Assembly (NCBI RefSeq): GCF_900302455.1
Contig: NZ_ONZG01000009.1
Coordinates: 124,001-188,000 of the forward strand
Direction of reading: 5' to 3'
DNA from: Falsiruegeria mediterranea M17
GTDB taxonomy: Bacteria > Pseudomonadota > Alphaproteobacteria > Rhodobacterales > Rhodobacteraceae
DNA: 64,000 bases
Positions 1-64,000 of the stretch are shown here, in pieces. Position 1 is the first letter of the stretch. Each line of letters starts with the position of its first letter. The notes beneath the pieces are model-generated. The model saw nothing but the letters and a program-made list of their open reading frames with translations, did no database searches and had not been told where the DNA came from. A program made the translations under genes and the position numbers.

Positions 1-373
1 AGCCGAAGGCGGTGCCAACCTGATTCTGGACATGGTGGGCGGAGACTACATCCCCCGCAACGTCAAATGTCTGGCTGAAGACGGCCGCTTGGTGCAGATC
101 GCCTTTCTGCAAGGGCCGGTGGTCGAGCTAAACTTTGCTCTGATGATGGTCAAGCGCCTGACCCTGACCGGCAGTACCCTGCGTCCGCAAAGCGACCTGG
201 CCAAGGCCCGGATTGCACAGGACCTGCGCGAGGCGGTTTGGCCGCTGTTGGATGCGGGCACCGTTGCCCCGGTCATGGACAGCGAGTTTGACTTTGCCCA
301 AGCGGCCGAGGCGCACGCACGCATGGAAAGCTCTGGCCACATCGGCAAGATCGTCATGAAGGTTGGCGGTTAA
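1..373 (+). CDS. NAD(P)H-quinone oxidoreductase, C-terminal part (cut by window start)
   Basis: The frame is open from base 2 to the TAA at 371-373, so only the last 123 or so residues are present. It begins inside the Rossmann region with the phrase LILDMVGGDY, followed by GRLVQIAFLQG, which is characteristic of the zeta-crystallin/PIG3 branch of zinc-free medium-chain dehydrogenases. Such enzymes reduce quinones with NADPH in the cytoplasm. The C-terminal tail (HARMESSGHIGKIVMKV) is complete and normal for the family. The upstream NADPH-binding half lies outside the window, so substrate and operon cannot be judged. Confidence 0.85.
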   Translation, partial: AEGGANLILDMVGGDYIPRNVKCLAEDGRLVQIAFLQGPVVELNFALMMVKRLTLTGSTLRPQSDLAKARIAQDLREAVWPLLDAGTVAPVMDSEFDFAQAAEAHARMESSGHIGKIVMKVGG

Positions 374-413
374 GCCACTTAGGCGTAGGCCGAATTGCGG
401 CCTGCGCAATTTC

Positions 414-1271
414 TCAAACGATGGCCCGGCGGTACAGGTGCCACGTCGCGTGCCCCAAAATGGGCATGACAAAGATCAGCCCCAAAAGCATCGGGATCGA
501 GCCGATCACCAGCATCGCCGCGACGATAGCGCCCCACGTCAGAACAATGCGCGGGTTCTGCCGCATGACGCGAACGGACGTGACAACCGCAACCGGGACG
601 CCGACCTGACGATCCAGCAGCAAAGGAAAGCTCACGATGCTGATGGCCAGAGCGATCAGGGCAAACAGGAACCCGACCGCAACGCCCACGATCATCATGG
701 TCCAGCCTGCGGTGGTGGTGGTCACGTCGGTCAGGAACGCCATCAGGGATACAGGCGCCTCGGGGCCCAAGGTCTGGGAGTAGATGCTTTGTGCGGTCAG
801 GATCCAAGTCACGAAAAGGGCGGTCAGATAGAGCCCTAGGGCCAGGACCGCCCCAAACGACGGTGAGCGGAAGACGCCGAACGCGTCCAACCAGTGCACC
901 TCTTGCCCCTGTTCCCGACGACGGCTGATTTCATAAAGACCAACGGCGGCCACCGGGCCCAACAATGCAAACCCCATCACCAGCGGCGCCAAAAGCGGCA
1001 CCAAGTCCATGCGCATACCTAGTCCAAACAACACAAGCCCGGCCAAAGGATAGACCACCGCGATAAAAATTGCATCGGCCCGGCTGGCCAGAAAGTCGTC
1101 ATAGCCTGCGCGCAAGGCGTGACGGATGTCATTTGTGCTGAGCGTGCGTATTTCTGGCAGGTTTTTGGTGTCTTCACTGCCAAGTTGGGTGACCGTCTCG
1201 CCCATATGATCGCCGGTTGCGCCCAGGTTTTGGGCTGCCCAGCTGATCGGATTGCCAATTGTTTTTGCCAT
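414..1271 (-). CDS. DUF2189 family integral membrane protein
   Basis: Predicted 285-residue inner-membrane protein. After a soluble N-terminus of about 65 residues come roughly six hydrophobic helices (about 76-98, 100-120, 150-175, 205-235, 255-285), with the LLDRQVGVPVAVVTSVRVMRQNP stretch typical of DUF2189. The function of this family is unknown. The frame is open upstream to 1370, but the ATG at 1271 (MAKTIGNPIS) is preceded by GGGGAAAG and begins the conserved part, so I start there. It is a single gene; the neighbours on both sides are unrelated. Confidence 0.8.
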   Translation of the reverse strand: MAKTIGNPISWAAQNLGATGDHMGETVTQLGSEDTKNLPEIRTLSTNDIRHALRAGYDDFLASRADAIFIAVVYPLAGLVLFGLGMRMDLVPLLAPLVMGFALLGPVAAVGLYEISRRREQGQEVHWLDAFGVFRSPSFGAVLALGLYLTALFVTWILTAQSIYSQTLGPEAPVSLMAFLTDVTTTTAGWTMMIVGVAVGFLFALIALAISIVSFPLLLDRQVGVPVAVVTSVRVMRQNPRIVLTWGAIVAAMLVIGSIPMLLGLIFVMPILGHATWHLYRRAIV

Positions 1272-1410
1272 ATCTTTCCCCTTCCAAAAGCGCGGATCGC
1301 CATGAAAAGGGCCTGACACATCGTTGCGCCCGGCCCGGCCGATCTGCAACGCATGGGAGTAGTATAGCACAATCTGATTTCGCGCGCTTTCACAGCTGCG
1401 AGACTGTGTG

Positions 1411-2001
1411 TCAGCCGCGGGGTTTCTCCATCTGCCAGGTCAGGTTGGCGCGCACCGCAGGCCATTCCCCAGCGATGATGGAATAGACAGCCGTATCGCG
1501 CAGGGTCCCGTTGGCCATCACCATATGTGACCGCAAAATGCCATCCAGTTTGGCCCCCAGCCGCTCGATCGCGCGGCGGCTTTGGTGGTTGAGGGCGTGT
1601 GTCCGAAACTCGACCGCGATGGCGTCAAGCGTCTCAAAGGCATGGCGCAACAGCATCAGCTTGCATTCGGTATTCAGCGGTCCTCGTTGGGCCGAGCGGG
1701 CATACCAGGTCGAGCCGATTTCCAATCGTTTTGCGCCGTGGTCGATATTCATGAAGGTGGTCATCCCAACGGCGCGGCCCGAGGCGTCTAGAACTGCAAA
1801 GGGCACCATGCTGCCGTCGTCTTGCAGGGACAGGCGGCGGGCGATTTCCTCACTGACCTGATCGGGGGCAGGGATCCATGTGTACCACAACCGATGCAGT
1901 TCACCGTCAGCACTGGCGGCGGCCAGGTCGTCGGCATGTACCATGTCCAATGGGACAAGGCTGGCGTGGTGGCCGCGCAAAGCGACAGGGGTGGCCCACA
2001 T
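1411..2001 (-). CDS. GNAT N-acetyltransferase, RimJ/RimL-like
   Basis: A 196-residue protein with the GNAT fold: N-terminal strand LRGHHASLVPLD, central IGSTWYARSAQRGPLNTECKLMLLRHAFE (the acetyl-CoA-binding helix region of RimJ/L-type enzymes) and the later HALNHQSRRAIERLGAKLDG segment, where paralogues have N-x-x-S-x-x-x-x-E-K-x-G. It would transfer acetyl groups from acetyl-CoA, but the acceptor cannot be told. The ATG at 2001 is chosen because AGGAG lies seven bases upstream; an in-frame ATG 21 bases earlier has no such site. It appears to be a single gene. Confidence 0.85.
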   Translation of the reverse strand: MWATPVALRGHHASLVPLDMVHADDLAAASADGELHRLWYTWIPAPDQVSEEIARRLSLQDDGSMVPFAVLDASGRAVGMTTFMNIDHGAKRLEIGSTWYARSAQRGPLNTECKLMLLRHAFETLDAIAVEFRTHALNHQSRRAIERLGAKLDGILRSHMVMANGTLRDTAVYSIIAGEWPAVRANLTWQMEKPRG

Positions 2002-2107
2002 CTTGAAGCTCCTAAAGTTCAATCGAATTTCAGAGGATGTGACGCAAAACCGGAGGGTGAAGAAGTTCCAAAATCTGAAAAGATGAGCAGTCCAATTTGT
2101 GCGGGCA

Positions 2108-2141
2108 AGAAAAAAACCGGCGCGGAGGACGCGCCGGTTTT
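2108..2141 (-). terminator. Rho-independent terminator of tpa
   Basis: A 12-bp perfect stem (arms 2113-2124 and 2130-2141, loop of five bases) rich in CCGGCGCG is followed on the minus strand by a run of T. It lies 46 bases after the tpa stop. A second, weaker inverted repeat (TTTGCAC / GTGCAAA) sits between it and the stop at about 2145-2178. Confidence 0.9.
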
Positions 2142-2186
2142 AAGTTTGCACCCCCAAGCGGGGAGAGAGGGGTGTGCAAATATCAG

Positions 2187-3584
2187 TTAGCCAAAGACCC
2201 GACCAAGCGCGCCATCAACGGCGTCGGTGATCTGATCGATGTCATCTGCCGTTGCGATCAGCGCGGGCGAGAAGCACAGGGTGTTGTTGCGGCCCGGCAG
2301 CGAACGGTTGGTCGCGCCGATGATCACGCCCTGATTCATACAGTCGGCCACAACGGCCTGAACCAGCTTCTCTTCAACAGGGTCTTTGGTGGCACGGTCC
2401 GCCACCAGCTCGGCGCCCAGGAACAGGCCCTTGCCGCGTACGTCGCCGATGATCTTGTGCTTTTCCATCAGGCCCTGCAGGTTGCCCAGCATGCGCTCAC
2501 CCATATTGGTGCAGTTGCCCAGCAGGTCTTCGTCTTCGATGATACGCATGTTCTCGATCGCGGCTGCCGGACCGGCGGTGCAGCCACCAAAGGTCGAGAT
2601 GTCGCGGAAGTATCCCAGCGGATCGGCTGCGTCGTCCTTGAACATGTCAAAGACTTCTTCAGTTGTGACCATGCAGGCAATCGCCGCGTAACCCGAGGCG
2701 ACACCTTTCGCCATGGTCACGAAGTCGGGCTTGATGCCGTACTGCTGATAGCCGAACCAGGTGCCGGTGCGGCCAACGCCACAGACAACCTCGTCGATGT
2801 GCAGCAGCACGTCGTACTTTTTGCAGATCTCCTGCACGCGCTCCCAGTAGCCTTCGGGCGCTTCGATCACACCGCCGCCTGCGGTCACCGGTTCCAGGCA
2901 CAATGCGCCAACGGTTTCAGGACCTTCACGCAGGATCACCTCTTCGATGGCGTCTGCTGCGGCCTTACCGAATGCTTCGCCCGACAGGTCCTCGTGACCC
3001 AACTCGTGCTTGCGGTATTCCATGCAGTGGGGAACGCGCACGAAGTCAGGCGCAAAGGGGCCGTACTGCGCGTTGCGCTCGTCCTGACCACCGGCCGACA
3101 TCGTCGCCAGGGTCGAGCCGTGATAGTCACGGTCACGATACAGGATCTTGGTTTTCTTACCGCCATAGCGCTTGTGCGCGATCTGACGGACCATCTTGAA
3201 GGCCTTCTCGTTCGCTTCAGAACCCGAGTTGGTGTAGTAGACGCGGCTCATGCCGGGCATCTTGTCGATCAGCTTTTCAGCAAAGATCGCACCGGGAATC
3301 GAGCCCGCGGTGTTTGCGAAGTAACACAGCTTCATCAACTGATCGTAGACCGCCTTGCAGATGGATTCGCGGCCATAGCCTACGTTGACGGTCCAGACAC
3401 CGCCGGAAACAGCATCCAGGTGCTCTTTGCCTTTCTGGTCCCAGACCCGCATGCCTTTACCTTCGACAATGATGCGGGGATCATTGGTTTCAAAGGGTTT
3501 ATGCTGGATCAGGTGATGCCAAATGTGGGCGCGGTCGGCTTCGACCACGTGTGAAAGATCGTTCTCGTTGAACGTGCCGTCCAT
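2187..3584 (-). CDS. tpa: Taurine:pyruvate aminotransferase
   Basis: Class III PLP aminotransferase of 465 residues. It shows the substrate/cofactor stretch YYTNSGSEANEKAFK (117-131), the PLP-contacting Asp264 in HIDEVVCGVGRTG and the Schiff-base Lys293 in TMAKGVASGYA. The whole N-terminus (MDGTFNENDLSHVVEADR) matches what I know of roseobacter Tpa, which moves the amino group of taurine to pyruvate, giving sulfoacetaldehyde and alanine. The divergent tauABC supports taurine as substrate. ATG at 3584 is chosen over an upstream frame start because AAGGA lies about eight bases before it. The next enzyme, Xsc, and the usual TauR regulator are not in the window. Confidence 0.93.
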   Translation of the reverse strand: MDGTFNENDLSHVVEADRAHIWHHLIQHKPFETNDPRIIVEGKGMRVWDQKGKEHLDAVSGGVWTVNVGYGRESICKAVYDQLMKLCYFANTAGSIPGAIFAEKLIDKMPGMSRVYYTNSGSEANEKAFKMVRQIAHKRYGGKKTKILYRDRDYHGSTLATMSAGGQDERNAQYGPFAPDFVRVPHCMEYRKHELGHEDLSGEAFGKAAADAIEEVILREGPETVGALCLEPVTAGGGVIEAPEGYWERVQEICKKYDVLLHIDEVVCGVGRTGTWFGYQQYGIKPDFVTMAKGVASGYAAIACMVTTEEVFDMFKDDAADPLGYFRDISTFGGCTAGPAAAIENMRIIEDEDLLGNCTNMGERMLGNLQGLMEKHKIIGDVRGKGLFLGAELVADRATKDPVEEKLVQAVVADCMNQGVIIGATNRSLPGRNNTLCFSPALIATADDIDQITDAVDGALGRVFG

Positions 3585-3994
3585 GACATGTCCTTTCAAA
3601 ATTCTGCCAGATATCGACTCTATCTTTCGTGAAGAAATCAGAGCCGTCTTCAAGACTCCAGAGACTTTAAAAAATAGGCACGCGGATAGGGCCAGATGCT
3701 GCGGTGCGGTAAGTCCAGTACTGATTTCACGCCGAAATTTCGCTTGCCTGTTACATCAATATTTGTCTGAAAAACCACGGAAATCTGCGGTTTCACAAAT
3801 TGAAAGCCCCAATTTCATCTTCTCTCTTTTTGGTGAACCCTCATAAAAGGCATTGATTGCGTGAGGATTTTCGGCTCGGATCAACGTACGGGCCCCACGA
3901 AACCTCCTGGGGGATCGTCCTGAACACTCATAGAGGCGGAACACCGCCCAAGATATCCGACCTGCCCTAACGGCAGGCAACAGGGAGACGACGT
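3585..3994. promoter_or_regulatory. Divergent tpa / tauA regulatory region
   Basis: This 410-base gap separates the divergent tpa and tauA and must hold both promoters. No convincing gene lies in it. It is AT-richer on the tpa side. Close to tauA are two small hairpins likely to be in its leader: GGCGG/CCGCC at 3935-3948 and CCTGCC/GGCAGG at 3961-3977. I could not assign -35/-10 boxes or a TauR operator with confidence. Confidence 0.5.
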
Positions 3995-4984
3995 ATGACT
4001 TTCAAATCCAAGTTGATGGGCGCAGCGGCAAGCGTGGCCATGTTGGCAGGTGCTGCACCTGCCATGGCCGAAGACCTGACCGTAGCGTATTTCCTGGAGT
4101 GGCCGATGCCGTTCCAGTTTGCCAAAGAAACTGGCATGTATGACGAGGCACTCGGCACCAAGATCAACTGGGTCAGCTTTGACACAGGTACCGCGATGTC
4201 CGCGGCGATGGCGTCGGGCGACGTGCAACTGTCCGTCAGCCAGGGCATTCCGCCTTTCGTGGTCGCGGCTTCGGCTGGTCAGGACCTTCAGGTCGTTGAC
4301 GTCGCTGTATCCTACGCGGACAACGACAACTGCGTGGTGCGCGCAGATCACGAGATCGACAAGGACAGCGCAAGCGAACTGGCAGGCAAGAAGGTTGCCG
4401 TTCCACTGGGGACCGCTGCACACTATGGCTTCCTGAAGCAGATGGAGCACTTTGGCGTTTCGCTCGACAGCTTGGAAATCGTTGACATGGCCCCGGCCGA
4501 AGGCGAAGCCGCACTCAGCCAGGGCGCCGTTGACATGGCCTGTGGTTGGGGTGGCGCGCTGCGCCGCATGCTGGGCTCGGGTAACGTTCTGCTGACCGGT
4601 GCTGAAAAGACCGAGCTGGGCATTCTGGTATTCGATGCGACAACCGCGCCGACTTCTTATGTGGCTCAAGAAGGTGACATGGTTGCCAAGTTCCTGGCTG
4701 TGACCGCTGAAGCCAACGCAATGTGGGCGGATGAAGCTAACCACGCCAAGATGTTGCCGGTGATCGCCAAGGACGCGGGTATGAGCGAAGAGGATGCAGC
4801 GGCAACGCTGAAAACCTTTGTGTTCCCGACCGTCGAAGAGCAGTTGAGCGCAGCATGGTTGGGCGGCAACGCGGCGACGTTTATGAAGGGCGTTGCGGAC
4901 GTCTTTGTTGCATCGGGTTCGATCGATGCGGCCAAAGCTTCTTACGAGGACAACGTGAACGCAGGTCCTTTGGGCGGCAACTAA
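3995..4984 (+). CDS. tauA: Taurine ABC transporter, periplasmic binding protein
   Basis: A 329-residue SsuA/TauA-type solute-binding protein. Residues 1-25 are a Sec signal peptide (lysines, hydrophobic core, cleavage after AMA). The mature protein starts with the TVAYFLEWPMPFQFAK binding-lobe motif and contains LAGKKVAVPLGTAAHYGFL, the usual hinge-region pattern of sulfonate-binding proteins. It would capture taurine in the periplasm and deliver it to TauBC. ATG at 3995 has GGGAGA upstream. It heads the plus-strand tauABC set and is followed by a strong hairpin, which fits the common excess of binding protein over membrane subunits. Confidence 0.9.
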   Translation: MTFKSKLMGAAASVAMLAGAAPAMAEDLTVAYFLEWPMPFQFAKETGMYDEALGTKINWVSFDTGTAMSAAMASGDVQLSVSQGIPPFVVAASAGQDLQVVDVAVSYADNDNCVVRADHEIDKDSASELAGKKVAVPLGTAAHYGFLKQMEHFGVSLDSLEIVDMAPAEGEAALSQGAVDMACGWGGALRRMLGSGNVLLTGAEKTELGILVFDATTAPTSYVAQEGDMVAKFLAVTAEANAMWADEANHAKMLPVIAKDAGMSEEDAAATLKTFVFPTVEEQLSAAWLGGNAATFMKGVADVFVASGSIDAAKASYEDNVNAGPLGGN

Positions 4985-5000
4985 GCGTTATTCGTGAAGT

Positions 5001-5036
5001 GGGGTGGGTGTTTGAAAAAACACCCACCCCTTTTTC
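5001..5036 (+). terminator. Intercistronic terminator between tauA and tauB
   Basis: GGGGTGGGTGTTT pairs with AACACCCACCCC (5019-5030) around a short A-rich loop and is followed directly by TTTTT. It looks like a full intrinsic terminator 16 bases after the tauA stop, although tauB and tauC follow in the same direction 46 bases later. Partial read-through or 3'-end stabilisation would set the TauA:TauBC ratio. Confidence 0.85.
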
Positions 5037-5081
5037 GCTTTACGTGTAAGGCGATCCCACCTTGGAAAGAAGGGGATCCAG

Positions 5082-5888
5082 GTGTCTGGACTTCTCATAA
5101 ATGATATCTCGATGCGCTTTGACCTGCCAAACGGTGGGCATGTCCAAGCGCTGAAGAACGTGTCGCTGGACATCAAGTCTGGTGAACTGATGAGTGTGTT
5201 GGGCCCGTCGGGCTGTGGCAAGACAACGCTTTTGAATATCGTCGCGGGCTTCTTGGCCCCGACCGAAGGGACAATTGAACTGAATGGGCAGGTCGAAACT
5301 GGCCCCAGCCCGGAACGTGGCATGGTGTTTCAGCAAGGCGCGCTGTTCGAATGGATGAACGTGCGCGACAACGTGAGCTTTGGTCCGGACATGAAAGGTG
5401 TCAGCCGGGCAGAAAGCAAAGAGAAGGTTGAACACCTTCTCGAAGTTGTTGGCCTGCAGGACTTCAAGGAAAAGGCCATCTATGAGCTGTCGGGCGGCAT
5501 GCAGCAGCGTGTTGCCTTGGCGCGTTGCCTGGCCAATGATCCGGACGTTATCCTGATGGACGAACCGCTCGGGGCCTTGGACGCTCTGACGCGTGAAAAG
5601 ATGCAGTCGCTGGTTCTGGACCTGTGGAAGGACACCGGCAAGACCATCATCCTGATCACCCACTCGGTCGAAGAGGCGTTGCTGCTTGGCGAACGCTTGT
5701 TGGTAATGGCGCCGCGTCCCGGTCGCGTGCACAAGGAATACCGCCTGCCGTTTGCGGACCTTGGCGTCGGCAACGACCTGCGGGAAGTGAAGAAACACAA
5801 GGACTACGCCGGGACGCGCGAAGAGATCCTTGAGATGATCTGGAACATGGAAGAAGAAATCATGGGCCGGACGGAGGAAAGCGCATGA
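5082..5888 (+). CDS. tauB: Taurine ABC transporter, ATP-binding subunit
   Basis: A 268-residue ABC ATPase with Walker A GPSGCGKTT (41-49), Q-loop FQQGALFEWMNV, signature LSGGMQQR (136-143), Walker B VILMDE (156-161), D-loop and switch His in ITHSVEEA. This NrtD/SsuB/TauB pattern drives uptake of sulfonates and related anions. The start is GTG at 5082, preceded by an AGAAGGGG site. The tail past the ABC core (about 230-268) is longer than in E. coli TauB. The stop overlaps the tauC start by four bases (ATGA), indicating translational coupling. Confidence 0.9.
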   Translation: MSGLLINDISMRFDLPNGGHVQALKNVSLDIKSGELMSVLGPSGCGKTTLLNIVAGFLAPTEGTIELNGQVETGPSPERGMVFQQGALFEWMNVRDNVSFGPDMKGVSRAESKEKVEHLLEVVGLQDFKEKAIYELSGGMQQRVALARCLANDPDVILMDEPLGALDALTREKMQSLVLDLWKDTGKTIILITHSVEEALLLGERLLVMAPRPGRVHKEYRLPFADLGVGNDLREVKKHKDYAGTREEILEMIWNMEEEIMGRTEESA

Positions 5889-7195
5889 CTGGTTTGCTCG
5901 TTCTCGTCCTCTACATAGGCGCGTTCTTTGGGTCGTTTTTCATCGCAAAGCGTGTTTTCAAAAGCGCGTTTGAGAAAAAAGGCTTCAACCGACTGAAAAC
6001 GGTGACCTTTGGCGATGAAAGCGCGATTACGGCCAACCGCGTCGCTTCGGTCGTTTCGGTCATCACCGTGTTTTGGCTCTGGGTGGCCTTCACCAACTCG
6101 ACGATTCCTCTCCCCAAGATGCCCGGCCCTTTCCTGGGTGACACGAGCTTTACCTACACGGTGCAGCTTGAAGACGGGACCACGGACGAAGCGGTCGTTT
6201 CGGTCCGGGTTTACCGCGAAGACATCCAGCAGACCGTCGATGAGAGCGGCGAGCCGGGCCGCGAGCCTGATCCGATCGAAGTCGAGCCCGGAGAGGGTTT
6301 TGCCAAGAACGATACGCTGACCGTGGCGCGCTATGCGTTCAAGGTTGTGAACGTCTGGAAAAACGATGAGGTCAGCAAGAAAGAAGGCTCCAAGATCATC
6401 ACGATCAATGGCCAACCCATCGAACCGGGTGGCGAGGTCAAGACCGATGACGGCACGATCCGTCTGACCGAAAAGGGCACGCCGACGTTTGAACCGGCCA
6501 AGGGCCTGCGCATGGCGCGGCTCTATCTGCCGGCACCCGAGGTTGTGTTGCAGCGCTTCTTCTGGCTGAACAAGGAAGGGTATCAGGGCTACACCCTGTT
6601 CGAGCACACACGCTTCTCGCTGCAGCGTGTTTTGCTGGGCTTCTTCTTTGGTGCTCTGATCGGCATCCCGATTGGCTATGCCATGGGGCTGACAGGCTGG
6701 GCCCGCGGTTGGTTTGACCCGATTGTCGAATTCATGCGTCCGATCCCACCCTTAGCCCTGATCCCGCTGGTGATCATCTGGTTCGGGATTGGTGAGCTTG
6801 GCAAGGTTGTCCTGCTGTTCCTGGCGGCGCTATGGATCATGATCATTGCGGCCCGATCAGGGGTCTCGGGGGTTGCGATTTCCAAGGTGCATGCGGCCTA
6901 TTCGCTGGGGGCGTCCAAGTGGCAGATCCTCAGCAAGGTCATCGTCCCGAACTCTTTGCCTGACATCTTCACTGGTGCCCGTGTCGCCATGGGAGTCTGT
7001 TGGGGTACAGTTGTTGCGGCTGAACTGGTTGCGGCAAACGTGGGTCTCGGCAAGATGATCGTGACCGCGTCCAAGTTCCAGCTGACCGACATCATCATCG
7101 TCGGCATCATCGTGATCGGTGTTATCGGCTTTGCCATCGAGGTCGGCATGCGGAAATTGGAAAGCTGGCTGATCCCGTGGAAAGGCAAAATCTGA
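5885..7195 (+). CDS. tauC: Taurine ABC transporter permease with large extra segment
   Basis: Residues 215-436 are a standard TauC/SsuC permease: LPAPEVVLQRF, five further membrane helices and the EAA loop (AAYSLGASKWQILSKVIVPNSLPDIF) that docks on TauB. At 436 residues it is far longer than the usual 250-280. The excess is an additional N-terminal helix (3-20) and a hydrophilic, acidic block from about 71 to 213 between the normal first helix (52-70) and the LPxPxxVL motif. The reading frame and codon use are continuous, so it is not an assembly fusion. The insert probably faces the periplasm and might contact TauA; this is inference. The gene closes the operon. Confidence 0.88.
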   Translation: MTGLLVLVLYIGAFFGSFFIAKRVFKSAFEKKGFNRLKTVTFGDESAITANRVASVVSVITVFWLWVAFTNSTIPLPKMPGPFLGDTSFTYTVQLEDGTTDEAVVSVRVYREDIQQTVDESGEPGREPDPIEVEPGEGFAKNDTLTVARYAFKVVNVWKNDEVSKKEGSKIITINGQPIEPGGEVKTDDGTIRLTEKGTPTFEPAKGLRMARLYLPAPEVVLQRFFWLNKEGYQGYTLFEHTRFSLQRVLLGFFFGALIGIPIGYAMGLTGWARGWFDPIVEFMRPIPPLALIPLVIIWFGIGELGKVVLLFLAALWIMIIAARSGVSGVAISKVHAAYSLGASKWQILSKVIVPNSLPDIFTGARVAMGVCWGTVVAAELVAANVGLGKMIVTASKFQLTDIIIVGIIVIGVIGFAIEVGMRKLESWLIPWKGKI

Positions 7196-7215
7196 TCCAG
7201 GCTTGATTTGAACAT

Positions 7216-7256
7216 GAACCGGGGCGCGCCTGATGGCGTGCCCCGGTTTCTTTTTG
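7216..7256 (+). terminator. Rho-independent terminator of tauABC
   Basis: Arms GAACCGGGGCGCGCC (7216-7230) and GGCGTGCCCCGGTTTC (7235-7250) with a four-base loop form a nearly perfect GC-rich stem, followed by TTTTT. It lies about 20 bases past the tauC stop. Confidence 0.88.
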
Positions 7257-7318
7257 GGTCCTCGTGATGAGACACTTTGCCGGTTGTGAGTGACCTGTAA
7301 TTGAACCAGCGTTCCCCT

Positions 7319-7771
7319 ATGGCCGATGAAACTCTCCTCTTGCCCCTCTCTGATCAGGTCGCCGATATCATGACGCGCCCAGCCGTGACGGTCATGGATG
7401 CCCATTGCGCGCTTTGTGCGCGTGGCGCGGCCTGGATTGCCCGCAATGATCACAGTCAAGAGTTCCTGATCGTACCGATGCAGACCGAGCTTGGTCGGAC
7501 CCTGTTGATGCAGCATGGGCTGGACCCAGATGATCCAACCTCTTGGCTGTATCTGGAACAGGGGCAAGCCTATACGTCGTCCGACGCCATCATTCATGCG
7601 GGACAAAAGCTGGGCGGCAAATGGCGGCTTCTGACTGGGATGCGGATCATACCAAGATCCGTTCGGGATGCGCTCTATCGAATGGTCGCGCGCAATCGGT
7701 ACCGCTGGTTCGGGCAGGGTGACATGTGCTCGATGCCCGACCCTGACGTGAAGCAACGTCTGTTCAAATGA
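7319..7771 (+). CDS. DCC-family (DUF393) thiol-disulfide oxidoreductase-like protein
   Basis: A 150-residue protein carrying the DAHCALCARGAAWIARND motif (the DxxCxxC signature of DUF393, normally DGxCxxC), the AIIHAGQKLGGKWRLL block and the C-terminal RDALYRMVARNRYRWFG. The two cysteines resemble a thioredoxin-like redox pair, but no substrate is established. ATG 7319 is chosen; an in-frame TTG at 7301 is possible, and neither has a clear ribosome site. It overlaps the next gene by ATGA, and DUF393 with DUF4166 is a sensible pair. Confidence 0.82.
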   Translation: MADETLLLPLSDQVADIMTRPAVTVMDAHCALCARGAAWIARNDHSQEFLIVPMQTELGRTLLMQHGLDPDDPTSWLYLEQGQAYTSSDAIIHAGQKLGGKWRLLTGMRIIPRSVRDALYRMVARNRYRWFGQGDMCSMPDPDVKQRLFK

Positions 7772-8307
7772 TCGTTCTTTACCGGCGGGTTCTGGGCGCA
7801 GCCCTTGATGATCTGCCGCCGCAATTGCTGGCTTTGCACGGCAGTGCCGATCCTCGAACCTGGTCAGGACAGGCTAGGATCTGGCGCGGTGCGGGCATTC
7901 TGTCTCGGCTGATCGGCTGGGTGATGCGTTTGCCGCCGGAGGGTGACGCGGTTCCGGTATCGGTCAGTTTCATTCCACAAGACTGAGGAGAAGTGTGGCA
8001 GCGCGATTTTGCCGGTCACACGTTTATGTCCTACCAGTACCAAGCACCAAATGCGCAGCCCGGCATTGTTAACGAGCGGTTTGGGATGATTGACGTGACC
8101 GTTGCTTTCCAGACCGATAGGGATCGTTTGGTTCTTGAGCCGATGGCATGGGCCTTTGGGCCTTTGCCTTTACCCAAAGCCCTTCTGCCCACAGGGCAAA
8201 GTTTCGAGACACAGATAGACGACCGCTTTGTGTTCGACGTCGAAATTGCGATGCCATGGGTGGGCCAGATTGCCACTTACCGCGGCTGGTTGTTGCCCAC
8301 CGAATGA
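7768..8307 (+). pseudogene. DUF4166 family protein interrupted by one in-frame TGA
   Basis: One frame runs from the ATG at 7768 (overlapping the previous stop) to 8307, broken only by TGA at 7984-7986. The part before it (MIVLYRRVLGAALDDLPPQLL to VSFIPQD) and the part after it (GEVWQRDFAGHTFMSY to GWLLPTE) join into one DUF4166-like protein of about 179 residues. A single G-to-T change (GGA to TGA, Gly to stop) would explain it. A GAGGAG next to the GTG at 7993 could allow restart, but only three bases separate them. Function of the family is unknown. Sequencing error or recent nonsense mutation are both possible. Confidence 0.75.
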
Positions 8308-8324
8308 GCTCGGACGGAAACAGG

Positions 8325-8361
8325 AAAACCGGGTCCGGTGAGCGCCGAACCCGGTCTTTCC
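8325..8361 (+). terminator. Hairpin after the DUF393-DUF4166 pair
   Basis: ACCGGGTCCGG (8328-8338) pairs with CCGAACCCGGT (8345-8355) with one mismatch, flanked by AAAA on the left and TCTTT on the right. It lies between convergent genes and could act in both directions; the T-run is short, so the call is tentative. The remaining bases up to 8547 show no gene. Confidence 0.5.
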
Positions 8362-8547
8362 GCCAAATCCCTCATGGCGGAGGTGTGATGCAAGCTTGAG
8401 AGGAGAGAAAAGCTCGCATCGGGTGGTTCTGGTGTCGAAACAGGCAGTTTTTTGCGGCGCGGGTATAGCATGTGGTGTGCAGCGGTCGTCCGGTAGTCGA
8501 AACCGCGATGCCATTCCCGCGCCTCAAGGCGCCTGCTCGGGGAGAGG

Positions 8548-10176
8548 TCAGGCCGCCTTTTGAGCCCCCGATCGTCGGTCCTGCAAGATCATGTCGCTGG
8601 CTTTTTCGCCGATCATGATAGCCGGTGCATTTGTGTTGCCGCTGACGATGGCAGGCATGATCGAGGCGTCCGCAATGCGAAGTCCGCCAATGCCATGTAC
8701 CCGCAATCTGTCATCGACGACGGCTTGGTCATCATGACCCATCCGGCAGGTCGAGGTCGGATGATAGATAGTTTGAGCGATGTTGCGCGCGGCCTCAAGG
8801 TGTTGTTCGTCTGTTTCAACCGGACCCACGGGAACGTGTTCGCGCACGATGAAGGGTGACAGGGCTTTGGTCTTGGTCATCGCGCGCGCAAACTTGACTG
8901 CGCGAATGGCACAAAGCTGGTCTGCGGTAGCCGAAAGATAATTCGGCACGATCAGGGGATGATCCTCGGATCGCGGACTGTTGATGTGGATGTGCCCGCG
9001 GCTTTCGGGGCGCAGCTGACAAACGGAAGAGGTAAAGCCCGAAAAGGGGTGCATCTCGATCCCCGGCTTGTCCGCTGACAGCGGCTGGAAGTGGAACTGG
9101 ATGTCAGGGGTTTCCAACCCTTCCATCGATTTGGCAAAAATGACCACCTGGCTTGCGCCAAGGCTCATCGGGCCGGTGCGTTTGAGCGCATATTCCAGGC
9201 CAATTCCCATGCGATGAACGAACGAATTGATAGCGTCATTCAAGGTTGCAACGTTCACTTCATAGACCAGACGTATCTGCAGGTGGTCCTGCAAACACTC
9301 GCCTACGCCTGGAAGTTCGTGCCTCACGCCGATCCCGGCATTTTGCAGAACTTGACCTTGGCCAATTCCCGACAGCTCCAGGATCTGCGGCGAACCAATT
9401 GCCCCTGCGGACAGAATGACTTCTCCACCCGGGCGCAGGCGCGCTGTCTTGGGGGCGTGCTGATGGATGAAGTTCACGCCAGTAACCTGCTTGGGCGCGT
9501 CACTGGCAAAGGCCAGACCGGTGGTGTGGGCATGCGTCAGAACGGTCAGGTTGTCTCGCTTGCCCTTGATCGGGGTCAGGAACGCCTTGGCCGAAGAGCA
9601 GCGAAAGCCTTTCTTGGCGGTTTGGTGAAAGTAGCCTGCACCTTCCTGATTCTCACCGTTGTAGTCATTGGTCCGGGGGACACCCATCTCGACAGCGGCT
9701 TCAATGAACGCCTCAGAGATCTCGGACTTGGCGCGGATCAGGGATACGGAAAGCTCTCCGTCCTGACCGTGCAGTTCGGCATCGCCACCTTCGTGGGTTT
9801 CCGATCGTTTGAACAAGGGGAGCACATCGTCATAAGACCAGCCCCGATTTCCCAACTGCGCCCAGTGGTCATAGTCTTCTTTCTGGCCACGCACGTAGAG
9901 CAAACCATTGATCGAGGACGACCCGCCAAGCGTCTTGCCGCGCGGCCAGTCCAGGCTGCGGCCATTCAGGCCCGGATCAGGCTCGGCCTTGTAGCACCAG
10001 TCGGTGTTTGGGTTGTGCAGCGTCTTGAAGTAGCCAACCGGGATGTGGATCCACGGGTTGTTGTCCTTGCCGCCCGCTTCGAGCAGCAGAACCTTGATCG
10101 ACGGGTCCTTGGACAGGCGGTTGGCCAGTACACAGCCGGCTGAACCGGCACCCACGATGATGTAGTCATAGTCCAT
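8548..10176 (-). CDS. GMC-family FAD-dependent oxidoreductase (choline dehydrogenase-like)
   Basis: A 542-residue GMC flavoenzyme: FAD-binding GAGSAG (8-13), GGSSSINGLLYVRG loop that holds FAD, the second signature GAIGSPQILELSGIG, and the C-terminal HPTSTCRMG plus SGNTNAPAIMIGEKASDMI with the catalytic His/Asn pair. Members oxidise primary alcohols such as choline or long-chain and polyethylene-glycol-type alcohols. It starts three bases after the sulfatase stop, so the two are co-translated. A link to choline is suggested only by that choline-sulfatase-like neighbour; the sequence reads more like the generic alcohol dehydrogenase branch than classical BetA. No signal peptide: cytoplasmic. 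Confidence 0.88.
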   Translation of the reverse strand: MDYDYIIVGAGSAGCVLANRLSKDPSIKVLLLEAGGKDNNPWIHIPVGYFKTLHNPNTDWCYKAEPDPGLNGRSLDWPRGKTLGGSSSINGLLYVRGQKEDYDHWAQLGNRGWSYDDVLPLFKRSETHEGGDAELHGQDGELSVSLIRAKSEISEAFIEAAVEMGVPRTNDYNGENQEGAGYFHQTAKKGFRCSSAKAFLTPIKGKRDNLTVLTHAHTTGLAFASDAPKQVTGVNFIHQHAPKTARLRPGGEVILSAGAIGSPQILELSGIGQGQVLQNAGIGVRHELPGVGECLQDHLQIRLVYEVNVATLNDAINSFVHRMGIGLEYALKRTGPMSLGASQVVIFAKSMEGLETPDIQFHFQPLSADKPGIEMHPFSGFTSSVCQLRPESRGHIHINSPRSEDHPLIVPNYLSATADQLCAIRAVKFARAMTKTKALSPFIVREHVPVGPVETDEQHLEAARNIAQTIYHPTSTCRMGHDDQAVVDDRLRVHGIGGLRIADASIMPAIVSGNTNAPAIMIGEKASDMILQDRRSGAQKAA

Positions 10177-10179
10177 TGT

Positions 10180-11718
10180 TCACACGACCTTGTCAGGTTT
10201 TGCCGGGGCCACATAGGGCAGTCGGGCTTTGGCCTTGGTGTCAGCCGCACCCGCGTTGCGGATGTAGCGGCGGTCGTCATCCTCGCGCACGAGATTGACG
10301 TATGAGGGTTCACCCCCCGTGATATTATGGATGGCCAAACGGCGTTGCTGGCTGGCGCGGATCTGCACCCGCAGCGCATCCGGGTCCCAGTCATCGAACA
10401 GAATCCCCTCCAGTTCGGCCCGCAGGTCGGCATGGGTCGGATCATCGGCCAGGTTGTTGACCTCGTTTGGGTCGTCGTCGGTGTTGTAGAGCAGGGTATC
10501 CACCCCCTCGAGCCACATCAGCTTCCATGGTCCACGCTTGACCATGCGGCTTGGCCCGGTGGAGCCGTCGGCGGCAAACTCGCCAATGCACAGATCGGTC
10601 ATGGCATCAGTGTTGCCGTTCAAGGCAGGCACCAAAGAATTCCCATCGATGGGTGACGCGTACCCGTTCCAGGCCTCACCCGCCGCCATGTCCATCAACG
10701 TCGGCATCAGGTCCACCAGCGAGCAGTTCTCTTTCACGCGGGCCGCGGAGTAACGGTTGGGTGCATGCACGATGAACGGGACTTTCGCTGCCCATTCAAA
10801 GAAATGCTGTTTGAACCACATTCCGCGTTCGCCCATCATTTCGCCATGGTCGGCGGTGACGATGACGATGGTGTTCTCGGCTAGGCCGGTTTTCTCCAGC
10901 ACGTCCATCATCTGACCGATTTTCTCGTCGATGTAGGAAATCATGCCGTAATACCCGTGCCGGGCCATGCGACGGTGCTCATCCGTGACGGTGAATTCGT
11001 GGCGCGACTGGCAATAGTGCAGATTGCGGCTCAGGTGATCCATCGCGTTTTCTTCGAGCGGCGGAACAGCGGGGCTCTCGATGTCGTCGTGATCATAGAG
11101 GTCCCAGTATTCCTGCCCGATCACAAACGGCGAGTGTGGCGATGTGAATGAGACCGTCAGCATGAAGGGGCGGCCATCGTCCTTGCGCGCCAGATCATAG
11201 AGCGCCTGAGTGCCGTGATAGGCGACCTCGTCATCGTAATCCATTTGCAGGGTGCGCACGGCAGGGCCGCTTTCGATGATCGGGGCCATGGTCAGGTTAG
11301 TGGGCTTGTATTCGCGCCCCTTCGACCAATCGACCGTCCAGGCAAAGTTCGCGGGATAGATCTCGGTCGTGTGGCGTTTTTCATAGCCGTGCATCTGGTC
11401 GGGGCCGACAAAGTGCATCTTGCCCGACATCTCGACGCGGTAATCCAACCCGCGCAAGTAATGGGCAAAGGTCGGGATGTCGGCGTGAAATTCATTGGCG
11501 TTGTCGTACATCTCGATGGCGAACGGCAGGCGTCCGGCATGCATCGAGGCGCGCGAGGGGCCGCACATGGGCAGATTGCAATAGCAGTTCTCAAAAACGA
11601 CCCCTTCGTCCGCCAGACGGTCGATGTTCGGCGCCTTGACGGTCTTGTTGCCATAGGGCGCAAGGGCGTTGGCAGCGAGTTGGTCGGCCTGAATGAATAG
11701 AATGTTGGGACGGGTCAT
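10180..11718 (-). CDS. Choline-sulfatase-like sulfatase (BetC family)
   Basis: A type I sulfatase of 512 residues, the same length as rhizobial choline sulfatase. Cys52 in MCGPSRASMHAGRLP is the residue converted to formylglycine. Metal-site residues are visible at D12 and in VTADHGEMMGERGMW. Phrases such as SGKMHFVGPDQMHGYEKRHTTEIYPANFAWT and MDYDDEVAYHG closely follow BetC as I remember it. It would release sulfate from choline-O-sulfate or a similar sulfate ester. With no signal peptide it must act on imported substrate, which fits the adjacent TTT transporter. The exact substrate is inference. Confidence 0.85.
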   Translation of the reverse strand: MTRPNILFIQADQLAANALAPYGNKTVKAPNIDRLADEGVVFENCYCNLPMCGPSRASMHAGRLPFAIEMYDNANEFHADIPTFAHYLRGLDYRVEMSGKMHFVGPDQMHGYEKRHTTEIYPANFAWTVDWSKGREYKPTNLTMAPIIESGPAVRTLQMDYDDEVAYHGTQALYDLARKDDGRPFMLTVSFTSPHSPFVIGQEYWDLYDHDDIESPAVPPLEENAMDHLSRNLHYCQSRHEFTVTDEHRRMARHGYYGMISYIDEKIGQMMDVLEKTGLAENTIVIVTADHGEMMGERGMWFKQHFFEWAAKVPFIVHAPNRYSAARVKENCSLVDLMPTLMDMAAGEAWNGYASPIDGNSLVPALNGNTDAMTDLCIGEFAADGSTGPSRMVKRGPWKLMWLEGVDTLLYNTDDDPNEVNNLADDPTHADLRAELEGILFDDWDPDALRVQIRASQQRRLAIHNITGGEPSYVNLVREDDDRRYIRNAGAADTKAKARLPYVAPAKPDKVV

Positions 11719-11748
11719 CGTGTTAAATCCGATTGAGTGGTTTCAAGT

Positions 11749-11773
11749 GGGCGGCACGGTGGGCGCGCCGCCC
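11749..11773 (-). other. Intercistronic stem-loop between tctC and the sulfatase gene
   Basis: GGGCGGC and GCCGCCC form a 7-bp perfect stem in the 78-base gap downstream of tctC and upstream of the sulfatase. There is no T-run, so transcript stabilisation or mild attenuation is more likely than full termination. Confidence 0.45.
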
Positions 11774-11796
11774 AAAGGTCTCTCGTGAGTGGTGGT

Positions 11797-12777
11797 TCAG
11801 CGAATGGTGAGACCCAGTTTGTCCAGAGCAGTGTTGAAGATGTTGTATTGCGCTTCGACGAAGGCCTTGGTTTCTTCGGGGCTGCGAATGTCGACGACGT
11901 TGCCCAGCTGGGTGGTCATGCGGTTCCAGGCCTTGTCGTCCTTCAGCTTTTGCAGCGTGTCGGTCCAGGCGGCGACGACATCTTCGGGCAGATCGGGCGG
12001 GCCGTAGATGGCGCTCCAACCGATGATCTGTTCCATGTCCGGGTATCCCAGTTCGCCAACAGTCGGGATGTCACCCACGGCTTCGAACCGCTCGGGCGTG
12101 GTGATGGCCAGCGCCTTGAGTTGACCGCCCTCGATGGCGTTGATCACACCCGACAGGTTCTGCCACATGAAATCCACCTGACCGCCGATGATCGCGGCGC
12201 GCGCCTTTCCGCCACCTTTGTAAGGGACGTGGATCAGGTTGTCTGCGTTGGCCCCCATGGTGTCGGCCATAACAGCAGTTGCGATGTGCAGCAGCGTGCC
12301 GACCCCGGCCGAGCCGTAAGTCATTTCGGTGCCGTCTTTGATGGCGGCTTCGAACTCGGCAAAGCTGTTGATCGGGCTGTCGCCGGCCACCACCAGGACA
12401 AAGGGGTTGGTTTCGATCAGACCCAGCATGGTGAAGTCGTCCCACTCATACGGGATGGTCTTGTTCATCGCCGGCACGCCCATTTGCGAGCCTACGCGAG
12501 CGGAGAGCAGGGTGTAGCCGTCTGCCTTGGAGTTGATGACGAAGTTCGAGCCTACAACGCCGGCCGCGCCAGTGCGGTTCACGGCCAGGATCGGCTGACC
12601 CAGATAGCTGGGCGCGGTGCCCGAAATCAGACGCGCGGACAGGTCCGCGGCACCGCCGGGTCCGTATGGAATGACCATGGTGATGGGGCGATCGGGATAG
12701 CCTTCGGCCTGGGCCGAGGTCAGCGATGCAACCGCGATCGCGGCGCCCGCTGCCAATGATTTGATGAGTGTTTTCAT
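11797..12777 (-). CDS. tctC: TTT transporter substrate-binding protein (TctC/Bug family)
   Basis: A 326-residue periplasmic protein with a signal peptide (about 1-24, ending SAQA), followed by GYPDRPITMVIPYGPGGAADLSAR, the canonical start of Bug/TctC proteins, and later GSAGVGTLLHIATAVMADTMGA and VPYKGGGKARAAIIGGQVDF. It delivers a small, usually carboxylated, ligand to TctAB. GGGAGGA precedes the ATG at 12777. It is divergent from the ROK-tctB-tctA-phosphoesterase genes, so the three transporter subunits are split over two transcripts around the regulator promoter. The ligand is not predictable from sequence. Confidence 0.9.
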   Translation of the reverse strand: MKTLIKSLAAGAAIAVASLTSAQAEGYPDRPITMVIPYGPGGAADLSARLISGTAPSYLGQPILAVNRTGAAGVVGSNFVINSKADGYTLLSARVGSQMGVPAMNKTIPYEWDDFTMLGLIETNPFVLVVAGDSPINSFAEFEAAIKDGTEMTYGSAGVGTLLHIATAVMADTMGANADNLIHVPYKGGGKARAAIIGGQVDFMWQNLSGVINAIEGGQLKALAITTPERFEAVGDIPTVGELGYPDMEQIIGWSAIYGPPDLPEDVVAAWTDTLQKLKDDKAWNRMTTQLGNVVDIRSPEETKAFVEAQYNIFNTALDKLGLTIR

Positions 12778-12895
12778 GTGTTCCTCCCAGAGAGATTCGG
12801 CCTGTTTTTCCTTGGCCGTGTAAGGTTTTGGTTGACTTCGGCCCTTTCTCAGGAAAGTTTGTTACTGTCTGTAATTAACTCGGAACCGAAAACAA
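12778..12895. promoter_or_regulatory. Divergent promoter region of the TTT locus
   Basis: Between tctC and the ROK gene, 118 bases. A loose inverted repeat GTTA-N11-TAAC (12861-12879) lies about 15 bases before the ROK start and is a candidate operator; the match is short and I give it little weight. Confidence 0.4.
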
Positions 12896-14101
12896 ATGCA
12901 AGACACTTTGCCAAACACACTTTCCACGGCGGGCATTCGGCGCGCCAATCGAGAGGAGATTTTGCGCACGGTTTTCTCGCAAGGCGGGACAACCCGTTTG
13001 CAGTTGGTCAAGCACACCGGGCTGACCGGGGCGGCGGTCTCGCGGATCACCCGCGAGCTGATTGAGGCCGGGCTGCTGGTCGAAGGCGAGCGTGTTCAAT
13101 CCAAAGGGAAAACTGGTCGCAAAGAGGTCACGCTGAGCATGGCCCAGAACACGGCATTTGTTCTTGGGTTCACGGTCACGGCCAACCGCCTTTCGGTGGG
13201 TGTTTCGGATGTTTCAGGCACCGAGATCGAGACGCGCCAATTGCACATCAGTCGGACCCGCGCCGAAGAGGTTTTGCGCGCTTTGTGCGAGACGGCGCAC
13301 GCCATGATCGCCGAGCTAGGGCTTGAGTCGAATCGTATCATTGGCGTCGGCGTCATGGTCGCGGCGGCCAGCCGAAACTGCGTCGACGGGGTTGTGACGT
13401 CCGCGCCCTTGGGTTGGACCAGCGTGCCTGTGGGTCAGCTGATCGAAGAGAACATGTGCCTGCCCGTCAGCGTCGAGGTGCGCGCCGTATCGCTGCTGCA
13501 GGTCGAAATGACACGCGGGCAAGGGGCCGGGCAGGGCGATCTGGTTCTGGTCAACAACAGCCTTGGTATCGGGGCCGCGGCGGTGCTGGGGGGGCATCAA
13601 CTGGCAGGCGCATCCTGTGACATCGCGCATCTGGCCTTTGCAGGGGACAGCCGCTCCTGTTCGTGCGGGCGCAAAGGGTGCCTGGAGGCCACAGCATCTG
13701 GATTTGCGGTCGTGGACCAGCTGATTGCGGCCGGAAAATTGGAATCCGCACGCGACAGCAGCCGCAAGGCGGCAGCTTTAGCCCGCGCATTGCAAATGGC
13801 CGAAGATGGGGATGGAGAGGTCAAGCGCGCGTTTTTTGAGGCAGGTCAACGCATGGCGCTTGGATTGGATGCCGTAGCTGCGCTTTTGGGCCCTTCGAGC
13901 ATCATCCTTGCTGGGGAAACCGGTCGACAGCCGGATTTCGTCGAAGGCGCCCGCAATCACCTCAAGTCGCTGCGGGTCACGGACCCCGGCTTTGAGCTGT
14001 TGGTCAGCCAGGTCACGTCGAACACCGCTGTCATCAACTACGCGCTGGAGCGGTTCTTGTTCTCCAGCGAACTGGATCTGGATCGCCTGCAGGCGGACTA
14101 A
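12896..14101 (+). CDS. ROK-family transcriptional regulator
   Basis: A 401-residue NagC/XylR-type repressor. A MarR-like winged helix occupies about 14-75 (RREEILRTVFSQGGTTRLQLVKHTGLTGAAVSRITRELIEAGL) and the ROK sugar-kinase fold follows. The zinc motif CSCGRKGCLE is intact. The ATP-binding DxGGT motif is absent (GFTVTANRLSVGV instead), so it is a regulator, not a kinase. ROK regulators usually respond to sugars or their derivatives. It heads the tctBA operon and faces tctC, and so probably controls both sides. Confidence 0.9.
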   Translation: MQDTLPNTLSTAGIRRANREEILRTVFSQGGTTRLQLVKHTGLTGAAVSRITRELIEAGLLVEGERVQSKGKTGRKEVTLSMAQNTAFVLGFTVTANRLSVGVSDVSGTEIETRQLHISRTRAEEVLRALCETAHAMIAELGLESNRIIGVGVMVAAASRNCVDGVVTSAPLGWTSVPVGQLIEENMCLPVSVEVRAVSLLQVEMTRGQGAGQGDLVLVNNSLGIGAAAVLGGHQLAGASCDIAHLAFAGDSRSCSCGRKGCLEATASGFAVVDQLIAAGKLESARDSSRKAAALARALQMAEDGDGEVKRAFFEAGQRMALGLDAVAALLGPSSIILAGETGRQPDFVEGARNHLKSLRVTDPGFELLVSQVTSNTAVINYALERFLFSSELDLDRLQAD

Positions 14102-14122
14102 AAGAAACCGAAGGGAGGAAAC

Positions 14123-14605
14123 ATGTCAAAATCTTCTGACATCATAGCAGGGGCGGTCTTTCTGACGCTCGGGGTGCTGCTGATCTTTGTTTTGATACCT
14201 GTGGGTGTCGATGAGCCCCGCAAAGTGCCGTTTGCTGCGGCGTCGCCGTCGTATTACCCCAAGCTGATTGGCTATGTGATCGGCCTTTTGGGAGCGGGTA
14301 TTCTGGTTCAGGGGCTACGGCGTGCACCGGACGATACCCCGTCCGTAGGCTTCGCGCCCTATGCCAAGGTGCCGGTGGCGATGGGGATCATGGCTGTCTT
14401 CTATCTCTTGCTGCCGTTTCTGGGTTTCATCTTGGGCGCGATGCTGGCTCTTTGTGCCTTGATGCTGCTGGCGGGAGAGCGCTCTCCGAAGGTTCTGGGG
14501 TTGGTTTCGGTCCTGTTGCCGATTGGCCTCTACCTCTTTTTTGCCAAGGTCGCGGGGATTCCGATCCCGTCCGGTCCCTTGGAACCCTACCTGATAAGGA
14601 TCTGA
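14123..14605 (+). CDS. tctB: TTT transporter small membrane subunit
   Basis: A 160-residue protein with four predicted membrane helices (about 9-30, 48-68, 84-115, 125-145), the size and pattern of TctB. The tail PSGPLEPYLIRI is typical. GGGAGGA precedes the ATG, 21 bases after the ROK stop, and tctA starts five bases after its stop. It is the poorly conserved small partner of TctA in a secondary, ion-driven uptake system. Confidence 0.88.
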   Translation: MSKSSDIIAGAVFLTLGVLLIFVLIPVGVDEPRKVPFAAASPSYYPKLIGYVIGLLGAGILVQGLRRAPDDTPSVGFAPYAKVPVAMGIMAVFYLLLPFLGFILGAMLALCALMLLAGERSPKVLGLVSVLLPIGLYLFFAKVAGIPIPSGPLEPYLIRI

Positions 14606-14609
14606 ACCG

Positions 14610-16100
14610 ATGCTGGATACACTGGCCAATGCCTTTGCCCTGTTTGCGTCGATCGACAACGTCATCGTACTGTTCATCGGCGTGGTCGTCGGAACGGTCG
14701 TGGGCGCGATCCCTGGCATGACAACCCCGATGGCGGTGGCGTTGACGCTGCCGTTTACCTTTTCCATGCCACCTGTCACCGGCATCCTGCTGCTTTTGGG
14801 AGTTTACAAGGGCGGGATCTATGGCGGGTCGATCACTGCGATCCTGATCAACGCACCGGGGACGCCCGCCGCGTCGTGCACCGTTCTCGATGGCTATCCG
14901 CTGGCACGCAAGGGGCAGGCGCGACGCGCGCTCGACATCGCGCTCTATGCGTCATGCGTGGCAGATTTCATTTCGAACATCTCTCTGATCCTGTTTGCGG
15001 GCATTCTGGCGAGCTTTGCGCTTAAATTCCAATCGCCCGAGGTTTTCACTCTGGTCGTGTTCTCGCTGACCATCATCGCGGGTGTGTCAGGGGATCAGTT
15101 GCTCAAGGGTCTGGGATCTGCCGGTCTTGGTCTGCTGTTGGCAACCGTGGGTCTCGATCTGCTCTATGGCACCAATCGCTTTGTCTTTGGCGACGTGAAC
15201 TTGATGAGCGGCCTGAACTTCATCCCGGTCCTGATCGGTTTGTTCGCGGTGCCCGAGATCATCAACTATTTCGTCAAGAATGACGTCGAACTGGAGCAAT
15301 CCAAACTTGCGGGCATAGGTGCCACCTGGAATGACTTCAAAAGCTGCCTTAAGTCGATCATTCGCGGATCGTTCATCGGGGTGATCCTGGGGGCTGTTCC
15401 TGGCATCGGCGGGGCACCGTCGGCGTTCCTGTCGTATTCCGAGGCGCGTCGGACCTCAAAGAACAAGGCCAACTTTGGCAAGGGCGAGATCGAAGGCGTC
15501 GCAGCGGCTGAGGCCGGCAACAACGGCGTGGCCGGTGCCACGATGATCCCGTTGCTGGCGCTTGGCATTCCGGGTGACATCATCACGGCAATCATCCTGG
15601 GGGCGTTCATGATCCACGGGCTGCGTCCCGGGCCGCTGATGTTCCAGCAGAACATCGACCTGATCTATGCCATCTTCATCGGCATCATGCTCAGCTCGTT
15701 CTACCTGCTGATCGTGGGCAAGGCGTCGATCCGGATCATTTCCAAGATTGCGGACATCCCGCAGCGGGTGCTGTTCCCGATCGTGCTGATCCTTTGCGTT
15801 TTTGGTGCGTATGCGGTCAACAACTCAACCTACGATGTCGGCGTGATGCTGGTGATGGGTCTGGTGGGCTATGCGATGCTCAAACTGGCCATACCTGCGG
15901 CACCGTTCCTAATTGCCTTTATCCTTGGCCCACTGCTAGAGGACAACTTCCGCCAGTCTCTGACGATCTCGAGAGGGGATTACAGCATCTTCTTTAGCTC
16001 GACGATCTGTTGGGTATTCTGGGGGCTGACCGCGCTGACCGTTGGGCTGCTGATCTGGCAGCGCGTGGGGAGCGTAAAAACCGAGGTGCCACTGTCGTGA
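14610..16100 (+). CDS. tctA: TTT transporter large membrane subunit
   Basis: A 496-residue, about 12-helix membrane protein. The paired TctA signatures are present: VGTVVGAIPGMTTPMAVALTLP near the N-terminus, GGIYGGSITAILINAPGTPAA, and in the second half GVILGAVPGIGGAPSAFLSYSEARR and GNNGVAGATMIPLLALGIPGD. It forms the translocation path for the ligand captured by TctC. AAGGA lies before the ATG. Its TGA overlaps the GTG start of the following phosphoesterase, so the two are translationally coupled. Confidence 0.93.
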   Translation: MLDTLANAFALFASIDNVIVLFIGVVVGTVVGAIPGMTTPMAVALTLPFTFSMPPVTGILLLLGVYKGGIYGGSITAILINAPGTPAASCTVLDGYPLARKGQARRALDIALYASCVADFISNISLILFAGILASFALKFQSPEVFTLVVFSLTIIAGVSGDQLLKGLGSAGLGLLLATVGLDLLYGTNRFVFGDVNLMSGLNFIPVLIGLFAVPEIINYFVKNDVELEQSKLAGIGATWNDFKSCLKSIIRGSFIGVILGAVPGIGGAPSAFLSYSEARRTSKNKANFGKGEIEGVAAAEAGNNGVAGATMIPLLALGIPGDIITAIILGAFMIHGLRPGPLMFQQNIDLIYAIFIGIMLSSFYLLIVGKASIRIISKIADIPQRVLFPIVLILCVFGAYAVNNSTYDVGVMLVMGLVGYAMLKLAIPAAPFLIAFILGPLLEDNFRQSLTISRGDYSIFFSSTICWVFWGLTALTVGLLIWQRVGSVKTEVPLS

Positions 16101-17827
16101 CCGAACCATTGTTCACATTCGCCGTCTTCACCGACACTCATATCCGCGCGCCCGAGGGGGACTTGTCATCGCCCTATGCGGTGAACACCAAGGCCAACGC
16201 GCGGGCCGAGGTGGCGGCGGCGCTTGTGGCAGCGCAGAACCCTGCGCTGACGATCCACCTTGGTGATATGGTTCATCCCCTGCCGCATATGGCGGCCTAC
16301 GAACCGGCGTGTCAGGAGGCGCGCCGGGTCTTTGCCTGCCTGGAGCCCAACCTGCATTTTGTGCCGGGGAACCACGACATTGGCGACAAACCGCATGACG
16401 CCTCACCAGCGGGGGCGGTGACGCCCGATGCGGTTGCGGCCTATTCGGGTCAATTCGGTGATCAGTGGTCCCATGTAGATCATGGGGACTGCCGGTTCGT
16501 CCTGATCAATTCCTCCATTGTCGGCAGTGGTTTGGATGTGGAACAGGAGCAATTCGACTGGCTCGAACAGGTGCTGGCCACCGACAAACGCACTTTTCTG
16601 TTCTCGCACTATCCGCTCTTCATCGACTCGGTGGATGAGGATGAACACTATGACAACTACGGGCTTCAGGGACGCACGCGGCTGCTCGAGGTGATTGAAC
16701 GACACGGCGTAGAGGCGGTGCTGTCCGGCCATGTGCATCAGTTCTTTTACAACCGTGCAGGCGAGACGAAGTTCTATTGCCTGCCTGCCACCAGTTTTAC
16801 CCGTCAGGACTTTGCCGAGCTCTACAATGCAGGCCCCGAAGCCGAATTTGGCCGCAACGATCGTGGCAAGTTCGGGATCATGTTGGTCGATGTCTTTACA
16901 GACGGGCATCGGTTGCGGTTTGTTCCCACGGGCGGCGCGGAATCGGATGCCGTTGTGGATATGAGCCAACGCAAGCCGCCCGCAAACTCAGGGCTTGTCC
17001 CCTTCATGCGACACGCCTGGTATCAGAGCCGCGATCTGCCCTACACCGGCGCAATGGAAGAGTTCTCACGCAAGCGGGCACGCAATGACTATCCGCTTTT
17101 GCGTTTGTGGCAGATGGGGATCGAAACAGTCCGCACGCCGCTGGCCGATCTGGCCCGACCCGAAAGCCTGCGCCGGGTGCAGGACTTTGCGGCGACCGGC
17201 ATTCGGTTCCATATGTTTACCACGTCGATGCCGGATGAAAGGATGCTGGAGCTGATCGCGGCCAATCGCGATGCCCTGGCCGGACTTGAGATCGTGCAGG
17301 TCGAACCGGATCTGGCCCGCGTCAAGGAAATCGCCAAAGCGCTGATGAAAACCGTGGATGTGCCCCTTTACGTCAGTCGTGCGGCTACTTCGGCTGATAA
17401 CGCGGTCGAGGGGCAGATCTATGCCCACAACGTCTGGACCGGCTACCGCTATGCGCGCCGGGCCGAGATCCTGGATGGTCTGGCCGACACTGGCCTGCCA
17501 CTGCGGCCGATCTTTGCTGTTGGTTGGCGTGCGGACTGGTTGGGCAAGATCGGCGGATTGCAGGATGCGTTTGAGCATCGCGGGATCGAGGGCGCAGTGG
17601 CGGTCCAACTGATGACAGGCAGCCCTGCGACTGCGAACTTTGACGATGACTATATCGTGGAAAGCGTGGCCGAATTGGTGCGTGGCCGGGCGCGGCATCC
17701 CCGTGTCACGGTCATGCTGGATACGTTCGAGACCATCGATCGCGGCTACAACCCGCGCCACGGGTTGATTGACCGGCTGGGCAATTTGACCCCGGCGGGG
17801 CGGTCTTTGACCCTATCGCGTGACTAA
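16097..17827 (+). CDS. Metallophosphoesterase with uncharacterised C-terminal domain
   Basis: A 576-residue two-part protein. Residues 1 to about 270 are a calcineurin-like phosphoesterase: FAVFTDTHIR, GDMVHP, VPGNHD, SHYP and SGHVHQF supply the dimetal ligands, as in CpdA and GpdQ-type enzymes. The remaining 280 or so residues (from HAWYQSRDLPY to the end) look like an alternating beta/alpha fold, possibly a TIM barrel; I do not recognise a family. The GTG at 16097 is chosen because it overlaps the tctA stop (GTGA). No signal peptide: it would act on imported material. Hydrolysis of a phosphodiester or phosphomonoester is likely; substrate unknown. Confidence 0.83.
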   Translation: MTEPLFTFAVFTDTHIRAPEGDLSSPYAVNTKANARAEVAAALVAAQNPALTIHLGDMVHPLPHMAAYEPACQEARRVFACLEPNLHFVPGNHDIGDKPHDASPAGAVTPDAVAAYSGQFGDQWSHVDHGDCRFVLINSSIVGSGLDVEQEQFDWLEQVLATDKRTFLFSHYPLFIDSVDEDEHYDNYGLQGRTRLLEVIERHGVEAVLSGHVHQFFYNRAGETKFYCLPATSFTRQDFAELYNAGPEAEFGRNDRGKFGIMLVDVFTDGHRLRFVPTGGAESDAVVDMSQRKPPANSGLVPFMRHAWYQSRDLPYTGAMEEFSRKRARNDYPLLRLWQMGIETVRTPLADLARPESLRRVQDFAATGIRFHMFTTSMPDERMLELIAANRDALAGLEIVQVEPDLARVKEIAKALMKTVDVPLYVSRAATSADNAVEGQIYAHNVWTGYRYARRAEILDGLADTGLPLRPIFAVGWRADWLGKIGGLQDAFEHRGIEGAVAVQLMTGSPATANFDDDYIVESVAELVRGRARHPRVTVMLDTFETIDRGYNPRHGLIDRLGNLTPAGRSLTLSRD

Positions 17828-17862
17828 GCCCGTGTAACGCCCGCGTCGCAAACAACCTGCGC

Positions 17863-17896
17863 CCCGACGTCAACTTGATATTGGCGTCGGGCGTTT
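17863..17896 (+). terminator. Terminator of the ROK-tctBA-phosphoesterase operon
   Basis: CCCGACGTCAA (17863-17873) pairs with TTGGCGTCGGG (17881-17891), with one G-U pair and a seven-base loop, followed by CGTTT. It lies 36 bases after the phosphoesterase stop. The weak T-run lowers confidence. Confidence 0.6.
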
Positions 17897-17951
17897 CCTG
17901 TGATCATTATCCCTGCACCTGCTAACTGCACGGCACTGAAGGGAAGAGGTC

Positions 17952-19583
17952 ATGGCGCAACCGAACATTTACGAACAGCATCTGGATCAGAACCGGGCCA
18001 ACCACGCCGCGCTGTCCCCGCTCAGCTATCTTGAACGCACGGCGCTGATTTATCCCGACTATCCGGCCCTCGTTTATGGAGACCGCCGCCAGAGCTGGTC
18101 TGAGACCTATGACCGCTGCCGCAGGCTGGCCAGTGCGTTGCACCAGCGGGGTATCGGCAAGGGTGACACCGTATCGATCATCGCCGCCAACATCCCCGAG
18201 ATGTATGAAGCGCATTTTGGCATTCCTATGACTGGCGCTGCGCTGAACGCCATCAACACCCGCCTGGATGCTCCCATCGTGGCCTTCATCTTGCAGCACG
18301 CCGAGGCCAAGGTGCTCCTGGTTGATCCTGAATTCTCAGCCGTTGTGAAAGAGGCGCTGACGCAGTTTGACAGCGCGGACTTGTTGGTGATCGACATCGA
18401 AGACGACAGTTTCGATGGGGGCGAGAAGCTGGGGGCGCTGACCTATGACGCTTTGCTGGCCGAGGGCGATGCGTCGTTTGACTGGTCCCTGCCAGCCGAT
18501 GAATGGGACGCGATCACCTTGAACTATACCTCGGGTACGACCGGCAATCCCAAGGGCGTTGTCTATCATCACCGGGGGGCAGCGCTGAACGCGACCTCGA
18601 ACATTCTGACTTGGGGCATGCCGCAGCATTCCGTGTATTTGTGGACGCTGCCGATGTTCCACTGCAACGGTTGGTGTTTCCCCTGGACCATGGCGGCCAA
18701 TGCCGGTGTATCCGTCTGTCTGCGCGCCGTGCGGGACGAGCCAATTTATCGTGCGTTCCGCGAAGAGAAGGTCACCCATTTCTGCGGTGCGCCCATCGTG
18801 CTGAACATGCTGGCCAACGCGCCGGATGAAATGAAGGACTTTGACCACCAGATCAAAGTCATGACGGCCGGTGCCCCGCCACCAGCTGCCGTGATCGCGA
18901 ATATGGAGGGGATGGGGATCGAGGTGACCCACGTCTACGGTCTGACCGAAACCTATGGCCCGTCGGTTGTGTGCGCATGGAAGGACGAATGGAATGAGCG
19001 CCCTGCTGAGGATCGCGCCGCTCTCAAGGTGCGGCAAGGGGTCAAATATCTCGCGCTTTCGGGCCTGATGGTGGCTGACCCCGAAACGCTGGAGCCGGTG
19101 CCTGCTGATGGCGAAACGATGGGCGAGATCTTCATGCAGGGCAACATCGTGATGAAGGGTTACCTCAAGAACGCCGAGGCGACCGACAAGGCGTTTAACG
19201 GTGGTTGGTTCGCAAGTGGCGATTTGGGAGTGATGCATCCCGATGGTTATGTGGCTCTGAAAGACCGCTCCAAGGACATCATCATCTCAGGAGGTGAAAA
19301 CATCTCATCCGTCGAAGTTGAGGATATCCTGTACAAACACCCTGCGGTGATGGAGGCCGCCGTGGTCGCCCGCCCGGACGAGAAATGGGGCGAGACTCCC
19401 TGCGCCTTTGTCGAACTGAAACCGGGGCAAGATGCGACCGAGGCCGAGATTATCGCCTTTTGTCGCGATTACATGGCCCGTTTCAAAGCGCCCAAGACGG
19501 TGGTGTTCGGCAGCCTGCCCAAAACCTCGACCGGCAAGATCCAGAAATTCGTGCTGCGTGACCAGGCGCGGGCCTTGGGCTGA
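17952..19583 (+). CDS. Acyl-CoA synthetase, candidate methylmercaptopropionate-CoA ligase (DmdB-like)
   Basis: A 543-residue adenylate-forming ligase: P-loop YTSGTTGNPKG (192-202), GLTETYGP, the SGDLGVMHPDGYVALKDR hinge and the C-terminal catalytic Lys in TSTGKIQKF. It activates a carboxylic acid to its CoA ester via an acyl-AMP. Length and sequence resemble roseobacter ligases shown to act as DmdB on 3-methylmercaptopropionate; from memory, Ruegeria pomeroyi has such a gene next to tauABC. Medium- or short-chain fatty acids are alternative substrates. GGGAAGAGG precedes the ATG. Its stop is two bases from the convergent next gene. Confidence 0.85.
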   Translation: MAQPNIYEQHLDQNRANHAALSPLSYLERTALIYPDYPALVYGDRRQSWSETYDRCRRLASALHQRGIGKGDTVSIIAANIPEMYEAHFGIPMTGAALNAINTRLDAPIVAFILQHAEAKVLLVDPEFSAVVKEALTQFDSADLLVIDIEDDSFDGGEKLGALTYDALLAEGDASFDWSLPADEWDAITLNYTSGTTGNPKGVVYHHRGAALNATSNILTWGMPQHSVYLWTLPMFHCNGWCFPWTMAANAGVSVCLRAVRDEPIYRAFREEKVTHFCGAPIVLNMLANAPDEMKDFDHQIKVMTAGAPPPAAVIANMEGMGIEVTHVYGLTETYGPSVVCAWKDEWNERPAEDRAALKVRQGVKYLALSGLMVADPETLEPVPADGETMGEIFMQGNIVMKGYLKNAEATDKAFNGGWFASGDLGVMHPDGYVALKDRSKDIIISGGENISSVEVEDILYKHPAVMEAAVVARPDEKWGETPCAFVELKPGQDATEAEIIAFCRDYMARFKAPKTVVFGSLPKTSTGKIQKFVLRDQARALG

Positions 19584-19585
19584 CA

Positions 19586-19930
19586 TCAGTCAAAGATCGA
19601 TAGATCAAGCTCAAGCAGTTCGCCCATCCAGACCGCCCGATCCCGGTGATCCTCAAGATGCTCACCGGTGTCGGGGTGGGTGAAGATTGTCAGCCCTTGC
19701 CGGTTCAACATCAGCCAGGGCAACACCTGATCCAGCACCTCGGGACCAAACCCCAACTGGCAGCTCCAGCGCGGGTGGGGGCCCACGTTGCGCTCGTGCA
19801 TCCGCCCCATCTTGACGTCGAACAGCCGGGCCGCTTCTTCGCAAACGGCACGCGCGGTTTCGACGGTGTCTGCGCCAAAGTAGACGTGTGCGTGATAACC
19901 TTTGATCTCGGGCATGTCAGCTCCTGTCAT
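19586..19930 (-). CDS. DOPA 4,5-dioxygenase family protein
   Basis: A 114-residue protein with the family features IKGYHAHVYFG near the N-terminus, the GPHPRWSCQLGF block and LTIFTHPDTGEHLEDH, which together supply conserved histidines for a single-metal dioxygenase-like site. Plant and fungal relatives cleave DOPA extradiolically; bacterial members have no established role. The ATG at 19930 or the one at 19915 (MPEIKGYH) could be used. It is convergent with the acyl-CoA synthetase, only two bases apart. Confidence 0.83.
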   Translation of the reverse strand: MTGADMPEIKGYHAHVYFGADTVETARAVCEEAARLFDVKMGRMHERNVGPHPRWSCQLGFGPEVLDQVLPWLMLNRQGLTIFTHPDTGEHLEDHRDRAVWMGELLELDLSIFD

Positions 19931-19988
19931 TGCTGATGCAATGTGACATCCGCACGCCCGGGATCGTCAAGTCACGACTGTAAGTGTC

Positions 19989-20009
19989 GGCGCACAAGAC
20001 CTGTGCGCC
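19989..20009 (-). other. Hairpin downstream of the agmatinase gene
   Basis: GGCGCACA and TGTGCGCC form an 8-bp perfect stem with a five-base loop in the 106-base gap below the ureohydrolase stop. No T-run follows, so it may be a processing or stabilising structure rather than a terminator. Confidence 0.45.
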
Positions 20010-20036
20010 ATTGAAAACGGCGACCGCCATCCGCCT

Positions 20037-20996
20037 CTATTCGTCGCGATGGTGCAGAATGCGTCCGATAGAGTTCATCAAGAGCTGTGCCGCCAGGATC
20101 GATGTGCTGCCTGTTGGGTCATAATCCGGCGCAACCTCGACCAGATCCATGCCGACGATCTCGCCGCGTTGTGCCAGCCCGTCGATCAGTTCCAGGACCT
20201 CGTAATACATGAAGCCACCATGGCTGGGTGTGCCGGTGCCGGGCGCGATGGACGGATCAAAAGCGTCAATGTCGACTGTCAGGTAGTACCGCGCGCCTTC
20301 AGGGATGCGTTTCAGCATCGCCTCGATGCCCATCTTGCGGACATGGCGGACGGACTGAATGTCCGATCCCATCGAGCGGGCGTCTTCGTAGCCGTCTTTG
20401 GCGGTGGACGAGACATTGCGAATACCGATCTGGCTGAGCCCGGTGACATAGGGTTTCTCGGCGGCGCGACGCATCGGGTTACCGTGACCATAGCGCACGC
20501 CGTGGCGTTCATCGACAAAATCCAGATGTGCATCGATCTGCACCACATGGATCGGCTCTTGGTCGTCAAAGGCGTTGATGCACGGGATGTTGATCGAATG
20601 ATCGCCCCCCAGAACCACCGGCAGAGCGCCGGCTTGCAGCATCTTGCGAACGCCGTGTTCGATGTTGGCGTGGCTCTGAATAGTGTCGGTGTGGATGATG
20701 TCGGCGTCGCCGATGTCGACGATGGTGACCTTGGCAGGGTCCAGATAGGTCACGTCGTCCTCAAAATCATACGCTCCGGCGTGGCCAAAGGAAAACAGGG
20801 TTGATGCTTCGCGGATCGCACGCGGACCCATACGCGTGCCGGATCGCCATTGGGTGCCGAAATCGAAGGGCGCACCCATCACGGCAACATCAGCTTCGAT
20901 CTGGTCCCAATCTTCGACGTAAGGGTATTTCCCGAAGGTGCAGATGCCCACAAAAGGCAGATTCAATCGTCCGCTATCATATCCGTGTTTGGCCAT
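20037..20996 (-). CDS. Agmatinase/guanidino-hydrolase family protein
   Basis: A 319-residue ureohydrolase with the dimanganese motifs GGDHSI, DAHLDF and DIDAFDP. It hydrolyses a guanidino group to urea. Agmatine (giving putrescine), guanidinobutyrate and similar compounds are all possible; the family is too broad to fix the substrate. The N-terminal extension (GRLNLPFVGICTFGKYPYVEDWD) is typical of the longer agmatinase/guanidinobutyrase branch. It stands alone between unrelated genes. Confidence 0.88.
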   Translation of the reverse strand: MAKHGYDSGRLNLPFVGICTFGKYPYVEDWDQIEADVAVMGAPFDFGTQWRSGTRMGPRAIREASTLFSFGHAGAYDFEDDVTYLDPAKVTIVDIGDADIIHTDTIQSHANIEHGVRKMLQAGALPVVLGGDHSINIPCINAFDDQEPIHVVQIDAHLDFVDERHGVRYGHGNPMRRAAEKPYVTGLSQIGIRNVSSTAKDGYEDARSMGSDIQSVRHVRKMGIEAMLKRIPEGARYYLTVDIDAFDPSIAPGTGTPSHGGFMYYEVLELIDGLAQRGEIVGMDLVEVAPDYDPTGSTSILAAQLLMNSIGRILHHRDE

Positions 20997-21065
20997 ATCT
21001 TGTCCCCTGTCGTTTTTTCCAACCTAACAACGTGACTTGGGAAAAAGACAGTTCGAAAGCGTCAA

Positions 21066-21099
21066 AACGCGTCGGAGGCCGCGCAATTTGCGGCCTCCG
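21066..21099 (-). terminator. Terminator of the cyclase-family gene
   Basis: CGGAGGCCGC (21073-21082) and GCGGCCTCCG (21090-21099) form a perfect 10-bp stem with a seven-base loop, 10 bases after the stop of the cyclase-family gene. On the minus strand it is followed by GACGCGTTTTG. Confidence 0.7.
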
Positions 21100-21108
21100 G
21101 GGGGGCGA

Positions 21109-22053
21109 TCAGTACAGCGCGACCGGGTTAATGATCATCTGAACAGTGCCGCGAATGCGGGCCTGGCCCAGAACAAACATGAACTCGTTGACGCCATCGG
21201 CTAGAACCGGGCCGGTGTTCATCGTTTCAAGGATATAGATGCCGTGGTCCTTGAGCAGTATGACGTGGCCATAAAATGCGCCATCGCCGGGCGCGGGCGG
21301 AACCGGCTCGATGCCCCAGGTGTCGGCTCCCACGGCCATCACATCGAGCGACGCCAAATAGCGCGAGCCGCTGACATTGATGCCGGGTTCACCCGATACC
21401 CAGGCGGTCGGATCGGATTCAAGCGTGTTCTCGGTCCAGCCGGTGTGGAACAGAACGATGTCACCTTTGCCAATGCTGACACCTTGTGCCTCGGCTGCGG
21501 CCTTGATCTCTTCTTCGCCGAAATGCTCACCCGCAGTCAGGTAATCCTTCCCGGCATGTTTTGCCATATCCAGAATGACGGCGCGGCCAACCAATGGCGG
21601 GATATTGTGGACACCCAGTTTGGTGAGGCCAGTGATGGCTGAAATCTCTTTCTCGTCGGCGCAGTTGTAATAGAATCCGCCCTCGCCCAAATGACCCAGC
21701 CCGTCGATCTGGCTGCCGATGCCAACCCAGGTTTGAAGCAGGTCATCGTTGTAGTTGCCGGGATAGCCGAAGGCATCCAGTTTCTGACCGCCCTGCTGGT
21801 TGGGTTGCACCACCTGCAGGCTCAGCGAGCGGGGTGGGAACGCGGGTGTATTGGAATCGATCACGATGCCAAGCGGTTGCGACTTGCCCTGTTTGATCAG
21901 CGCAGCTGCTTTGAGGGTGTTTTCCGGGCTCACCAGATTGGCGGACCCCAGTTCGTCACCTTCACCCCATTTGGATGGGGTGCAATCGGCGGCCCAGGTG
22001 CTGGTTGCAAGGCTGATGGCGCAGGCAAATCCTGCGAATAATGATGCCTTCAA
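21109..22053 (-). CDS. Exported cyclase-family (kynurenine-formamidase-like) hydrolase
   Basis: A 314-residue protein. The TTG at 22053 is chosen because GGGAGGA lies just before it and it begins a good signal peptide (MKASLFAGFACAISLATSTWA, cleavage before ADC). The body shows the cyclase/DUF family pattern QTWVGIGSQIDGLGHLG (H in the usual DxxxH-like metal site), LGVHNIPPLVGRAVILDM and GDIVLFHTGWTEN. Relatives include KynB and manganese-dependent hydrolases of carboxylic amides or esters. It would act in the periplasm. It is not part of a clear pathway here. Confidence 0.8.
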   Translation of the reverse strand: MKASLFAGFACAISLATSTWAADCTPSKWGEGDELGSANLVSPENTLKAAALIKQGKSQPLGIVIDSNTPAFPPRSLSLQVVQPNQQGGQKLDAFGYPGNYNDDLLQTWVGIGSQIDGLGHLGEGGFYYNCADEKEISAITGLTKLGVHNIPPLVGRAVILDMAKHAGKDYLTAGEHFGEEEIKAAAEAQGVSIGKGDIVLFHTGWTENTLESDPTAWVSGEPGINVSGSRYLASLDVMAVGADTWGIEPVPPAPGDGAFYGHVILLKDHGIYILETMNTGPVLADGVNEFMFVLGQARIRGTVQMIINPVALY

Positions 22054-22170
22054 AGGTCTTCCTCCCAATTGGTTCGGGAAAACTCCGAACGCGCCAAGCC
22101 TAACACGGCTTTGCGTGGCTCAAAGAGGAGGGGGATAGAAAACTACCGCATAGGTAGAATTTCCCCTACG

Positions 22171-22815
22171 TCACTTTTCGGTAGGTGCCCATTGATCCGG
22201 ATGGGCCGCAGCAAACGCTGGATGTGCGGTGCAGGCTATTTCTACGCCCGAAAGGCGCGGCATGTCGGCAAAGTCGGCCCCCCATCGACGCGCGTTATAG
22301 AGTTGCGGCATCAGGCAGATGTCAGCCAATCCAGGCGTGTCACCGGTGCAGAAGGGGGCTTGGTCGTAGGCACCCAGAAGGGTCTCGAAGGCTTGCAGGC
22401 CGGGTCGGATGAAATGAACCATCCAGTCGCCCGGCATCCCGTCGGCCCCGCCGCTAAGTGCGGTGGCAAATTTGGCGACTTGAAGGTTGCAGACCGGGTG
22501 AATGTCGACGGCAATGGCATGTGCAAGGGCCTGTGCTTGCGCGCGGGCCGCAGGGTCTTTTGGCAGCAGGCACAATTCTCGGGTCAGATCCAGATAATCA
22601 AGGATCGCCAGAGACTGGGTCAAACGAAGCCCGTCAATTTCCAGAACTGGCACAAATCCTTGCGGATTGCGCTCGAGATGCTCGGGCGTTTTGTGCTCGC
22701 CTTTGACCAGATCTACGGAAATGGCCTGATACTCGATACCTGCCAAGTGCAACGCAATGCGCAACCGATAACTGGCTGAGGACCGCCAGTAGTCAAAAAG
22801 GATCGTATTGCTCAT
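22171..22815 (-). CDS. maiA: Maleylacetoacetate isomerase
   Basis: A 214-residue zeta-class glutathione transferase. The glutathione-activating motif SSASYRLRIAL follows the N-terminal strand, then NPQGFVPVLEIDG and TQSLAILDYLD (the glutathione gamma-glutamyl site), and IHPVCNLQV in the C-terminal helical domain, as in MaiA/GstZ. It isomerises maleylacetoacetate to fumarylacetoacetate between HmgA and FahA. It is the last gene of the homogentisate operon, 66 bases after the VOC gene. Confidence 0.92.
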   Translation of the reverse strand: MSNTILFDYWRSSASYRLRIALHLAGIEYQAISVDLVKGEHKTPEHLERNPQGFVPVLEIDGLRLTQSLAILDYLDLTRELCLLPKDPAARAQAQALAHAIAVDIHPVCNLQVAKFATALSGGADGMPGDWMVHFIRPGLQAFETLLGAYDQAPFCTGDTPGLADICLMPQLYNARRWGADFADMPRLSGVEIACTAHPAFAAAHPDQWAPTEK

Positions 22816-22881
22816 CGGGGCCTCCGTACGCGTGCGTTCGACCGGCCCTAATGGACCGGTCGTTTACTTAGTTTAGCGGGT

Positions 22882-23427
22882 TCAGCCCGTTTTGTTCAGC
22901 TCTTTGGCGTGCAGCCAGTCGGCGTGCTTGGGGGCCTTCTTGGTCACGGACCATTCATTGAGCATGTCCCACTTCACCTCGTCCATACGCTTGAGCATGG
23001 CCTCTTCTTCGGGATCCGGGCAGGCCAGTTCGACACGGTGACCATTGGGGTCGAAGAAATAGATCGAGTGGAAGATCGAATGATCGGTGACACCCAGAAC
23101 TTCGACGCCATTGGCCTCGAGGTGCTCCTTGAACTCGATCAGGGTCTCGCGGTCCTTGACCTTGAACGCGATGTGCTGAACCCAGATCGGGGTGTTTGGG
23201 TCACGCCCCATTTCCGGCTTGGTCGGCAGTTCAAAGAAGGCCAGCACATTGCCGTCACCTGCATTCAGGAACAGGTGCATGTAGGGATCGGGCTCGTGGG
23301 TGGACGGCACGTGATCCTCGGCAATCGCCAGAATGAAATCCATGTTCAGCATCTTGCCGTACCATTCCACCGTCTCCTTCGCGTCCTTGCAGCGATAGGC
23401 AACGTGGTGGATTTTTTCGACTTTCAT
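22882..23427 (-). CDS. VOC-superfamily (glyoxalase/dioxygenase) protein in the homogentisate operon
   Basis: A 181-residue vicinal-oxygen-chelate protein with two beta-alpha-beta-beta-beta modules: IHHVAYRCKDAKETVEWYGKMLNM with the first metal His, WVQHIAFKVKDRE with the second, and FFDPNGHRVELA with the terminal Glu. It might be an extradiol-type dioxygenase, an isomerase or a glyoxalase. It is too short to be 4-hydroxyphenylpyruvate dioxygenase (about 350 residues). GGAGG precedes the ATG and the start lies three bases after the DUF2783 stop. The role in aromatic breakdown is inferred from position only. Confidence 0.83.
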   Translation of the reverse strand: MKVEKIHHVAYRCKDAKETVEWYGKMLNMDFILAIAEDHVPSTHEPDPYMHLFLNAGDGNVLAFFELPTKPEMGRDPNTPIWVQHIAFKVKDRETLIEFKEHLEANGVEVLGVTDHSIFHSIYFFDPNGHRVELACPDPEEEAMLKRMDEVKWDMLNEWSVTKKAPKHADWLHAKELNKTG

Positions 23428-23430
23428 GTA

Positions 23431-23631
23431 TCAAACCTCCTTTTTGAGCGCGGCAGCCGCCAGCGCTTGGGTCAGGATCGCGCGGTTTCCAATGTGGTTT
23501 GCCAGCACCAGCACCAGACGCGCGTTCAGCACGTCGCTGTCGGCCTTGTCCAGGCCCTCGTGGTTTGCCAGCAGTTCGGCATAGAAATCATCTGCGCCGT
23601 CGATGTTCGGGGTCAGGATCAGGTCATCCAT
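23431..23631 (-). CDS. DUF2783 small protein, candidate MhaB-type coupling protein
   Basis: A 66-residue soluble protein (LNARLVLVLANHIGNRAILTQALAAA is the conserved helix) of the DUF2783 family. It starts five bases after the flavin monooxygenase stop. From memory, Pseudomonas putida 3-hydroxyphenylacetate 6-hydroxylase needs a flavoprotein of about 62 kDa (MhaA) and a coupling protein of about 6 kDa (MhaB). The size, order and homogentisate context match that pair. The identity with MhaB is inference. Confidence 0.75.
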   Translation of the reverse strand: MDDLILTPNIDGADDFYAELLANHEGLDKADSDVLNARLVLVLANHIGNRAILTQALAAAALKKEV

Positions 23632-23636
23632 CTGGG

Positions 23637-25247
23637 TTACTCCTTGCCTGTGGCGCGACGGATCGCGGCGCGGATTTGCGGTTCGTCAAAGCTGGGTCGG
23701 CGGGCGGCCACGTGTTGATCCGGGCGGATCAGGTATACACCGCTCTCGTTGTCACCGAGGTAGCGTTCCTTGAGCGCCAGCGTCGCATCATCCTTGACCG
23801 ACAGCGCCAGGCGGGTGACCTCGACGCCGTCTTCTTCGATCAGATCAGGTGCGTCCGCGTCGATCGTGAGCAGGGTGAACTTGTCCGCCAGCTTGGGCAG
23901 CAGGAACTCATCCCCCAGCGGCGCATCGGGGCAGGGCGAACCGGGCCGTGTTCGGGCCGGGCCATCCAGCGCATCGGCCGAATTCAAGGGCGAGCCATCG
24001 TATGTGCAGGGCACCGACAGGCGGCCCGAGTTCACCAGCGGGCGCGCAAATTCGTGATGCTCACTCAGGTCCAGTACGGCGTCGCGCAGAATGCGGCTCA
24101 TCTCGGATTTGGGCGTGATGAAGTCGGTCGAACGCGACGAATTCAGGATGTTCTCATCCGCGCCGTGAACCCGCTCCATGTCATAGCTGTCCAGCAGGCT
24201 TTCGGGTGCTTTGCCCTCCATTACCAGCCTCAGCTTCCAGATCAGGTTGTCGGTGTCCTGCAGGCCCGAGTTCGCGCCCCGTGCACCAAACGGTGAGACC
24301 TGATGTGCAGCGTCACCAGCAAAGATTACGCGCCCATGGCGGAACTGCTCCATTCGACGACATTGGAAGGTGTAGATGCTGACCCATTCCAGCTCGAACT
24401 GAACGTCCTCGCCCAGCATCGCCTTAAGGCGCGGGATCACATTCTCGGGGCGTTTTTCACGCTCCTTGTCGATGTCCCAACCTAGCTGCAGGTCGATGCG
24501 CCAAACGCCATCGGGTTGCTTGTGCAGCAGCGCAGACTGGCCCTTGTTGAAGGGCGGATCGAACCAGAACCAGCGCTCGGTCGGGAAATCGGCGTCCATG
24601 ATCACATCAGCGATCAGGAAATTGTCTTCGAACACACGACCGACAAAATCCTTGCCCAGCATCCGGCGCGTGGGTGAGCCTGCCCCGTCACAGGCGATCA
24701 GCCAATCGGCTTCGAGTGTGTAGGATCCTTCGGGCGTTTCTACCTCAAGCTTCACGTGGTCCGGGTGCGTACCGATGGCCTCAACCTTGTTGCGGCCACG
24801 GATTTCGATGGGTGCGCCTTGCTCCTGCAGTTCGCGGACGCGGTTCACCATGTATTCTTCGAAGTAATATTGTTGAAGATTGATGAAGGCCGGGCGGGCG
24901 TGGCCCTCTTCGGGCAGCAGGTTGAAGTCATAGACCTGGCGGTCGTCAAAGAACACCTTGCCCAGGTTCCACTGAACCCCCTTGTCGACCATCGGCTGAC
25001 CGCAGCCTAGGCGGTCAAGGATCTCCAGCGGGCGTTTGGCGAAACAGATGGCACGGCTGCCAAAGCTGACCTTGTCATTGTCGTCCAGTACGACAACTTC
25101 GATCCCTTGTTGCGCCAGGTCAATTGCGGCGGCCAAACCAACGGGCCCTGCGCCGATCACTGCGACCTTGTGCCGAACCGGCGCAGGTGCGTCCTGATCC
25201 GGGCTGCGGTCGTAGGCATAGAGTGGAACTTCGAAAATCTTGTTCAT
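23637..25247 (-). CDS. Class A FAD monooxygenase, candidate 3-hydroxyphenylacetate 6-hydroxylase (MhaA-like)
   Basis: A 536-residue flavoprotein hydroxylase with GxGxxG in VAVIGAGPVGLAAAIDLAQQGIEVVVLDDND, the DG motif in WLIACDGAGSPTRRMLG and the GD motif in VIFAGDAAHQVSPFGARGANSGLQD, plus a thioredoxin-like C-terminal domain as in MhpA and phenol hydroxylases. ATG at 25247 has GGAGGAGAACCC before it; the frame is open 36 bases further. It lies between fahA-side genes and the 66-residue DUF2783 gene. Adding a hydroxyl to 3-hydroxyphenylacetate would give homogentisate, the substrate of HmgA in the same operon. MhpA-like 3-hydroxyphenylpropionate hydroxylation is the alternative. Confidence 0.85.
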   Translation of the reverse strand: MNKIFEVPLYAYDRSPDQDAPAPVRHKVAVIGAGPVGLAAAIDLAQQGIEVVVLDDNDKVSFGSRAICFAKRPLEILDRLGCGQPMVDKGVQWNLGKVFFDDRQVYDFNLLPEEGHARPAFINLQQYYFEEYMVNRVRELQEQGAPIEIRGRNKVEAIGTHPDHVKLEVETPEGSYTLEADWLIACDGAGSPTRRMLGKDFVGRVFEDNFLIADVIMDADFPTERWFWFDPPFNKGQSALLHKQPDGVWRIDLQLGWDIDKEREKRPENVIPRLKAMLGEDVQFELEWVSIYTFQCRRMEQFRHGRVIFAGDAAHQVSPFGARGANSGLQDTDNLIWKLRLVMEGKAPESLLDSYDMERVHGADENILNSSRSTDFITPKSEMSRILRDAVLDLSEHHEFARPLVNSGRLSVPCTYDGSPLNSADALDGPARTRPGSPCPDAPLGDEFLLPKLADKFTLLTIDADAPDLIEEDGVEVTRLALSVKDDATLALKERYLGDNESGVYLIRPDQHVAARRPSFDEPQIRAAIRRATGKE

Positions 25248-25385
25248 GGGTTCTCCTCCCTTCGAACAGTGCGATAGGCACAAGTTTCCTGGGTCCCGGC
25301 GATGGCTCGCCGGGAGTGATGGTTCATTCTCTGTCGTTTCGGTTCAGGGCGACACGATCTGGATCAAAGACGCCCCAGCAGTGCG

Positions 25386-26336
25386 TTAGCCCTGCAACTC
25401 GGCCCACATTTCCAGATCGCGCTTGTCGGTCCAGATACGGGGGTGTGCGATGCCGCGTGCCTCGTCATAAGCGCGGGCGACGTTGAAGGGCAGGCAATGC
25501 TCATAGATGGCATAGTCTGCGAATTTCGGGTCACATTCGGCACGCACGGCGTCCCATGCCTCTTTCAGCGAGCCACCGCGTGCGGCAATGCGCTGAACCG
25601 GGCGATAGGTGCTTTCGACGAAATCGCGGGTGTTTTCGATGGCAGCGTTCACCATCTCTTTGCCCACCAGGGCGTCGCCGCGACCCGGCGCAATCGCGTC
25701 CACGTCATAGGCTTTGATGTTGTCGAGCGTTTGACCCCAATCGGCAAAGTGACCGTCGCCGCAGTAGCAGGCCGAGTGGTATTCGACGATGTCCCCGGTG
25801 AACATGACGTTCTGATCCGGCACGTGGATCACCGCGTCACCGGCAGTATGGGCACGGCCGATCTGTTTGATGTCGACCCGGCGTTTGCCGAGGAAAACGG
25901 TCATCTGATCGGTGAACGTCGTGGTTGGGTAGGTAAGTCCAGGGATGCTTTCGTGCCCTTCGAACAGACGGGGAAAGCGTTGGAATTCGCTGTCCCAGTC
26001 CTCTTGTCCGCGCTCCAACACCATGTTGTAGGCGGTGTTCGACATGATGATCTGCTGCGCGCTGAAGGCGCTCGCCCCCAGTACGCGAACAGCGTGATAG
26101 TGGGTCAACACAACATGGGTGATCGGTTTGTCGGTCACCGAGCGCACGCATTCGATCACCTTGTTGGCCAGGCGCGGGGTCGCCTGTGCCTCGACGATCA
26201 TCACGCTGTCATCACCGATGATCACGCCCGAGTTCGGGTCGCCCTCGGCGGTAAAGGCGTACAGCCCTTCGCCGATCTCATCAAAGGTGATTTTTTTCTC
26301 AGACATGTCCCCTTGGGACGCGAAAGCTTTTGCCAT
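25386..26336 (-). CDS. Metallo-beta-lactamase-fold hydrolase with altered metal motif
   Basis: A 316-residue MBL-fold protein (GDDSVMIVEAQATPRLANKVIECVR, then HVVLTHYHAVRVLGAS, GRAHTAGDAVIHVP and VMFTGDIVEYH). The usual HxHxDH reads H-Y-H-A-V-R, so the Asp and His of the second metal site are missing, while the later His and Asp are kept. It might be a one-metal hydrolase or bind another ligand. It lies 12 bases after fahA and 138 bases before the monooxygenase in the same direction. Role in aromatic breakdown is unknown. AAGGAAA precedes the ATG. Confidence 0.83.
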   Translation of the reverse strand: MAKAFASQGDMSEKKITFDEIGEGLYAFTAEGDPNSGVIIGDDSVMIVEAQATPRLANKVIECVRSVTDKPITHVVLTHYHAVRVLGASAFSAQQIIMSNTAYNMVLERGQEDWDSEFQRFPRLFEGHESIPGLTYPTTTFTDQMTVFLGKRRVDIKQIGRAHTAGDAVIHVPDQNVMFTGDIVEYHSACYCGDGHFADWGQTLDNIKAYDVDAIAPGRGDALVGKEMVNAAIENTRDFVESTYRPVQRIAARGGSLKEAWDAVRAECDPKFADYAIYEHCLPFNVARAYDEARGIAHPRIWTDKRDLEMWAELQG

Positions 26337-26348
26337 GGGTCAGTTTCC

Positions 26349-27608
26349 TTATTCTGCGGGCCAGTTGACGGCGGGCAGGATTGTCCCCGTGCAGTCGCCA
26401 AAGCCAATTGTGTAGCCGTCACCGCGCGCATTGCCGCGCAGGGTGAGCGTGTCGCCGTCTTCGATGAAGCCGCGGGTCTCGCCAGTCTCCAGCGTGAAGG
26501 GTTCGCGCCCCGCCCAGCTGAGCTCCATGAGCGAGCCGTATTCCTCGCGCACGGGGCCGGAAATGGTGCCAGAACCCAAAAGGTCGCCGCTGTTCATTTC
26601 GCACCCGCCGATGGCGTGGTGGCACAGCTGCTCGGCGGCAGAGTAGTACATGCGATTGTAGTTGGTTTTGGCAATCACGGATGCGGTCTCGGCGCCCTCG
26701 GGCTGCATCAGCACCTCAAGCTCGATGTCATAAAGGCCGTCCTTGCTGCCGTTCAGATAGGGCAGCAGCTCTTTGTCGCGGGCCGGGGTCGGCGCGCGGA
26801 AGCTTTCCAGTGCCGCCGCCGTCACGATCCAAGGCGAGATCGAGGTGCCGAACGCCTTGCCTTGGAAAGGGCCGAGCGGCTGATACTCCCACCCCTGGAT
26901 GTCACGGGCAGACCAGTCGTTGAGCAGGACATAGCCAAAGATCATGGCGTCTGCTTCATCCACTGTGATCGGCTGACCAAGGTCCGAGCCGGTGCCGACA
27001 ATGGCACCCATTTCCAGCTCGATGTCCAGACGCTTGGATGGGCCGAACGAGGGCATATCCGCATCCGGTGCCTTGGTTTGGCCGTTGGGGCGATGGATCG
27101 GTGTGCCGGAAACCACAACAGACGACGCGCGACCGTTGTATCCGATCGGGATGTGCAGCCAGTTGGCGGGCAGATCGGGCGAGCCGCGCAGGATCGCGCC
27201 CATGTTCTGTGCGTGCTGCTTGCCGGCGTAGAAATCAGTGTATTCGCTGACCGCAAAGGGCATGTGCAGATCGGCGTCAGCTGCGGTCACCAACAGTGGC
27301 TCTGCCTTGTCCTGCTCGGTCGAGCCTTCGGCCAGTAGGGCGGTCAGGCGCTCGCGAAAGGCGGTCCAAACGGCAGGGCCTTCTTCCATCAGGACATTCC
27401 AGAACGGCATGTCAAAGAGCGGTTCATCACTCAAGGCGATCAGCCCCTCGGCCTCGGCCGCAGTGATGTCCAGGATCATATCCCCGATGGCCACGCCGCA
27501 GCGCGGGTCAGAACCTTCGGTCGAAAATACGCCGTAAGGCAGGTTGTTCAGCGGAAAGGGGTGGTTGGCGTCGTTGGCCGAAGCCACCCAGGATTTCAAA
27601 AGAGGCAT
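26349..27608 (-). CDS. fahA: Fumarylacetoacetase
   Basis: A 419-residue FAH enzyme. The N-terminal domain (WVASANDANHPFPLNNLPYGVFS) and catalytic C-terminal domain are complete. Active-site stretches are visible: EYTDFYAGKQHAQNMG with the catalytic His, DIELEMGAIVG with metal-binding Glu, and LLNDWSARDIQGWEYQPLGPF. It cleaves fumarylacetoacetate to fumarate and acetoacetate, the last step of the homogentisate pathway. It follows hmgA by 67 bases and precedes the MBL gene. Confidence 0.95.
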   Translation of the reverse strand: MPLLKSWVASANDANHPFPLNNLPYGVFSTEGSDPRCGVAIGDMILDITAAEAEGLIALSDEPLFDMPFWNVLMEEGPAVWTAFRERLTALLAEGSTEQDKAEPLLVTAADADLHMPFAVSEYTDFYAGKQHAQNMGAILRGSPDLPANWLHIPIGYNGRASSVVVSGTPIHRPNGQTKAPDADMPSFGPSKRLDIELEMGAIVGTGSDLGQPITVDEADAMIFGYVLLNDWSARDIQGWEYQPLGPFQGKAFGTSISPWIVTAAALESFRAPTPARDKELLPYLNGSKDGLYDIELEVLMQPEGAETASVIAKTNYNRMYYSAAEQLCHHAIGGCEMNSGDLLGSGTISGPVREEYGSLMELSWAGREPFTLETGETRGFIEDGDTLTLRGNARGDGYTIGFGDCTGTILPAVNWPAE

Positions 27609-27675
27609 GGTCTCTCCAAACTTCAGTCACGGACGACAGAGATTTTTCGTGAAAATCTTGTGGCTCCGTAGTGTC

Positions 27676-29031
27676 TCATTTCATTCCGGGCGTGCCATCG
27701 AATTTCTTTTCGATGTCTTCCCAGCAGTCGATGTAGTCATCCTGCAACGGCGCCTCGTTGGCGGCAAATCCGGTCAGATGCTGTGGAAAACGGGTCTCGA
27801 ACATGAAGGACATGGTGTTGTCCAGCTTCTCAGGGCCGAGATTCGAATTCGATGCGCCCTCAAACGCGTTCTTGTCGGGGCCATGGGGTAGCATCATGTT
27901 GTGCAGGCTCATGCCACCGGGAACAAAGCCCTGTGGTTTGGCGTCATACTGGCCGTAAATGTTGCCCATCAACTCGGACATGATGTTCTTGTGATACCAC
28001 GGCGGGCGGAAGGTGTTTTCCGCCACCATCCAACGCTCGCGGAACAGCACAAAATCGATGTTGGCCGTTCCCGGCTGTCCCGATGGCGCCGTCAGCACGG
28101 TAAAGATCGAGGGATCGGGGTGGTCAAACAGGATTGCGCCAACCGGGCAATAGGTGCGCAGGTCGTATTTATAGGGCGCATAGTTGCCGTGCCAAGCGAC
28201 CACATCCAGCGGGGAATGCCCGATGTTGGTGGTGTGGAACTGGCCGCACCATTTGACGGTGACTGTTGACGGTGCATCACGGTCCTCAAACGCCGCAATC
28301 GGCGCCTTGAAGTCACGTGGGTTCGCCATGCAGTTGGCACCAATCGGTCCGCGTCCGGGCAGCTCGAACTTCTGACCGTAGTTTTCGCAAACAAAGCCAC
28401 GGCAGGGCCCTTCGAGCACCTCCACCCGGTACACCAGGCCACGCGGCAGGATGGCGATCTCCTTGGGCTCGACGTCGATGATCCCCAACTCGGTCGCAAA
28501 GCGCAGGCGACCTTCTTGCGGGACGACCAGCATCTCACTGTCGGCCGAGAAGAAATAGTCATCCTCCATCGACTGGGTCACCAGATAGATATGCGTGGCC
28601 ATGCCGACCTGAGTGTTCACATCGCCGGCAGTGGTCATAGTGCGCATGCCGGTTAGCCAAGTCAGACCTTCATCCGAATGCGGCACCGCATCCCAGCGGT
28701 ACTGGCCCAGGCTGATGACGTCGGGGTCAACGCAAGGGGCCGATTTCCAATAGGGAAGATCGATCTTTTCATAGCGATGCGAATGCTTGACCGAGGGCCG
28801 AATGCGATAGCACCAGGTCCGTTCCGGCGGGTTGGCGGTAAAGGCCGTGCCGCTCAACTGTTCACCATATAGGCCATAGTTACACTTCTGCGGGCTGTTC
28901 ATGCCCTGGGGCAGGGCGCCTGGCAGAGCTTCGGTTTCAAAGTCGTTTCCAAAGCCTGGCATGTAGCCTTCGGTCGTGCTGGTGGCCGACGTGGCCTGAA
29001 CAAAATTATGTGTGTCGGTTGGACGATTCAT
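27676..29031 (-). CDS. hmgA: Homogentisate 1,2-dioxygenase
   Basis: A 451-residue enzyme beginning [20 protein letters not shown], the diagnostic HmgA start. Iron-ligand and substrate regions are present: [42 protein letters not shown] and [14 protein letters not shown]. It opens the ring of homogentisate with O2 to give maleylacetoacetate. ATG at 29031 is chosen over an earlier in-frame start because GGAGGA precedes it and the extra residues are not family-like. It heads the minus-strand operon opposite a MarR gene 71 bases away. Confidence 0.96.
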
Positions 29032-29051
29032 CGCGCGTTCCTCCGTTCTGA

Positions 29052-29086
29052 CTTGTCGAATAATAGTTGATTTTGTAACTAACAAG
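29052..29086. promoter_or_regulatory. Candidate MarR operator between hmgA and marR-type gene
   Basis: The 71-base divergent gap holds TAGTT-N8-AACTA (29064-29081, 18 bp), the size of a MarR palindrome, and a wider CTTGT/ACAAG pair (29052-29056 and 29082-29086). It is the only AT-rich palindrome in the gap and is placed to cover both promoters. Binding is inferred. Confidence 0.55.
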
Positions 29087-29102
29087 AAGAAGGAGAGTGA
29101 AA

Positions 29103-29540
29103 ATGACTGAAAAAGACGACTTTGATTTGCGGAATTTCATGCCGTTTCTGCTGAATTTGGCCGCAGAACAGAGTTCCTTGGGGTTTCAGCGCACCTACAA
29201 GAATCGCTATGGGATGCTGCGCACCGAATGGCGGGTGCTGTTCCACCTGGGCAATTACGGCGAGATGACCGCGAAAGAGATCGGAGAGCGCGCGGTCATG
29301 CACAAGACCAAGATCAGTCGCGCCGTGGCCAAGCTGAGCCAGCGGCGTTATCTTACACGCACACGTGATGAGCGGGATCGCCGGTCCGAGCGTTTGGCAT
29401 TGACCCCAGCGGGCCTTGTCGTCTATCGCGAGCTGCGCCAAGAGGCCGAGGCCTATGAGGCGCAACTGGGCAAGCAATTCACTGCCGGAGAGGTGGTTTT
29501 GCTACGTATGATGCTCAGACGGCTGGCCGGATTGGACTGA
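29103..29540 (+). CDS. MarR-family regulator of the homogentisate operon
   Basis: A 145-residue winged-helix protein: [50 protein letters not shown] covers the recognition helix and wing (about 55-110) with the classic DxRDRR wing motif. ATG at 29103 is used, with AAGAAGGAG upstream. It is divergent from hmgA and most likely represses it until an aromatic ligand, possibly homogentisate, binds. HmgR in Pseudomonas is an IclR protein, so this would be a non-homologous replacement if confirmed. Confidence 0.88.
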
Positions 29541-29633
29541 ACCTGAGCTGTGAATCAAAACAGTGGCCCTGTCCAAACGCGATGTGAATGCACATATCGG
29601 CGGTAACAAAAAAGAAGCGGACAGGAGATCCCA

Positions 29634-30881
29634 ATGACCGATGTCGGGCAACGACACGCACCTATCGATGCATCCGCCGATGTGCTGAACACTTGGCTGC
29701 TGCAACGCGGGCTAGAGGGCGCCACACAGGAAGAGGTGCTGCACGGCTATTGTTCGCAGTTGGTCGAACTGGGCATTCCCCTCTATCGGTTGCATGTCGC
29801 CCAAAGCGCGTTCCACCCGCAGTACGGCGGGATAGGATTTGATTGGTTGCGCGAAGAAGGGATGAGCAGCGAAGAATACACATATTCCGAAACTCCGCGG
29901 GCAGAATGGTTGCGAAGCCCGCTTTATCATTTGCTCAAGAACGACCTGTCCGAATACCGGGAGCGGTTGGTGGACAGCAATGAACCCAGCCAATTCCCGA
30001 TCCTGAACGAGCTGCGTGAGCAGGGCGCGACTGACTATTTTGCGGCGGGTGTGGTCTTGGAGGCGCGGGACGAGACCGTGCCGCTGGATCCGACCAATGC
30101 ACCAGAGGGGGTTCTTCTCTCGTGGACAAGCGATGGCGCAGATGGGTTTCACAACAGCGATCTCTCTGTGATCCGGGCCGCGCAGCCTTATCTGGCGTTG
30201 GCGTTGAAAGCAGCGGCGAACCGGCGTGTGGCTGCGGACCTGCTGCAAGTCTATCTGGGGCGCGACGCCGGACGACGTGTGTTGTCGGGCGAAATCCAAC
30301 GCGGGTCTCTGCAGCAGATTGATGCGGTTTTGTGCTACTTCGACCTCAAAGACTTCACCAGTCTGACCGAACGAACGCCAGGGCCGGATCTGATTGCGAT
30401 GTTGAATGACTACTTCGGCCTTGCGGTCGCGGTGATCCAGGGACATGGCGGCAATATCTTGAAATTCATGGGGGACGGCATTCTGGCTATGTTCAATCTG
30501 AGCAGCCTCAACGAGTCGGTGGCAGCGGGCTTGAATGCGGTTTCAGAACTCCGTGACAAGATGGACGCAAAGAATGTCGAACGTCGGGCCATTGGCGAGA
30601 CGACAACTGGCGTGACGTTGGCGTTGCACGCGGGGGAAATTCTGTATGGAAACATCGGGGCGGAAAACCGCCTCGATTTCACGGTGATCGGCCCGGCGGT
30701 GAACCTGACCGTTCGACTGTCGGGGATGCATCGATCTGTTGGGCAAAGCGTCATTCTGTCGGAACCGATTTTACGCGCAGCGGGAGAAACCAACCACGAT
30801 CTGGTCAGTCTTGGGCGTTACATGCTGCGCGGGGTGTCGGAACCACAGGAACTTTACACGATCTATTTGAAGCCGAGCTGA
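29634..30881 (+). CDS. Class III adenylate/guanylate cyclase with N-terminal sensory-like domain
   Basis: A 415-residue protein. The cyclase homology domain fills about 220-405: VLCYFDLKDFTSLTE (first metal Asp), HGGNILKFMGDGILAMF (Lys for base selection, second metal Asp) and VIGPAVNLTVRLSG (transition-state region), so the site looks complete for cAMP synthesis. The first 210 residues have no recognised domain and no membrane helix; a GAF-like sensor is possible. AGGAGATCCC precedes the ATG. It is a single gene; a second cyclase lies at 45-47 kb. Confidence 0.88.
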   Translation: MTDVGQRHAPIDASADVLNTWLLQRGLEGATQEEVLHGYCSQLVELGIPLYRLHVAQSAFHPQYGGIGFDWLREEGMSSEEYTYSETPRAEWLRSPLYHLLKNDLSEYRERLVDSNEPSQFPILNELREQGATDYFAAGVVLEARDETVPLDPTNAPEGVLLSWTSDGADGFHNSDLSVIRAAQPYLALALKAAANRRVAADLLQVYLGRDAGRRVLSGEIQRGSLQQIDAVLCYFDLKDFTSLTERTPGPDLIAMLNDYFGLAVAVIQGHGGNILKFMGDGILAMFNLSSLNESVAAGLNAVSELRDKMDAKNVERRAIGETTTGVTLALHAGEILYGNIGAENRLDFTVIGPAVNLTVRLSGMHRSVGQSVILSEPILRAAGETNHDLVSLGRYMLRGVSEPQELYTIYLKPS

Positions 30882-30930
30882 AACGCTGCACCTGCGCGAC
30901 CTATCGGTCTTGCGTCCTGCGGACGGCAGG

Positions 30931-31014
30931 GGGCCAGGCTCACGCGGGCAAAGCCCGCGTGAGCCTGGCCCAACGGGAGGAGATGTTTCGCCAGAAACGT
31001 TGACGACGGGCGGG
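30931..31014 (-). repeat. Dispersed hairpin repeat, copy A
   Basis: Read on the minus strand it starts with CCCGCCCGTCGTCAACG, continues TTTCTGGCGAAACATCTCCTCCCGTTGGG and ends in a stem with 19 perfectly paired bases per arm (30931-30949 and 30953-30971) around a three-base loop. The core matches copies at 50942 and 57223. It lies between the cyclase gene and mipZ (convergent); no T-run follows, though such a stem may still block transcription or RNase. Confidence 0.75.
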
Positions 31015-31030
31015 AAAGCCCCGGGGTTTG

Positions 31031-31840
31031 TTAGAAATCGATCTCGACGCCGGGCAGGTTGAGTGCCTTCATCATGTCGCGCAATTCCTGACGCGCCGCG
31101 ATGTTCGAGATGTTAAGTTGTTTGACGCCGATGTCTTTCAGGTCCAGCAGGGTCAGGCCGCGGGGGAACAGTTCCCGGAAAATGACACGTTCGGAAAAAC
31201 CCGGTGCGATACGGAACCCGATGCGGTTTGACAGCATCTCGATCGCGCGTTGCATCTTTTCCTTGTTGACCATGCGCTGCGTGCCAACGCGATTGCGCAC
31301 AACAACCCAGTCGATGGGTTTCAGACCTGCCTGCGCGCGCAGTTGCCGCGCATTCCAGACCATTTCGGAATAGACCGACGGGCCAAGGATCTTTTCGCCC
31401 TGCGGATCGATCCGCGCCAACAGGTCAAAATCGACAAAACTGTCGTTCAGTGGCGTGATTAACGTGTCGGCCAGCGAATGCGCCACCTGGCTCAGCCTGG
31501 TGTGCGAGCCGGGGCAGTCGATCAGGATGAAATCGCTGTCGGCTTCCAGTCGGGACACTGCCGCCGATAGGCGGTGGTCATAGATGTTCTCGCCCGGCTT
31601 CAGCGAGGCCGGGTCAATTTCGGGCAAGTCATGTGTGTGCGGCGTCGGCAGTTCCAAGCCCGCCTTGCCCAGAAAGCTGGTACGGTTCTCGGAATAGCGA
31701 CCCAGGCTGCGTTGGCGCAGGTCCAGGTCCAGCGTGTTGACCTTGAACCCCATCCGCGCCAGTGCGGTTGCCACGTGCATCGAGACGGTGGATTTCCCCG
31801 CGCCGCCTTTTTCGTTTCCGACGACAATGATATGCGCCAT
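31031..31840 (-). CDS. mipZ: Division-plane positioning ATPase MipZ
   Basis: A 269-residue ParA/MinD-type ATPase with deviant Walker A VVGNEKGGAGKST (6-18), the LDLDLRQRSLGRYSENR segment and DFILIDCPGSHTRLSQVAHSLADTLITPLNDSFVDFDLLA, both diagnostic of MipZ. It forms ATP-dependent gradients from the ParB-bound origin poles and inhibits FtsZ near them, so setting mid-cell division. ATG at 31840 starts the conserved MAHIIVVGNEKGG; GGGGC precedes it. It is a single gene downstream of, and same strand as, the helicase. Confidence 0.93.
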   Translation of the reverse strand: MAHIIVVGNEKGGAGKSTVSMHVATALARMGFKVNTLDLDLRQRSLGRYSENRTSFLGKAGLELPTPHTHDLPEIDPASLKPGENIYDHRLSAAVSRLEADSDFILIDCPGSHTRLSQVAHSLADTLITPLNDSFVDFDLLARIDPQGEKILGPSVYSEMVWNARQLRAQAGLKPIDWVVVRNRVGTQRMVNKEKMQRAIEMLSNRIGFRIAPGFSERVIFRELFPRGLTLLDLKDIGVKQLNISNIAARQELRDMMKALNLPGVEIDF

Positions 31841-31976
31841 CTGCCCCAAGTCCTTTGTTTCGCCCAAGCCGTCTTGCGCGATTTGTCGCCACTATATGTT
31901 GAGACGCACACCATGAAAAGTGTTCTTGGAGCTCGCCTGCTCAATCTATGGGAGGATCGAGCAGGCGTTTGGGGTT

Positions 31977-34085
31977 TCAGCCTTTGCGCGGTTTGCGCGG
32001 CGCTGCTTCGCCGCCCTTGTTGGGGTTGTAGCGTTTGCTGGCGTCCATCGCGCGGGCTTTGTTCTTTTTGCTGTTGGCTTTGCCTTTGGGCGGAGGCGGG
32101 CCTTTGGGCTTGTCGCCACGCGGCTTGCCAGGTGCTTTGCCCGCATAGGGTTTTGCGCCCGGTTTGGCATTGGGTTTGCCGGCAGGTTTGGGGCCACGCT
32201 TCTTGGCGGGCTCGGCCACAATATCAGGGCGGTGACCCTCGGACTGCGCCGGTTTCTTCTTGAAACCGCCGTCAGGTTTGCGCGCGGCATCGGGCTTTGG
32301 TTTTTTGCGGCGCGGTTCCGGCGCGTCGTTCCAATCGACAGGGGGGGTTGAACGTGCGGGTTTGTCAGTCTTGACATGACGCGGCTTGCGGTCGCCGTCC
32401 TCGCGTTTGGCCCAAGGTTTGCGGTCATCGTCCCGATCCTTGAGGTGGGGACGGTCACCACGATCAGGGCGCGGATTGCCTTTGAACTTCGGGCGCGGAG
32501 AATGCGAAATCTCCGGTGCCGAGGCCAGCTGCTTGAGCACCGCACCGGGTTCAAGTTCCGTCTTGCCATCCAGATTGGCCAAGAAGCCTGCAACGGCCTC
32601 TTGCTTCAATTCCACAAAGGTCTCGCTCTGTTGTACGCGGATCGCGCCAATATCGTCCTTGGTCAGATCGCCGGCCTTGCAGATCATTGGCAGGTATGTC
32701 CGGGGTTCGGCACCGGCATCGTGGCCGCCGGAAATCGAGAACCAGACGCTGGGGCCAAAGGCTGCGCGCGGTTTCTGCGGTTTGCCTGCATCCACAGCGT
32801 TCAGTTCTTCGGGGGCGGAATGGCGCTCGTGGTACAGACGCAGATAGGCGGCCGCGATCTGTTCCGGGCTGAACTGATCCATCAGCTTCTGAACGGGTGC
32901 CTGCTCGTTTTCGGAAATGGCATCCTGCCAGGCGGAATCCGCCAGCATCCGCTCTTCGTCGCGCAGTTTTACCTCGTCGGCCGAAGGTGCGTTACAAGTC
33001 TCGGCGGTCAGTTTGGCGAACCGCAATATGCGCTGCGCCTTGGAACGCGCCTTTGGCGGCACGATCAGTGCGCTGACGCCTTTGCGCCCGGCACGGCCAG
33101 TCCGACCCGAGCGGTGCAGCAGGGTTTCGTGGTTGTTGGGCAGTTCGGCGTGGATCACCAGATCAAGCCCCGGCAGGTCGATGCCGCGCGCGGCGACATC
33201 GGTGGCGACACAGACGCGAGCGCGGCCATCGCGCATGGATTGCAGGGCGTTGGTGCGCTCGGACTGGGTCAACTCACCTGACAGAGCCACCACCGGGAAT
33301 CCCCGGTTCGACAAGCGCGCGGTCAGGCGGGCGACCATGGCGCGGGTGTTGGCGAAAATGATGGCGTTTGGCGCCTCATAGTACCGCAGAACGTTAATGA
33401 TGGCGTTTTCCGCGTCCTGCGGGGCCACCGACATCATCCGGTATTCAATGTCCGAATGCTGCTTGGTTTCGGCAACCGTTGTCACGCGTTCGGCGTTGTT
33501 CTGATAGTTCTCCGCCAGCTTGGCGATACCGCGCGGTACGGTGGCAGAAAACATCAAGGTGCGGCGATCTTCTGGGCATTCGCCCAAGATGAATTCCAGA
33601 TCCTCAGCAAAGCCCAGATCCAGCATTTCATCTGCTTCGTCCAAAACCACGCCGCGCACCTGGCTCAGGTCGATCGAGCCACGCATGATATGGTCGCGCA
33701 AACGGCCGGGCGTGGCGACCACGATATGCGAGCCGCGCGCCAGGGCCCGACGTTCGTCGCGCATATCCATGCCGCCAACGCAAGAGGCCAGAAATGCGCC
33801 CGCGCCTTTGTACAGCCACGTAAGCTCGCGCTTTACCTGCAAGGCCAGTTCGCGGGTCGGAGCGATGATCAGTGCCAGCGGCGCGTTGGCCTGCTCGAAT
33901 GCCTCATCGTCACCCAACAGGGTGGGTCCAAGCGCCAGGCCAAAGCCCACAGTCTTGCCCGAGCCGGTCTGAGCGGACACCAGCAGGTCACGGTCGTTGA
34001 GTTCAGGCTGCGTCACGGCCTCCTGCACTTGGGTCAGGGTTTCGTAACCACGCTCTTTCAGCGCATCGGCAAGAACTTGTTTCAC
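31977..34085 (-). CDS. DEAD-box RNA helicase with DbpA-type RNA-binding and basic tail
   Basis: A 702-residue helicase. The core (1-360) has AQTGSGKT (motif I), PTRELA, TPGRLRDH, VVLDEADEMLD (motif II, DEAD), MFSATVPRG (motif III), and ARGIDLPGLDLVIH with HRSGRTGRAGRKG (motifs V-VI). A DbpA-like RNA-binding fold lies near 460-540 (GGHDAGAEPRTYLPMICKAGDLTKDDIGAIRVQQSETFVEL). From about 545 on comes a Lys/Arg/Pro/Gly-rich low-complexity tail. The layout resembles CsdA/DeaD, suggesting a role in ribosome assembly or cold RNA remodelling. It follows rpmE after a terminator. Confidence 0.9.
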   Translation of the reverse strand: MKQVLADALKERGYETLTQVQEAVTQPELNDRDLLVSAQTGSGKTVGFGLALGPTLLGDDEAFEQANAPLALIIAPTRELALQVKRELTWLYKGAGAFLASCVGGMDMRDERRALARGSHIVVATPGRLRDHIMRGSIDLSQVRGVVLDEADEMLDLGFAEDLEFILGECPEDRRTLMFSATVPRGIAKLAENYQNNAERVTTVAETKQHSDIEYRMMSVAPQDAENAIINVLRYYEAPNAIIFANTRAMVARLTARLSNRGFPVVALSGELTQSERTNALQSMRDGRARVCVATDVAARGIDLPGLDLVIHAELPNNHETLLHRSGRTGRAGRKGVSALIVPPKARSKAQRILRFAKLTAETCNAPSADEVKLRDEERMLADSAWQDAISENEQAPVQKLMDQFSPEQIAAAYLRLYHERHSAPEELNAVDAGKPQKPRAAFGPSVWFSISGGHDAGAEPRTYLPMICKAGDLTKDDIGAIRVQQSETFVELKQEAVAGFLANLDGKTELEPGAVLKQLASAPEISHSPRPKFKGNPRPDRGDRPHLKDRDDDRKPWAKREDGDRKPRHVKTDKPARSTPPVDWNDAPEPRRKKPKPDAARKPDGGFKKKPAQSEGHRPDIVAEPAKKRGPKPAGKPNAKPGAKPYAGKAPGKPRGDKPKGPPPPKGKANSKKNKARAMDASKRYNPNKGGEAAPRKPRKG

Positions 34086-34130
34086 TGGGGCGGCTTTCTC
34101 GCGGGCAGATCCCGCGCGGAGGGGAGGGAA

Positions 34131-34165
34131 TGAAAAAAGGCTGCCTTAGGCAAAAGGCAGCCTTT
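34131..34165 (-). terminator. Rho-independent terminator of rplS-rpmE
   Basis: AAAGGCTGCCTT (34136-34147) and AAGGCAGCCTTT (34154-34165) form a perfect 12-bp stem with a six-base loop and, on the minus strand, end in a run of T. It lies 25 bases after the rpmE stop. Confidence 0.9.
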
Positions 34166-34190
34166 GGGGTCAAGTGAGGGTCGAGATGGC

Positions 34191-34412
34191 TTAGAAGCCC
34201 AGACCTTCGTATTTCTTCTTGAACTTCGACACGCGGCCACCGGCGTCCAGCAGGCGGGTGTTGCCGCCGGTCCATGCCGGGTGAACCGAGGGGTCGATGT
34301 CCAGAGCCAGCTGGTCGCCTTCGGCGCCCCAGGTGGATTTCATCTGAACGACGGTGCCATCGGTCATCTTGACGTTGATGACGTGGTATTCGGGATGTGT
34401 ATCTTTTTTCAT
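34191..34412 (-). CDS. rpmE: Ribosomal protein L31
   Basis: A 73-residue protein: [59 protein letters not shown]. It is a component of the large ribosomal subunit at the subunit bridge. The zinc-binding CxxC motifs are absent, so it is the zinc-independent form. It follows rplS by 11 bases, forming a two-gene operon. Confidence 0.96.
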
Positions 34413-34423
34413 GAGACCGATCC

Positions 34424-34807
34424 TTACGCCTGAGCGCCCGACTTGGGCTTGTAGTTGGAATCTTCTGCGATACGCGCGGACTTACCACGGCGCGAACGCA
34501 GGTAGTACAGCTTGGCGCGACGGACGCGACCACGGCGGACAACGGTGATGCTGTCGATGTTGGTCGAGTGCAGCGGGAACACACGCTCCACGCCTTCGCC
34601 GAACGAGATTTTGCGGACGGTGAACGAACCGGCAATGCCCGAACCGTTTTTACGGCTGATGCAGACGCCTTCGTAGTTCTGAACACGGCTACGCGAGCCT
34701 TCGGTCACTTTATAGCCGACGCGGATGGTGTCACCGGCTTTGAAATCGGGGATGTCTTTCCCCAGGGCGGCAACTTGTTCCGCCTCGAGTTGTGCGATCA
34801 GGTCCAT
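34424..34807 (-). CDS. rplS: Ribosomal protein L19
   Basis: A 127-residue protein with the L19 signatures [29 protein letters not shown] and [42 protein letters not shown]. It sits at the 30S-50S interface. The ATG at 34807 has GGAG upstream, and the earlier in-frame residues are not L19-like. Just ahead of the ribosome site is a hairpin (TCGTGG/CCACGA, 34827-34843) that may affect translation. In many bacteria rplS follows trmD directly; here about 1.2 kb with a YegP gene intervenes. Confidence 0.96.
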
Positions 34808-35606
34808 CGCAAGTCTCCTAAACTGCTCGTGGTTGTTCCACGAAGATTGTGCGTACCCCAAGAACTCCAGGTCTTCCTCGGGTCCGCGTGATGCGCCCGC
34901 CGGAGGGTAAGGTCAGTCATTTCCGTTGTCTGAGGGGTGCGCCTTGTGCAGAAACCGAAGAAGGCTTCAAAGGATATGCAACGCCCAAAACAGCCCGATT
35001 CCGCAAAAAGCGATTCCAGACCTGCCGTGCCTTAGGGGATTTTGCGGACGGGATCAAGGGTAAGGGTGGTTTAAAAGGCAACGAATGCCCGCCCCGGGCC
35101 GACGTTTACATTCAAGCTAGAGCGAACAGAGTTCGCCAACGCCCTTTGGGGTGATCGGTAGACAAGGAATTACAACTTAATTTCCTGCATTTGCGGGCAT
35201 TTAGGGCTGCACCGGTCTTGTCGTGGGTGGGTCCAGCAAGCCCCCCAAGCCAACAGTGCTATCTTAGCCTGCAGTTGAAGTCATGGAGAATGGCAAACAT
35301 TTCGCGATAAGTGGATAGGCGGCAGTCTGTTGGCGCCACCCGAACAACACCTACAACCTTGTCACCAAAACACAGGGTGGTCCTCGGGGATGTCAGGCTT
35401 TGGAGTTTTCGCAAAAGCAGATTGTGCGGAATTGGTGCGCGATCCGTTCAATCTGCGGTCTGGGCAAGTTCCGTATCGGTTGAGCCGATGCGAGGCGTCG
35501 GCCGAATTCAGTTTTGATCACAACAGGTTCAGCTTCCGAGAAACATTAAACCGGACCATGCGGCAACCGCAGGCCCGGTTCGGGTTAGTCGACGGAGCGT
35601 CTCGGA
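34808..35606. other. 799-base gap upstream of rplS without a convincing gene
   Basis: It should hold the rplS promoter and leader. Apart from the TCGTGG/CCACGA leader hairpin, I see only short open frames with no family features or good ribosome sites. At its right end (about 35549-35580) nested arms AACCGG/CCGGTT and TGCGG/CCGCA, followed on the minus strand by TTTAATGTTT, probably terminate the YegP gene. The middle part is GC-moderate and may be decayed sequence. Confidence 0.4.
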
Positions 35607-35939
35607 TCAGGTCAGGTCTTCAACGCGTGCGTCCGGGGCGTTGTTTTTGACCGATTCAATGCCACCGTCACGGCCCGAGGAACTGGCGTAGCTTTGGGAT
35701 GTTCCGATCACCTGACCGTTGGTGGCCTTGAGATTGAACATATGCTTGCCCGCGGCGGTTTCCTTACGCTCATATCGCGCATCTTCGGTGGCGTTCTTGC
35801 GCACGGATTCAATGCCGTTTTCGGCGCTGGCGCGCTGCTTGTAACCTTCGCTCGCCAGAATGTTCTCGCCGTTGCCTGCTTTCAGGCGAAAACGAAACTC
35901 GTCTGCGTTGTCCTTGTAAAGTTCGAATTTCCCAGCCAC
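35607..35939 (-). CDS. YegP family (DUF1508) protein
   Basis: A 110-residue protein made of two tandem DUF1508 units: AGKFELYKDNADEFRFRLKAGNGENILASEGYKQRASAENGIESVRKNA and the second with HMFNLKATNGQVIGTSQSYASSSGRDGGIESVKNNA. Each ends in the conserved GIESV(K/R)xNA. The GTG at 35939 is chosen, since family members start M-A-G-K-F-E and AGGGG lies upstream; an upstream in-frame GTG at 35972 is less likely. The family is linked to stress in a few bacteria but has no defined activity. Confidence 0.88.
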   Translation of the reverse strand: MAGKFELYKDNADEFRFRLKAGNGENILASEGYKQRASAENGIESVRKNATEDARYERKETAAGKHMFNLKATNGQVIGTSQSYASSSGRDGGIESVKNNAPDARVEDLT

Positions 35940-36019
35940 GGCCCAAGCCCCTGTTTCTAAAAAATGACACACGAACTAAAGCACGACTTGAACCATGCGG
36001 CAATGGCGCAGTGTTTGGC

Positions 36020-36829
36020 TCATTTTTTCTTGGGTTTTTGCCGTTCCAGATGTGCCTGCCAGAGATCAGGCCGACGGTCTTGGGTGATGTCCTCGCTCAT
36101 CTGGCGACGCCAGTCTGCGATCTTGCCATGGTGACCCGACATCAGGACGTCAGGAATTTGGCGGCCCTTCCATTCGGCGGGGCGCGTGTATTGCGGATGT
36201 TCGAGAAGGCCCGAGGAAAAGCTCTCTTCCTCGGTCGAGGCCTGGTTGCCCAGAACGCCGGGGATCAGGCGCACGGTGGCGTCGATCAGGGCTTGTGCCG
36301 CAATCTCACCGCCGGTCATGACGAAGTCGCCAAGCGAAACCTCTTGGACGCCATAGTGCTCTAGCACACGTTCGTCGACGCCTTCGAAGCGTCCGCAGAG
36401 CAGAGTGACCCCGTCGGCGCGTGCGAGCTCGCGCATCATTGGCTGATCCATGCGTTTGCCACGCGGTGAGAGGTAGAGAATAGGCCAATTGCCGCGAACC
36501 CCCTCCATCGCGTGTTCGATGGCATTGCCCAGAACATCGGCTCGCAGCACCATTCCTGCGCCGCCGCCCGCAGGTGTGTCATCGACATTGCGGTGTTTGC
36601 CGATGCCGAATTGGCGCAAGTCGATGGTTTCCAATTGCCACAGACCCTCCTGCAGGGCCTTGCCGGTCAGGCTTTCGCCCAAGACACCGGGAAAGGCGGC
36701 CGGAAAAAGGGTCAGGATCTTTGCTTTCCACACACCGTGCAGGTCCGGGGTTGCGGTCATCAGCTCGCGCGGCTTGAACGTCGGGCGGATCGCCTTGCGG
36801 CCATGGGATTTGTTGGGTGTGTCGGTCAT
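36020..36829 (-). CDS. trmD: tRNA (guanine37-N1)-methyltransferase
   Basis: A 269-residue SPOUT methyltransferase. The family motifs appear in order: ILTLFPAAFPGVLGESLTGKAL, DDTPAGGGAGMVLRADVL, LYLSPRGKRMDQPM, LLCGRFEGVDERVLEHYGVQEVSLGDFVMTGGE (the SAM-binding knot) and VPDVLMSGHHGKI-type C-terminal (here IPDVLMSGHHGKIADWRR). It methylates G37 of tRNAs to prevent frameshifting. An N-terminal extension of about 30 residues before HGVWKAKILTLFP is longer than in E. coli; an internal ATG (MTATPDLHG) could be the real start. It follows rimM at 142 bases. Confidence 0.94.
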   Translation of the reverse strand: MTDTPNKSHGRKAIRPTFKPRELMTATPDLHGVWKAKILTLFPAAFPGVLGESLTGKALQEGLWQLETIDLRQFGIGKHRNVDDTPAGGGAGMVLRADVLGNAIEHAMEGVRGNWPILYLSPRGKRMDQPMMRELARADGVTLLCGRFEGVDERVLEHYGVQEVSLGDFVMTGGEIAAQALIDATVRLIPGVLGNQASTEEESFSSGLLEHPQYTRPAEWKGRQIPDVLMSGHHGKIADWRRQMSEDITQDRRPDLWQAHLERQKPKKK

Positions 36830-36912
36830 GTCTGTGTCATAGGCGAAGGTCGCGGACGGGAAAAGCCCGCGTGATCCAATCGTGTGGCTGTGGCATGTTC
36901 GGTTTGCCCTTC

Positions 36913-36966
36913 AGGCGCGATGTGCGCGGTTCTGCCTCGCGCGCCGGGATATTTTCAGCGAGAAGT
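36913..36966. repeat. Intergenic repeat of the GGATATTTT type, diverged copy
   Basis: In the rimM-trmD gap, GCGCGATGTGCGCGGTT... CGCGCGCCGGGATATTTTCAGCGAGAAG resembles the element at 42256-42326 (CGTCGCTGTGCGACTCCCC then CGCCGTATTTTCAACAAGAAG). Such blocks are scattered in related genomes, from memory. The copy is diverged and its function is unknown. Confidence 0.45.
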
Positions 36967-36971
36967 AAATG

Positions 36972-37490
36972 TCAGAGCAGACCTTCGGGAGGATCAACGA
37001 TGATGCGACCGCTGGCAAGGTCGACGGTAGGGACCGCCGCCAGCGTGAAAGGAAGGAGAGCTGAACCCTTGATCCCGGGTCCTTCGATTTCCAGCAGGTC
37101 CGAGGCGCCGTGGTTTTGCACCGACTTCACGCGGCCCAATTGGGTGCCGCCTGTGTCGAAGACAGCAAGACCCATCAAGTCGGCGTGGTAATACTCGTCA
37201 TCCGGCAGCGAGGGGAGCTGATCGCGACGTGCAAAAAGGCGAGTACCGCGCAGGGCGTCGCCCTCTTCTTTGGTTTCTACATCGCCCAGATGGGCCGCAA
37301 AGCCGTTTTTGATCGCGCGCGTCAGCAGGATGGTGAAGCTTTTGCTGCCGGTTTCATCAGTCAGCGGCGAATAGAGTTCGATGTCTTCGGGGACCGCGCA
37401 ATAGGATTTGATGCGCACGTCGCCGCGTACCCCGTAAGAGCCGGCGATGGCGCCGACGCAGACCAGGTCGTTGTCATTGGTATCGGTCAT
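36972..37490 (-). CDS. rimM: 16S rRNA processing protein RimM
   Basis: A 172-residue protein: [28 protein letters not shown] is the RimM N-terminal domain, and [38 protein letters not shown] with [28 protein letters not shown] is the PRC-barrel-type C-terminal domain. It binds S19 and helps mature the 30S head. It lies in the conserved rpsP-rimM-trmD-rplS set, though bluB has entered between rpsP and rimM. It starts six bases after the bluB stop. Confidence 0.95.
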
Positions 37491-37496
37491 GGGGCC

Positions 37497-38132
37497 TCAG
37501 CGGGTTTCGATGGGCAGTTGTGCGTGACGCTGTTCCCAGCCCTCGCGCTGCAATTCGGGTGTATCAGATATCTGTTCCGGCCAGCCAATGCAAAAATAGC
37601 CAATCAACCGCCAGGCAGGATCAGCATTCAAGTCCACGGCCAGCTGCTTGGGATCGAGCACCGAGACCCAGCCCAGACCCAGCCCTTCGGCGCGCAGGCG
37701 TAGCCAGAAGAGGGTGGTGGCAGCTACGACCGAGTAACGGCGCATTTCGGGCATGGTGCGCGCACCCAGGCCGTGGCCTTTGGATGTCGTGTCATCGCAG
37801 TAGATTGCCAGGTGCACCGGGGCCTCTTGCATGCCCGAAAGCTTGAGCTTGCTGTAGTTTTCGGCTTGGTCGCCAGAATAACCCGACAGGGCCTCGGCGT
37901 TGGCGGTGCGGAAATTCTCCAAAGCGGCGGCACGAGCTGCCTCGCTTTTGATGCGCAAGATGCGCCAGGGCTCCGACAGCCCCACCGAGGGGGCCATGGA
38001 AAAGGCGTCGAGGCAACGCGCCAGCGCTGCCTCGTCCACCGGGTCGGTGCGGAACCGGCGCACATCGCGCCGGAGCCGCATCAACAGGTCAAGCTGCGTG
38101 CGGAAATCGTCTGTGAAAGTCTGATTCTGCAC
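37497..38132 (-). CDS. bluB: 5,6-dimethylbenzimidazole synthase
   Basis: A 211-residue nitroreductase-fold enzyme with the BluB hallmarks LRRDVRRFRTDPVDEAAL at the N-terminus, SVGLSEPWRILRI and AIYCDDTTSKGHGLGARTMPEMRRYS, the loop that encloses FMNH2. It converts reduced FMN and O2 to the lower ligand of vitamin B12. It lies 14 bases after rpsP and six before rimM on the same strand, so a cobalamin gene is embedded in a ribosome-maturation operon. The tiny gap leaves no room for a cobalamin riboswitch. Confidence 0.93.
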   Translation of the reverse strand: MQNQTFTDDFRTQLDLLMRLRRDVRRFRTDPVDEAALARCLDAFSMAPSVGLSEPWRILRIKSEAARAAALENFRTANAEALSGYSGDQAENYSKLKLSGMQEAPVHLAIYCDDTTSKGHGLGARTMPEMRRYSVVAATTLFWLRLRAEGLGLGWVSVLDPKQLAVDLNADPAWRLIGYFCIGWPEQISDTPELQREGWEQRHAQLPIETR

Positions 38133-38146
38133 GCAAATTATCCCTA

Positions 38147-38506
38147 TTATTCAGACGCTTCAGCGGCTTCTGCTGCCTTGGCGGCTTTCTCTTCGGCGCG
38201 CTCCTGGGCTTTCTTGCCGGGGGTGCCTTTCTTGGGGTTGCTGCGGTCGGCTTTTTCGCGGACGCCAGCGGCTTCGAGCATACGAGCGATACGGTCGGTG
38301 GGCTGGGCGCCCTGGTCCAGCCAGTACTGTACGCGCTCCATGTTCATTTTTACGCGCTCTTCGCTGTCTTTGGGCAGCAGCGGGTTGTAGGTGCCCAGTT
38401 TTTCGATGAAGCGACCATCGCGCGGCATGCGGCTGTCAGCAGCCACGATGCGGTAGAAGGGACGCTTTTTCGAGCCGCCGCGGGCGAGACGAATTTTCAT
38501 AGCCAT
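38147..38506 (-). CDS. rpsP: Ribosomal protein S16
   Basis: A 119-residue protein beginning [43 protein letters not shown], the S16 signature, with an alanine/glutamate-rich C-terminal extension ([20 protein letters not shown]) typical of alphaproteobacteria. It is a 30S assembly protein. GGAGA precedes the ATG. It follows the chorismate mutase gene by about 40 bases. Confidence 0.96.
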
Positions 38507-38547
38507 GGGTTTATCTCCTTTAGATGGCGTTAGCAGGCAAGGGCCTG

Positions 38548-38844
38548 TTATTCTTGGTGTTTCTTGTGGTGTCGGATGACTTCCTGAATGATGAAGTTCA
38601 GGAAAGCCTTGGCAAAATCGGGGTCCAGATCGGCCTTTTTCGCCAGGTCTTCGAGCCGCTCGATCTGCGCCGCTTCGCGGGCCGGATCGGACGGGGGAAG
38701 GTCGTGAGTTGCTTTCAGTTGCCCCACCGCCTGAGTGTGCTTGAACCGCTCGCCCAGAGTATAGACGAGGATCGCATCGAGCCGGTCGATGCTGTCGCGG
38801 TGGTCTTTCAGCAGCTCGGCTGCGCGGGTCACGGGATCAGTCAA
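38548..38844 (-). CDS. Chorismate mutase (AroQ type)
   Basis: A 98-residue all-helical mutase: [80 protein letters not shown] follows the AroQ pattern (R/D-x-I-D, R in the long helix, KATH and PPSDPARE active-site segments). It rearranges chorismate to prephenate for Phe and Tyr synthesis. No ATG fits; the TTG at 38844 overlaps the preceding GNAT stop (TTGACTGA) and has AAAGGATGGG upstream; the GTG at 38832 is the alternative. Confidence 0.87.
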
Positions 38845-39439
38845 GTGCCCATCCTTTCGGTTTGAACAGCGGATCGGCGTAGTGGCCAATTTCCATCTCG
38901 ATGCCATGTGCCAGCTGCGAGCCATCGAGCTGTGCAGGCGAGGGGTGGCGATAGACCGCGTCGTTGCCGTCGATGGTCTGCGCCGACTTGTCCTTGACTG
39001 CGCCGAGGCGCTCGGCCAGGCGGATTGAGTCCAGGTTTTTCGGGTCGATGTAGCTGACCGCGCCATCCCAGCCGAGCTGGCTGTAGAAATAGCGGCGCGC
39101 GGCATCGACCGCCTCAAGCGCGTAACCGTGGCCCGCGGCATCTGGCCAAATTACCCAGGCCAATTCCTGCTCGGGCCATTTTGCAGGCTTCCAGCCGCCA
39201 GCCATGCCATAGGTTTCATCCGTGGCCTTGTCGTGGATCATCCACATGCCAAAGCCGCGGATCTGCCAGTGGCCGATTTCGGCGGCATAGAGCATCCACG
39301 ATTCATAAGCGTTCAGCGGCCCGCCCATGAACCGGGCGCGGTAGCTGGTGAAGGTGGCCTTGAAGTCCGGGTAGTCATCCGGTTCCGGGCCACGCAGAAT
39401 AAGGCGTTTGGTTTCCAAGGTCGGGATCGAAACGGTCAT
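38837..39439 (-). CDS. GNAT acetyltransferase, tandem copy 1
   Basis: A 200-residue RimJ/RimL-type acetyltransferase and the last of three tandem paralogues. Shared features are IPTLETKRLILRGPEPDD, FMGGPLNAYESW, GHWQIRGFGMW and the cofactor region AWVIWPDAAGHGYALEAVDAAR. The ATG at 39439 overlaps the previous stop (ATGA) and has GGAGG upstream. It is about 25 residues longer at the C-terminus than the other two copies. The acceptor is unknown; location among rpsP, rimM and ffh suggests a ribosomal or protein N-terminal target, but that is inference. Confidence 0.88.
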   Translation of the reverse strand: MTVSIPTLETKRLILRGPEPDDYPDFKATFTSYRARFMGGPLNAYESWMLYAAEIGHWQIRGFGMWMIHDKATDETYGMAGGWKPAKWPEQELAWVIWPDAAGHGYALEAVDAARRYFYSQLGWDGAVSYIDPKNLDSIRLAERLGAVKDKSAQTIDGNDAVYRHPSPAQLDGSQLAHGIEMEIGHYADPLFKPKGWALD

Positions 39440-39963
39440 TGATCGCCTCCAACCTTGGGGTGACGCCAGACCTGGCACGTTTTGCCCAACAACTCGCCCT
39501 CGCGTTCGTAAGCGGCGCCCAAGCGGGTGGCGAGCGCCATGGAGCGGTCGTTGGCGTGGGCGATGTAGCTCATAACACCATCGAGGCCCTGGTGCCGGGC
39601 GGCAAAGTCACGTGCGGCGTGGGCGGCCTCATAGGCATAGCCCTTACCTTCGGCCTCGTCCATCACGGTCCAGCCCAGTTCGGGTTCGTCCCAGCCGGGT
39701 GCAAAGATCATGCCGGTCCAGCCGACAAAAGCGTTTGATGCCTTATCGGTCAGATGCCAGAGGCCAAAGCCGTTCAGCGTCCAGTGCCCCAGACGTTTGA
39801 CCAAAGATTCCCAGCTTTCAGCCGCGGTTTTGGGCCCGCCGACCAAGTGGCTGCGCGAGGTTTCGAAAAACGCGGTCATGCGCGGCAAGTCGTCTGCGTG
39901 AGGGGCACGCAGGATTAGATGCTGAGTCTCGATGGTGGGGATGTTGAGGTCGAGCGCGGTCAT
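39436..39963 (-). CDS. GNAT acetyltransferase, tandem copy 2
   Basis: A 175-residue paralogue of its neighbours: IPTIETQHLILRAPHADD, LVGGPKTAAESW, GHWTLNGFGLW, ELGWTVMDEAEGKGYAYEAAHAAR and the C-terminal SMALATRLGAAYEREGELLGKTCQVWRHPK. The ATG at 39963 overlaps the stop of copy 3 (ATGA). All three copies keep the acetyl-CoA loop, so all may be active, each with a different acceptor. Confidence 0.9.
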   Translation of the reverse strand: MTALDLNIPTIETQHLILRAPHADDLPRMTAFFETSRSHLVGGPKTAAESWESLVKRLGHWTLNGFGLWHLTDKASNAFVGWTGMIFAPGWDEPELGWTVMDEAEGKGYAYEAAHAARDFAARHQGLDGVMSYIAHANDRSMALATRLGAAYEREGELLGKTCQVWRHPKVGGDQ

Positions 39964-40502
39964 GCGTAGGCCTCCATCCCGCCGGCGGCGAGATCGTCCG
40001 GCGACGGGTGACGCCAGATTTCCAACGCGCCGTGACGCTCGTGCTCGTAGATGCCCTCGTATGTGGCGCCCATTCGTTTGGCGACATTGCGCGAGCCGTG
40101 GTTTTCGGGGGCGACGAGGCTGATGGCGGTTTTCCAACCCAGCGTGTCATAGGCGTATTCGCGCGATGCCAATGCGGCCTCGGTCGCGTAGCCCTTGCCC
40201 TCGAACCCGTTCATCAGGTCCCAGCCCAATTCGGGTTCGGGCCAACCGTGAGGGAACCATGGACCGATGATACCTGCGAACTCGCCGGTCTCAGATTCTT
40301 CGACCGCCCAACGGCCAAAGCCGCGCAGCTGCCAGTGGCCCAGCTCGGTGGCGAGCGCGCGCCAGCTTTGTTCGGTCGACATCGGGCCGCCCACAAATTT
40401 CGACCGCTCGGACGCAAAGAACGCCGTGAAGCTCGCGAAATCGCGGGCTTCGATCGGGCGCAGCGTCAGGCGCGGGGTCGATATGGTGGGGATCTGGATC
40501 AC
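39960..40502 (-). CDS. GNAT acetyltransferase, tandem copy 3
   Basis: A 180-residue protein, first of the three in transcription order and one base after the ffh stop. It shows IPTISTPRLTLRPIEARD, FVGGPMSTEQSW, GHWQLRGFGRW, ELGWDLMNGFEGKGYATEAALASREYAYDTLG and HGSRNVAKRMGATYEG. It is probably translated by coupling to ffh. It is the most RimJ/L-like of the three at the N-S-x-x-V-A-K-R-M-G-A region. Confidence 0.9.
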   Translation of the reverse strand: MIQIPTISTPRLTLRPIEARDFASFTAFFASERSKFVGGPMSTEQSWRALATELGHWQLRGFGRWAVEESETGEFAGIIGPWFPHGWPEPELGWDLMNGFEGKGYATEAALASREYAYDTLGWKTAISLVAPENHGSRNVAKRMGATYEGIYEHERHGALEIWRHPSPDDLAAGGMEAYA

Positions 40503-40503
40503 G

Positions 40504-42018
40504 TTATTTCTTTTTCCCGAAACCGCTCAGGCCCGGAGGCAGGCCCATGCCGCCGCCCAAACCCGGTAGGCCGCCGGGCATGCCGCCCTTGCCGCCCATG
40601 GCCTTGGCCGCTGCTTCGAGCGCCTTGGGGTCCATGCCCTGGGCCATCTGTTCGGGCGAGGGGCCACCTTTGCCGAACATGCCCTTCATAGCCTGTTTCA
40701 GCATGCCGCCTTTGCCCATCTTGCCCATCTTTTTCATCATGTCCGACATCTGCCGGTGCATCTTGAGCAGTTTGTTGAGGTCGGAGACCTCCATGCCCGC
40801 GCCCGCAGCGATGCGTTTCTTGCGGCTCGCCTGCAGCAGGCCGGGGTTGGCGCGCTCTTTTTTGGTCATGGAGTGGATCAGGGCGATCTGGCGTTTGATG
40901 ATCTTGTCGTCAAAGCCTGCTTCTTCGACCTGTTTGGCCATTTTGCCCATGCCGGGCATCATCGACATCATGCCCTCCATGCCGCCCATCTTGAGCATTT
41001 GTTCCAGCTGCATGCGCAAGTCATTCATGTTGAAATGACCCTTCATCATGCGCTTCATCATCTTTTCGGCCTGCTCGGCCTCGATGGTTTCCTGGGCCTT
41101 TTCGACCAGGGCCACGATGTCGCCCATGCCAAGGATACGGCCCGCGATCCGGTCCGGCTCGAAGGTTTCGAGCGCGTCCATTTTCTCGCCAAGACCCACA
41201 AAGCGGATCGGCTTGCCGGTGACCGCGCGCATCGACAGCGCAGCACCGCCGCGGCCGTCGCCGTCCATCCGGGTCAGGACGACGCCCGAGATGCCGATCT
41301 TGGCGTCGAACTCTTCTGCAACCTCAACCGCGACCTGACCGGTCAGGCCATCGACCACCAGCAGGGTTTCGCGCGGCGAGACGACGTCGCGGACGTCCTC
41401 GACCTCTTGCATCAGCACTTCGTCGATCTGCAGGCGACCGGCGGTGTCGAGCATGTAGACGTCATAGCCACCCAAAGCGGCCTGCTGTTTGGCACGTTTG
41501 GCGATGTCGACGGGGTTCTGACCGGGTACGATCGGCAGGGTGTCGACGCCGATCTGGGCGCCCAGCACCTTGAGCTGGTCCATCGCCGCAGGACGGTAGA
41601 CGTCGAGCGAGGCCATGAGGACCTTTTTGCCCTCTTTGTCTTTCAGGCGCTTGGCGAGCTTACCGGTGGTGGTGGTCTTACCGCCGCCCTGCAGGCCGAC
41701 CATCAGGATGGGCGCAGGCGGGTTGTCGATCTTGAGCGCGCCGGGATCTTCTTCGCCGCGCAGGGTGTCGACCAGTGCGTCATGCACGATCTTGACAACC
41801 TGCTGACCAGGGGTGATCGACTTGGTGACGGCCTGGCCGGTGGCCTGGTCTTGAACCTTCTTGATGAATTCGCGCGCGACGGGAAGTGAGACGTCTGCTT
41901 CGAGCAGGGCGACGCGCACCTCGCGCAGAGCGGTTTTGACGTCCTCTTCGGAGAGTGCACCCTGTTTAGTCAGACGATCAAAGACGCCAGAGAGGCGTTC
42001 GGATAGATTTTCAAACAT
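40504..42018 (-). CDS. ffh: Signal recognition particle protein Ffh
   Basis: A 504-residue SRP54 protein. The N domain (1-95) has ALLEADVSLPVAREF; the G domain has the P-loop GLQGGGKTTTTGKLA (108-122), DVYRPAAMDQL, LDTAGRLQ and TRMDGDGRGGAAL; the methionine-rich M domain (from about 300) carries the RNA- and signal-peptide-binding helices, ending in a Gly/Met/Pro-rich tail. It brings nascent membrane proteins to FtsY. ATG at 42018 starts the conserved MFENLSERL and has AAAGGAG upstream. It heads the operon down to rpmE-side genes. Confidence 0.96.
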   Translation of the reverse strand: MFENLSERLSGVFDRLTKQGALSEEDVKTALREVRVALLEADVSLPVAREFIKKVQDQATGQAVTKSITPGQQVVKIVHDALVDTLRGEEDPGALKIDNPPAPILMVGLQGGGKTTTTGKLAKRLKDKEGKKVLMASLDVYRPAAMDQLKVLGAQIGVDTLPIVPGQNPVDIAKRAKQQAALGGYDVYMLDTAGRLQIDEVLMQEVEDVRDVVSPRETLLVVDGLTGQVAVEVAEEFDAKIGISGVVLTRMDGDGRGGAALSMRAVTGKPIRFVGLGEKMDALETFEPDRIAGRILGMGDIVALVEKAQETIEAEQAEKMMKRMMKGHFNMNDLRMQLEQMLKMGGMEGMMSMMPGMGKMAKQVEEAGFDDKIIKRQIALIHSMTKKERANPGLLQASRKKRIAAGAGMEVSDLNKLLKMHRQMSDMMKKMGKMGKGGMLKQAMKGMFGKGGPSPEQMAQGMDPKALEAAAKAMGGKGGMPGGLPGLGGGMGLPPGLSGFGKKK

Positions 42019-42199
42019 AACGCGTCGTGGCTCCTTTGCCGGTTCTTGCAGGTGCCCCCAACTTAGGAGGCGGCGGGGTCGTTTCCAATTGCCCCTCTTG
42101 GCGCAGGGCCAACCAGGGCGAGCCATACAAGTTTACCCCCACGGGCGTAACACGCTGGTGGGGGGCGATCCCTGAACGACTCATGGGACCGGAAGGCAC
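42011..42199 (-). other. Possible proline-rich leader peptide overlapping the ffh start
   Basis: A GTG-started frame of 62 codons ends in TGA four bases inside the ffh coding region (ATGTTTGA), which would couple the two. It contains LETTPPPPKLGAPA; four prolines in a row are known to stall ribosomes without EF-P. There is no strong ribosome site and no family match that I know, so this may be chance. Confidence 0.3.
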
Positions 42200-42392
42200 A
42201 ATGCTCCCGGGTGTTTGGGCGGGAGTTATGCGGAGTGGCGCACAGAGTCAAGTGGTGCTGGGGTTTGGGGGCGCTGCCCCCGTCGCTGTGCGACTCCCCC
42301 GCCGTATTTTCAACAAGAAGAAGTGGGGGCGGGGTGCTTGCAGCCAATGGTTGAGTTTCCTAGCTCTTGAGGAGGTAAGTGAAGAGGGTTTC
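42019..42392. other. ffh leader and repeat region, 374 bases
   Basis: The left part should hold the ffh promoter and leader on the minus strand, with a possible 62-codon upstream frame (42011-42199). The right part is the repeat at 42256-42326, followed by the ribosome site of the next gene. I looked for the SRP RNA: ACCGGAAGGCAC near 42187 is not the conserved GGAAGG/AGCA core, so I do not call it. Confidence 0.4.
42256..42326. repeat. Intergenic repeat with GGGGGC-GCT-GCCCCC hairpin
   Basis: A stem GGGGGC/GCCCCC (42267-42281) is followed by GTCGCTGTGCGACTCCCCC and CGCCGTATTTTCAACAAGAAG. A diverged relative lies at 36913-36966. From memory, blocks of this form are common between genes in roseobacter genomes. 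Confidence 0.5.
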
Positions 42393-42929
42393 ATGCGGGT
42401 TTTGTTTTTGGGTTTGGCGATGGCCTTGATGGCCTCTGTCGCTGCGGCGTCTGACAGGGCGGCGCTGATCGCGCAGATCGAAGCGGGCGGGCAGAATGAA
42501 TATGAAGATCGGCGCCATTCTGTTGAGGTCAACGAATGCCAACTCACGACCTATTTTTGGAAGAAGGTTGCGGGCGAAGGGTGGGTACTTTGGACTTCGT
42601 TCAAGATTCCTATGTTGCTGGTGGATCTTGCGGAATCAAAGACAGAGTACGGGTTTCGGCATTTCTTTGCCGCTGAAGGTGATACACCGATTGCGGTCAT
42701 CAATCTGAAGGCCAAGGATGGAACGGACTTTCCCCATGAAAAATCTGTGTTGCGCAAGCCAAAGGGAGAGTTGGTTCCTTCCCAGCGTAACGGCGGAGAC
42801 ACGCATTTCATAGAACGTCAGACGGATGTGATTATCATGCATGTTGGACCTGATGTAATCGAAAAGGCCGAGATGTTCACCAAGGGATACATCCGCTATG
42901 TGCAGGAGTACTGCGCATTCACCGGTTGA
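42393..42929 (+). CDS. Exported hypothetical protein
   Basis: A 178-residue protein with a clear signal peptide (MRVLFLGLAMALMASVAAAS). The mature part has two cysteines (in NECQLTTYFW and VQEYCAFTG), which could form a disulfide, and a lysine/glutamate-rich soluble body without a known motif. The ATG at 42393 is chosen for the signal peptide and the GAAGAGGG upstream; the frame is open much further upstream through the repeat region, which is not credible coding. It probably resides in the periplasm. No function can be proposed. Confidence 0.75.
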   Translation: MRVLFLGLAMALMASVAAASDRAALIAQIEAGGQNEYEDRRHSVEVNECQLTTYFWKKVAGEGWVLWTSFKIPMLLVDLAESKTEYGFRHFFAAEGDTPIAVINLKAKDGTDFPHEKSVLRKPKGELVPSQRNGGDTHFIERQTDVIIMHVGPDVIEKAEMFTKGYIRYVQEYCAFTG

Positions 42930-43007
42930 CAGTGTGCATTGGTCACTTGCCTTGAACCGCCTTTGTGAAAAGCATACTGAATAGGGTGATCAATTCGGGG
43001 GCGATCC

Positions 43008-43607
43008 ATGGGCAAGATGGAAGCAAAGCGCGAAGCCAAGCGCCGTGCCATTTTGGGGGCCGCGCAGGATGAATTTCTGTCTGTCGGATTTGAGGCCGCC
43101 AACATGGACCGCATCGCGGCGGCGGCTGAAGTTACCAAGCAGACGGTCTATCGCTACTTCCCGTCCAAGATCGACTTGTTTGAGGCTACGCTCCAGTTGA
43201 TCGGCCAATCGAGCGGGGCCGATTTCCTGCACCACCTTGAGGGTGCGGAGCCCAGGACGGCCTTGGTTCAATTTGCCGAAGGGTTCATGCGCTGGCATCT
43301 GGAGGACGAGCCGCTGCGTGTGTTCCGCCTGTTGGTTGCGGAAAGTGCACGGTCACCCGAGGTTGTCAGCACGTTTTTTACGGCCGCACCGGATCAGACC
43401 AATGCGGCCTTGGCCATGTTCTTTACCCAGCGGTTGGGTGTGGCCGAGCCCGAGGCACACATGAACCTATTAACCTCGATGCTTTTGGCGCATCGCGATG
43501 ATGCCTTGTTGGGGCGGGGGCGGCCGGACGACCATGAGATTGCCCGGCACGCGGAGATGGCGGTTCGCGTTGTACTGGCAGATTTGGGCGTCCCCTCAAC
43601 CAGTTGA
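43008..43607 (+). CDS. TetR/AcrR-family regulator
   Basis: A 199-residue regulator. The helix-turn-helix is AKRRAILGAAQDEFLSVGFEAANMDRIAAAAEVTKQTVYRYFPSKIDLFEATL (8-62), a textbook TetR N-terminus; the C-terminal ligand domain resembles AefR-type repressors (AVRVVLADLG end). It is convergent with the EamA exporter gene, whose start lies about 900 bases away, and could control it, since TetR proteins often regulate exporters. The target and ligand are unproved. Confidence 0.88.
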   Translation: MGKMEAKREAKRRAILGAAQDEFLSVGFEAANMDRIAAAAEVTKQTVYRYFPSKIDLFEATLQLIGQSSGADFLHHLEGAEPRTALVQFAEGFMRWHLEDEPLRVFRLLVAESARSPEVVSTFFTAAPDQTNAALAMFFTQRLGVAEPEAHMNLLTSMLLAHRDDALLGRGRPDDHEIARHAEMAVRVVLADLGVPSTS

Positions 43608-43610
43608 GGG
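43593..43610. terminator. Hairpin between convergent tetR-type and exporter genes
   Basis: CCCTCAAC and GTTGAGGG form a perfect 8-bp stem with a two-base loop, overlapping the TetR stop (43605-43607). It may terminate in both directions; there is no strong T-run. Confidence 0.45.
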
Positions 43611-43612
43611 TT

Positions 43613-44497
43613 CTAATCGCCAGCTTTGGTCAGGTGCAAGGTATAGGCCGCGATGGTGATCAGGATGACGGCCCCCCCGGCAAGGCTCGCAACTGCGGGC
43701 ACTTCGGCGAAGAAGAAATAGGCCCAGATCGGTGCCAGAACGGTTTCCAACATCAAGGTCATCGAAACCTCGGTCGCGGTGGCATACCGTGTGGCGACCA
43801 TGGACAGGACGCGACCAAAGGGGGCGGTGAGCAGGCCCATGGCTCCCATGATCAGCCAGGTTTCCATGCTAAATTGCGACGGCTCGGTGACAAAGACCAT
43901 GGTGGCGGCGAGCAGGAATCCTCCGGTCCCTACTGCACCCATACGGCTGACATCTGGAAACTTGCGCAAGAGCGTCATCATCAGGGCCAGGCAGGACACC
44001 GCAAAGACCGCAAGCAGGTCGCCGAGCCAGTTACCGGACCCGGTGGAACCCGAGACGACGATGGCAATGCCGACGATGACGCCTGCGATGGCCAGCAGTG
44101 TCTGTTTCGAGGCGACCTCGCGCAGGAACAGCCAGCTGAAGATCGCAGCAATGGCCGGTGTGGCACTGAGGATCAGGAAAGTGTTGGCGATCGAGGTGTT
44201 CTTGATGGCAAAGACCAGTCCGCTTGCACTGCCCAACATCAGCAAGCCCGCAACCAGAAGCGGCCAACCGCTGTCGCGCAGAACCTGTAGGACGCCGCGC
44301 TTGTCGCTGAACTGAATAACCGTCGCCATCGAGATCGCGGTGAAGAAGCCGAACAGGAATGAGGTTTCCAATTCGTCCACGCCGGAAAACCGGATGAACA
44401 CTGGGTCAAGGCTCATCAGTGCGGCGCCGATCAGGGCGATACCGATGCCCTTGAGACGGAGGCTTTGCTCGGTGCTGGTTTGAGAGTTGTTGGTCAT
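43613..44497 (-). CDS. DMT-superfamily (EamA) transporter
   Basis: A 294-residue membrane protein with ten predicted helices in two EamA repeats (GIALIGAALMSLDPVFIRFSG at the start; second repeat from about 160 with GGFLLAATMVFVTEPS and the C-terminal LAGGAVILITIAAYTLHL). Such exporters carry amino acids, nucleosides or other metabolites; the cargo cannot be told. Its promoter region, shared with the YbaK-like gene, contains two copies of a TCATAC-N6-GTATGA palindrome. Confidence 0.88.
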   Translation of the reverse strand: MTNNSQTSTEQSLRLKGIGIALIGAALMSLDPVFIRFSGVDELETSFLFGFFTAISMATVIQFSDKRGVLQVLRDSGWPLLVAGLLMLGSASGLVFAIKNTSIANTFLILSATPAIAAIFSWLFLREVASKQTLLAIAGVIVGIAIVVSGSTGSGNWLGDLLAVFAVSCLALMMTLLRKFPDVSRMGAVGTGGFLLAATMVFVTEPSQFSMETWLIMGAMGLLTAPFGRVLSMVATRYATATEVSMTLMLETVLAPIWAYFFFAEVPAVASLAGGAVILITIAAYTLHLTKAGD

Positions 44498-44531
44498 GTG
44501 GGTGTCTTTCGATGGTGGGCTGCGAGTTGAA

Positions 44532-44552
44532 ATTCATACTGTCTGGTGTGAT
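44532..44552. promoter_or_regulatory. Operator-like palindrome, distal copy
   Basis: ATTCATAC-N6-GTGTGAT, a one-mismatch relative of the perfect site 48 bases away. It is about 35 bases upstream of the exporter start and could sit in its promoter. Confidence 0.5.
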
Positions 44553-44580
44553 TTCAGGTTTGCCGGGGTGAGTCAATAAA

Positions 44581-44600
44581 ATCATACCTTGTAGTATGAT
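44581..44600. promoter_or_regulatory. Operator-like perfect palindrome
   Basis: ATCATAC-N6-GTATGAT, perfect 7-bp arms in a 20-bp site, in the divergent region between the EamA exporter and the YbaK-like gene. Together with the copy at 44532 it resembles a paired operator for a dimeric regulator; the regulator is not identified. Confidence 0.65.
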
Positions 44601-44672
44601 ATTGGGGCATTGCCTTTTGCAGGCTACGTGGTACGCGGTTGGGAATTACCTTTAATACGGGAGCCACAGCCC

Positions 44673-45200
44673 ATGGACGCTTCATCCGCTTTTCAGGACA
44701 CTCTTCCGCTCAGTTCGGACGCGCTGCTCAAGCGTCTGGACGATTGGGGGTTGGGCTATCGGTTGCACTCTCACGTGCCGCTGCGCACGGTCGAGGATGC
44801 GATGGCGGTCGAGGATCAGTTCGTGGCGCCCGGAGAGGCCACGCTGCGGGTCAAGAACCTGTACTTGCGGGACCGTAAAAAGCGGAACTATCTGGTGACG
44901 CTGGAGCAGAGCCGCGAGATTGATCTGAAAGCGCTGGGCGCTGAACTTGGCGTGGGCAACCTGTCGTTTGGATCGGCGGATCGGCTATTGCAGAACCTTG
45001 GCATCCGTCCTGGCGCGGTCAGCCCGTTGGCGATGATCAACGGGGTCGAGAACGGGGTGACGTTTTTCATGGACGCGGCCGCGCGAGACGCGGACGTCAT
45101 CAACATGCACCCACTGGTCAATGACCGCACCGTGGTCATGGCGCGGACGGATGTCATGGCGTTCTTTGAGCGGATCGAGTGTGAGGTGAACTGGATCTGA
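44673..45200 (+). CDS. YbaK/ProX-type aminoacyl-tRNA deacylase
   Basis: A 175-residue YbaK-fold protein: LKRLDDWGLGYRLHSHVPLRTVEDAMAVEDQ, TLRVKNLYLRDRKKRNYLVTLEQSREIDLKALG with the conserved catalytic-pocket Lys, and SFGSADRLLQNLGIRPGAVSPLAMIN, the ProX pattern. It would hydrolyse mischarged tRNA, most likely Ala-tRNA(Pro). ATG at 44673 is chosen with GGGAG upstream. It faces an exporter gene across a two-operator region, an unusual partner for a housekeeping editor. Confidence 0.88.
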   Translation: MDASSAFQDTLPLSSDALLKRLDDWGLGYRLHSHVPLRTVEDAMAVEDQFVAPGEATLRVKNLYLRDRKKRNYLVTLEQSREIDLKALGAELGVGNLSFGSADRLLQNLGIRPGAVSPLAMINGVENGVTFFMDAAARDADVINMHPLVNDRTVVMARTDVMAFFERIECEVNWI

Positions 45201-45290
45201 TTGCGGATTGCGCACCGCGGGTATGGGTGCCTGCATGCATCAATGTTCAGGCTGCGATGGTGCGAACTGGAAGGCATCGAACGGGGTGCC

Positions 45291-47033
45291 TTAATTGGAT
45301 AAACCGGCTTTGTGCAGGCCCGCCGCGAGGTGTTCAAAATCATCTGGTCGCCGCCACATGGTCTGATATCCCCGCGCGAGGTTGGAGACGGTTTCTTCGT
45401 CCACTTTGATATTTCGACTCAGGAGTTCGTCGCGGCGTTCGGCAATGAATTCAACAAGGGTTCCTTCGGCTTCGGTCTGACGACCGAGCTTTGCGTAAGA
45501 CGCCGCCACGAAAGCGGTCGCCAGCGAATTGAGCCGGGCCTCTCCCATCAACAAACCCAGTGCGGCTTCGAAGTTTCCGCAGAAGAATTCTATCTGCCCC
45601 ATGATCCAAGCGATGGCCGGGGGGTGCAGGGGGTCCAGTTTCATCGCCTCTGACACAATGTCACGCGCCTTTTGGTGCTGCCCCAGCAAGAGAAAGGCGT
45701 ACCCGCACCAGGCCATGGATTCGGCTTCGTTTTCGATCAGGGACAGCGTTTTTTCAAACTGCGCCTCCGCCTCGTGCCACAGACCCGCGCACAAGTAAGC
45801 AAAGCCGAGCTGGTCCTGGATATAGACATCCCGGTTGTCCAATGCCGCGCCTTTGCGAGCAATGTGCAAGACATGGCCGGTTGCTTCGGAGTCCGCCAAT
45901 CCCAGCCAAAGATCAATGACATAGGTGTCTGAGAGGTACATGAACGATCGGGCGATCGACGGGTCGAGCGCAATCGCGCGTTCCAGCAGCGCCCGGGCCT
46001 TTGCCGTATCACGCGCATTCAGGCCGTCGCGAAGGGCTTTGCCCTTCAGCATCAGCTCGTGCGCCCTCATCTCGTCGTCGGGTTTTTGCGCTGAACGGTC
46101 CGCGACATCGTGCTGGACGCGTCCGGGCAGGACGGCCACGATGCTTCGCGTCACGTCGTCCTGAACCTCGAGAACGTCCTCCAGCTCTCGGTCGTACCGA
46201 TCCGACCACAATTGTGACCCCGAATTCGCGTCGACAAGCTGTACCGAAACCCTGACCCGGCTGCCTGCTTTGCGTACACTCCCTTCGATCAGGTAATCCG
46301 CGCCCAGAGTCGCGACGATTTCGGCCGGGTCGGCGTTCTGGTCCCGGAACCGAAACGAGGCGTTTCTTGAGACCAGCTGTAGCGTGCGAAAACGCGACAG
46401 GCCTGTGATGATGTCTTCTGCTATGCCGTCGGTGAAGAAAAGCTGTTCCGGATCATCGCTCATGTTGTGAAATGGCAAGACGGCGATTATGGGTTTGAAT
46501 TTCTCGACTGGTTTGGGCTGTTGGCTGTTGTTGGTCGTCACTCCGCCAAACCGCCAAGCCTGTACGGGGTCGGTGACGTTTTTGACCGATAGTGTCCCGG
46601 CGTCTTCCCAGGAAACTGGCAGCCGATTGCGGGCAGCGCGATACACCGCATCAGACACAAGTACACCACCCGGCGGAGCGAGTTTTTCCAGACGTGACGC
46701 CAGATTGACGCCTGCGCCAAAGACATCCCCGTCACGCAGAATGATGTCGCCAAGATTGACGCCGATGCGAAAGCGCATTGGATCTGACCCGTCAGATGGT
46801 TTCTTTTGCCATTCAAACGCGCAGGTTACGGCATCTGTGGCGCTTTCAAAGCGGGCCAAAAGACCATCGCCAAGCAGTTTAATGACCTTGCCGTGGTTCC
46901 GCTCGACAAGTGGAATGGCAAACTCGGTCATGTAGACCGAAAGACCTTCGAACGTGCTGGCTTCGTCCCGCTCCATTCGAGCGGTATAGCCGACCATATC
47001 GGCGACGAGAATTGCGGCCAGCTTTCGCTCCAA
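45291..47033 (-). CDS. Class III adenylate cyclase with TolB-like and TPR domains
   Basis: A 580-residue protein. The cyclase domain (about 1-170) has ILVADMVGYTARME (metal Asp), HGKVIKLLGDGLLARF (Lys and second Asp) and GAGVNLASRLEKLAPPGG. A TolB-like segment follows (PIIAVLPFHNMSDDPEQLFFTDGIAEDIITGLSRF), then TPR repeats to the end (PDDEMRAHELMLKGKALRD onward). The start is TTG at 47033: AGGAGG lies six bases upstream and ERKLAAILVADMVGY is the family N-terminus. No membrane helix. This architecture is common in rhizobia and roseobacters; the signal sensed is unknown. Confidence 0.87.
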   Translation of the reverse strand: MERKLAAILVADMVGYTARMERDEASTFEGLSVYMTEFAIPLVERNHGKVIKLLGDGLLARFESATDAVTCAFEWQKKPSDGSDPMRFRIGVNLGDIILRDGDVFGAGVNLASRLEKLAPPGGVLVSDAVYRAARNRLPVSWEDAGTLSVKNVTDPVQAWRFGGVTTNNSQQPKPVEKFKPIIAVLPFHNMSDDPEQLFFTDGIAEDIITGLSRFRTLQLVSRNASFRFRDQNADPAEIVATLGADYLIEGSVRKAGSRVRVSVQLVDANSGSQLWSDRYDRELEDVLEVQDDVTRSIVAVLPGRVQHDVADRSAQKPDDEMRAHELMLKGKALRDGLNARDTAKARALLERAIALDPSIARSFMYLSDTYVIDLWLGLADSEATGHVLHIARKGAALDNRDVYIQDQLGFAYLCAGLWHEAEAQFEKTLSLIENEAESMAWCGYAFLLLGQHQKARDIVSEAMKLDPLHPPAIAWIMGQIEFFCGNFEAALGLLMGEARLNSLATAFVAASYAKLGRQTEAEGTLVEFIAERRDELLSRNIKVDEETVSNLARGYQTMWRRPDDFEHLAAGLHKAGLSN

Positions 47034-47248
47034 GGTTTTCCTCCTGTTTCCTGAATAGCTTTCGAGGAACGAAACGACCACGAGAATTTTGAGCGCTCAA
47101 TCTGGTTGCTGGCAATCAGGTCCAGCGGGATCGCACGCATAAACAGTTGCGCCCCCGCAGGTCAGGGCGGCGGCGCATTGTTTTTGGGGGCGCTGATTTG
47201 GCGCCGGTTCGGGCGAAAGAGGCGACGGATCGGTGTCTGAAGTTCAGA

Positions 47249-47830
47249 TTAGGCCGCCAGTTTGGCAACCGCGTCGCGAGCGGCTTGCAGAGCGGTTTCG
47301 GGAGCGGTGGACATGCCCTCGGCTGCCACGAATTCCACGTCGGTCAGGCCGATGAAGCCCATGATCTGGCGGATATAGCCCGAGAGGTGATCAACCGGCG
47401 AGCCGAGCGGAACGCCGCCGGTGGCCACGGCAACGATGACGCGTTTGCCGCTCAGCAAGCCCTTGGGGCCTTCGGCGGTGTATTGGAACGTAAGACCCGC
47501 GCGGGCGATGAGGTCGACCCAGACCTTGAAGCTGGCAGGGGCACCGAAATTGTACATGGGCAGGCCGATGACAACGGTGTCAGAATCCTTGATCTCGGCG
47601 ACCAGTTGATCCGACAGCGACAGGAGGTCTTGCTGCTCGTCGGTGCGCGCATCGGCGGGGGTGAAGTTGGCGTTGACCCAATCTTCGTTGATGAGGGGCA
47701 GCGGCGTGGCCAGATCGCGGCGGATGATGCGGGCAGGCGAGATCTGTTTGACGATCTGGCCGGTCAGCTCGCGGGTGGCCGAACCCTGGCGACGGGCTGA
47801 TGTGTCGATGTGCAGAACGGTGGAGGTCAT
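47249..47830 (-). CDS. azoR: FMN-dependent NADH-azoreductase
   Basis: A 193-residue flavodoxin-fold enzyme: LHIDTSARRQGSATRELT (FMN phosphate loop), IGLPMYNFGAPASFKVWVDLIARAGLTFQYTAEGPKGLL (the AzoR signature) and VATGGVPLGSPVDHLSGYIRQIMGFIGLTDVEFV. It reduces azo compounds and quinones with NADH. ATG at 47830 follows AAGGAC. A LysR gene lies divergent 134 bases away, the usual setting for quinone-inducible azoR. Confidence 0.92.
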   Translation of the reverse strand: MTSTVLHIDTSARRQGSATRELTGQIVKQISPARIIRRDLATPLPLINEDWVNANFTPADARTDEQQDLLSLSDQLVAEIKDSDTVVIGLPMYNFGAPASFKVWVDLIARAGLTFQYTAEGPKGLLSGKRVIVAVATGGVPLGSPVDHLSGYIRQIMGFIGLTDVEFVAAEGMSTAPETALQAARDAVAKLAA

Positions 47831-47964
47831 GAGCGATTGTCCTTGAAGGCGGTTGCGGGAACTGTTCCATTGGACATATTCGTTGCAAATTTGAACGCAA
47901 TTGCCATAATTGAACAAGTTTTGTTTGTTTTTGCACATTGGCGAGCAGTGTCGGGAGAGGTGTC

Positions 47965-48843
47965 ATGGACAATTGGGATGAGGTGCGTACAGCGTTTCAG
48001 GTGGCCCGGATGGGAACTGTCAGTGGTGCGGCCGAAGTGTTGGGCGTACACCATGCAACCGTGATCCGTCATATCGACTCGATTGAGGCACGTTTGGGAA
48101 TCAAGCTGTTTCAGCGCCATGCGCGCGGCTATACACCAACCGAGGCCGGGTCTGACTTGCTGCGGGTGGCGCAGGCGACCGAGGATCAATTCAATCAGCT
48201 GGTCGGGCGCCTCAAAGGGCAAGGCGATGATGTCTCGGGGGAGCTGGTGGTGACCTCGCTGGCTGCGGTTGGGCCTCTCTTGGTGCCAGAACTGGCCGCG
48301 TTTCAGCAGATGCACCCCGATTTGGTGGTGCGTTATCTGACCGGAGACCGGGTGTTCCGCCTTGAGTATGGCGAGGCGCATGTGGCCATTCGCGCAGGTG
48401 CCGCGCCAAATCAGCCGGACAATGTGGTGCAGCCTTTCGTGTCGGACACCATGGGGCTTTATGCCAGCACATCCTACGTCGAGCGCCACGGCATGCCGTC
48501 GGGGATTGATGATTTTGACGGGCATATGTTTGTAGGCAGCGACGATGAAAACAGCCGTGCGCCGTTTTATCGATGGTTGCGCAATCAGGTGTCAGAACAG
48601 CAGATCGTCTTTCGCTGCACGGATGTGTTTTCGGCCCATGCCGCCATTCGTGCGGGAGCAGGCATCGGGTTCATGTCGCGTTGGGTCGCCTCGCAGCAAT
48701 CCGATCTCGTGCAAGTGACCGAGCCGATGCAAGAATGGTCAGGAAAGTTGTGGCTGGTGACGCATGTGGATCTGCATCGCACGACCAAGGTGCAGGCGTT
48801 CCTGAAGTTTCTGAAAGAGCGATCCAAGTCGTGGGAAATCTGA
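47965..48843 (+). CDS. LysR-family regulator, probable azoR regulator
   Basis: A 292-residue LTTR. The N-terminal helix-turn-helix is VRTAFQVARMGTVSGAAEVLGVHHATVIRHIDSIEARLGIKLFQRHARGYTPTEAG (7-62), followed by a substrate-binding domain. GGGAGAG precedes the ATG. It is divergent from azoR, so it probably controls azoR and itself. The next gene begins nine bases after its stop, suggesting co-transcription with the EamA exporter. Confidence 0.9.
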   Translation: MDNWDEVRTAFQVARMGTVSGAAEVLGVHHATVIRHIDSIEARLGIKLFQRHARGYTPTEAGSDLLRVAQATEDQFNQLVGRLKGQGDDVSGELVVTSLAAVGPLLVPELAAFQQMHPDLVVRYLTGDRVFRLEYGEAHVAIRAGAAPNQPDNVVQPFVSDTMGLYASTSYVERHGMPSGIDDFDGHMFVGSDDENSRAPFYRWLRNQVSEQQIVFRCTDVFSAHAAIRAGAGIGFMSRWVASQQSDLVQVTEPMQEWSGKLWLVTHVDLHRTTKVQAFLKFLKERSKSWEI

Positions 48844-48851
48844 CATTCGTG

Positions 48852-49760
48852 ATGCGCGGGCATCTCGCGATGCTGTGTTTCTCAGCTCTGGTCGCGGGGA
48901 GCTTCTCGCTGGGCGGCTTGGTTGCAAATGAGATTGCGCCGACGGCCTTGAACGCGGTGCGATTTGTCATTGCGGCGGTTGTGATCGGGGTGGCGGCTTT
49001 GGCCACAACCGGTCTGCCGCGCTCGGCGGCGCAAGCGCCGTGGCGGTACCTGGTGCTGGGTGGGCTGTTTGCCACCTATTTCGTTTTGATGTTCGAGGGG
49101 CTCAAGACTGCGCCGCCGGTAAGTGCGGCGGCCGTGTTCACGTTGACGCCGGTGATGGCGGCGGTGGCGGGTTGGGTGCTGCTGCGGCAGGTGACGACCC
49201 CCTGGATGGCGCTGGCTTTGGCGGTCGGCGGGGCAGGGGCTCTGTGGGTGATCTTTCGTGCCGATCTGGCGGCCTTGCGCGCGTTCGAGATCGGGCAGGG
49301 AGAGATCATCTATTTCTGGGGCTGCGCAGCCCATGCGATCTATACCCCGATGGTGCGCAAGCTGAACCGGGGCGAGCCCGCGGTGGTTTTCACGTTTGGC
49401 ATGCTGGTCGCGGGGGGCGGCTTGCTGTGGGTCTATGGTTGGTCTGACATCCGTGCCACCGATTGGGCCAACTTGCGGCCCGTGGTCTGGATCACGATTT
49501 TCTATGTCGCGATCTTTGCCAGTGCGGCGACCTTTGTGTTGCTGCAGTTTGCGACGCTTCATCTGCCAGCGGCCAAGGTCATGGCCTATACCTATCTGAC
49601 ACCCAGTTGGGTCATTGTGTGGGAGATCGCGCTTGGCCACGGTGCGCCAACTGGGCTGGTGCTGGTCGGTGTGGCGCTGACGGTGGTGGCGCTGTGGATG
49701 TTGCTGGACGTCGGGAAGTCGGACACTGTGATGGAGACAAAAGGGTTGGATGATGCGTGA
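48852..49760 (+). CDS. DMT-superfamily (EamA) transporter
   Basis: A membrane protein of 302 residues from the ATG at 48852 with ten helices in two EamA units (MLCFSALVAGSFSLGGLVANEIAPTALNAVRF; EIIYFWGCAAHAIYTPMVRKLNRGEP; YTYLTPSWVIVWEIALGHG). In-frame GTG codons at 48849 and 48831, the latter overlapping the LysR end, are alternative starts; no ribosome site decides. It likely exports a small metabolite. The end overlaps the GNAT gene start by 11 bases. Confidence 0.87.
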   Translation: MRGHLAMLCFSALVAGSFSLGGLVANEIAPTALNAVRFVIAAVVIGVAALATTGLPRSAAQAPWRYLVLGGLFATYFVLMFEGLKTAPPVSAAAVFTLTPVMAAVAGWVLLRQVTTPWMALALAVGGAGALWVIFRADLAALRAFEIGQGEIIYFWGCAAHAIYTPMVRKLNRGEPAVVFTFGMLVAGGGLLWVYGWSDIRATDWANLRPVVWITIFYVAIFASAATFVLLQFATLHLPAAKVMAYTYLTPSWVIVWEIALGHGAPTGLVLVGVALTVVALWMLLDVGKSDTVMETKGLDDA

Positions 49761-50283
49761 GGCCCCTGAGGTCCGAGAGGCGGGGCTGAGTGAGGCCTCT
49801 GATGTCGCGGGTTTGATCACGGCACTTTTGACTGAGCTGGATGGAGTCCCGGTTGACCCCGCCGTCGTGGCGGCAAATGCCGAAACAGTGCTGGCGCTAC
49901 CCTCGGTGACGGCGTTTTTGGCGGTCGCGGGGGATGAGGCTGTCGGTGTTTTGGTGCTCAACGAATGTGCCGCCATTTATGCGGGGGGCGTGTTTGGCGA
50001 GGTGTCCGAGCTTTACGTCAGCCCTGACTGGCGCTCGGCCGGGGTGGCGCGTCTGTTGATGGAAACAGCGCAGGCCAGCGGGCGAGAACGCGGTTGGAAA
50101 CGGCTTGAGGTTGGTGCGCCGCCGCAGCCCGACTGGGCGCGGACTTTGGCGTTTTATCAGCGGGAAGGATTTGAAGAGGTTGGGCCGAGGTTGCGGCGGG
50201 TTCTTTTAGCACTGATCTTGAGGCGGAGATCTGATCTCTGTGAGTGGAATCCAGGAATGTCCCCTGGTGGTGTGAATATGTGA
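49750..50283 (+). CDS. GNAT N-acetyltransferase
   Basis: A 177-residue enzyme: VREAGLSEASDVAGLITALLTEL start, AVGVLVLNECAAIYAGGVFGEVSELYVSPDWRSAGVARLLMETAQASGRERGWKRLEVG (motif A, acetyl-CoA loop) and TLAFYQREGFEEVGPRLRRVL (motif B). It acetylates an unknown amine. The last 20 or so residues after RRVL are unusual and may come from a lost original stop, just before a decayed gene. It overlaps the exporter gene by 11 bases. Confidence 0.86.
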   Translation: MMREAPEVREAGLSEASDVAGLITALLTELDGVPVDPAVVAANAETVLALPSVTAFLAVAGDEAVGVLVLNECAAIYAGGVFGEVSELYVSPDWRSAGVARLLMETAQASGRERGWKRLEVGAPPQPDWARTLAFYQREGFEEVGPRLRRVLLALILRRRSDLCEWNPGMSPGGVNM

Positions 50284-50697
50284 GGGGATCGCAGGTCGGT
50301 CCGAGTTCACATCCTGCAAGCCAACGGCGTTCTGGCGGAGCATATGCACCACGGCCTTTTGTCGGTGTTGGAGCAAACGGCGGCCGACTGAGTTTGCAAG
50401 CTCGACCCGGCGGATATCGATGTGGCGGTGATGGAGGTTCCCCCGATCGTGATTCCGCGGCTAGGGATCGGCGGCTTTGTCACTTGCGTGCACCAGATCA
50501 CGGTAACGGTGGATGTGGAGCACACGCATCAGAAGGCTAATTTTGCCCAAGCCATTCGGTCCATGCTGGCGCGTGAACTGCACCATTGTGCGCGAGCCAT
50601 GGCGTGCGGATTTAACAATTCCAACATATCCGGCAGCAGTTTGGTGGCCGAGGGGCTGGCCTGTTGCTTTGAAGAAAAATGGGACAGCCGACGTCAT
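50284..50697 (+). pseudogene. Decayed DUF2268-like zinc-peptidase gene
   Basis: One frame reads VHILQANGVLAEHMHHGLLSVLEQTAAD, then a TGA at 50389-50391, then VCKLDPADIDVAVMEVPPIVIPRLGIGG, ITVTVDVEH, MLARELHHCARAMACGF and SLVAEGLACCFEE. This order (LHLLNA-type start, strand-rich middle, ELHHAxR, SEGLAxxFEE) is that of DUF2268 putative metallopeptidases, where the two His of LHH and a later Glu bind zinc. No good start codon is found, an internal stop breaks it, and the sequence drifts after 50697. I call it a remnant; family assignment is from memory. Confidence 0.6.
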
Positions 50698-50827
50698 TTT
50701 AAGCGGCCGAATGTCGGTATCGCAAACGGCGAGCGGCGAGTGCGACTGGGGTGGAGATCTTGCGGCAATGGTGCGCAGGACACTGTGATCGGCTTGCCGC
50801 CTGATACGAGTTTGGCGTTCTGCGGTG

Positions 50828-50862
50828 GGACGCCTCGCATCAACGAGGCGTCCGGCCCAACG
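50828..50862 (-). repeat. Dispersed hairpin repeat, short copy D
   Basis: On the minus strand: CGTTGGGCC, then a perfect 10-bp stem GGACGCCTCG/CGAGGCGTCC (50828-50837 and 50844-50853). It shares only the GTTGGGCC-plus-stem half of the element. Confidence 0.55.
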
Positions 50863-50941
50863 CCGTGAGGGCCTGGAGGGGCATGAAACGGGGGCGGGAG
50901 CGCTACGAATCCTGTGGTTGCGCTACTGCGTCGGTGGAGGG

Positions 50942-51014
50942 CTCCCGCCCGTCGTCAATTTTTCTGGCGAAAAACATCCTCCCGTTGGGCCGGGCGCCGG
51001 GCTGCGCCCGGCGC
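50942..51014 (+). repeat. Dispersed hairpin repeat, copy B
   Basis: CTCCCGCCCGTCGTCAA, TTTTTCTGGCGAAAAACAT, CCTCCCGTTGGGCCGG and a 9-bp perfect stem GCGCCGGGC/GCCCGGCGC (50994-51002 and 51006-51014). The first 50 bases are nearly the same as copy A; the flank to about 51030 (GGTGGCGCTTGTGGCG) resembles copy C. Confidence 0.75.
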
Positions 51015-51068
51015 GGTGGCGCTTGTGGCGCGTGGGGGGCATCAGCACAGGGCGAGGATGCGGGCGGG

Positions 51069-51410
51069 TCAGGCTTGGGGGGCGTCCTGGTCTGACAGCT
51101 CTTCTTCGAGAAACCGTTCGAAGGCGTCCAAGTTGACCGGTTCGAATTGACCGAACCCTTGCATCCAGACACTGGCAGCGCGCATCGAATCCGGCTCCAG
51201 CTTGCACCATTTCACGCGGCCTCGCTTCTCCTGAGCAATCAGCCCGGCGCGGGTCAGGATGGTCAGATGTTTCGAGATGGCAGCCAGCGACATCTCAAAG
51301 GGTTCGGCCACATCCGTCACCGCCATGTCATCCTCCAGCAGCATCGACAGGATCGCGCGGCGGGTGGGATCGGCAAGGGCGGCAAAGACGGCATCGAGTT
51401 GGTCGGTCAT
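51069..51410 (-). CDS. ArsR-family (metal- or SRPBCC-partner-type) regulator
   Basis: A 113-residue winged-helix protein: LDAVFAALADPTRRAILSMLLEDDMAVTDVAEPFEMSLAAISKHLTILTRAGLIAQEKRGRVKWCKLEP, a full ArsR domain. No metal-binding ELCVCDL motif, so it belongs to the metal-independent branch usually placed before SRPBCC/AHSA1 genes; none lies next to it here. The target is unknown. The repeat region lies downstream of its stop. Confidence 0.87.
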   Translation of the reverse strand: MTDQLDAVFAALADPTRRAILSMLLEDDMAVTDVAEPFEMSLAAISKHLTILTRAGLIAQEKRGRVKWCKLEPDSMRAASVWMQGFGQFEPVNLDAFERFLEEELSDQDAPQA

Positions 51411-51449
51411 GCCTTCGTCATAGCCCGAGTTTCCCCGCCCGAAAAGGGT

Positions 51450-51659
51450 TCAGAGCATCGGGTGGCGGGTCGTCTGTGACGGCCATTGCAATTCGAGCAG
51501 CGCTTGCTGCGTCGACGTTACCCCAGCGTCGCGGGCGAACCTGTCGTCTCGAGGCAGGGGGCCAGTGGCCGCGCTTGGCTTTGGGTTGAGCCATTTGAGG
51601 GCATTGTGCCAAAAACGATCAGTTTGCTTTACGGGTCGGATCAGGTCGATTGCGGTCAT
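51450..51659 (-). CDS. Possible small protein, 69 residues
   Basis: A frame with ATG (MTAIDLIRPVKQTDRFWHNALKWLNPKPS...) and AGGTG eight bases upstream, divergent from the LysR gene, where LysR targets usually lie. Positive and aromatic residues are plausible for a real small protein, but I recognise no family. It may be chance. Confidence 0.35.
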   Translation of the reverse strand: MTAIDLIRPVKQTDRFWHNALKWLNPKPSAATGPLPRDDRFARDAGVTSTQQALLELQWPSQTTRHPML

Positions 51660-51738
51660 GTCACACCTATGTTCCTTTCTGTGTTGATGATATGGAGGCG
51701 CCGTCGTGGCATCACAATTTCAATTGCTTGACAGCTTA

Positions 51739-51755
51739 TGTGCAAAAAATGCACA
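51739..51755. promoter_or_regulatory. LysR-type palindrome before or over the LysR start
   Basis: TGTGCA-N5-TGCACA, a perfect 17-bp palindrome fitting the T-N11-A LTTR rule, six bases after a TTGACA. It lies nine bases before the preferred ATG at 51764 and overlaps the alternative ATG at 51749. Probably the autoregulatory site. Confidence 0.6.
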
Positions 51756-51763
51756 TATCGGAT

Positions 51764-52660
51764 ATGTCCCGCCCTTTACCCCCTTTGAACGCTCTGCGCG
51801 CCTTTGAGGCCGCCGGTCGGCACGAGAACTTCAGTCGTGCGGCGCAAGAGCTGAACGTCAGTCATTCAGCCATCAGTCGCCATGTGCGCGGATTGGAGCA
51901 TCGCCTGGGCGTGGCCCTGTTTCGGGATCTGCCGCGCGGGTTGGAACTGACAGCTGAGGGGCGCAACTACCTGTCGCGGGTCACTGTGGCGCTCGATCTG
52001 ATCTCGGACGCGACCGAAGATCTGGGCGAAGCGCCCGAGGGCCGGATCACCGTCAGCAGCGAGCCGCTTTTTGCGCTCAAGGTGCTGATGCCGCGGTTAA
52101 AGTTCTTCTACGACGCTTATCCTGATGTTGAGGTACACGTCGAGGCGACCAACGCATTGGCGGACGTGGACCGGTATGAGGCGGACATTGCCTTGCGGTT
52201 CGCGTTTCGGGGTGTGTTGGACGCACCATCCGACCTGATCAGTGACACGCCGCTGCATGTCTACGCTGCGCCGGATCTACGAACCGAGGGGTGGCGAGAT
52301 CCACGCGAGGTGTTGCAATACCGCCGGTTCAAAGATCGCGGAATGGGCCTCTGGGACCGATGGGGGCAGTTGGCGGGATTGGCGCCCGGTGAAGTTCCCG
52401 ATCCGCGCAAGCATCTAGAGACGGAGCTGGCATTCGAGGCGGCGGTGCAGGGTCTGGGCGTTTACTTGGGCGCGGGGGATTGCGTGGCCGGAGAGGTCGC
52501 GGCCGGGCGGTTGATCCGCTGTTTCGACGCCGGGTTCCGCGACGGGGCGATGCGGTTGGTGCAAAGCACGCGAGCGAGGCGGCACAAGGCGGCGCGGGCG
52601 TTTCGGGAGTGGTTGTTGGAGGAGACATCGGATCTGAGGGGATGGCCCTGTTCCACGTAA
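51764..52660 (+). CDS. LysR-family regulator, GcvA-like
   Basis: A 298-residue LTTR: PPLNALRAFEAAGRHENFSRAAQELNVSHSAISRHVRGLEHRLGVALFRDLPRGLELTAEGRNYL (5-68) is the GcvA/AmpR-type helix-turn-helix, and the effector domain follows (ITVSSEPLFALKVLMPRL, VQGLGVYLGAGDCVAGEVAAGRLIRCF). ATG 51764 is preferred to 51749, because the latter lies inside a palindrome and MSRPLPPLNALRAFEA is the usual N-terminus; neither has a good ribosome site. Its target is not evident. Confidence 0.88.
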   Translation: MSRPLPPLNALRAFEAAGRHENFSRAAQELNVSHSAISRHVRGLEHRLGVALFRDLPRGLELTAEGRNYLSRVTVALDLISDATEDLGEAPEGRITVSSEPLFALKVLMPRLKFFYDAYPDVEVHVEATNALADVDRYEADIALRFAFRGVLDAPSDLISDTPLHVYAAPDLRTEGWRDPREVLQYRRFKDRGMGLWDRWGQLAGLAPGEVPDPRKHLETELAFEAAVQGLGVYLGAGDCVAGEVAAGRLIRCFDAGFRDGAMRLVQSTRARRHKAARAFREWLLEETSDLRGWPCST

Positions 52661-52853
52661 CTTGCCGGATGTGCGCTGGGTTGAACCGGTGAAAAGGCAT
52701 ATTCTGCGACCAAATTTGAAAGACTCGCCGGAGGTTGGGGGATGAGAGGCAAGGGCAGAGGCGGTTGTACAGAAAAAGTCGACTTGGCAGAAAAGTGAGG
52801 TAAATATTGAAAAAGCTCGCTTCTGCTGACATCATTTTCTCAGGAACATAAAA

Positions 52854-54191
52854 ATGAATTTTCCCAAACTTGCGGCGGTTTCGTCGATTACTCTCGCTAT
52901 AGCCAGTTCGCAGGCGCTCTCCCAGGACGGGGGACCGATACTGTTCACAAACGTCAACGTGTTTGACGGTGTGAATGAGGAAATGATTGAGAATGCCAAT
53001 GTTGTTGTTACTGACAATCTGATTACAGAAGTATCCTCAGAGTCCCTTGCTGTCGCCAATGGCATCGTCATCGACGGCGGCGGACGCACGTTGATGCCGG
53101 GCCTGATCGACGTACACTGGCACACGCTCTACTGCTGCAACCCGCAGAGCGTGGTTGTGACCGGTGATATTCTTGAGGTCGCGGTGCGTGGTGCCATCGG
53201 GTCCGAAGGTACGTTAATGCGCGGCCTTACAACGGTGCGCGACGTTGGCGGTAATTCATTTGCCATAAAACGGATGATTGACGCAGGCGAGATCGAAGGC
53301 CCCCGTATCCTGCCGTCCGGCCCGCCCGTGACGCAAACCGGCGGCCACTTTGACTATCGCCCCTACCAAGCGGTTCCGACGAACGGCGCGGATTCGCAAT
53401 GGTACTGGTATAGCGTTGGTTTGATGGCGCAAGCTGATGGTGTTCCGGAAGTGGTCAAACGCGCGCGTGAAATCATGCGCATGGGCGCAACCCAACTTAA
53501 GATCTCCACCGGTGGCGGGGTTTCATCCACCTATGATCCTCTGGATGTACGCCAATACACCAAGGCAGAAATCGAGGCTTTCGTAGAGGTGGCCGATACC
53601 TACAACACCTATGTTGCATCTCATGTCTTCACGGACGAGGCCGTTGAAATTGCCGTTGCCGCTGGCGTTAAGTCCATCGAGCATGGCTTTTTGATGAGCC
53701 GCGAAACGATGGAACTGATGCGCGACAATGAAGTTTGGTTGTCAGTGCAGCCTTTGCTGGATGACGAGGATGGCTTTTCTTTCGACGACCCTGTCAGCCA
53801 GCAGAAATGGATCGACGTCACCAACGGCACAGATTTCACCTACAAAACGGCGAAAGAAGTTGGCGTGAAAGTCGCTTTCGGCACCGACATCCTGTTCGAT
53901 CCAAAACTGGCCGAACGGCAAGGCGCGTTCCTTGCCAAATTGCAGCGCTGGTACACGCCATATGAGGTGCTGAAAATGGCGACTTCAACCAATGCCGAAC
54001 TGCTCAAACTCTCGGGCCCACGCCACCCCTATCAACAAGGTGATTTGGGTGTGATCGCAAAGGGCGCTTATGCCGACTTGATCCTTGTGGACGGCAATCC
54101 GCTGCAAGATATCGACCTGATCGCAGACCCGCACGAGAATTTCGATCTGATCATGAAAGACGGTAAAGTCTACAAGAACACGCTCGACTGA
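52854..54191 (+). CDS. Exported amidohydrolase-family protein
   Basis: A 445-residue imidazolonepropionase/prolidase-like amidohydrolase with a signal peptide (1-23, ending SQALSQ). The metal site is nearly canonical: DVHWHTLYCC (HxH), the Lys in ATQLKISTGGGVSS, HVF, SIEHGF and GTDILFD. Fold-completing GAYADLILVDGNPLQDI closes the protein. Such secreted enzymes hydrolyse peptides, lactones or mycotoxins. Codon use is less GC-rich than in neighbours (GATTGAGAATGCCAATG), so it may have been acquired. It is a single gene. Confidence 0.88.
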   Translation: MNFPKLAAVSSITLAIASSQALSQDGGPILFTNVNVFDGVNEEMIENANVVVTDNLITEVSSESLAVANGIVIDGGGRTLMPGLIDVHWHTLYCCNPQSVVVTGDILEVAVRGAIGSEGTLMRGLTTVRDVGGNSFAIKRMIDAGEIEGPRILPSGPPVTQTGGHFDYRPYQAVPTNGADSQWYWYSVGLMAQADGVPEVVKRAREIMRMGATQLKISTGGGVSSTYDPLDVRQYTKAEIEAFVEVADTYNTYVASHVFTDEAVEIAVAAGVKSIEHGFLMSRETMELMRDNEVWLSVQPLLDDEDGFSFDDPVSQQKWIDVTNGTDFTYKTAKEVGVKVAFGTDILFDPKLAERQGAFLAKLQRWYTPYEVLKMATSTNAELLKLSGPRHPYQQGDLGVIAKGAYADLILVDGNPLQDIDLIADPHENFDLIMKDGKVYKNTLD

Positions 54192-54561
54192 GTTCCGGGT
54201 GAAGTTCTTTATTCGAGGCCAAGAATCCAACGATTTCTTTGCGCTTTAGCCGGTTATTCATTGGGGTGGTCCCTGCGTGGCGCATTGGAAAGAAGCTGCA
54301 TGGCTTTCATCTTGCCCAACTGGAGTAATGCTCTGGTCCGTGGTTTGGTACCAACGCGTTAATCAACCTTTTGGTTGAATATGGAAATCAGGGGATTTCG
54401 GGGAGGCTGTGGTCGGTGGGTGGTGCGGTCGAGCTTGTGGAGTTTTATTTAATTCATATAAAACAGGTTGTTAAGTGGTGTCTGCCTGCGTCATAACTGT
54501 CGTTGACTCTAAGCTCTCACCGCCTTAGCACCACACCCAAGACAACGTGAGGGGTTCACCC
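54192..54561. promoter_or_regulatory. Upstream region of the ATP synthase F0 operon
   Basis: A 370-base gap, AT-richer than the genes. It has an inverted repeat TCAACC-TTTT-GGTTGA (54363-54378), which may end the amidohydrolase transcript, and a candidate promoter TTGACT (54503-54508) with TTAGCA 16 bases on (54525-54530). No gene is seen. Confidence 0.4.
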
Positions 54562-54903
54562 GTGACCGAAGAAGACCAAAAGCAGCGCCTGTCGCAGCTG
54601 GAGGCGCGGATCGCGACGGTGAAAAAGGCGAACGAGCCGACCGAGCGTGTGGATCGGGGCTTTTCCCATGGCGAGCTTGCCTGGCGGATGGTCATCGAAA
54701 TGACGGCCGGCATCGGGATCGGCTTTGGCATTGGGTACGGGTTGGATTACCTGTTCGGGACCATCCCGATATTCCTGGTGCTGTTTACACTGTTGGGCCT
54801 TGCCGCCGGCATCAAGACAATGATGCGCAGCGCGAAAGAGGTTCAGGACAAGGCATTGGCCGCCGAGCAAGACACCGGCGCCGAGAAGAACGAGAGGGAC
54901 TAG
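54562..54903 (+). CDS. atpI: ATP synthase subunit I (AtpI family)
   Basis: A 113-residue protein with two membrane helices (about 45-65 and 70-92: MTAGIGIGFGIGYGLDYLFGTIPIFLVLFTLLGLAAGIKTM) after an acidic/basic N-terminus. It probably helps assemble the c-ring or transports Mg. GTG 54562 is chosen with GAGGGG upstream; an in-frame GTG 15 bases earlier is less likely. It starts the F0 operon; the F1 genes are not in the window. Confidence 0.88.
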   Translation: MTEEDQKQRLSQLEARIATVKKANEPTERVDRGFSHGELAWRMVIEMTAGIGIGFGIGYGLDYLFGTIPIFLVLFTLLGLAAGIKTMMRSAKEVQDKALAAEQDTGAEKNERD

Positions 54904-54906
54904 ATC

Positions 54907-55665
54907 GTGGCAAGCGATACAACAGCCGCAGAAGGCAGCAGCCTGGTTTTCCACCCGATGGATCAGTTCATCGTCAAGCCGTTGTTTGGCGACGGTGCGG
55001 TTGGCATGTTCACCATCACCAATGTGACTCTGTGGCTGGCTCTGGCCATCGTGGCCGTGATTGCCCTCCTGGTTCTGCCCACGTCCAAGCGCGCCATCGT
55101 CCCCGGCCGCGGCCAGTCGATCGCGGAACTGACCTATGGCTTCATCTACAAGATGGTCGAAGATGTTTGCGGCAAGGACGGCATCAAGTTCTTCCCGTAC
55201 ATCATGACGCTCTTCATGTTCATCGTCAGCGCCAACTTCCTGGGCCTGCTGCCGATGTCCTTCACCACCACATCTCATTTTGCCGTAACCGCCGTGTTGG
55301 CGCTGGCCGTGTTCCTGACCGTGACCATCCTGGGTTTCGTCATCAACGGCGCCGGTTTCCTGGGTCTGTTCTGGGTGTCGAGCGCGCCGCTGGCGCTGCG
55401 TCCCATCCTGGCTGTGATCGAGTTGATCTCGTACTTCGTACGTCCCGTCAGCCACTCGATCCGTCTTGCTGGTAACGTCATGGCCGGTCACGCGGTGATC
55501 AAGGTGTTCGCTGGCTTTGCCGCCATCACAGTGATCTCGCCGGTATCCGTTCTGGCAATCACGGCCATGTATGGCCTGGAAATCCTCGTGGCCTTTATCC
55601 AGGCCTACGTATTCACAATTCTGACCTGTGTGTATCTGAAAGATGCGCTGCATCCGTCGCACTAA
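54907..55665 (+). CDS. atpB: ATP synthase F0 subunit a
   Basis: A 252-residue membrane protein. [12 protein letters not shown] opens it, and the C-terminal helices contain the essential Arg in [14 protein letters not shown] and the proton-path residues in [29 protein letters not shown]. It forms the stator half-channels. The GTG start at 54907 is three bases after the atpI stop; no ATG competes. Confidence 0.95.
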
Positions 55666-55713
55666 GGTTCTGAACCCCTAAAATCGAAACTTCCAATCGT
55701 AAGGAGAATTCTC

Positions 55714-55938
55714 ATGGAAGGCGATCTCGCACACATCGGCGCAGGCCTGGCAGCAATCGGTTCCGGCGCAGCCGCTATCGGTGTTGGTAACGTAGCTGGT
55801 AACTTCCTGGCCGGCGCTCTGCGCAACCCTTCGGCCGCCGCATCGCAAACCGCGACCCTGTTCATCGGTATCGCGTTCGCAGAAGCTCTGGGCATCTTCG
55901 CATTCCTGGTCGCTCTGCTGCTGATGTTCGCCGTCTAA
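55714..55938 (+). CDS. atpE: ATP synthase F0 subunit c
   Basis: A 74-residue two-helix protein: [34 protein letters not shown] with the polar RNP loop, then [24 protein letters not shown], in which the Glu of FAEA is the proton carrier. It forms the rotor ring. TAAGGAG precedes the ATG. Confidence 0.97.
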
Positions 55939-56024
55939 GACCTTCGGGAACCGACATCCTTACGGTTGGGCAGTTCGACACGATCGCGCTGCCCAATGTA
56001 AGCTAAGTTTCCAAGGAGACCGAC

Positions 56025-56570
56025 ATGGCAACTGAGACCAAAGACATCGTCAGCGCCTGCGTCGACTCGTACGGCAGCGCGGTCGGTATGCCCCAGCTCT
56101 GCGGAGAGTGGATGGGCAACCAGATCTTCTGGCTCGTCATTACGCTGGTCGTGATCTTTCTGATCCTGTCGCGTGTGGCTCTGCCGCGCATTGGTGCCAT
56201 CCTGGCCGAGCGTCAGGGCACCATCACAAACGACATTGCTGCCGCTGAGGACCTAAAGGCCAAAGCGGTTGAAGCGGAAGACGCCTATAACAAGGCTCTG
56301 GCTGATGCCCGTGCACAAGCACAGGCCATCGCAGCCGAGGCACGCGCCGAAATCCAGGCTGACCTGGATGTGGCCATCGCCAAGGCGGATGCCGAGATTG
56401 CCGCCAAGGCAGCTGAATCGGAAGCGGCGATTGCCGAGATCCGTGCCGGTGCCCTGGACAGCATTCAGGCTGTTGCCAAGGACACCGCAGGCGAAATCGT
56501 GACCGCCTTGGGTGGTCAGGCGGATGAGGCTGGTATCGCTGGTGCGATCGACGCTCGGATGAAAGGATAA
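56025..56570 (+). CDS. atpF2: ATP synthase F0 subunit b'
   Basis: A 181-residue protein with one N-terminal helix (about 34-52, [20 protein letters not shown]) and a long alanine/glutamate-rich coiled coil. The N-terminal stretch with Cys residues is typical of alphaproteobacterial b' (also called AtpG/AtpX). It pairs with subunit b as the peripheral stalk. CAAGGAG precedes the ATG. It follows atpE and precedes atpF by five bases. Confidence 0.92.
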
Positions 56571-56575
56571 GAGCC

Positions 56576-57136
56576 ATGCGTAACACACTCGCCCTTATCC
56601 TGACAGCTGGTGCTGCAAGCCCCGCGCTTGCCGCAAGCGGTCCGTTCTTTTCGCTGGGCAACACCGACTTTGTGGTGACGCTGGGCTTCCTGGTGTTCAT
56701 CGGGGTGCTGTTCTACTTCAAGGTGCCCGGCATGATTGGCGGTGCGCTGGACAATCGCGCTCAGGGCATCCAGTCCGAGCTTGATGAAGCCCGTGCATTG
56801 CGTGATGAAGCCCAAGCTCTGCTGGCCTCGTACGAGCGCAAGCAGAAAGAGGTTCAGGACCTGGCCGCCGCCATCGTGGCAGCTGCAAAAGACGACGCCT
56901 CTCTGGCAGCAGAGCAGGCCAAAGCCGATCTGGAAGTATCGATTGCACGCCGTCTGGCCGCTGCTCAGGACCAGATTGCGTCGGCTGAGGCTTCGGCCGT
57001 CAAAGAGGTCCGCGACCAGGCCATCACCATCGCCGTTTCGGCGGCAAACGAGGTGATTGCCAATCAGATGACCGCAGCGCAAGGCAACAAGCTGATCGAC
57101 GCGGCTATCGCTGAAGTGGAGGCCAAACTGCATTAA
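56576..57136 (+). CDS. atpF: ATP synthase F0 subunit b
   Basis: A 186-residue subunit: an N-terminal hydrophobic segment that may be cleaved or kept ([19 protein letters not shown]), a membrane helix [21 protein letters not shown], then a coiled coil with [25 protein letters not shown], the characteristic b-subunit dimerisation pattern. It is the last gene of the operon and is followed by a strong terminator. Confidence 0.94.
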
Positions 57137-57162
57137 GCAGATTGCGACAAAACGATTCAAAG

Positions 57163-57192
57163 AAACCCGGCTGATGAGGCCGGGTTTTTTTT
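57163..57192 (+). terminator. Rho-independent terminator of the F0 operon
   Basis: AAACCCGGC (57163-57171) and GCCGGGTTT (57179-57187), seven-base loop, then a run of eight T. It lies 26 bases after atpF. Confidence 0.93.
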
Positions 57193-57215
57193 GGGGTTCA
57201 CGGTGGAAGGTAAAA

Positions 57216-57414
57216 GGGGGTGCTCCCGCCCGTCGTTGATGCCCCTTGCGGGACATCGCCTCCCGTTGGGCCGGGCCTCGCGGTGCTCGGCGGATGGGGA
57301 TTGTGGCGGAACGACTGCCCCAAGCCAGACCGCGCCGGGCTTAGCCCGGCGCTCGGCCCAAAGCCGTTAGCGGGGCTGGCGCAGCCAGGACCGCTCGGGT
57401 GCGGGAGTGCCCCC
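57216..57414. repeat. Compound repeat, copies C and C', with 14-bp inverted ends
   Basis: The left end GGGGGTGCTCCCGC (57216-57229) and right end GCGGGAGTGCCCCC (57401-57414) are inverted repeats with two mismatches. Inside, 57223-57317 matches copy B (CTCCCGCCCGTCG, CCTCCCGTTGGGCCGGGC and on to GATTGTGGCG). At 57332-57364 an opposite-strand copy carries the same stem GCGCCGGGC/GCCCGGCGC and GGGCC core. The layout resembles a small non-coding mobile or BIME-like unit. Confidence 0.65.
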
Positions 57415-57440
57415 GTTATTTTTTTGCATTTGGAGACGTG

Positions 57441-58211
57441 CTAGCTCTGACCGGTTTCGTGTTCCAGGCGCTGTCGGGCGATGGCTTCGTTGCGTTCGGC
57501 GATCTGTTGGTCGGACAGGCACTGTTTGACGAAACTCAGATGCGCCTCAACAGCGGCTTTGGCGGCGACAGGATCGCGAGCCTGCAGGGCGTCGTTTATG
57601 GCGCGGTGCTGGTCCAGGATTGAGGCGCGGGTGTGCTGTTGGTGGAACATGATACGCCGGTTGTAGAAGACGCCCGCCCGCAGCAGGTCGAACATCGACC
57701 GCATCATGTGCAGCATCACGACGTTGTGGCTCGCCTCGAGGATCGCCATGTGGAACTCGGCGTCAAGACGCGCCTCTTCGTCCGAACCAGGAGAGCCGTG
57801 GGCCGCGACCATCTTGTCAAAGATCGCCTGAATGACCTTGAGGTCACTGTCTGATCCCAGTCGCGCTGCACGTTCGGCGGCCAGACTTTCGATGTCCCTG
57901 CGGAACGACAGATAGTCGAACATCGCCTCGTCATGGGCGCCAAACAGCCGCGTCAGGGCTGGAGAGAATGCATTGCCCAAAACCTCGGCCACAAAAACGC
58001 CCGATCCCGCCTTGGCGCTGAGCAAGCCCTGCTCTTGTAGCTCGGCAATTGCGTCGCGCAGAGATGGGCGCGAGACGCCCAGCCTGTCGGCCAGTTCGCG
58101 TTCCGAGGGCAGACGTTCGCCCGGACGCAGGATTCCGCGCAGGATCAGCAGTTCGATCTGACGCACCACCGAGGTCGACAGTTTCTCGGGCTGGACTTTC
58201 TGAAAGGGCAT
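57441..58211 (-). CDS. FadR-subfamily GntR regulator
   Basis: A 256-residue GntR protein: VVRQIELLILRGILRPGERLPSERELADRLGVSRPSLRDAIAELQEQGLLSAKAGSGVFVAE (15-76) is the winged helix and an FCD domain follows, with the Asp/His/His metal site regions DAEFHMAILEASHNVVMLHMMR and LDQHRAINDALQARD. It resembles PdhR/LldR-type regulators of organic acid genes. It is divergent from an aminotransferase gene; two GGTCA-N7-TGAC palindromes lie in the gap. The repeat unit lies after its stop. Confidence 0.9.
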   Translation of the reverse strand: MPFQKVQPEKLSTSVVRQIELLILRGILRPGERLPSERELADRLGVSRPSLRDAIAELQEQGLLSAKAGSGVFVAEVLGNAFSPALTRLFGAHDEAMFDYLSFRRDIESLAAERAARLGSDSDLKVIQAIFDKMVAAHGSPGSDEEARLDAEFHMAILEASHNVVMLHMMRSMFDLLRAGVFYNRRIMFHQQHTRASILDQHRAINDALQARDPVAAKAAVEAHLSFVKQCLSDQQIAERNEAIARQRLEHETGQS

Positions 58212-58232
58212 GACCGGGGCCTTCGTTCAAAT

Positions 58233-58251
58233 TGGTCAAAACATATGACCA
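58233..58251. promoter_or_regulatory. FadR-family operator, site 1
   Basis: TGGTCA-N7-TGACCA, perfect arms, 19 bp, about 20 bases upstream of the regulator's start. It fits the TGGT/ACCA rule of FadR-type operators and probably gives autoregulation. Confidence 0.7.
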
Positions 58252-58317
58252 CGGCTGCAGCGTGGCTGCAAGCAAGGAAAGGTCAGAGTGACTGACTGAT
58301 CACATTTTCTGTAACAA

Positions 58318-58336
58318 AGGTCAGCATATTTGACTT
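58318..58336. promoter_or_regulatory. FadR-family operator, site 2
   Basis: AGGTCA-N7-TGACTT, an imperfect copy with the same spacing, 85 bases from site 1 and about 50 bases before the aminotransferase gene, where it could repress that promoter. Confidence 0.55.
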
Positions 58337-58385
58337 AAATCCCCGTCTGCCTAGGCTGGCCCGCAGTTTTGGAGGAGGGAGACAG

Positions 58386-59603
58386 ATGAAACTAGAGGAG
58401 ATGTTCGCAACCCGCGCCGACCGGCTCAAGGCCTCGGAAATTCGCGAGTTGCTGAAACTGCTGGACCAGCCTGACATCATCTCGTTTGCGGGGGGCATTC
58501 CGGATCCGGCGCTGTTCCCGGCCGAGGCGTTTCAGGCGGCATACGCAAAGGCGTTGGACCCGCAGCATCAGGCCAAGGCACTGCAGTATTCGGTGAGCGA
58601 GGGGTATCTGCCACTGAGGGAATGGCTGGTGGATCATATGGCAGGTATCGGGGTGCCTTGTGATGTGGACAACGTCCTGATCACATCGGGGTCGCAGCAG
58701 GCGCTGGATTACCTGGGCAAACTGATGCTGTCGCCCGGGGATACGGCGCTGGTGAACTGGCCGACATATCTGGGTGCTTTGGCAGCGTTCAACGCTTATG
58801 AGCCGCGGTTTGATCGGCTGGACCTGGGCGTCAATCATGATGTGTCCGACTATGCCGATCGGGCCGAGGTTGCTGGCGGTCGGGTCAAGTTTGCCTACCT
58901 GTCGGCCGATTTCTCGAACCCCACGGGAGAGACGGTGGATGCGGCCGGGCGAGCACGGTTGATCGACATGGCAGAGGAACTGGATTGCGCAATCATCGAG
59001 GACGGTGCCTATCAAGCTCTGCGTTATGACGGCGACGCGATCCAACCGATCCTGGCGATGGAACTTGCGCAAAAGGGCGATCTGGAGGCCTGTCGGACGA
59101 TCTATTGCGGTTCGTTCTCCAAGACCCTGTCGCCGGGGCTGCGCGTGGGCTGGATTGTGGCTGCCAAGCCGGTGATCTCGAAGCTGGTGCTGATGAAACA
59201 GGCGGCGGACCTGCATTCGCCCACGATCAACCAGATGGCCATTCATGGTGTGGCCGAGGCGTGTTTCGAGGCGCATGTGAGCAACTTGCGCGCGGCCTAT
59301 TGCGCGCGGCGGGATGCGATGTTGGCAGCATTGAGTGATCACATGCCCGAGGGCGTGGATTGGACACGGCCTGAGGGCGGCATGTTTGTCTGGATCACCC
59401 TGCCAAAGGGTATGGACGGGGCCAGGCTGTTGGACCGCGCGATCCGCGAGGAGCGGGTGGCGTTTGTTCCCGGTGGAGCCTTCTTTGCAGATGGATCAGG
59501 GACCAACACGATCCGGTTGAGCTTCTCCAATTCGGATGCGGCGGCAATTGGCGAAGGTGTGTCCAGATTGGGCGCGGTTCTGCGTCGCGCCTTGTCTGAC
59601 TAA
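58386..59603 (+). CDS. Class I PLP aminotransferase (2-aminoadipate transaminase/LysN-like)
   Basis: A 405-residue fold-type I transaminase: ISFAGGIPDPALFP at the N-terminus, SGSQQALDYLGKLM, YLSADFSNPTGE, and the PLP Lys in GSFSKTLSPGLRVGW. The GGIPDPxxFP start is the mark of the LysN/MocR-domain-type aminotransferases, which act on 2-aminoadipate, branched-chain or aromatic amino acids. It is divergent from the FadR-type regulator, which probably controls it. GGAGGGAGA precedes the ATG. Substrate unknown. Confidence 0.88.
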   Translation: MKLEEMFATRADRLKASEIRELLKLLDQPDIISFAGGIPDPALFPAEAFQAAYAKALDPQHQAKALQYSVSEGYLPLREWLVDHMAGIGVPCDVDNVLITSGSQQALDYLGKLMLSPGDTALVNWPTYLGALAAFNAYEPRFDRLDLGVNHDVSDYADRAEVAGGRVKFAYLSADFSNPTGETVDAAGRARLIDMAEELDCAIIEDGAYQALRYDGDAIQPILAMELAQKGDLEACRTIYCGSFSKTLSPGLRVGWIVAAKPVISKLVLMKQAADLHSPTINQMAIHGVAEACFEAHVSNLRAAYCARRDAMLAALSDHMPEGVDWTRPEGGMFVWITLPKGMDGARLLDRAIREERVAFVPGGAFFADGSGTNTIRLSFSNSDAAAIGEGVSRLGAVLRRALSD

Positions 59604-59637
59604 GGAATTGTTAACCATTCCTGCTGAGGGTGGCGGC

Positions 59638-60189
59638 ATGATCCGGTTCCTTGCTTTTACCACCCTTTGGCTGGCTGTCGCCTGCGCCCCGCCCGAGGCG
59701 GGGTTCACGGCCGGTGAGCCGGTGCAAAAGCTGAACGTCGGCGGCTATGCCGTCGAGGTTCAGATCAACGACGATGTGGTAAAGGCGCGGCGTCGGGTGT
59801 CGGACCTGCAAGACGCGGATGCCTACTACGTGGCGCTCGAGCAGATTATGGCGAAGCAGTCGGGCTGTCCCATCGCCAAGGTGTACCGCGTCAGCCGCTT
59901 TGTGACTTGGGGCGTCAAGGGGTGCAATCCGGCGCAGGCGCAAACGTTCATTGCGCAAGCCGACAAGATCGTGGCTGAGATCGGTGATGCGGGCCACTCG
60001 CCGCAATATGACTGTCGTGAATGGAATTCGGTCACGGCTTCCAGTGGGGCCGAGGTTTGGACGGACGTCACGTGTACGCCTTATGGCGGGACACCGGGGC
60101 AAGGTTTGCCCCGGTTGGAATGCAGGCAACGAACCTGGATCACGGCTTCGGGCGAGACACGCACGGATATGACCTGCGATCCACAGTAG
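59638..60189 (+). CDS. Hypothetical lipoprotein
   Basis: A 183-residue protein. The N-terminus FTTLWLAVACAPPEAG holds a lipobox (AVAC), so it is probably lipid-anchored at Cys16. The rest is soluble with further Cys residues (SGCPIAKV, KGCNPAQAQ, YDCREWNS, VTCTPYGG, LECRQRTW, MTCDPQ), which could form three disulfides. ATG 59638 is used, with GAGGGTGGCGGC before it; the frame is open further upstream but the lipobox fixes the start. No family recognised. Confidence 0.7.
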   Translation: MIRFLAFTTLWLAVACAPPEAGFTAGEPVQKLNVGGYAVEVQINDDVVKARRRVSDLQDADAYYVALEQIMAKQSGCPIAKVYRVSRFVTWGVKGCNPAQAQTFIAQADKIVAEIGDAGHSPQYDCREWNSVTASSGAEVWTDVTCTPYGGTPGQGLPRLECRQRTWITASGETRTDMTCDPQ

Positions 60190-60302
60190 CAATATCTTGT
60201 GGATAACATAGGAAGTCGGTCTAGATAGGGTGGCGTTAGCGTTGACAGGTCGTTAATGGCTGCGCAGGCTGGTTGGGATAAGGAATCACAAGGGCCTGCC
60301 AT

Positions 60303-63300
60303 TTGCGCTTTTCCAAACTCCGACTGACCGGCTTCAAAAGCTTTGTCGATCCGACCGATCTGATCATCGCGGACGGGTTGACCGGTGTTGTGGGGCCAAA
60401 CGGCTGCGGCAAGTCCAATCTGCTGGAAGCACTCAGGTGGGTGATGGGCGAAAACCGTCCCAAGGCGATGCGCGGCGGCGGGATGGAAGATGTGATTTTT
60501 GCGGGCGCCGCGACGCGGCCCGCGCGCAACTTTGCCGAAGTGTCTTTGTTGATGGACAACTCGGAACGGTTGGCACCGTCGGGGTTCAACGACAGCGACC
60601 AGCTGGAAATAATTCGCCGCATCACGCGGGATGTGGGCAGCGCCTATAAAACCAATGGCAAGGATGTTCGCGCGCGCGATGTGCAGATGCTCTTTGCCGA
60701 TGCCTCGACCGGCGCGCATTCGCCTGCGCTGGTTCGGCAGGGGCAGATTTCCGAGCTGATCAACGCCAAACCCAAGGCAAGGCGGCGTATCCTGGAAGAG
60801 GCGGCGGGTATCTCGGGGCTGTATCAGCGGCGGCATGAGGCCGAGTTGAAGCTGAAAGGGGCCGAGACCAACCTGACCCGCGTGGATGACGTGCTGGAGC
60901 AATTGGCGGCGCAGCTGAGCCAGTTGGCGCGGCAGGCGCGACAGGCGGCGCGGTATCGCGAGATCGGCTCGCTTTTGCGGCAGGCCGAGGGGATGCTGCT
61001 CTACCGTCGCTGGAAAGAGGCGGACGAGGCGCGGTTGAGCGCCGAAGAAGTGCTGCGTGGGCGCACGACCGAGGCGGCGCAGGCCGAGGCCATGGCGCGA
61101 GCAGCCGCCAAGGCGCGAGGCGCGGCTGAGGAGGCGCTGCCGCCGCTGCGTGAAGAAGAGGCGATTGCAGCCGCGGTTCTGCAGCGGATGCAGGTGCAAC
61201 GCGATGCGCTCGGCGATCAGGAAACCCGCGCGCGGCAAACGATTGAGACGCTGACGGCGCGGATCAACCAGTTGGGTCAGGACATCGAGCGCGAGACGGG
61301 TCTTAACCGCGACGCGGGCGACACAATCGAGCGGTTGGAATGGGAAGCGCGCGAGTTGGCCAAGGCCAGCGAAGGGCAGGCCGATAAGCTAGCAGAGGCA
61401 AGTGAGGTCGCGCGCGAGGCGGCGTCCGTGCTGCAAGAGCGCGAGGATCACCTATCGCAGATGACCGAGGACGTCGCCCGCTTGGCGGCGCGGCACCAGT
61501 CGGCGCAGCGTCTGGTCGATGACAGTCGCAAGACCTTGGACCGGTCCGAGGGCGAAGAGGCCCGCGCCCGCGATGCGGTGAGCGAGGCCGAGATGGCTTT
61601 GGAGCAGGCGGTTGATGCCTATGGCGAAGCGCTGGATGCCGAGGAAGAGGCGAGCGAGGCCGCAGAGGCCGCGGAAGAGGCGCTGGAGGCGGCGGATGAA
61701 TTGCGCAACGACACGCAGGCCCGCGAGAGCGAGGCCCGCGCGCAGCGATCCGAGGCCGAGGGTGAAGTGGGCGCGATCCGGGCCGAGACCACGGCGCTGG
61801 CCAAACTGGTGGCGCGAGACACGGCAGAGGGCGGGCAGGTGATGGACCTGCTGCGCGTGGCACCGGGGTATGAAAAGGCACTTGGGGCGGCGCTGTCTGA
61901 TGATCTGCGCGCGCCCTTGGCCGAAGATGACGGCCCGTCGGGCTGGGTTCAGGTTCCGGGTTATGATGCGGATCAGGCTTTGCCCGAGGGGGCTGAGCCG
62001 CTGGCGCTGCATGTGTCGGGACCCGATCGCCTGAGCCGCCGGATTGCGCAGATCGGGATTGTGCGCGGCGATGACGGCGGACGGCTGCAAGCGGCGTTGA
62101 AACCGGGGCAGCGGCTGGTGTCACGCGAAGGCGACTTGTGGCGGTGGGATGGCTTCCGTGCCTGGGCCGAGGATGCGCCAAGTGCGGCGGCGATGCGGTT
62201 GGAACAGCTCAACCGGTTGGAAGCTTTGAAACAGGAGTTGGAACGGGTGAGCGCCCAGGCTGACGGGGCACGCGCCGCGCATGAGGCGCTTTCGCAGCAG
62301 TTGGCTGATGTGACCGAAGCCGACCGCCGCGCGCGTGAGGCGCGTCGGGCTGCCGATCAGCGCGTGGCCGAAGCGGCGCGGGCGCTGTCCAAATCCGAAG
62401 CCGATCGCAATCTGGCGCAGGGGCGGCTCGAGACCTTGGGGCTGGCCGTGGACCGGCACAAAGAGGATGCGATGGCCGCGCGCGTGCAGATGCGCGACGC
62501 CGAAAAGGCCTTGTCCGAGTTGGGCGACCTGGATACCGCGCGTCAGCAAGTCGAGGACATCAAGCAAACGGTCGAGGCGGCGCGGATCACCATGCTGACG
62601 CATCGGTCGGCCCATGACGAGCTGCGGCGCGAGGGTGACGCGCGTACCAAGCGCTCGCAAGAGGTGACCAAGGACATCAGCGGCTGGCGCCACCGCCTTG
62701 AGACGGCCGAGAAGCGGATTTCCGAACTGGTCGAGCGTAAGGCGACATCTGAAGAAGATCTGGCCGAGGCGATGTCAGTGCCCGGTGAGATTGCCGAGGC
62801 ACGTGAGGAACTGGCGGAACAGTCCGAAGCGGCCGAGGAGCGCCGCAAGGGCGCCGCTGATGCTCTGGCCGTGGGCGAGGCCACCCACCGCGAGGCGATG
62901 TTGGCCGAGCGAGAGGCGGAGCGGTTGGCATCCGAGGCGCGCGAGGCGCGGGCAGCGGCCGAGGCGCGGGCCGAAGCCGCGCGTGAGACCGTGGTGACGG
63001 CAGCCGAACGGATTGCCGAGGATCAGCAGCTGACGCCGAACCAACTGCTAAATGACTTGGATGTTGACCCCGACAAGATGCCCAATGCGGAAACGTTGGA
63101 AGCCGAGGTTAACAGGCACAAGCGGCAGCGAGACGCCATGGGCGCAGTGAACCTGCGCGCCGAGGAAGACGCGCGCGAGGTGCAGGAAGAGCACGACACG
63201 CTGGCGGCAGAAAAGGCCGATCTGGAAGAGGCGATCAAGACCCTGCGCAACGGTATTGCAAGTCTGAATCGTGAGGGGCGCGAGCGCTTGCTGACCGCCT

Positions 63301-63758
63301 TTGAACAGGTGAATTCCAACTTTGCGATGCTGTTCAAACACCTCTTTGGTGGTGGTGAAGCAAATCTGGTGATGGTCGAAAGCGAAGACCCGCTGGATGC
63401 AGGGCTGGAGATCATGTGTCAGCCGCCGGGCAAGAAGCTGTCGACATTGTCGCTGTTGTCTGGGGGCGAGCAGACGCTCACCGCGATGGCGTTGATCTTT
63501 GCGGTGTTCCTGGCCAACCCGGCACCGATCTGTGTGCTGGATGAGGTTGACGCGCCACTGGACGATGCCAACGTCACGCGCTTCTGTGACTTGCTGGACG
63601 AGATGTGCCGCCAGACCGATACGCGGTTCCTGATCATCACCCACCACGCGGTGACGATGGCGCGGATGGACCGACTGTTTGGGGTGACCATGCAGGAGCA
63701 GGGCGTGAGCCAATTGGTGTCGGTTGATCTAAAGAAAGCGGAATCCCTGGTCGCTTGA
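60303..63758 (+). CDS. smc: Chromosome segregation protein SMC
   Basis: A 1151-residue SMC ATPase: N-terminal MRFSKLRLTGFKSFVDPTDLIIADGLTGVVGPNGCGKSNLLEALRWVMGE with Walker A (31-38), two long coiled coils (about 170-500 and 660-920), a hinge near 500-650, and the C-terminal LSLLSGGEQTLTAMAL signature with Walker B CVLDEVDAPLDDANV. It organises and separates chromosomes together with ScpAB. The only fitting start is TTG at 60303 with AAGGGCC upstream. It follows a lipoprotein gene by 113 bases. Confidence 0.96.
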   Translation: MRFSKLRLTGFKSFVDPTDLIIADGLTGVVGPNGCGKSNLLEALRWVMGENRPKAMRGGGMEDVIFAGAATRPARNFAEVSLLMDNSERLAPSGFNDSDQLEIIRRITRDVGSAYKTNGKDVRARDVQMLFADASTGAHSPALVRQGQISELINAKPKARRRILEEAAGISGLYQRRHEAELKLKGAETNLTRVDDVLEQLAAQLSQLARQARQAARYREIGSLLRQAEGMLLYRRWKEADEARLSAEEVLRGRTTEAAQAEAMARAAAKARGAAEEALPPLREEEAIAAAVLQRMQVQRDALGDQETRARQTIETLTARINQLGQDIERETGLNRDAGDTIERLEWEARELAKASEGQADKLAEASEVAREAASVLQEREDHLSQMTEDVARLAARHQSAQRLVDDSRKTLDRSEGEEARARDAVSEAEMALEQAVDAYGEALDAEEEASEAAEAAEEALEAADELRNDTQARESEARAQRSEAEGEVGAIRAETTALAKLVARDTAEGGQVMDLLRVAPGYEKALGAALSDDLRAPLAEDDGPSGWVQVPGYDADQALPEGAEPLALHVSGPDRLSRRIAQIGIVRGDDGGRLQAALKPGQRLVSREGDLWRWDGFRAWAEDAPSAAAMRLEQLNRLEALKQELERVSAQADGARAAHEALSQQLADVTEADRRAREARRAADQRVAEAARALSKSEADRNLAQGRLETLGLAVDRHKEDAMAARVQMRDAEKALSELGDLDTARQQVEDIKQTVEAARITMLTHRSAHDELRREGDARTKRSQEVTKDISGWRHRLETAEKRISELVERKATSEEDLAEAMSVPGEIAEAREELAEQSEAAEERRKGAADALAVGEATHREAMLAEREAERLASEAREARAAAEARAEAARETVVTAAERIAEDQQLTPNQLLNDLDVDPDKMPNAETLEAEVNRHKRQRDAMGAVNLRAEEDAREVQEEHDTLAAEKADLEEAIKTLRNGIASLNREGRERLLTAFEQVNSNFAMLFKHLFGGGEANLVMVESEDPLDAGLEIMCQPPGKKLSTLSLLSGGEQTLTAMALIFAVFLANPAPICVLDEVDAPLDDANVTRFCDLLDEMCRQTDTRFLIITHHAVTMARMDRLFGVTMQEQGVSQLVSVDLKKAESLVA

Positions 63759-63804
63759 TCACGCATTGGTAGAAAATCAAGGGTTTCTCTGGTACTCTAC
63801 AAAC

Positions 63805-64000
63805 ATGCGCGCTGTTTATGCCTTTGTTATCATCGTCTTGGCGAGCCCAACCTTCGCGGATGAATTGGCGTTGTGGCGCATTGGAGCCTCGCGTTTCGGA
63901 ACCGATTTTGCAACCGAAGGCAGCACAGTGTCTGGATTGCAACAGATGCAATACGAGCCGGAAGAGGGTGGCCTGAACGGAGGTGAACTTGCGGATCGCT
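63805..64000 (+). CDS. N-terminus of an exported protein (cut by window end)
   Basis: An open frame from the ATG at 63805 runs off the window after 65 codons. It begins with a signal peptide (MRAVYAFVIIVLASPTFADE, cleavage about 17/18) and continues LALWRIGASRFGTDFATEG. There is no clear ribosome site, and the family cannot be judged from this fragment. Confidence 0.6.
   Translation, partial: MRAVYAFVIIVLASPTFADELALWRIGASRFGTDFATEGSTVSGLQQMQYEPEEGGLNGGELADR

Follow-up and report, generated by a model that had tools for sequence, protein, structure and literature searches.

A sulfatase of the choline-sulfatase (BetC) family is associated, in Falsiruegeria mediterranea M17 and its relatives, with a complete TTT transporter and a phosphoesterase in a conserved module, beyond chance: TctC, TctB, TctA and the phosphoesterase are all present in 24 of the 24 orthologous sulfatase loci with more than 5 kb upstream, which include close kin and are hence partly non-independent. 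The sulfatase has lost the choline-binding motif of its relatives and has gained basic residues around it, and the GMC flavoprotein encoded beside it is akin to those of isethionate-type clusters, which may point to a sulfate ester of isethionate as the substrate.

Organisation and conservation of the locus

The window (by which we mean the whole stretch of 64,000 nucleotides that was analysed) carries the genes listed in Table 1. The original prediction, with TctC, sulfatase and GMC divergent from ROK, TctB, TctA and phosphoesterase, is confirmed by open reading frames and Pfam matches for all seven genes, as is its remark that the enzymes have no signal peptide and TctC has one (judged by eye, TctC alone among the proteins of the locus has an evident one). 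AT-rich imperfect palindromes can be seen by eye in the divergent promoter of relatives. The phosphoesterase start is placed at GTG 16097, where the homologues begin (the list of open reading frames has TTG 16010).

Table 1. Features of the locus, in positions of the window
Feature	Position	Strand	Basis
GMC flavoprotein, probably of the IseJ (isethionate dehydrogenase) type	8548..10176	-	Pfam GMC_oxred_N/C
FGly-type sulfatase, BetC paralogue, altered head-group pocket	10180..11718	-	Pfam Sulfatase; TIGR03417
TctC solute-binding protein of TTT	11797..12777	-	PF03401 9.4e-45; signal peptide by eye
Divergent promoter region, 118 bases	12778..12895	no strand	sequence
ROK-family regulator	12896..14101	+	PF00480 + HTH_24 (PF13412)
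TctB small membrane subunit	14123..14605	+	PF07331 4.5e-15
TctA large membrane subunit	14610..16100	+	PF01970 1.1e-147
Phosphoesterase, two domains	16097..17827	+	PF00149 (Metallophos)

An acyl-CoA synthetase gene lies at 17952-19583. Its close homologues (at least 87%) adjoin the locus only in near kin of the window (L050, L079, L080), and one adjoins the phosphoesterase gene in G041; it was excluded from the module.

Core genes were scored at E<=1e-10 and at minimum identities of 45% for TctC, 28% for TctB, 60% for TctA and 31% for the phosphoesterase. Far from being separated in most relatives, sulfatase and TctA are linked in all 24 core loci, so that the TTT-sulfatase-phosphoesterase core of the seven-gene set originally proposed stands; the GMC gene, found in only 8/24 of these loci (ROK: 21/24), is not a constant member and thus falls outside the invariant core. 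When all 33 orthologous sulfatase loci are considered, TctC is present in 31, the remaining two (L067 and L078) starting within the sulfatase gene. Three gene orders occur among the linked TctC-sulfatase-TctBA-phosphoesterase loci. By comparison, TctC, TctB, TctA and the phosphoesterase were detected in none of 24 non-orthologous BetC-family loci (E<=1e-6; several of these stretches are short). No paper on a TTT-sulfatase-phosphoesterase gene set was found in the literature searched.

A BetC paralogue without the choline motif

The window sulfatase passes the NCBIfam choline sulfatase model TIGR03417 (568.6, for a cut-off of 433.45), being the sole gene of the locus to pass any bet model, and there is no bet context around it. 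In the alignment it keeps the catalytic set of the FGly sulfatases, D14, C54, N75, K102, H201, D296, H297 and K309 in the numbering of the Sinorhizobium meliloti enzyme (SmCS), residues whose roles are given in the available portions of PMC5870055 and PMC9063841, and FGE-type genes are present in the same genome. The choline hairpin motif, GW-X13-WYHN with a Trp129/His145 clamp, is likewise described in the portion of PMC9063841 at hand. In the tree, from which three fragments (L067, L069, L078) and two near-identical sequences (L079, L080) had been left out, the window sulfatase belongs to a clade of 34 rows (support 100/99) separate from SmCS. In all 34 rows WWYHN has become PTNLT, with replacement of Trp143, Tyr144, His145 and Asn146; Tyr123, Trp129 and the acid at 386 are retained, the last as Asp, which is odd for a sulfonate head group.

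The clade has extra basic residues in the choline hairpin and in the C-terminal tail that faces it. Position 141 is Lys or Arg in 34/34 clade rows, versus Asp or Glu in 17/20 BetC-like rows; positions 137 and 158 are Arg in 34/34, and 393 and 503 are Arg and Lys, respectively, in the 33/33 rows with letters there. The six largest of 107 positive charge shifts in a sliding window fall in the hairpin region and this tail. Elsewhere in the protein the clade is more negative than the BetC-like rows; Arg238, present in 20/20 of the latter, is Asn in the clade, and acids have been gained at 409 and 488.

Two other sulfatases of the same genome have the choline motif intact, and one of them adjoins a GMC gene that passes the betA model: at C48, a choline sulfatase (892.5) is next to a GMC protein scoring 837.9 for a cut-off of 732.1. 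The sulfatase-GMC pair of the window is therefore distinct from this betC-betA pair.

The GMC flavoprotein and isethionate-type genes

The window GMC scores 493 with the betA model (TIGR01810), below the cut-off of 732.1, and is placed by the tree outside the BetA branch, in a clade of 25 rows (support 100/99) whose other members mostly stand beside IseK-type TRAP genes. This clade takes in the window, Ruegeria, the C22 cluster of the same genome, Filomicrobium (L053) and the L056/L072 group. At C22 the arrangement is GMC // DctP-DctQ-DctM-IclR, with a GMC 81% identical to that of the window. In L053, TctC-sulfatase is followed by IclR-DctM-DctQ-DctP, GMC, a CBS gene, Xsc and Pta; in L056 and L072, which are close kin, IclR-DctM-DctQ-DctP-GMC comes immediately past tctA; and in L046 the order is sulfatase-GMC-Xsc, with an orthologue of the window GMC and an Xsc scoring 897 (cut-off 676.4). 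Xsc is thus near a clade GMC in two loci, and three lineages (Roseobacters, Filomicrobium and the L056/L072 group) have isethionate-type genes next to it.

The gene order J-K-L-M-R matches that of SPO2359 to SPO2355 of Ruegeria pomeroyi, identified as the ise cluster in the available part of PMC4334477. We consider the window GMC to be probably of the IseJ type, a name given on gene order and type, R. pomeroyi being compared by gene order only. The known cluster, which acts with Xsc, differs in using a TRAP carrier, and that part of the source names no sulfatase, TTT, ROK or phosphoesterase for it. Within the stretches fetched for the 24 core loci, IseJ-type GMC was found in 8, IseK/IseM in 2 and Xsc in 1; for all 33 orthologous loci the figures are 9, 3 and 2. 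The GMC gene of L047 is broken. In genome G408, sulfatase, TTT and phosphoesterase are all present, but neither a GMC (E<=1e-150) nor Xsc (E<=1e-200) was detected. Xsc occurs in 4/5 sulfatase genomes versus 42/380 others (Fisher p 8e-4), an enrichment that counts as weak support because of confounding by kinship, since Xsc is also found in the four genomes of the same family in the sample that lack the sulfatase. It is also present in 17/19 further sulfatase genomes.

Regulator, transporter and phosphoesterase

The regulator combines a ROK domain with an N-terminal winged helix (PF00480, PF13412). The canonical sugar-binding motifs of ROK proteins, ND and ExGH, are intact in 0/22 aligned rows (with some doubt as to how the most divergent rows align), and a sugar sulfate, which the presence of a ROK protein might have hinted at, is weakened as a substrate for this reason. 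The TTT is complete by Pfam; the closest solved structures to TctC are Bug/TctC proteins, and no ligand specificity was drawn from them. TTT carriers have been proposed for small organosulfonates, SlcGFH for sulfolactate (PMC10507020) and SauXYZ for sulfoacetate, also in sponge symbionts (PMC12625764); unlike in the window, no sulfatase is named with them in the available parts of these papers.

The N-terminal domain of the phosphoesterase (about 1-285; model pLDDT 86) is predicted by Foldseek to have the fold of the GpdQ and Rv0805 phosphodiesterases, from which the protein differs by an additional TIM-like C-terminal domain (about 290-576; pLDDT 83). The metal-ligand pattern of GpdQ-like enzymes, DxH, D, GNHD, H and GHxH, is present, with D13, H15, D57, N92, H93, H171, H212 and H214 invariant in 22 rows. 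The TIM-like domain carries invariant residues of its own and has no Pfam match at E<=1; its Foldseek matches to TIM barrels are weak and mixed (the best being a GH10 xylanase, E 1.2e-6, TM 0.54/0.41), so that no function was drawn from them. In the class sample, the phosphoesterase is present in 5/5 sulfatase genomes versus 3/380 others (kinship uncorrected), and of 17 genomes known to carry it, 9 show no orthologue of this sulfatase in the sequence searched. In the absence of the sulfatase, members of the phosphoesterase family stand near TTT genes (L111, which includes a phosphonate-binding protein gene, L130 and L132), a TRAP carrier (L128) or an aminotransferase and ABC cluster (L125), and in G041 the phosphoesterase is without the other locus genes altogether. 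It has no firm place in the pathway proposed below.

Discussion

From these sequence comparisons we propose, with a little less than even confidence, that the compound taken up by TctABC is a small, dianionic isethionate (2-hydroxyethanesulfonate) ester, which would most likely be isethionate-O-sulfate (2-(sulfooxy)ethanesulfonate, or ethionate), the sulfonate analogue of choline-O-sulfate. Cytoplasmic flux would run through the BetC-like sulfatase, cleaving the sulfate ester to isethionate, then through an IseJ-type GMC, whose gene may lie next to that of the sulfatase or at another site in the genome, giving sulfoacetaldehyde, and finally through Xsc, splitting this into acetyl phosphate and sulfite. 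ROK would control the divergon via a non-sugar effector, and the metallophosphoesterase might process a conjugate or some related isethionate ester. The order of import, desulfation and oxidation first suggested for the locus fits this scheme, its TTT-sulfatase link being real and conserved. The substrate first suggested, choline-O-sulfate, with uptake through the TTT followed by desulfation and by oxidation through a choline dehydrogenase, is now very unlikely: the sulfatase does score above the choline sulfatase cut-off and keeps Tyr123, Trp129 and the acid at 386, and we nevertheless reject this substrate because the pocket is altered throughout the clade, the GMC is of the wrong type by score and tree, and the genome has a better betC-betA pair elsewhere; the ROK regulator also speaks against it. 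The fallback offered with it, some other ester so far unassigned to TTT, is compatible with the data, which favour an ester of isethionate.

The altered pocket charge would suit any anionic head group, and the sulfatase could instead have as its substrate some other sulfated anionic alcohol, for instance that of a C3 sulfonate like dihydroxypropanesulfonate, or a sulfated hydroxy acid; the IseJ-type GMC would then be an accessory, using the product in certain lineages only. This we consider rather unlikely: the GMC is indeed optional, and G408 is without isethionate-type genes at the thresholds used, but three lineages have such genes next to the locus. Still less probable is that TTT and phosphoesterase form a real unit for another C2 sulfonate or phosphonate (sulfoacetate, or an isethionate phosphodiester), with the sulfatase-fold enzyme hydrolysing a phosphodiester, phosphonate or sulfonate ester. 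The phosphoesterases found without sulfatase near TTT, TRAP or ABC genes, the phosphonate-binding protein gene of L111 and the TTT carriers proposed for C2/C3 sulfonates (in the portions of the papers cited above) would agree with it; the retention of the FGly-sulfatase catalytic set and the score with the choline-sulfatase model would not. That the locus is a loose neighbourhood without a common pathway is hardly credible, for even if ROK is absent from 3/24 and GMC from 16/24 core loci, and the G041 phosphoesterase stands alone, the four core genes remain linked to the sulfatase despite changed order, and the phosphoesterase is concentrated in sulfatase genomes (again with kinship uncorrected).

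One of the nearest known systems to the proposed isethionate-ester pathway is betICBA (S. meliloti BetC, R. pomeroyi bet genes), likewise with a sulfatase of this family, the same catalytic residues, and a GMC dehydrogenase, the two being proposed here to act in turn on a 2-substituted ethanol; the window locus differs in pocket motif and charge, clade and GMC type, with ROK in place of BetI and TTT in place of BetT or ChoXWV. We know of no natural occurrence of isethionate-O-sulfate, and the literature searched yielded none as a natural product. We tentatively suggest, as a possibility weaker than the pathway itself, that it is an unrecognised marine metabolite, catabolised by marine and partly host-associated bacteria through a pathway of its own, with TTT uptake, a BetC paralogue of altered pocket and a BetA-related GMC of the IseJ type. 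If this is true, the choline-sulfate pathway has a counterpart that draws on the same pair of enzyme families to handle an oppositely charged head group. The locus predicts a specific molecule that could be searched for by metabolomics of sponges, corals and algae, and through it a class of substrates so far unassigned to TTT carriers can be put to the test. Proteins of this kind, which pass the choline-sulfatase model, would be misnamed by it, distorting gene-based estimates of marine choline-O-sulfate use.

Layout and conservation of the locus

The seven-gene divergent arrangement of the original prediction was borne out by gene positions and family profiles, each gene lying where it had been placed and belonging to a clear family (see the table, in which L-numbers denote homologous loci in other genomes and G-numbers the genomes). 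TctC, the sulfatase and the GMC follow one another in that order, separated by 78 and 3 bases respectively, and the other four genes start on the opposite strand from a 118-base divergent region; signal-peptide calls in the locus come from inspection by eye only. The palindromes of the divergent region, seen by eye in relatives as well, are a possible ROK operator. The ROK proteins lack the canonical sugar-binding motifs in 22 of 22 aligned rows, and several of these rows also lack the Cys-rich site. The cluster just outside the locus looks like one for taurine uptake and transamination, the best NCBIfam match of its binding protein and of its ATPase being taurine for each, both under the cut-off.

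Positions of the genes and regions discussed
Stretch	Positions	Strand	Content
Window	2187-7195		Class III aminotransferase, NMT1-type binding protein, ABC ATPase, permease
Window	8548-10176	-	GMC
Window	10180-11718	-	Sulfatase
Window	11797-12777	-	TctC
Window	12778-12895		Divergent region with AT-rich imperfect palindromes
Window	12896-14101	+	ROK
Window	14123-14605	+	TctB
Window	14610-16100	+	TctA
Window	16097-17827	+	Phosphoesterase
L070	3041-3796		TauE/SafE-type sulfite exporter family gene adjoining the phosphoesterase
L081 (G058)	6844-17333		Two BetC-like sulfatases, ROK, GMC, DctM-type permease, NMT1_3 binding protein
L111 (G437)	3-19866		Phosphoesterase relative clustered with phosphonate-binding protein and two aminotransferases; TctB-TctA nearby
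L125 (G041)	4279-13022		Aminotransferase and ABC genes, then directly phosphoesterase (70% identical) and acyl-CoA synthetase
L131 (G017)	13393-17503		TctC, distant sulfatase, TctA

A single scan of named genomes for the sulfatase gave 37 loci, of which 33 (L042-L073 and the fragment L078; 64-98% identical to the window sulfatase over the best segment) were counted as orthologous and four (L074-L077, 36-40%) left out. TctC is present in 31 of the 33, the stretches of the other two (L067, L078) both starting within the sulfatase gene. The expectation that the gene set would be conserved in other genomes holds: where more than 5 kb lies upstream, TctC, TctB, TctA and the phosphoesterase are each found in 24 of 24 loci, ROK in 21 (not in L055, L062, L065) and a GMC at least 60% identical in 8 (that of L047 being fragmented). 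Gene order varies, the phosphoesterase following the sulfatase in L054, L056, L059, L064, L072 and L073, and the phosphoesterase, TctA and TctB lying downstream in L055 and L065. Because linkage outlasts rearrangement, this argues for a shared function, although several of the loci are close kin. The 24 control loci, whose BetC-family sulfatases are more distant (L009, L010, L074-L077, L081-L098; some stretches short), contain none of TctA, TctB, TctC and the phosphoesterase at E<=1e-6. In a class sample of 385 genomes, five carry the sulfatase (E<=1e-180) and eight the phosphoesterase (E<=1e-40), with every sulfatase genome among the eight (Fisher p 8e-10, falling to 4e-8 significance minus the own genome, kinship ignored). 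Some carriers of L042-L073 are host-associated by record title (Bugula neritina, Spongia), as presumably are the coral Ruegeria and the sponge bins.

Substrate pocket of the sulfatase

The substrate originally favoured was choline-O-sulfate. In the S. meliloti choline sulfatase (SmCS, our reference for residue numbers) choline is described as clamped by Trp129 and His145, with a conserved motif GW-X13-WYHN (PMC9063841), in a tunnel lined by the tail of the neighbouring subunit (PMC5870055, PMC9063841). Residue 386, to which a role in ammonium recognition is given (PMC5870055), is named Glu386 in one of these papers and Asp386 in the other, and is Glu in the reference row used here. Two other sulfatases of the own genome, at loci C48 and C14, outscore the window sulfatase on the choline-sulfatase model (892 and 697 bits); in the alignment both have intact choline hairpins (WWYHN and KWYHN) and Glu at 386. 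The C48 enzyme adjoins a GMC that passes betA (837.9 against a cut-off of 732.1), and that of C14 has a Rieske-type oxygenase and a DAO/GCV_T flavoprotein in its neighbourhood.

The window sulfatase falls in a clade of 34 rows (support 100/99) that retains the catalytic residues, Tyr123 and Trp129, has PTNLT at SmCS 142-146 in 34 of 34 rows, and has Asp at 386 in every row with a letter there. We compared this clade with 20 rows picked for keeping W143, H145 and E386, considering only columns that passed a difference filter. Position 141 is Lys/Arg in 34/34 clade rows and Asp/Glu in 17/20 comparison rows, 137 and 158 are Arg in all 34 (158 in 3/20 comparison rows), 393 is Arg and 503 Lys in 33/33 rows with letters, and Asp126 and Asp202 are lost; contrary to this trend, Arg238 became Asn and acids were gained at 409 and 488. 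Median net charge, clade versus comparison, is 0 versus -4 in the hairpin segment, +2 versus -1 in the C-terminal tail and -26 versus -20 in the rest, and the six largest of 107 overlapping-window charge shifts start at SmCS 93-123 and 469. We read this alignment as a switch of head group from cationic to anionic. The replacement of WWYHN speaks against a choline sulfatase identity for the window enzyme, and choline-O-sulfate as its substrate is made unlikely both by this pocket and by the better-scoring C48 enzyme beside betA.

Isethionate-type genes

The window GMC scores under the betA cut-off, and by clade and gene neighbourhood it groups with the isethionate type. At C22, another locus of the own genome, a GMC 81% identical to it, with about the same score on choline dehydrogenase models (betA 518.3 against 732.1), is divergent to DctP-DctQ-DctM-IclR. 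IclR is presumably also the type of iseR. The gene order at C22 matches the one published for the R. pomeroyi genes iseJ-K-L-M-R (SPO2359 to SPO2355; PMC4334477), where IseK-L-M is a TRAP carrier and IseJ an isethionate dehydrogenase, described as membrane-bound, flavin-dependent and working with Xsc (PMC6453916). A tree built from 52 rows (43 of them different) puts the window GMC into a 25-row clade (100/99) that leaves the own BetA outside, and within which all GMCs not adjoining the sulfatase, L159 excepted, have an IseK-like TRAP gene alongside.

In L053 the order is TctC-sulfatase, IclR, DctM, DctQ, DctP, GMC, a CBS gene, Xsc and Pta, and the same kind of IclR-DctM-DctQ-DctP-GMC cluster stands immediately beyond tctA in L056, L072 and L115. 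The sulfatases of L072 and L115 are identical, shared by a Gemmatimonadota-titled record, a bin that may be misassigned, and genome G338 of the window's class. Xsc comes after the GMC in L046; in G1042, to which L070 belongs, it directly follows a 57% identical GMC sited elsewhere. Among sulfatase-bearing genomes only, 22 of 23 have a GMC at E<=1e-150 and 14 of 23 an IseK-like gene in its 1.5 kb flank, among the matches listed. Of 19 such genomes, 17 have Xsc (the exceptions being those of L044 and L058), as do 4/5 genomes with the sulfatase in the class sample versus 42/380 without; this co-occurrence is weak, since the four same-family genomes that lack the sulfatase carry Xsc too.

Proposed pathway and the place of the phosphoesterase

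We tentatively propose, as a serious possibility, that the alcohol released by the sulfatase is isethionate and the substrate isethionate-O-sulfate (ethionate). The ester would be taken up by the tripartite tricarboxylate transporter (TTT), the sulfatase would free isethionate, the IseJ-type GMC would act on it, and Xsc, which splits sulfoacetaldehyde, would be the last step. Such a route mirrors that of choline-O-sulfate, BetC and BetA, and accounts for these findings most simply. Ethionate carries two negative charges and is comparable in size to the dicarboxylates bound by TTT carriers. TTT carriers have been proposed for sulfolactate (SlcGFH; PMC10507020) and sulfoacetate (SauXYZ; PMC12625764), and there is therefore precedent for a small sulfonate in this family.

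The main gap in the isethionate-O-sulfate explanation is the phosphoesterase. Its predicted model is of good quality (pLDDT 86); the first domain matches Rv0805, GpdQ and purple acid phosphatases, and the second is TIM-like, with no close match. Across three overlapping samples (385 class, 398 phylum and 295 family genomes) it occurs in 17 genomes, beside a window-type sulfatase in 8 and not in 9: G067, G320 and G437 have no match to the window sulfatase at E<=1e-180, no orthologue-level match was found in G017, G041 and G043, and none of the window type within the stretch fetched around the phosphoesterase in G921, G1021 and G739. Carrier genes close to it in these nine include those of a TTT (L111, L130, L132), a TRAP carrier (L128) and an ABC cluster (L125); in the L125 stretch no sulfatase, TTT, ROK or GMC was found.

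The sulfatase of L081 is sister to the window clade (48% identical, support 99/96) and stands with a GMC, a ROK gene and, replacing the TTT, a TRAP-type permease and NMT1_3 binding protein: the same idea with a different transporter. L131 is a second TTT-sulfatase pairing, its sulfatase (28-39% identical in pieces) being adjacent to TctC and TctA. Sulfatase and tripartite carrier have therefore met more than once. Literature searches on TTT with sulfatase, sulfonate or phosphonate, on TctC with sulfonate and on isethionate with sulfatase, judged by titles and the starts of abstracts, did not return this gene set, and papers naming ethionic acid alone could escape them. The module is real and conserved, is undescribed within the literature searched, and is a new variant of known parts.
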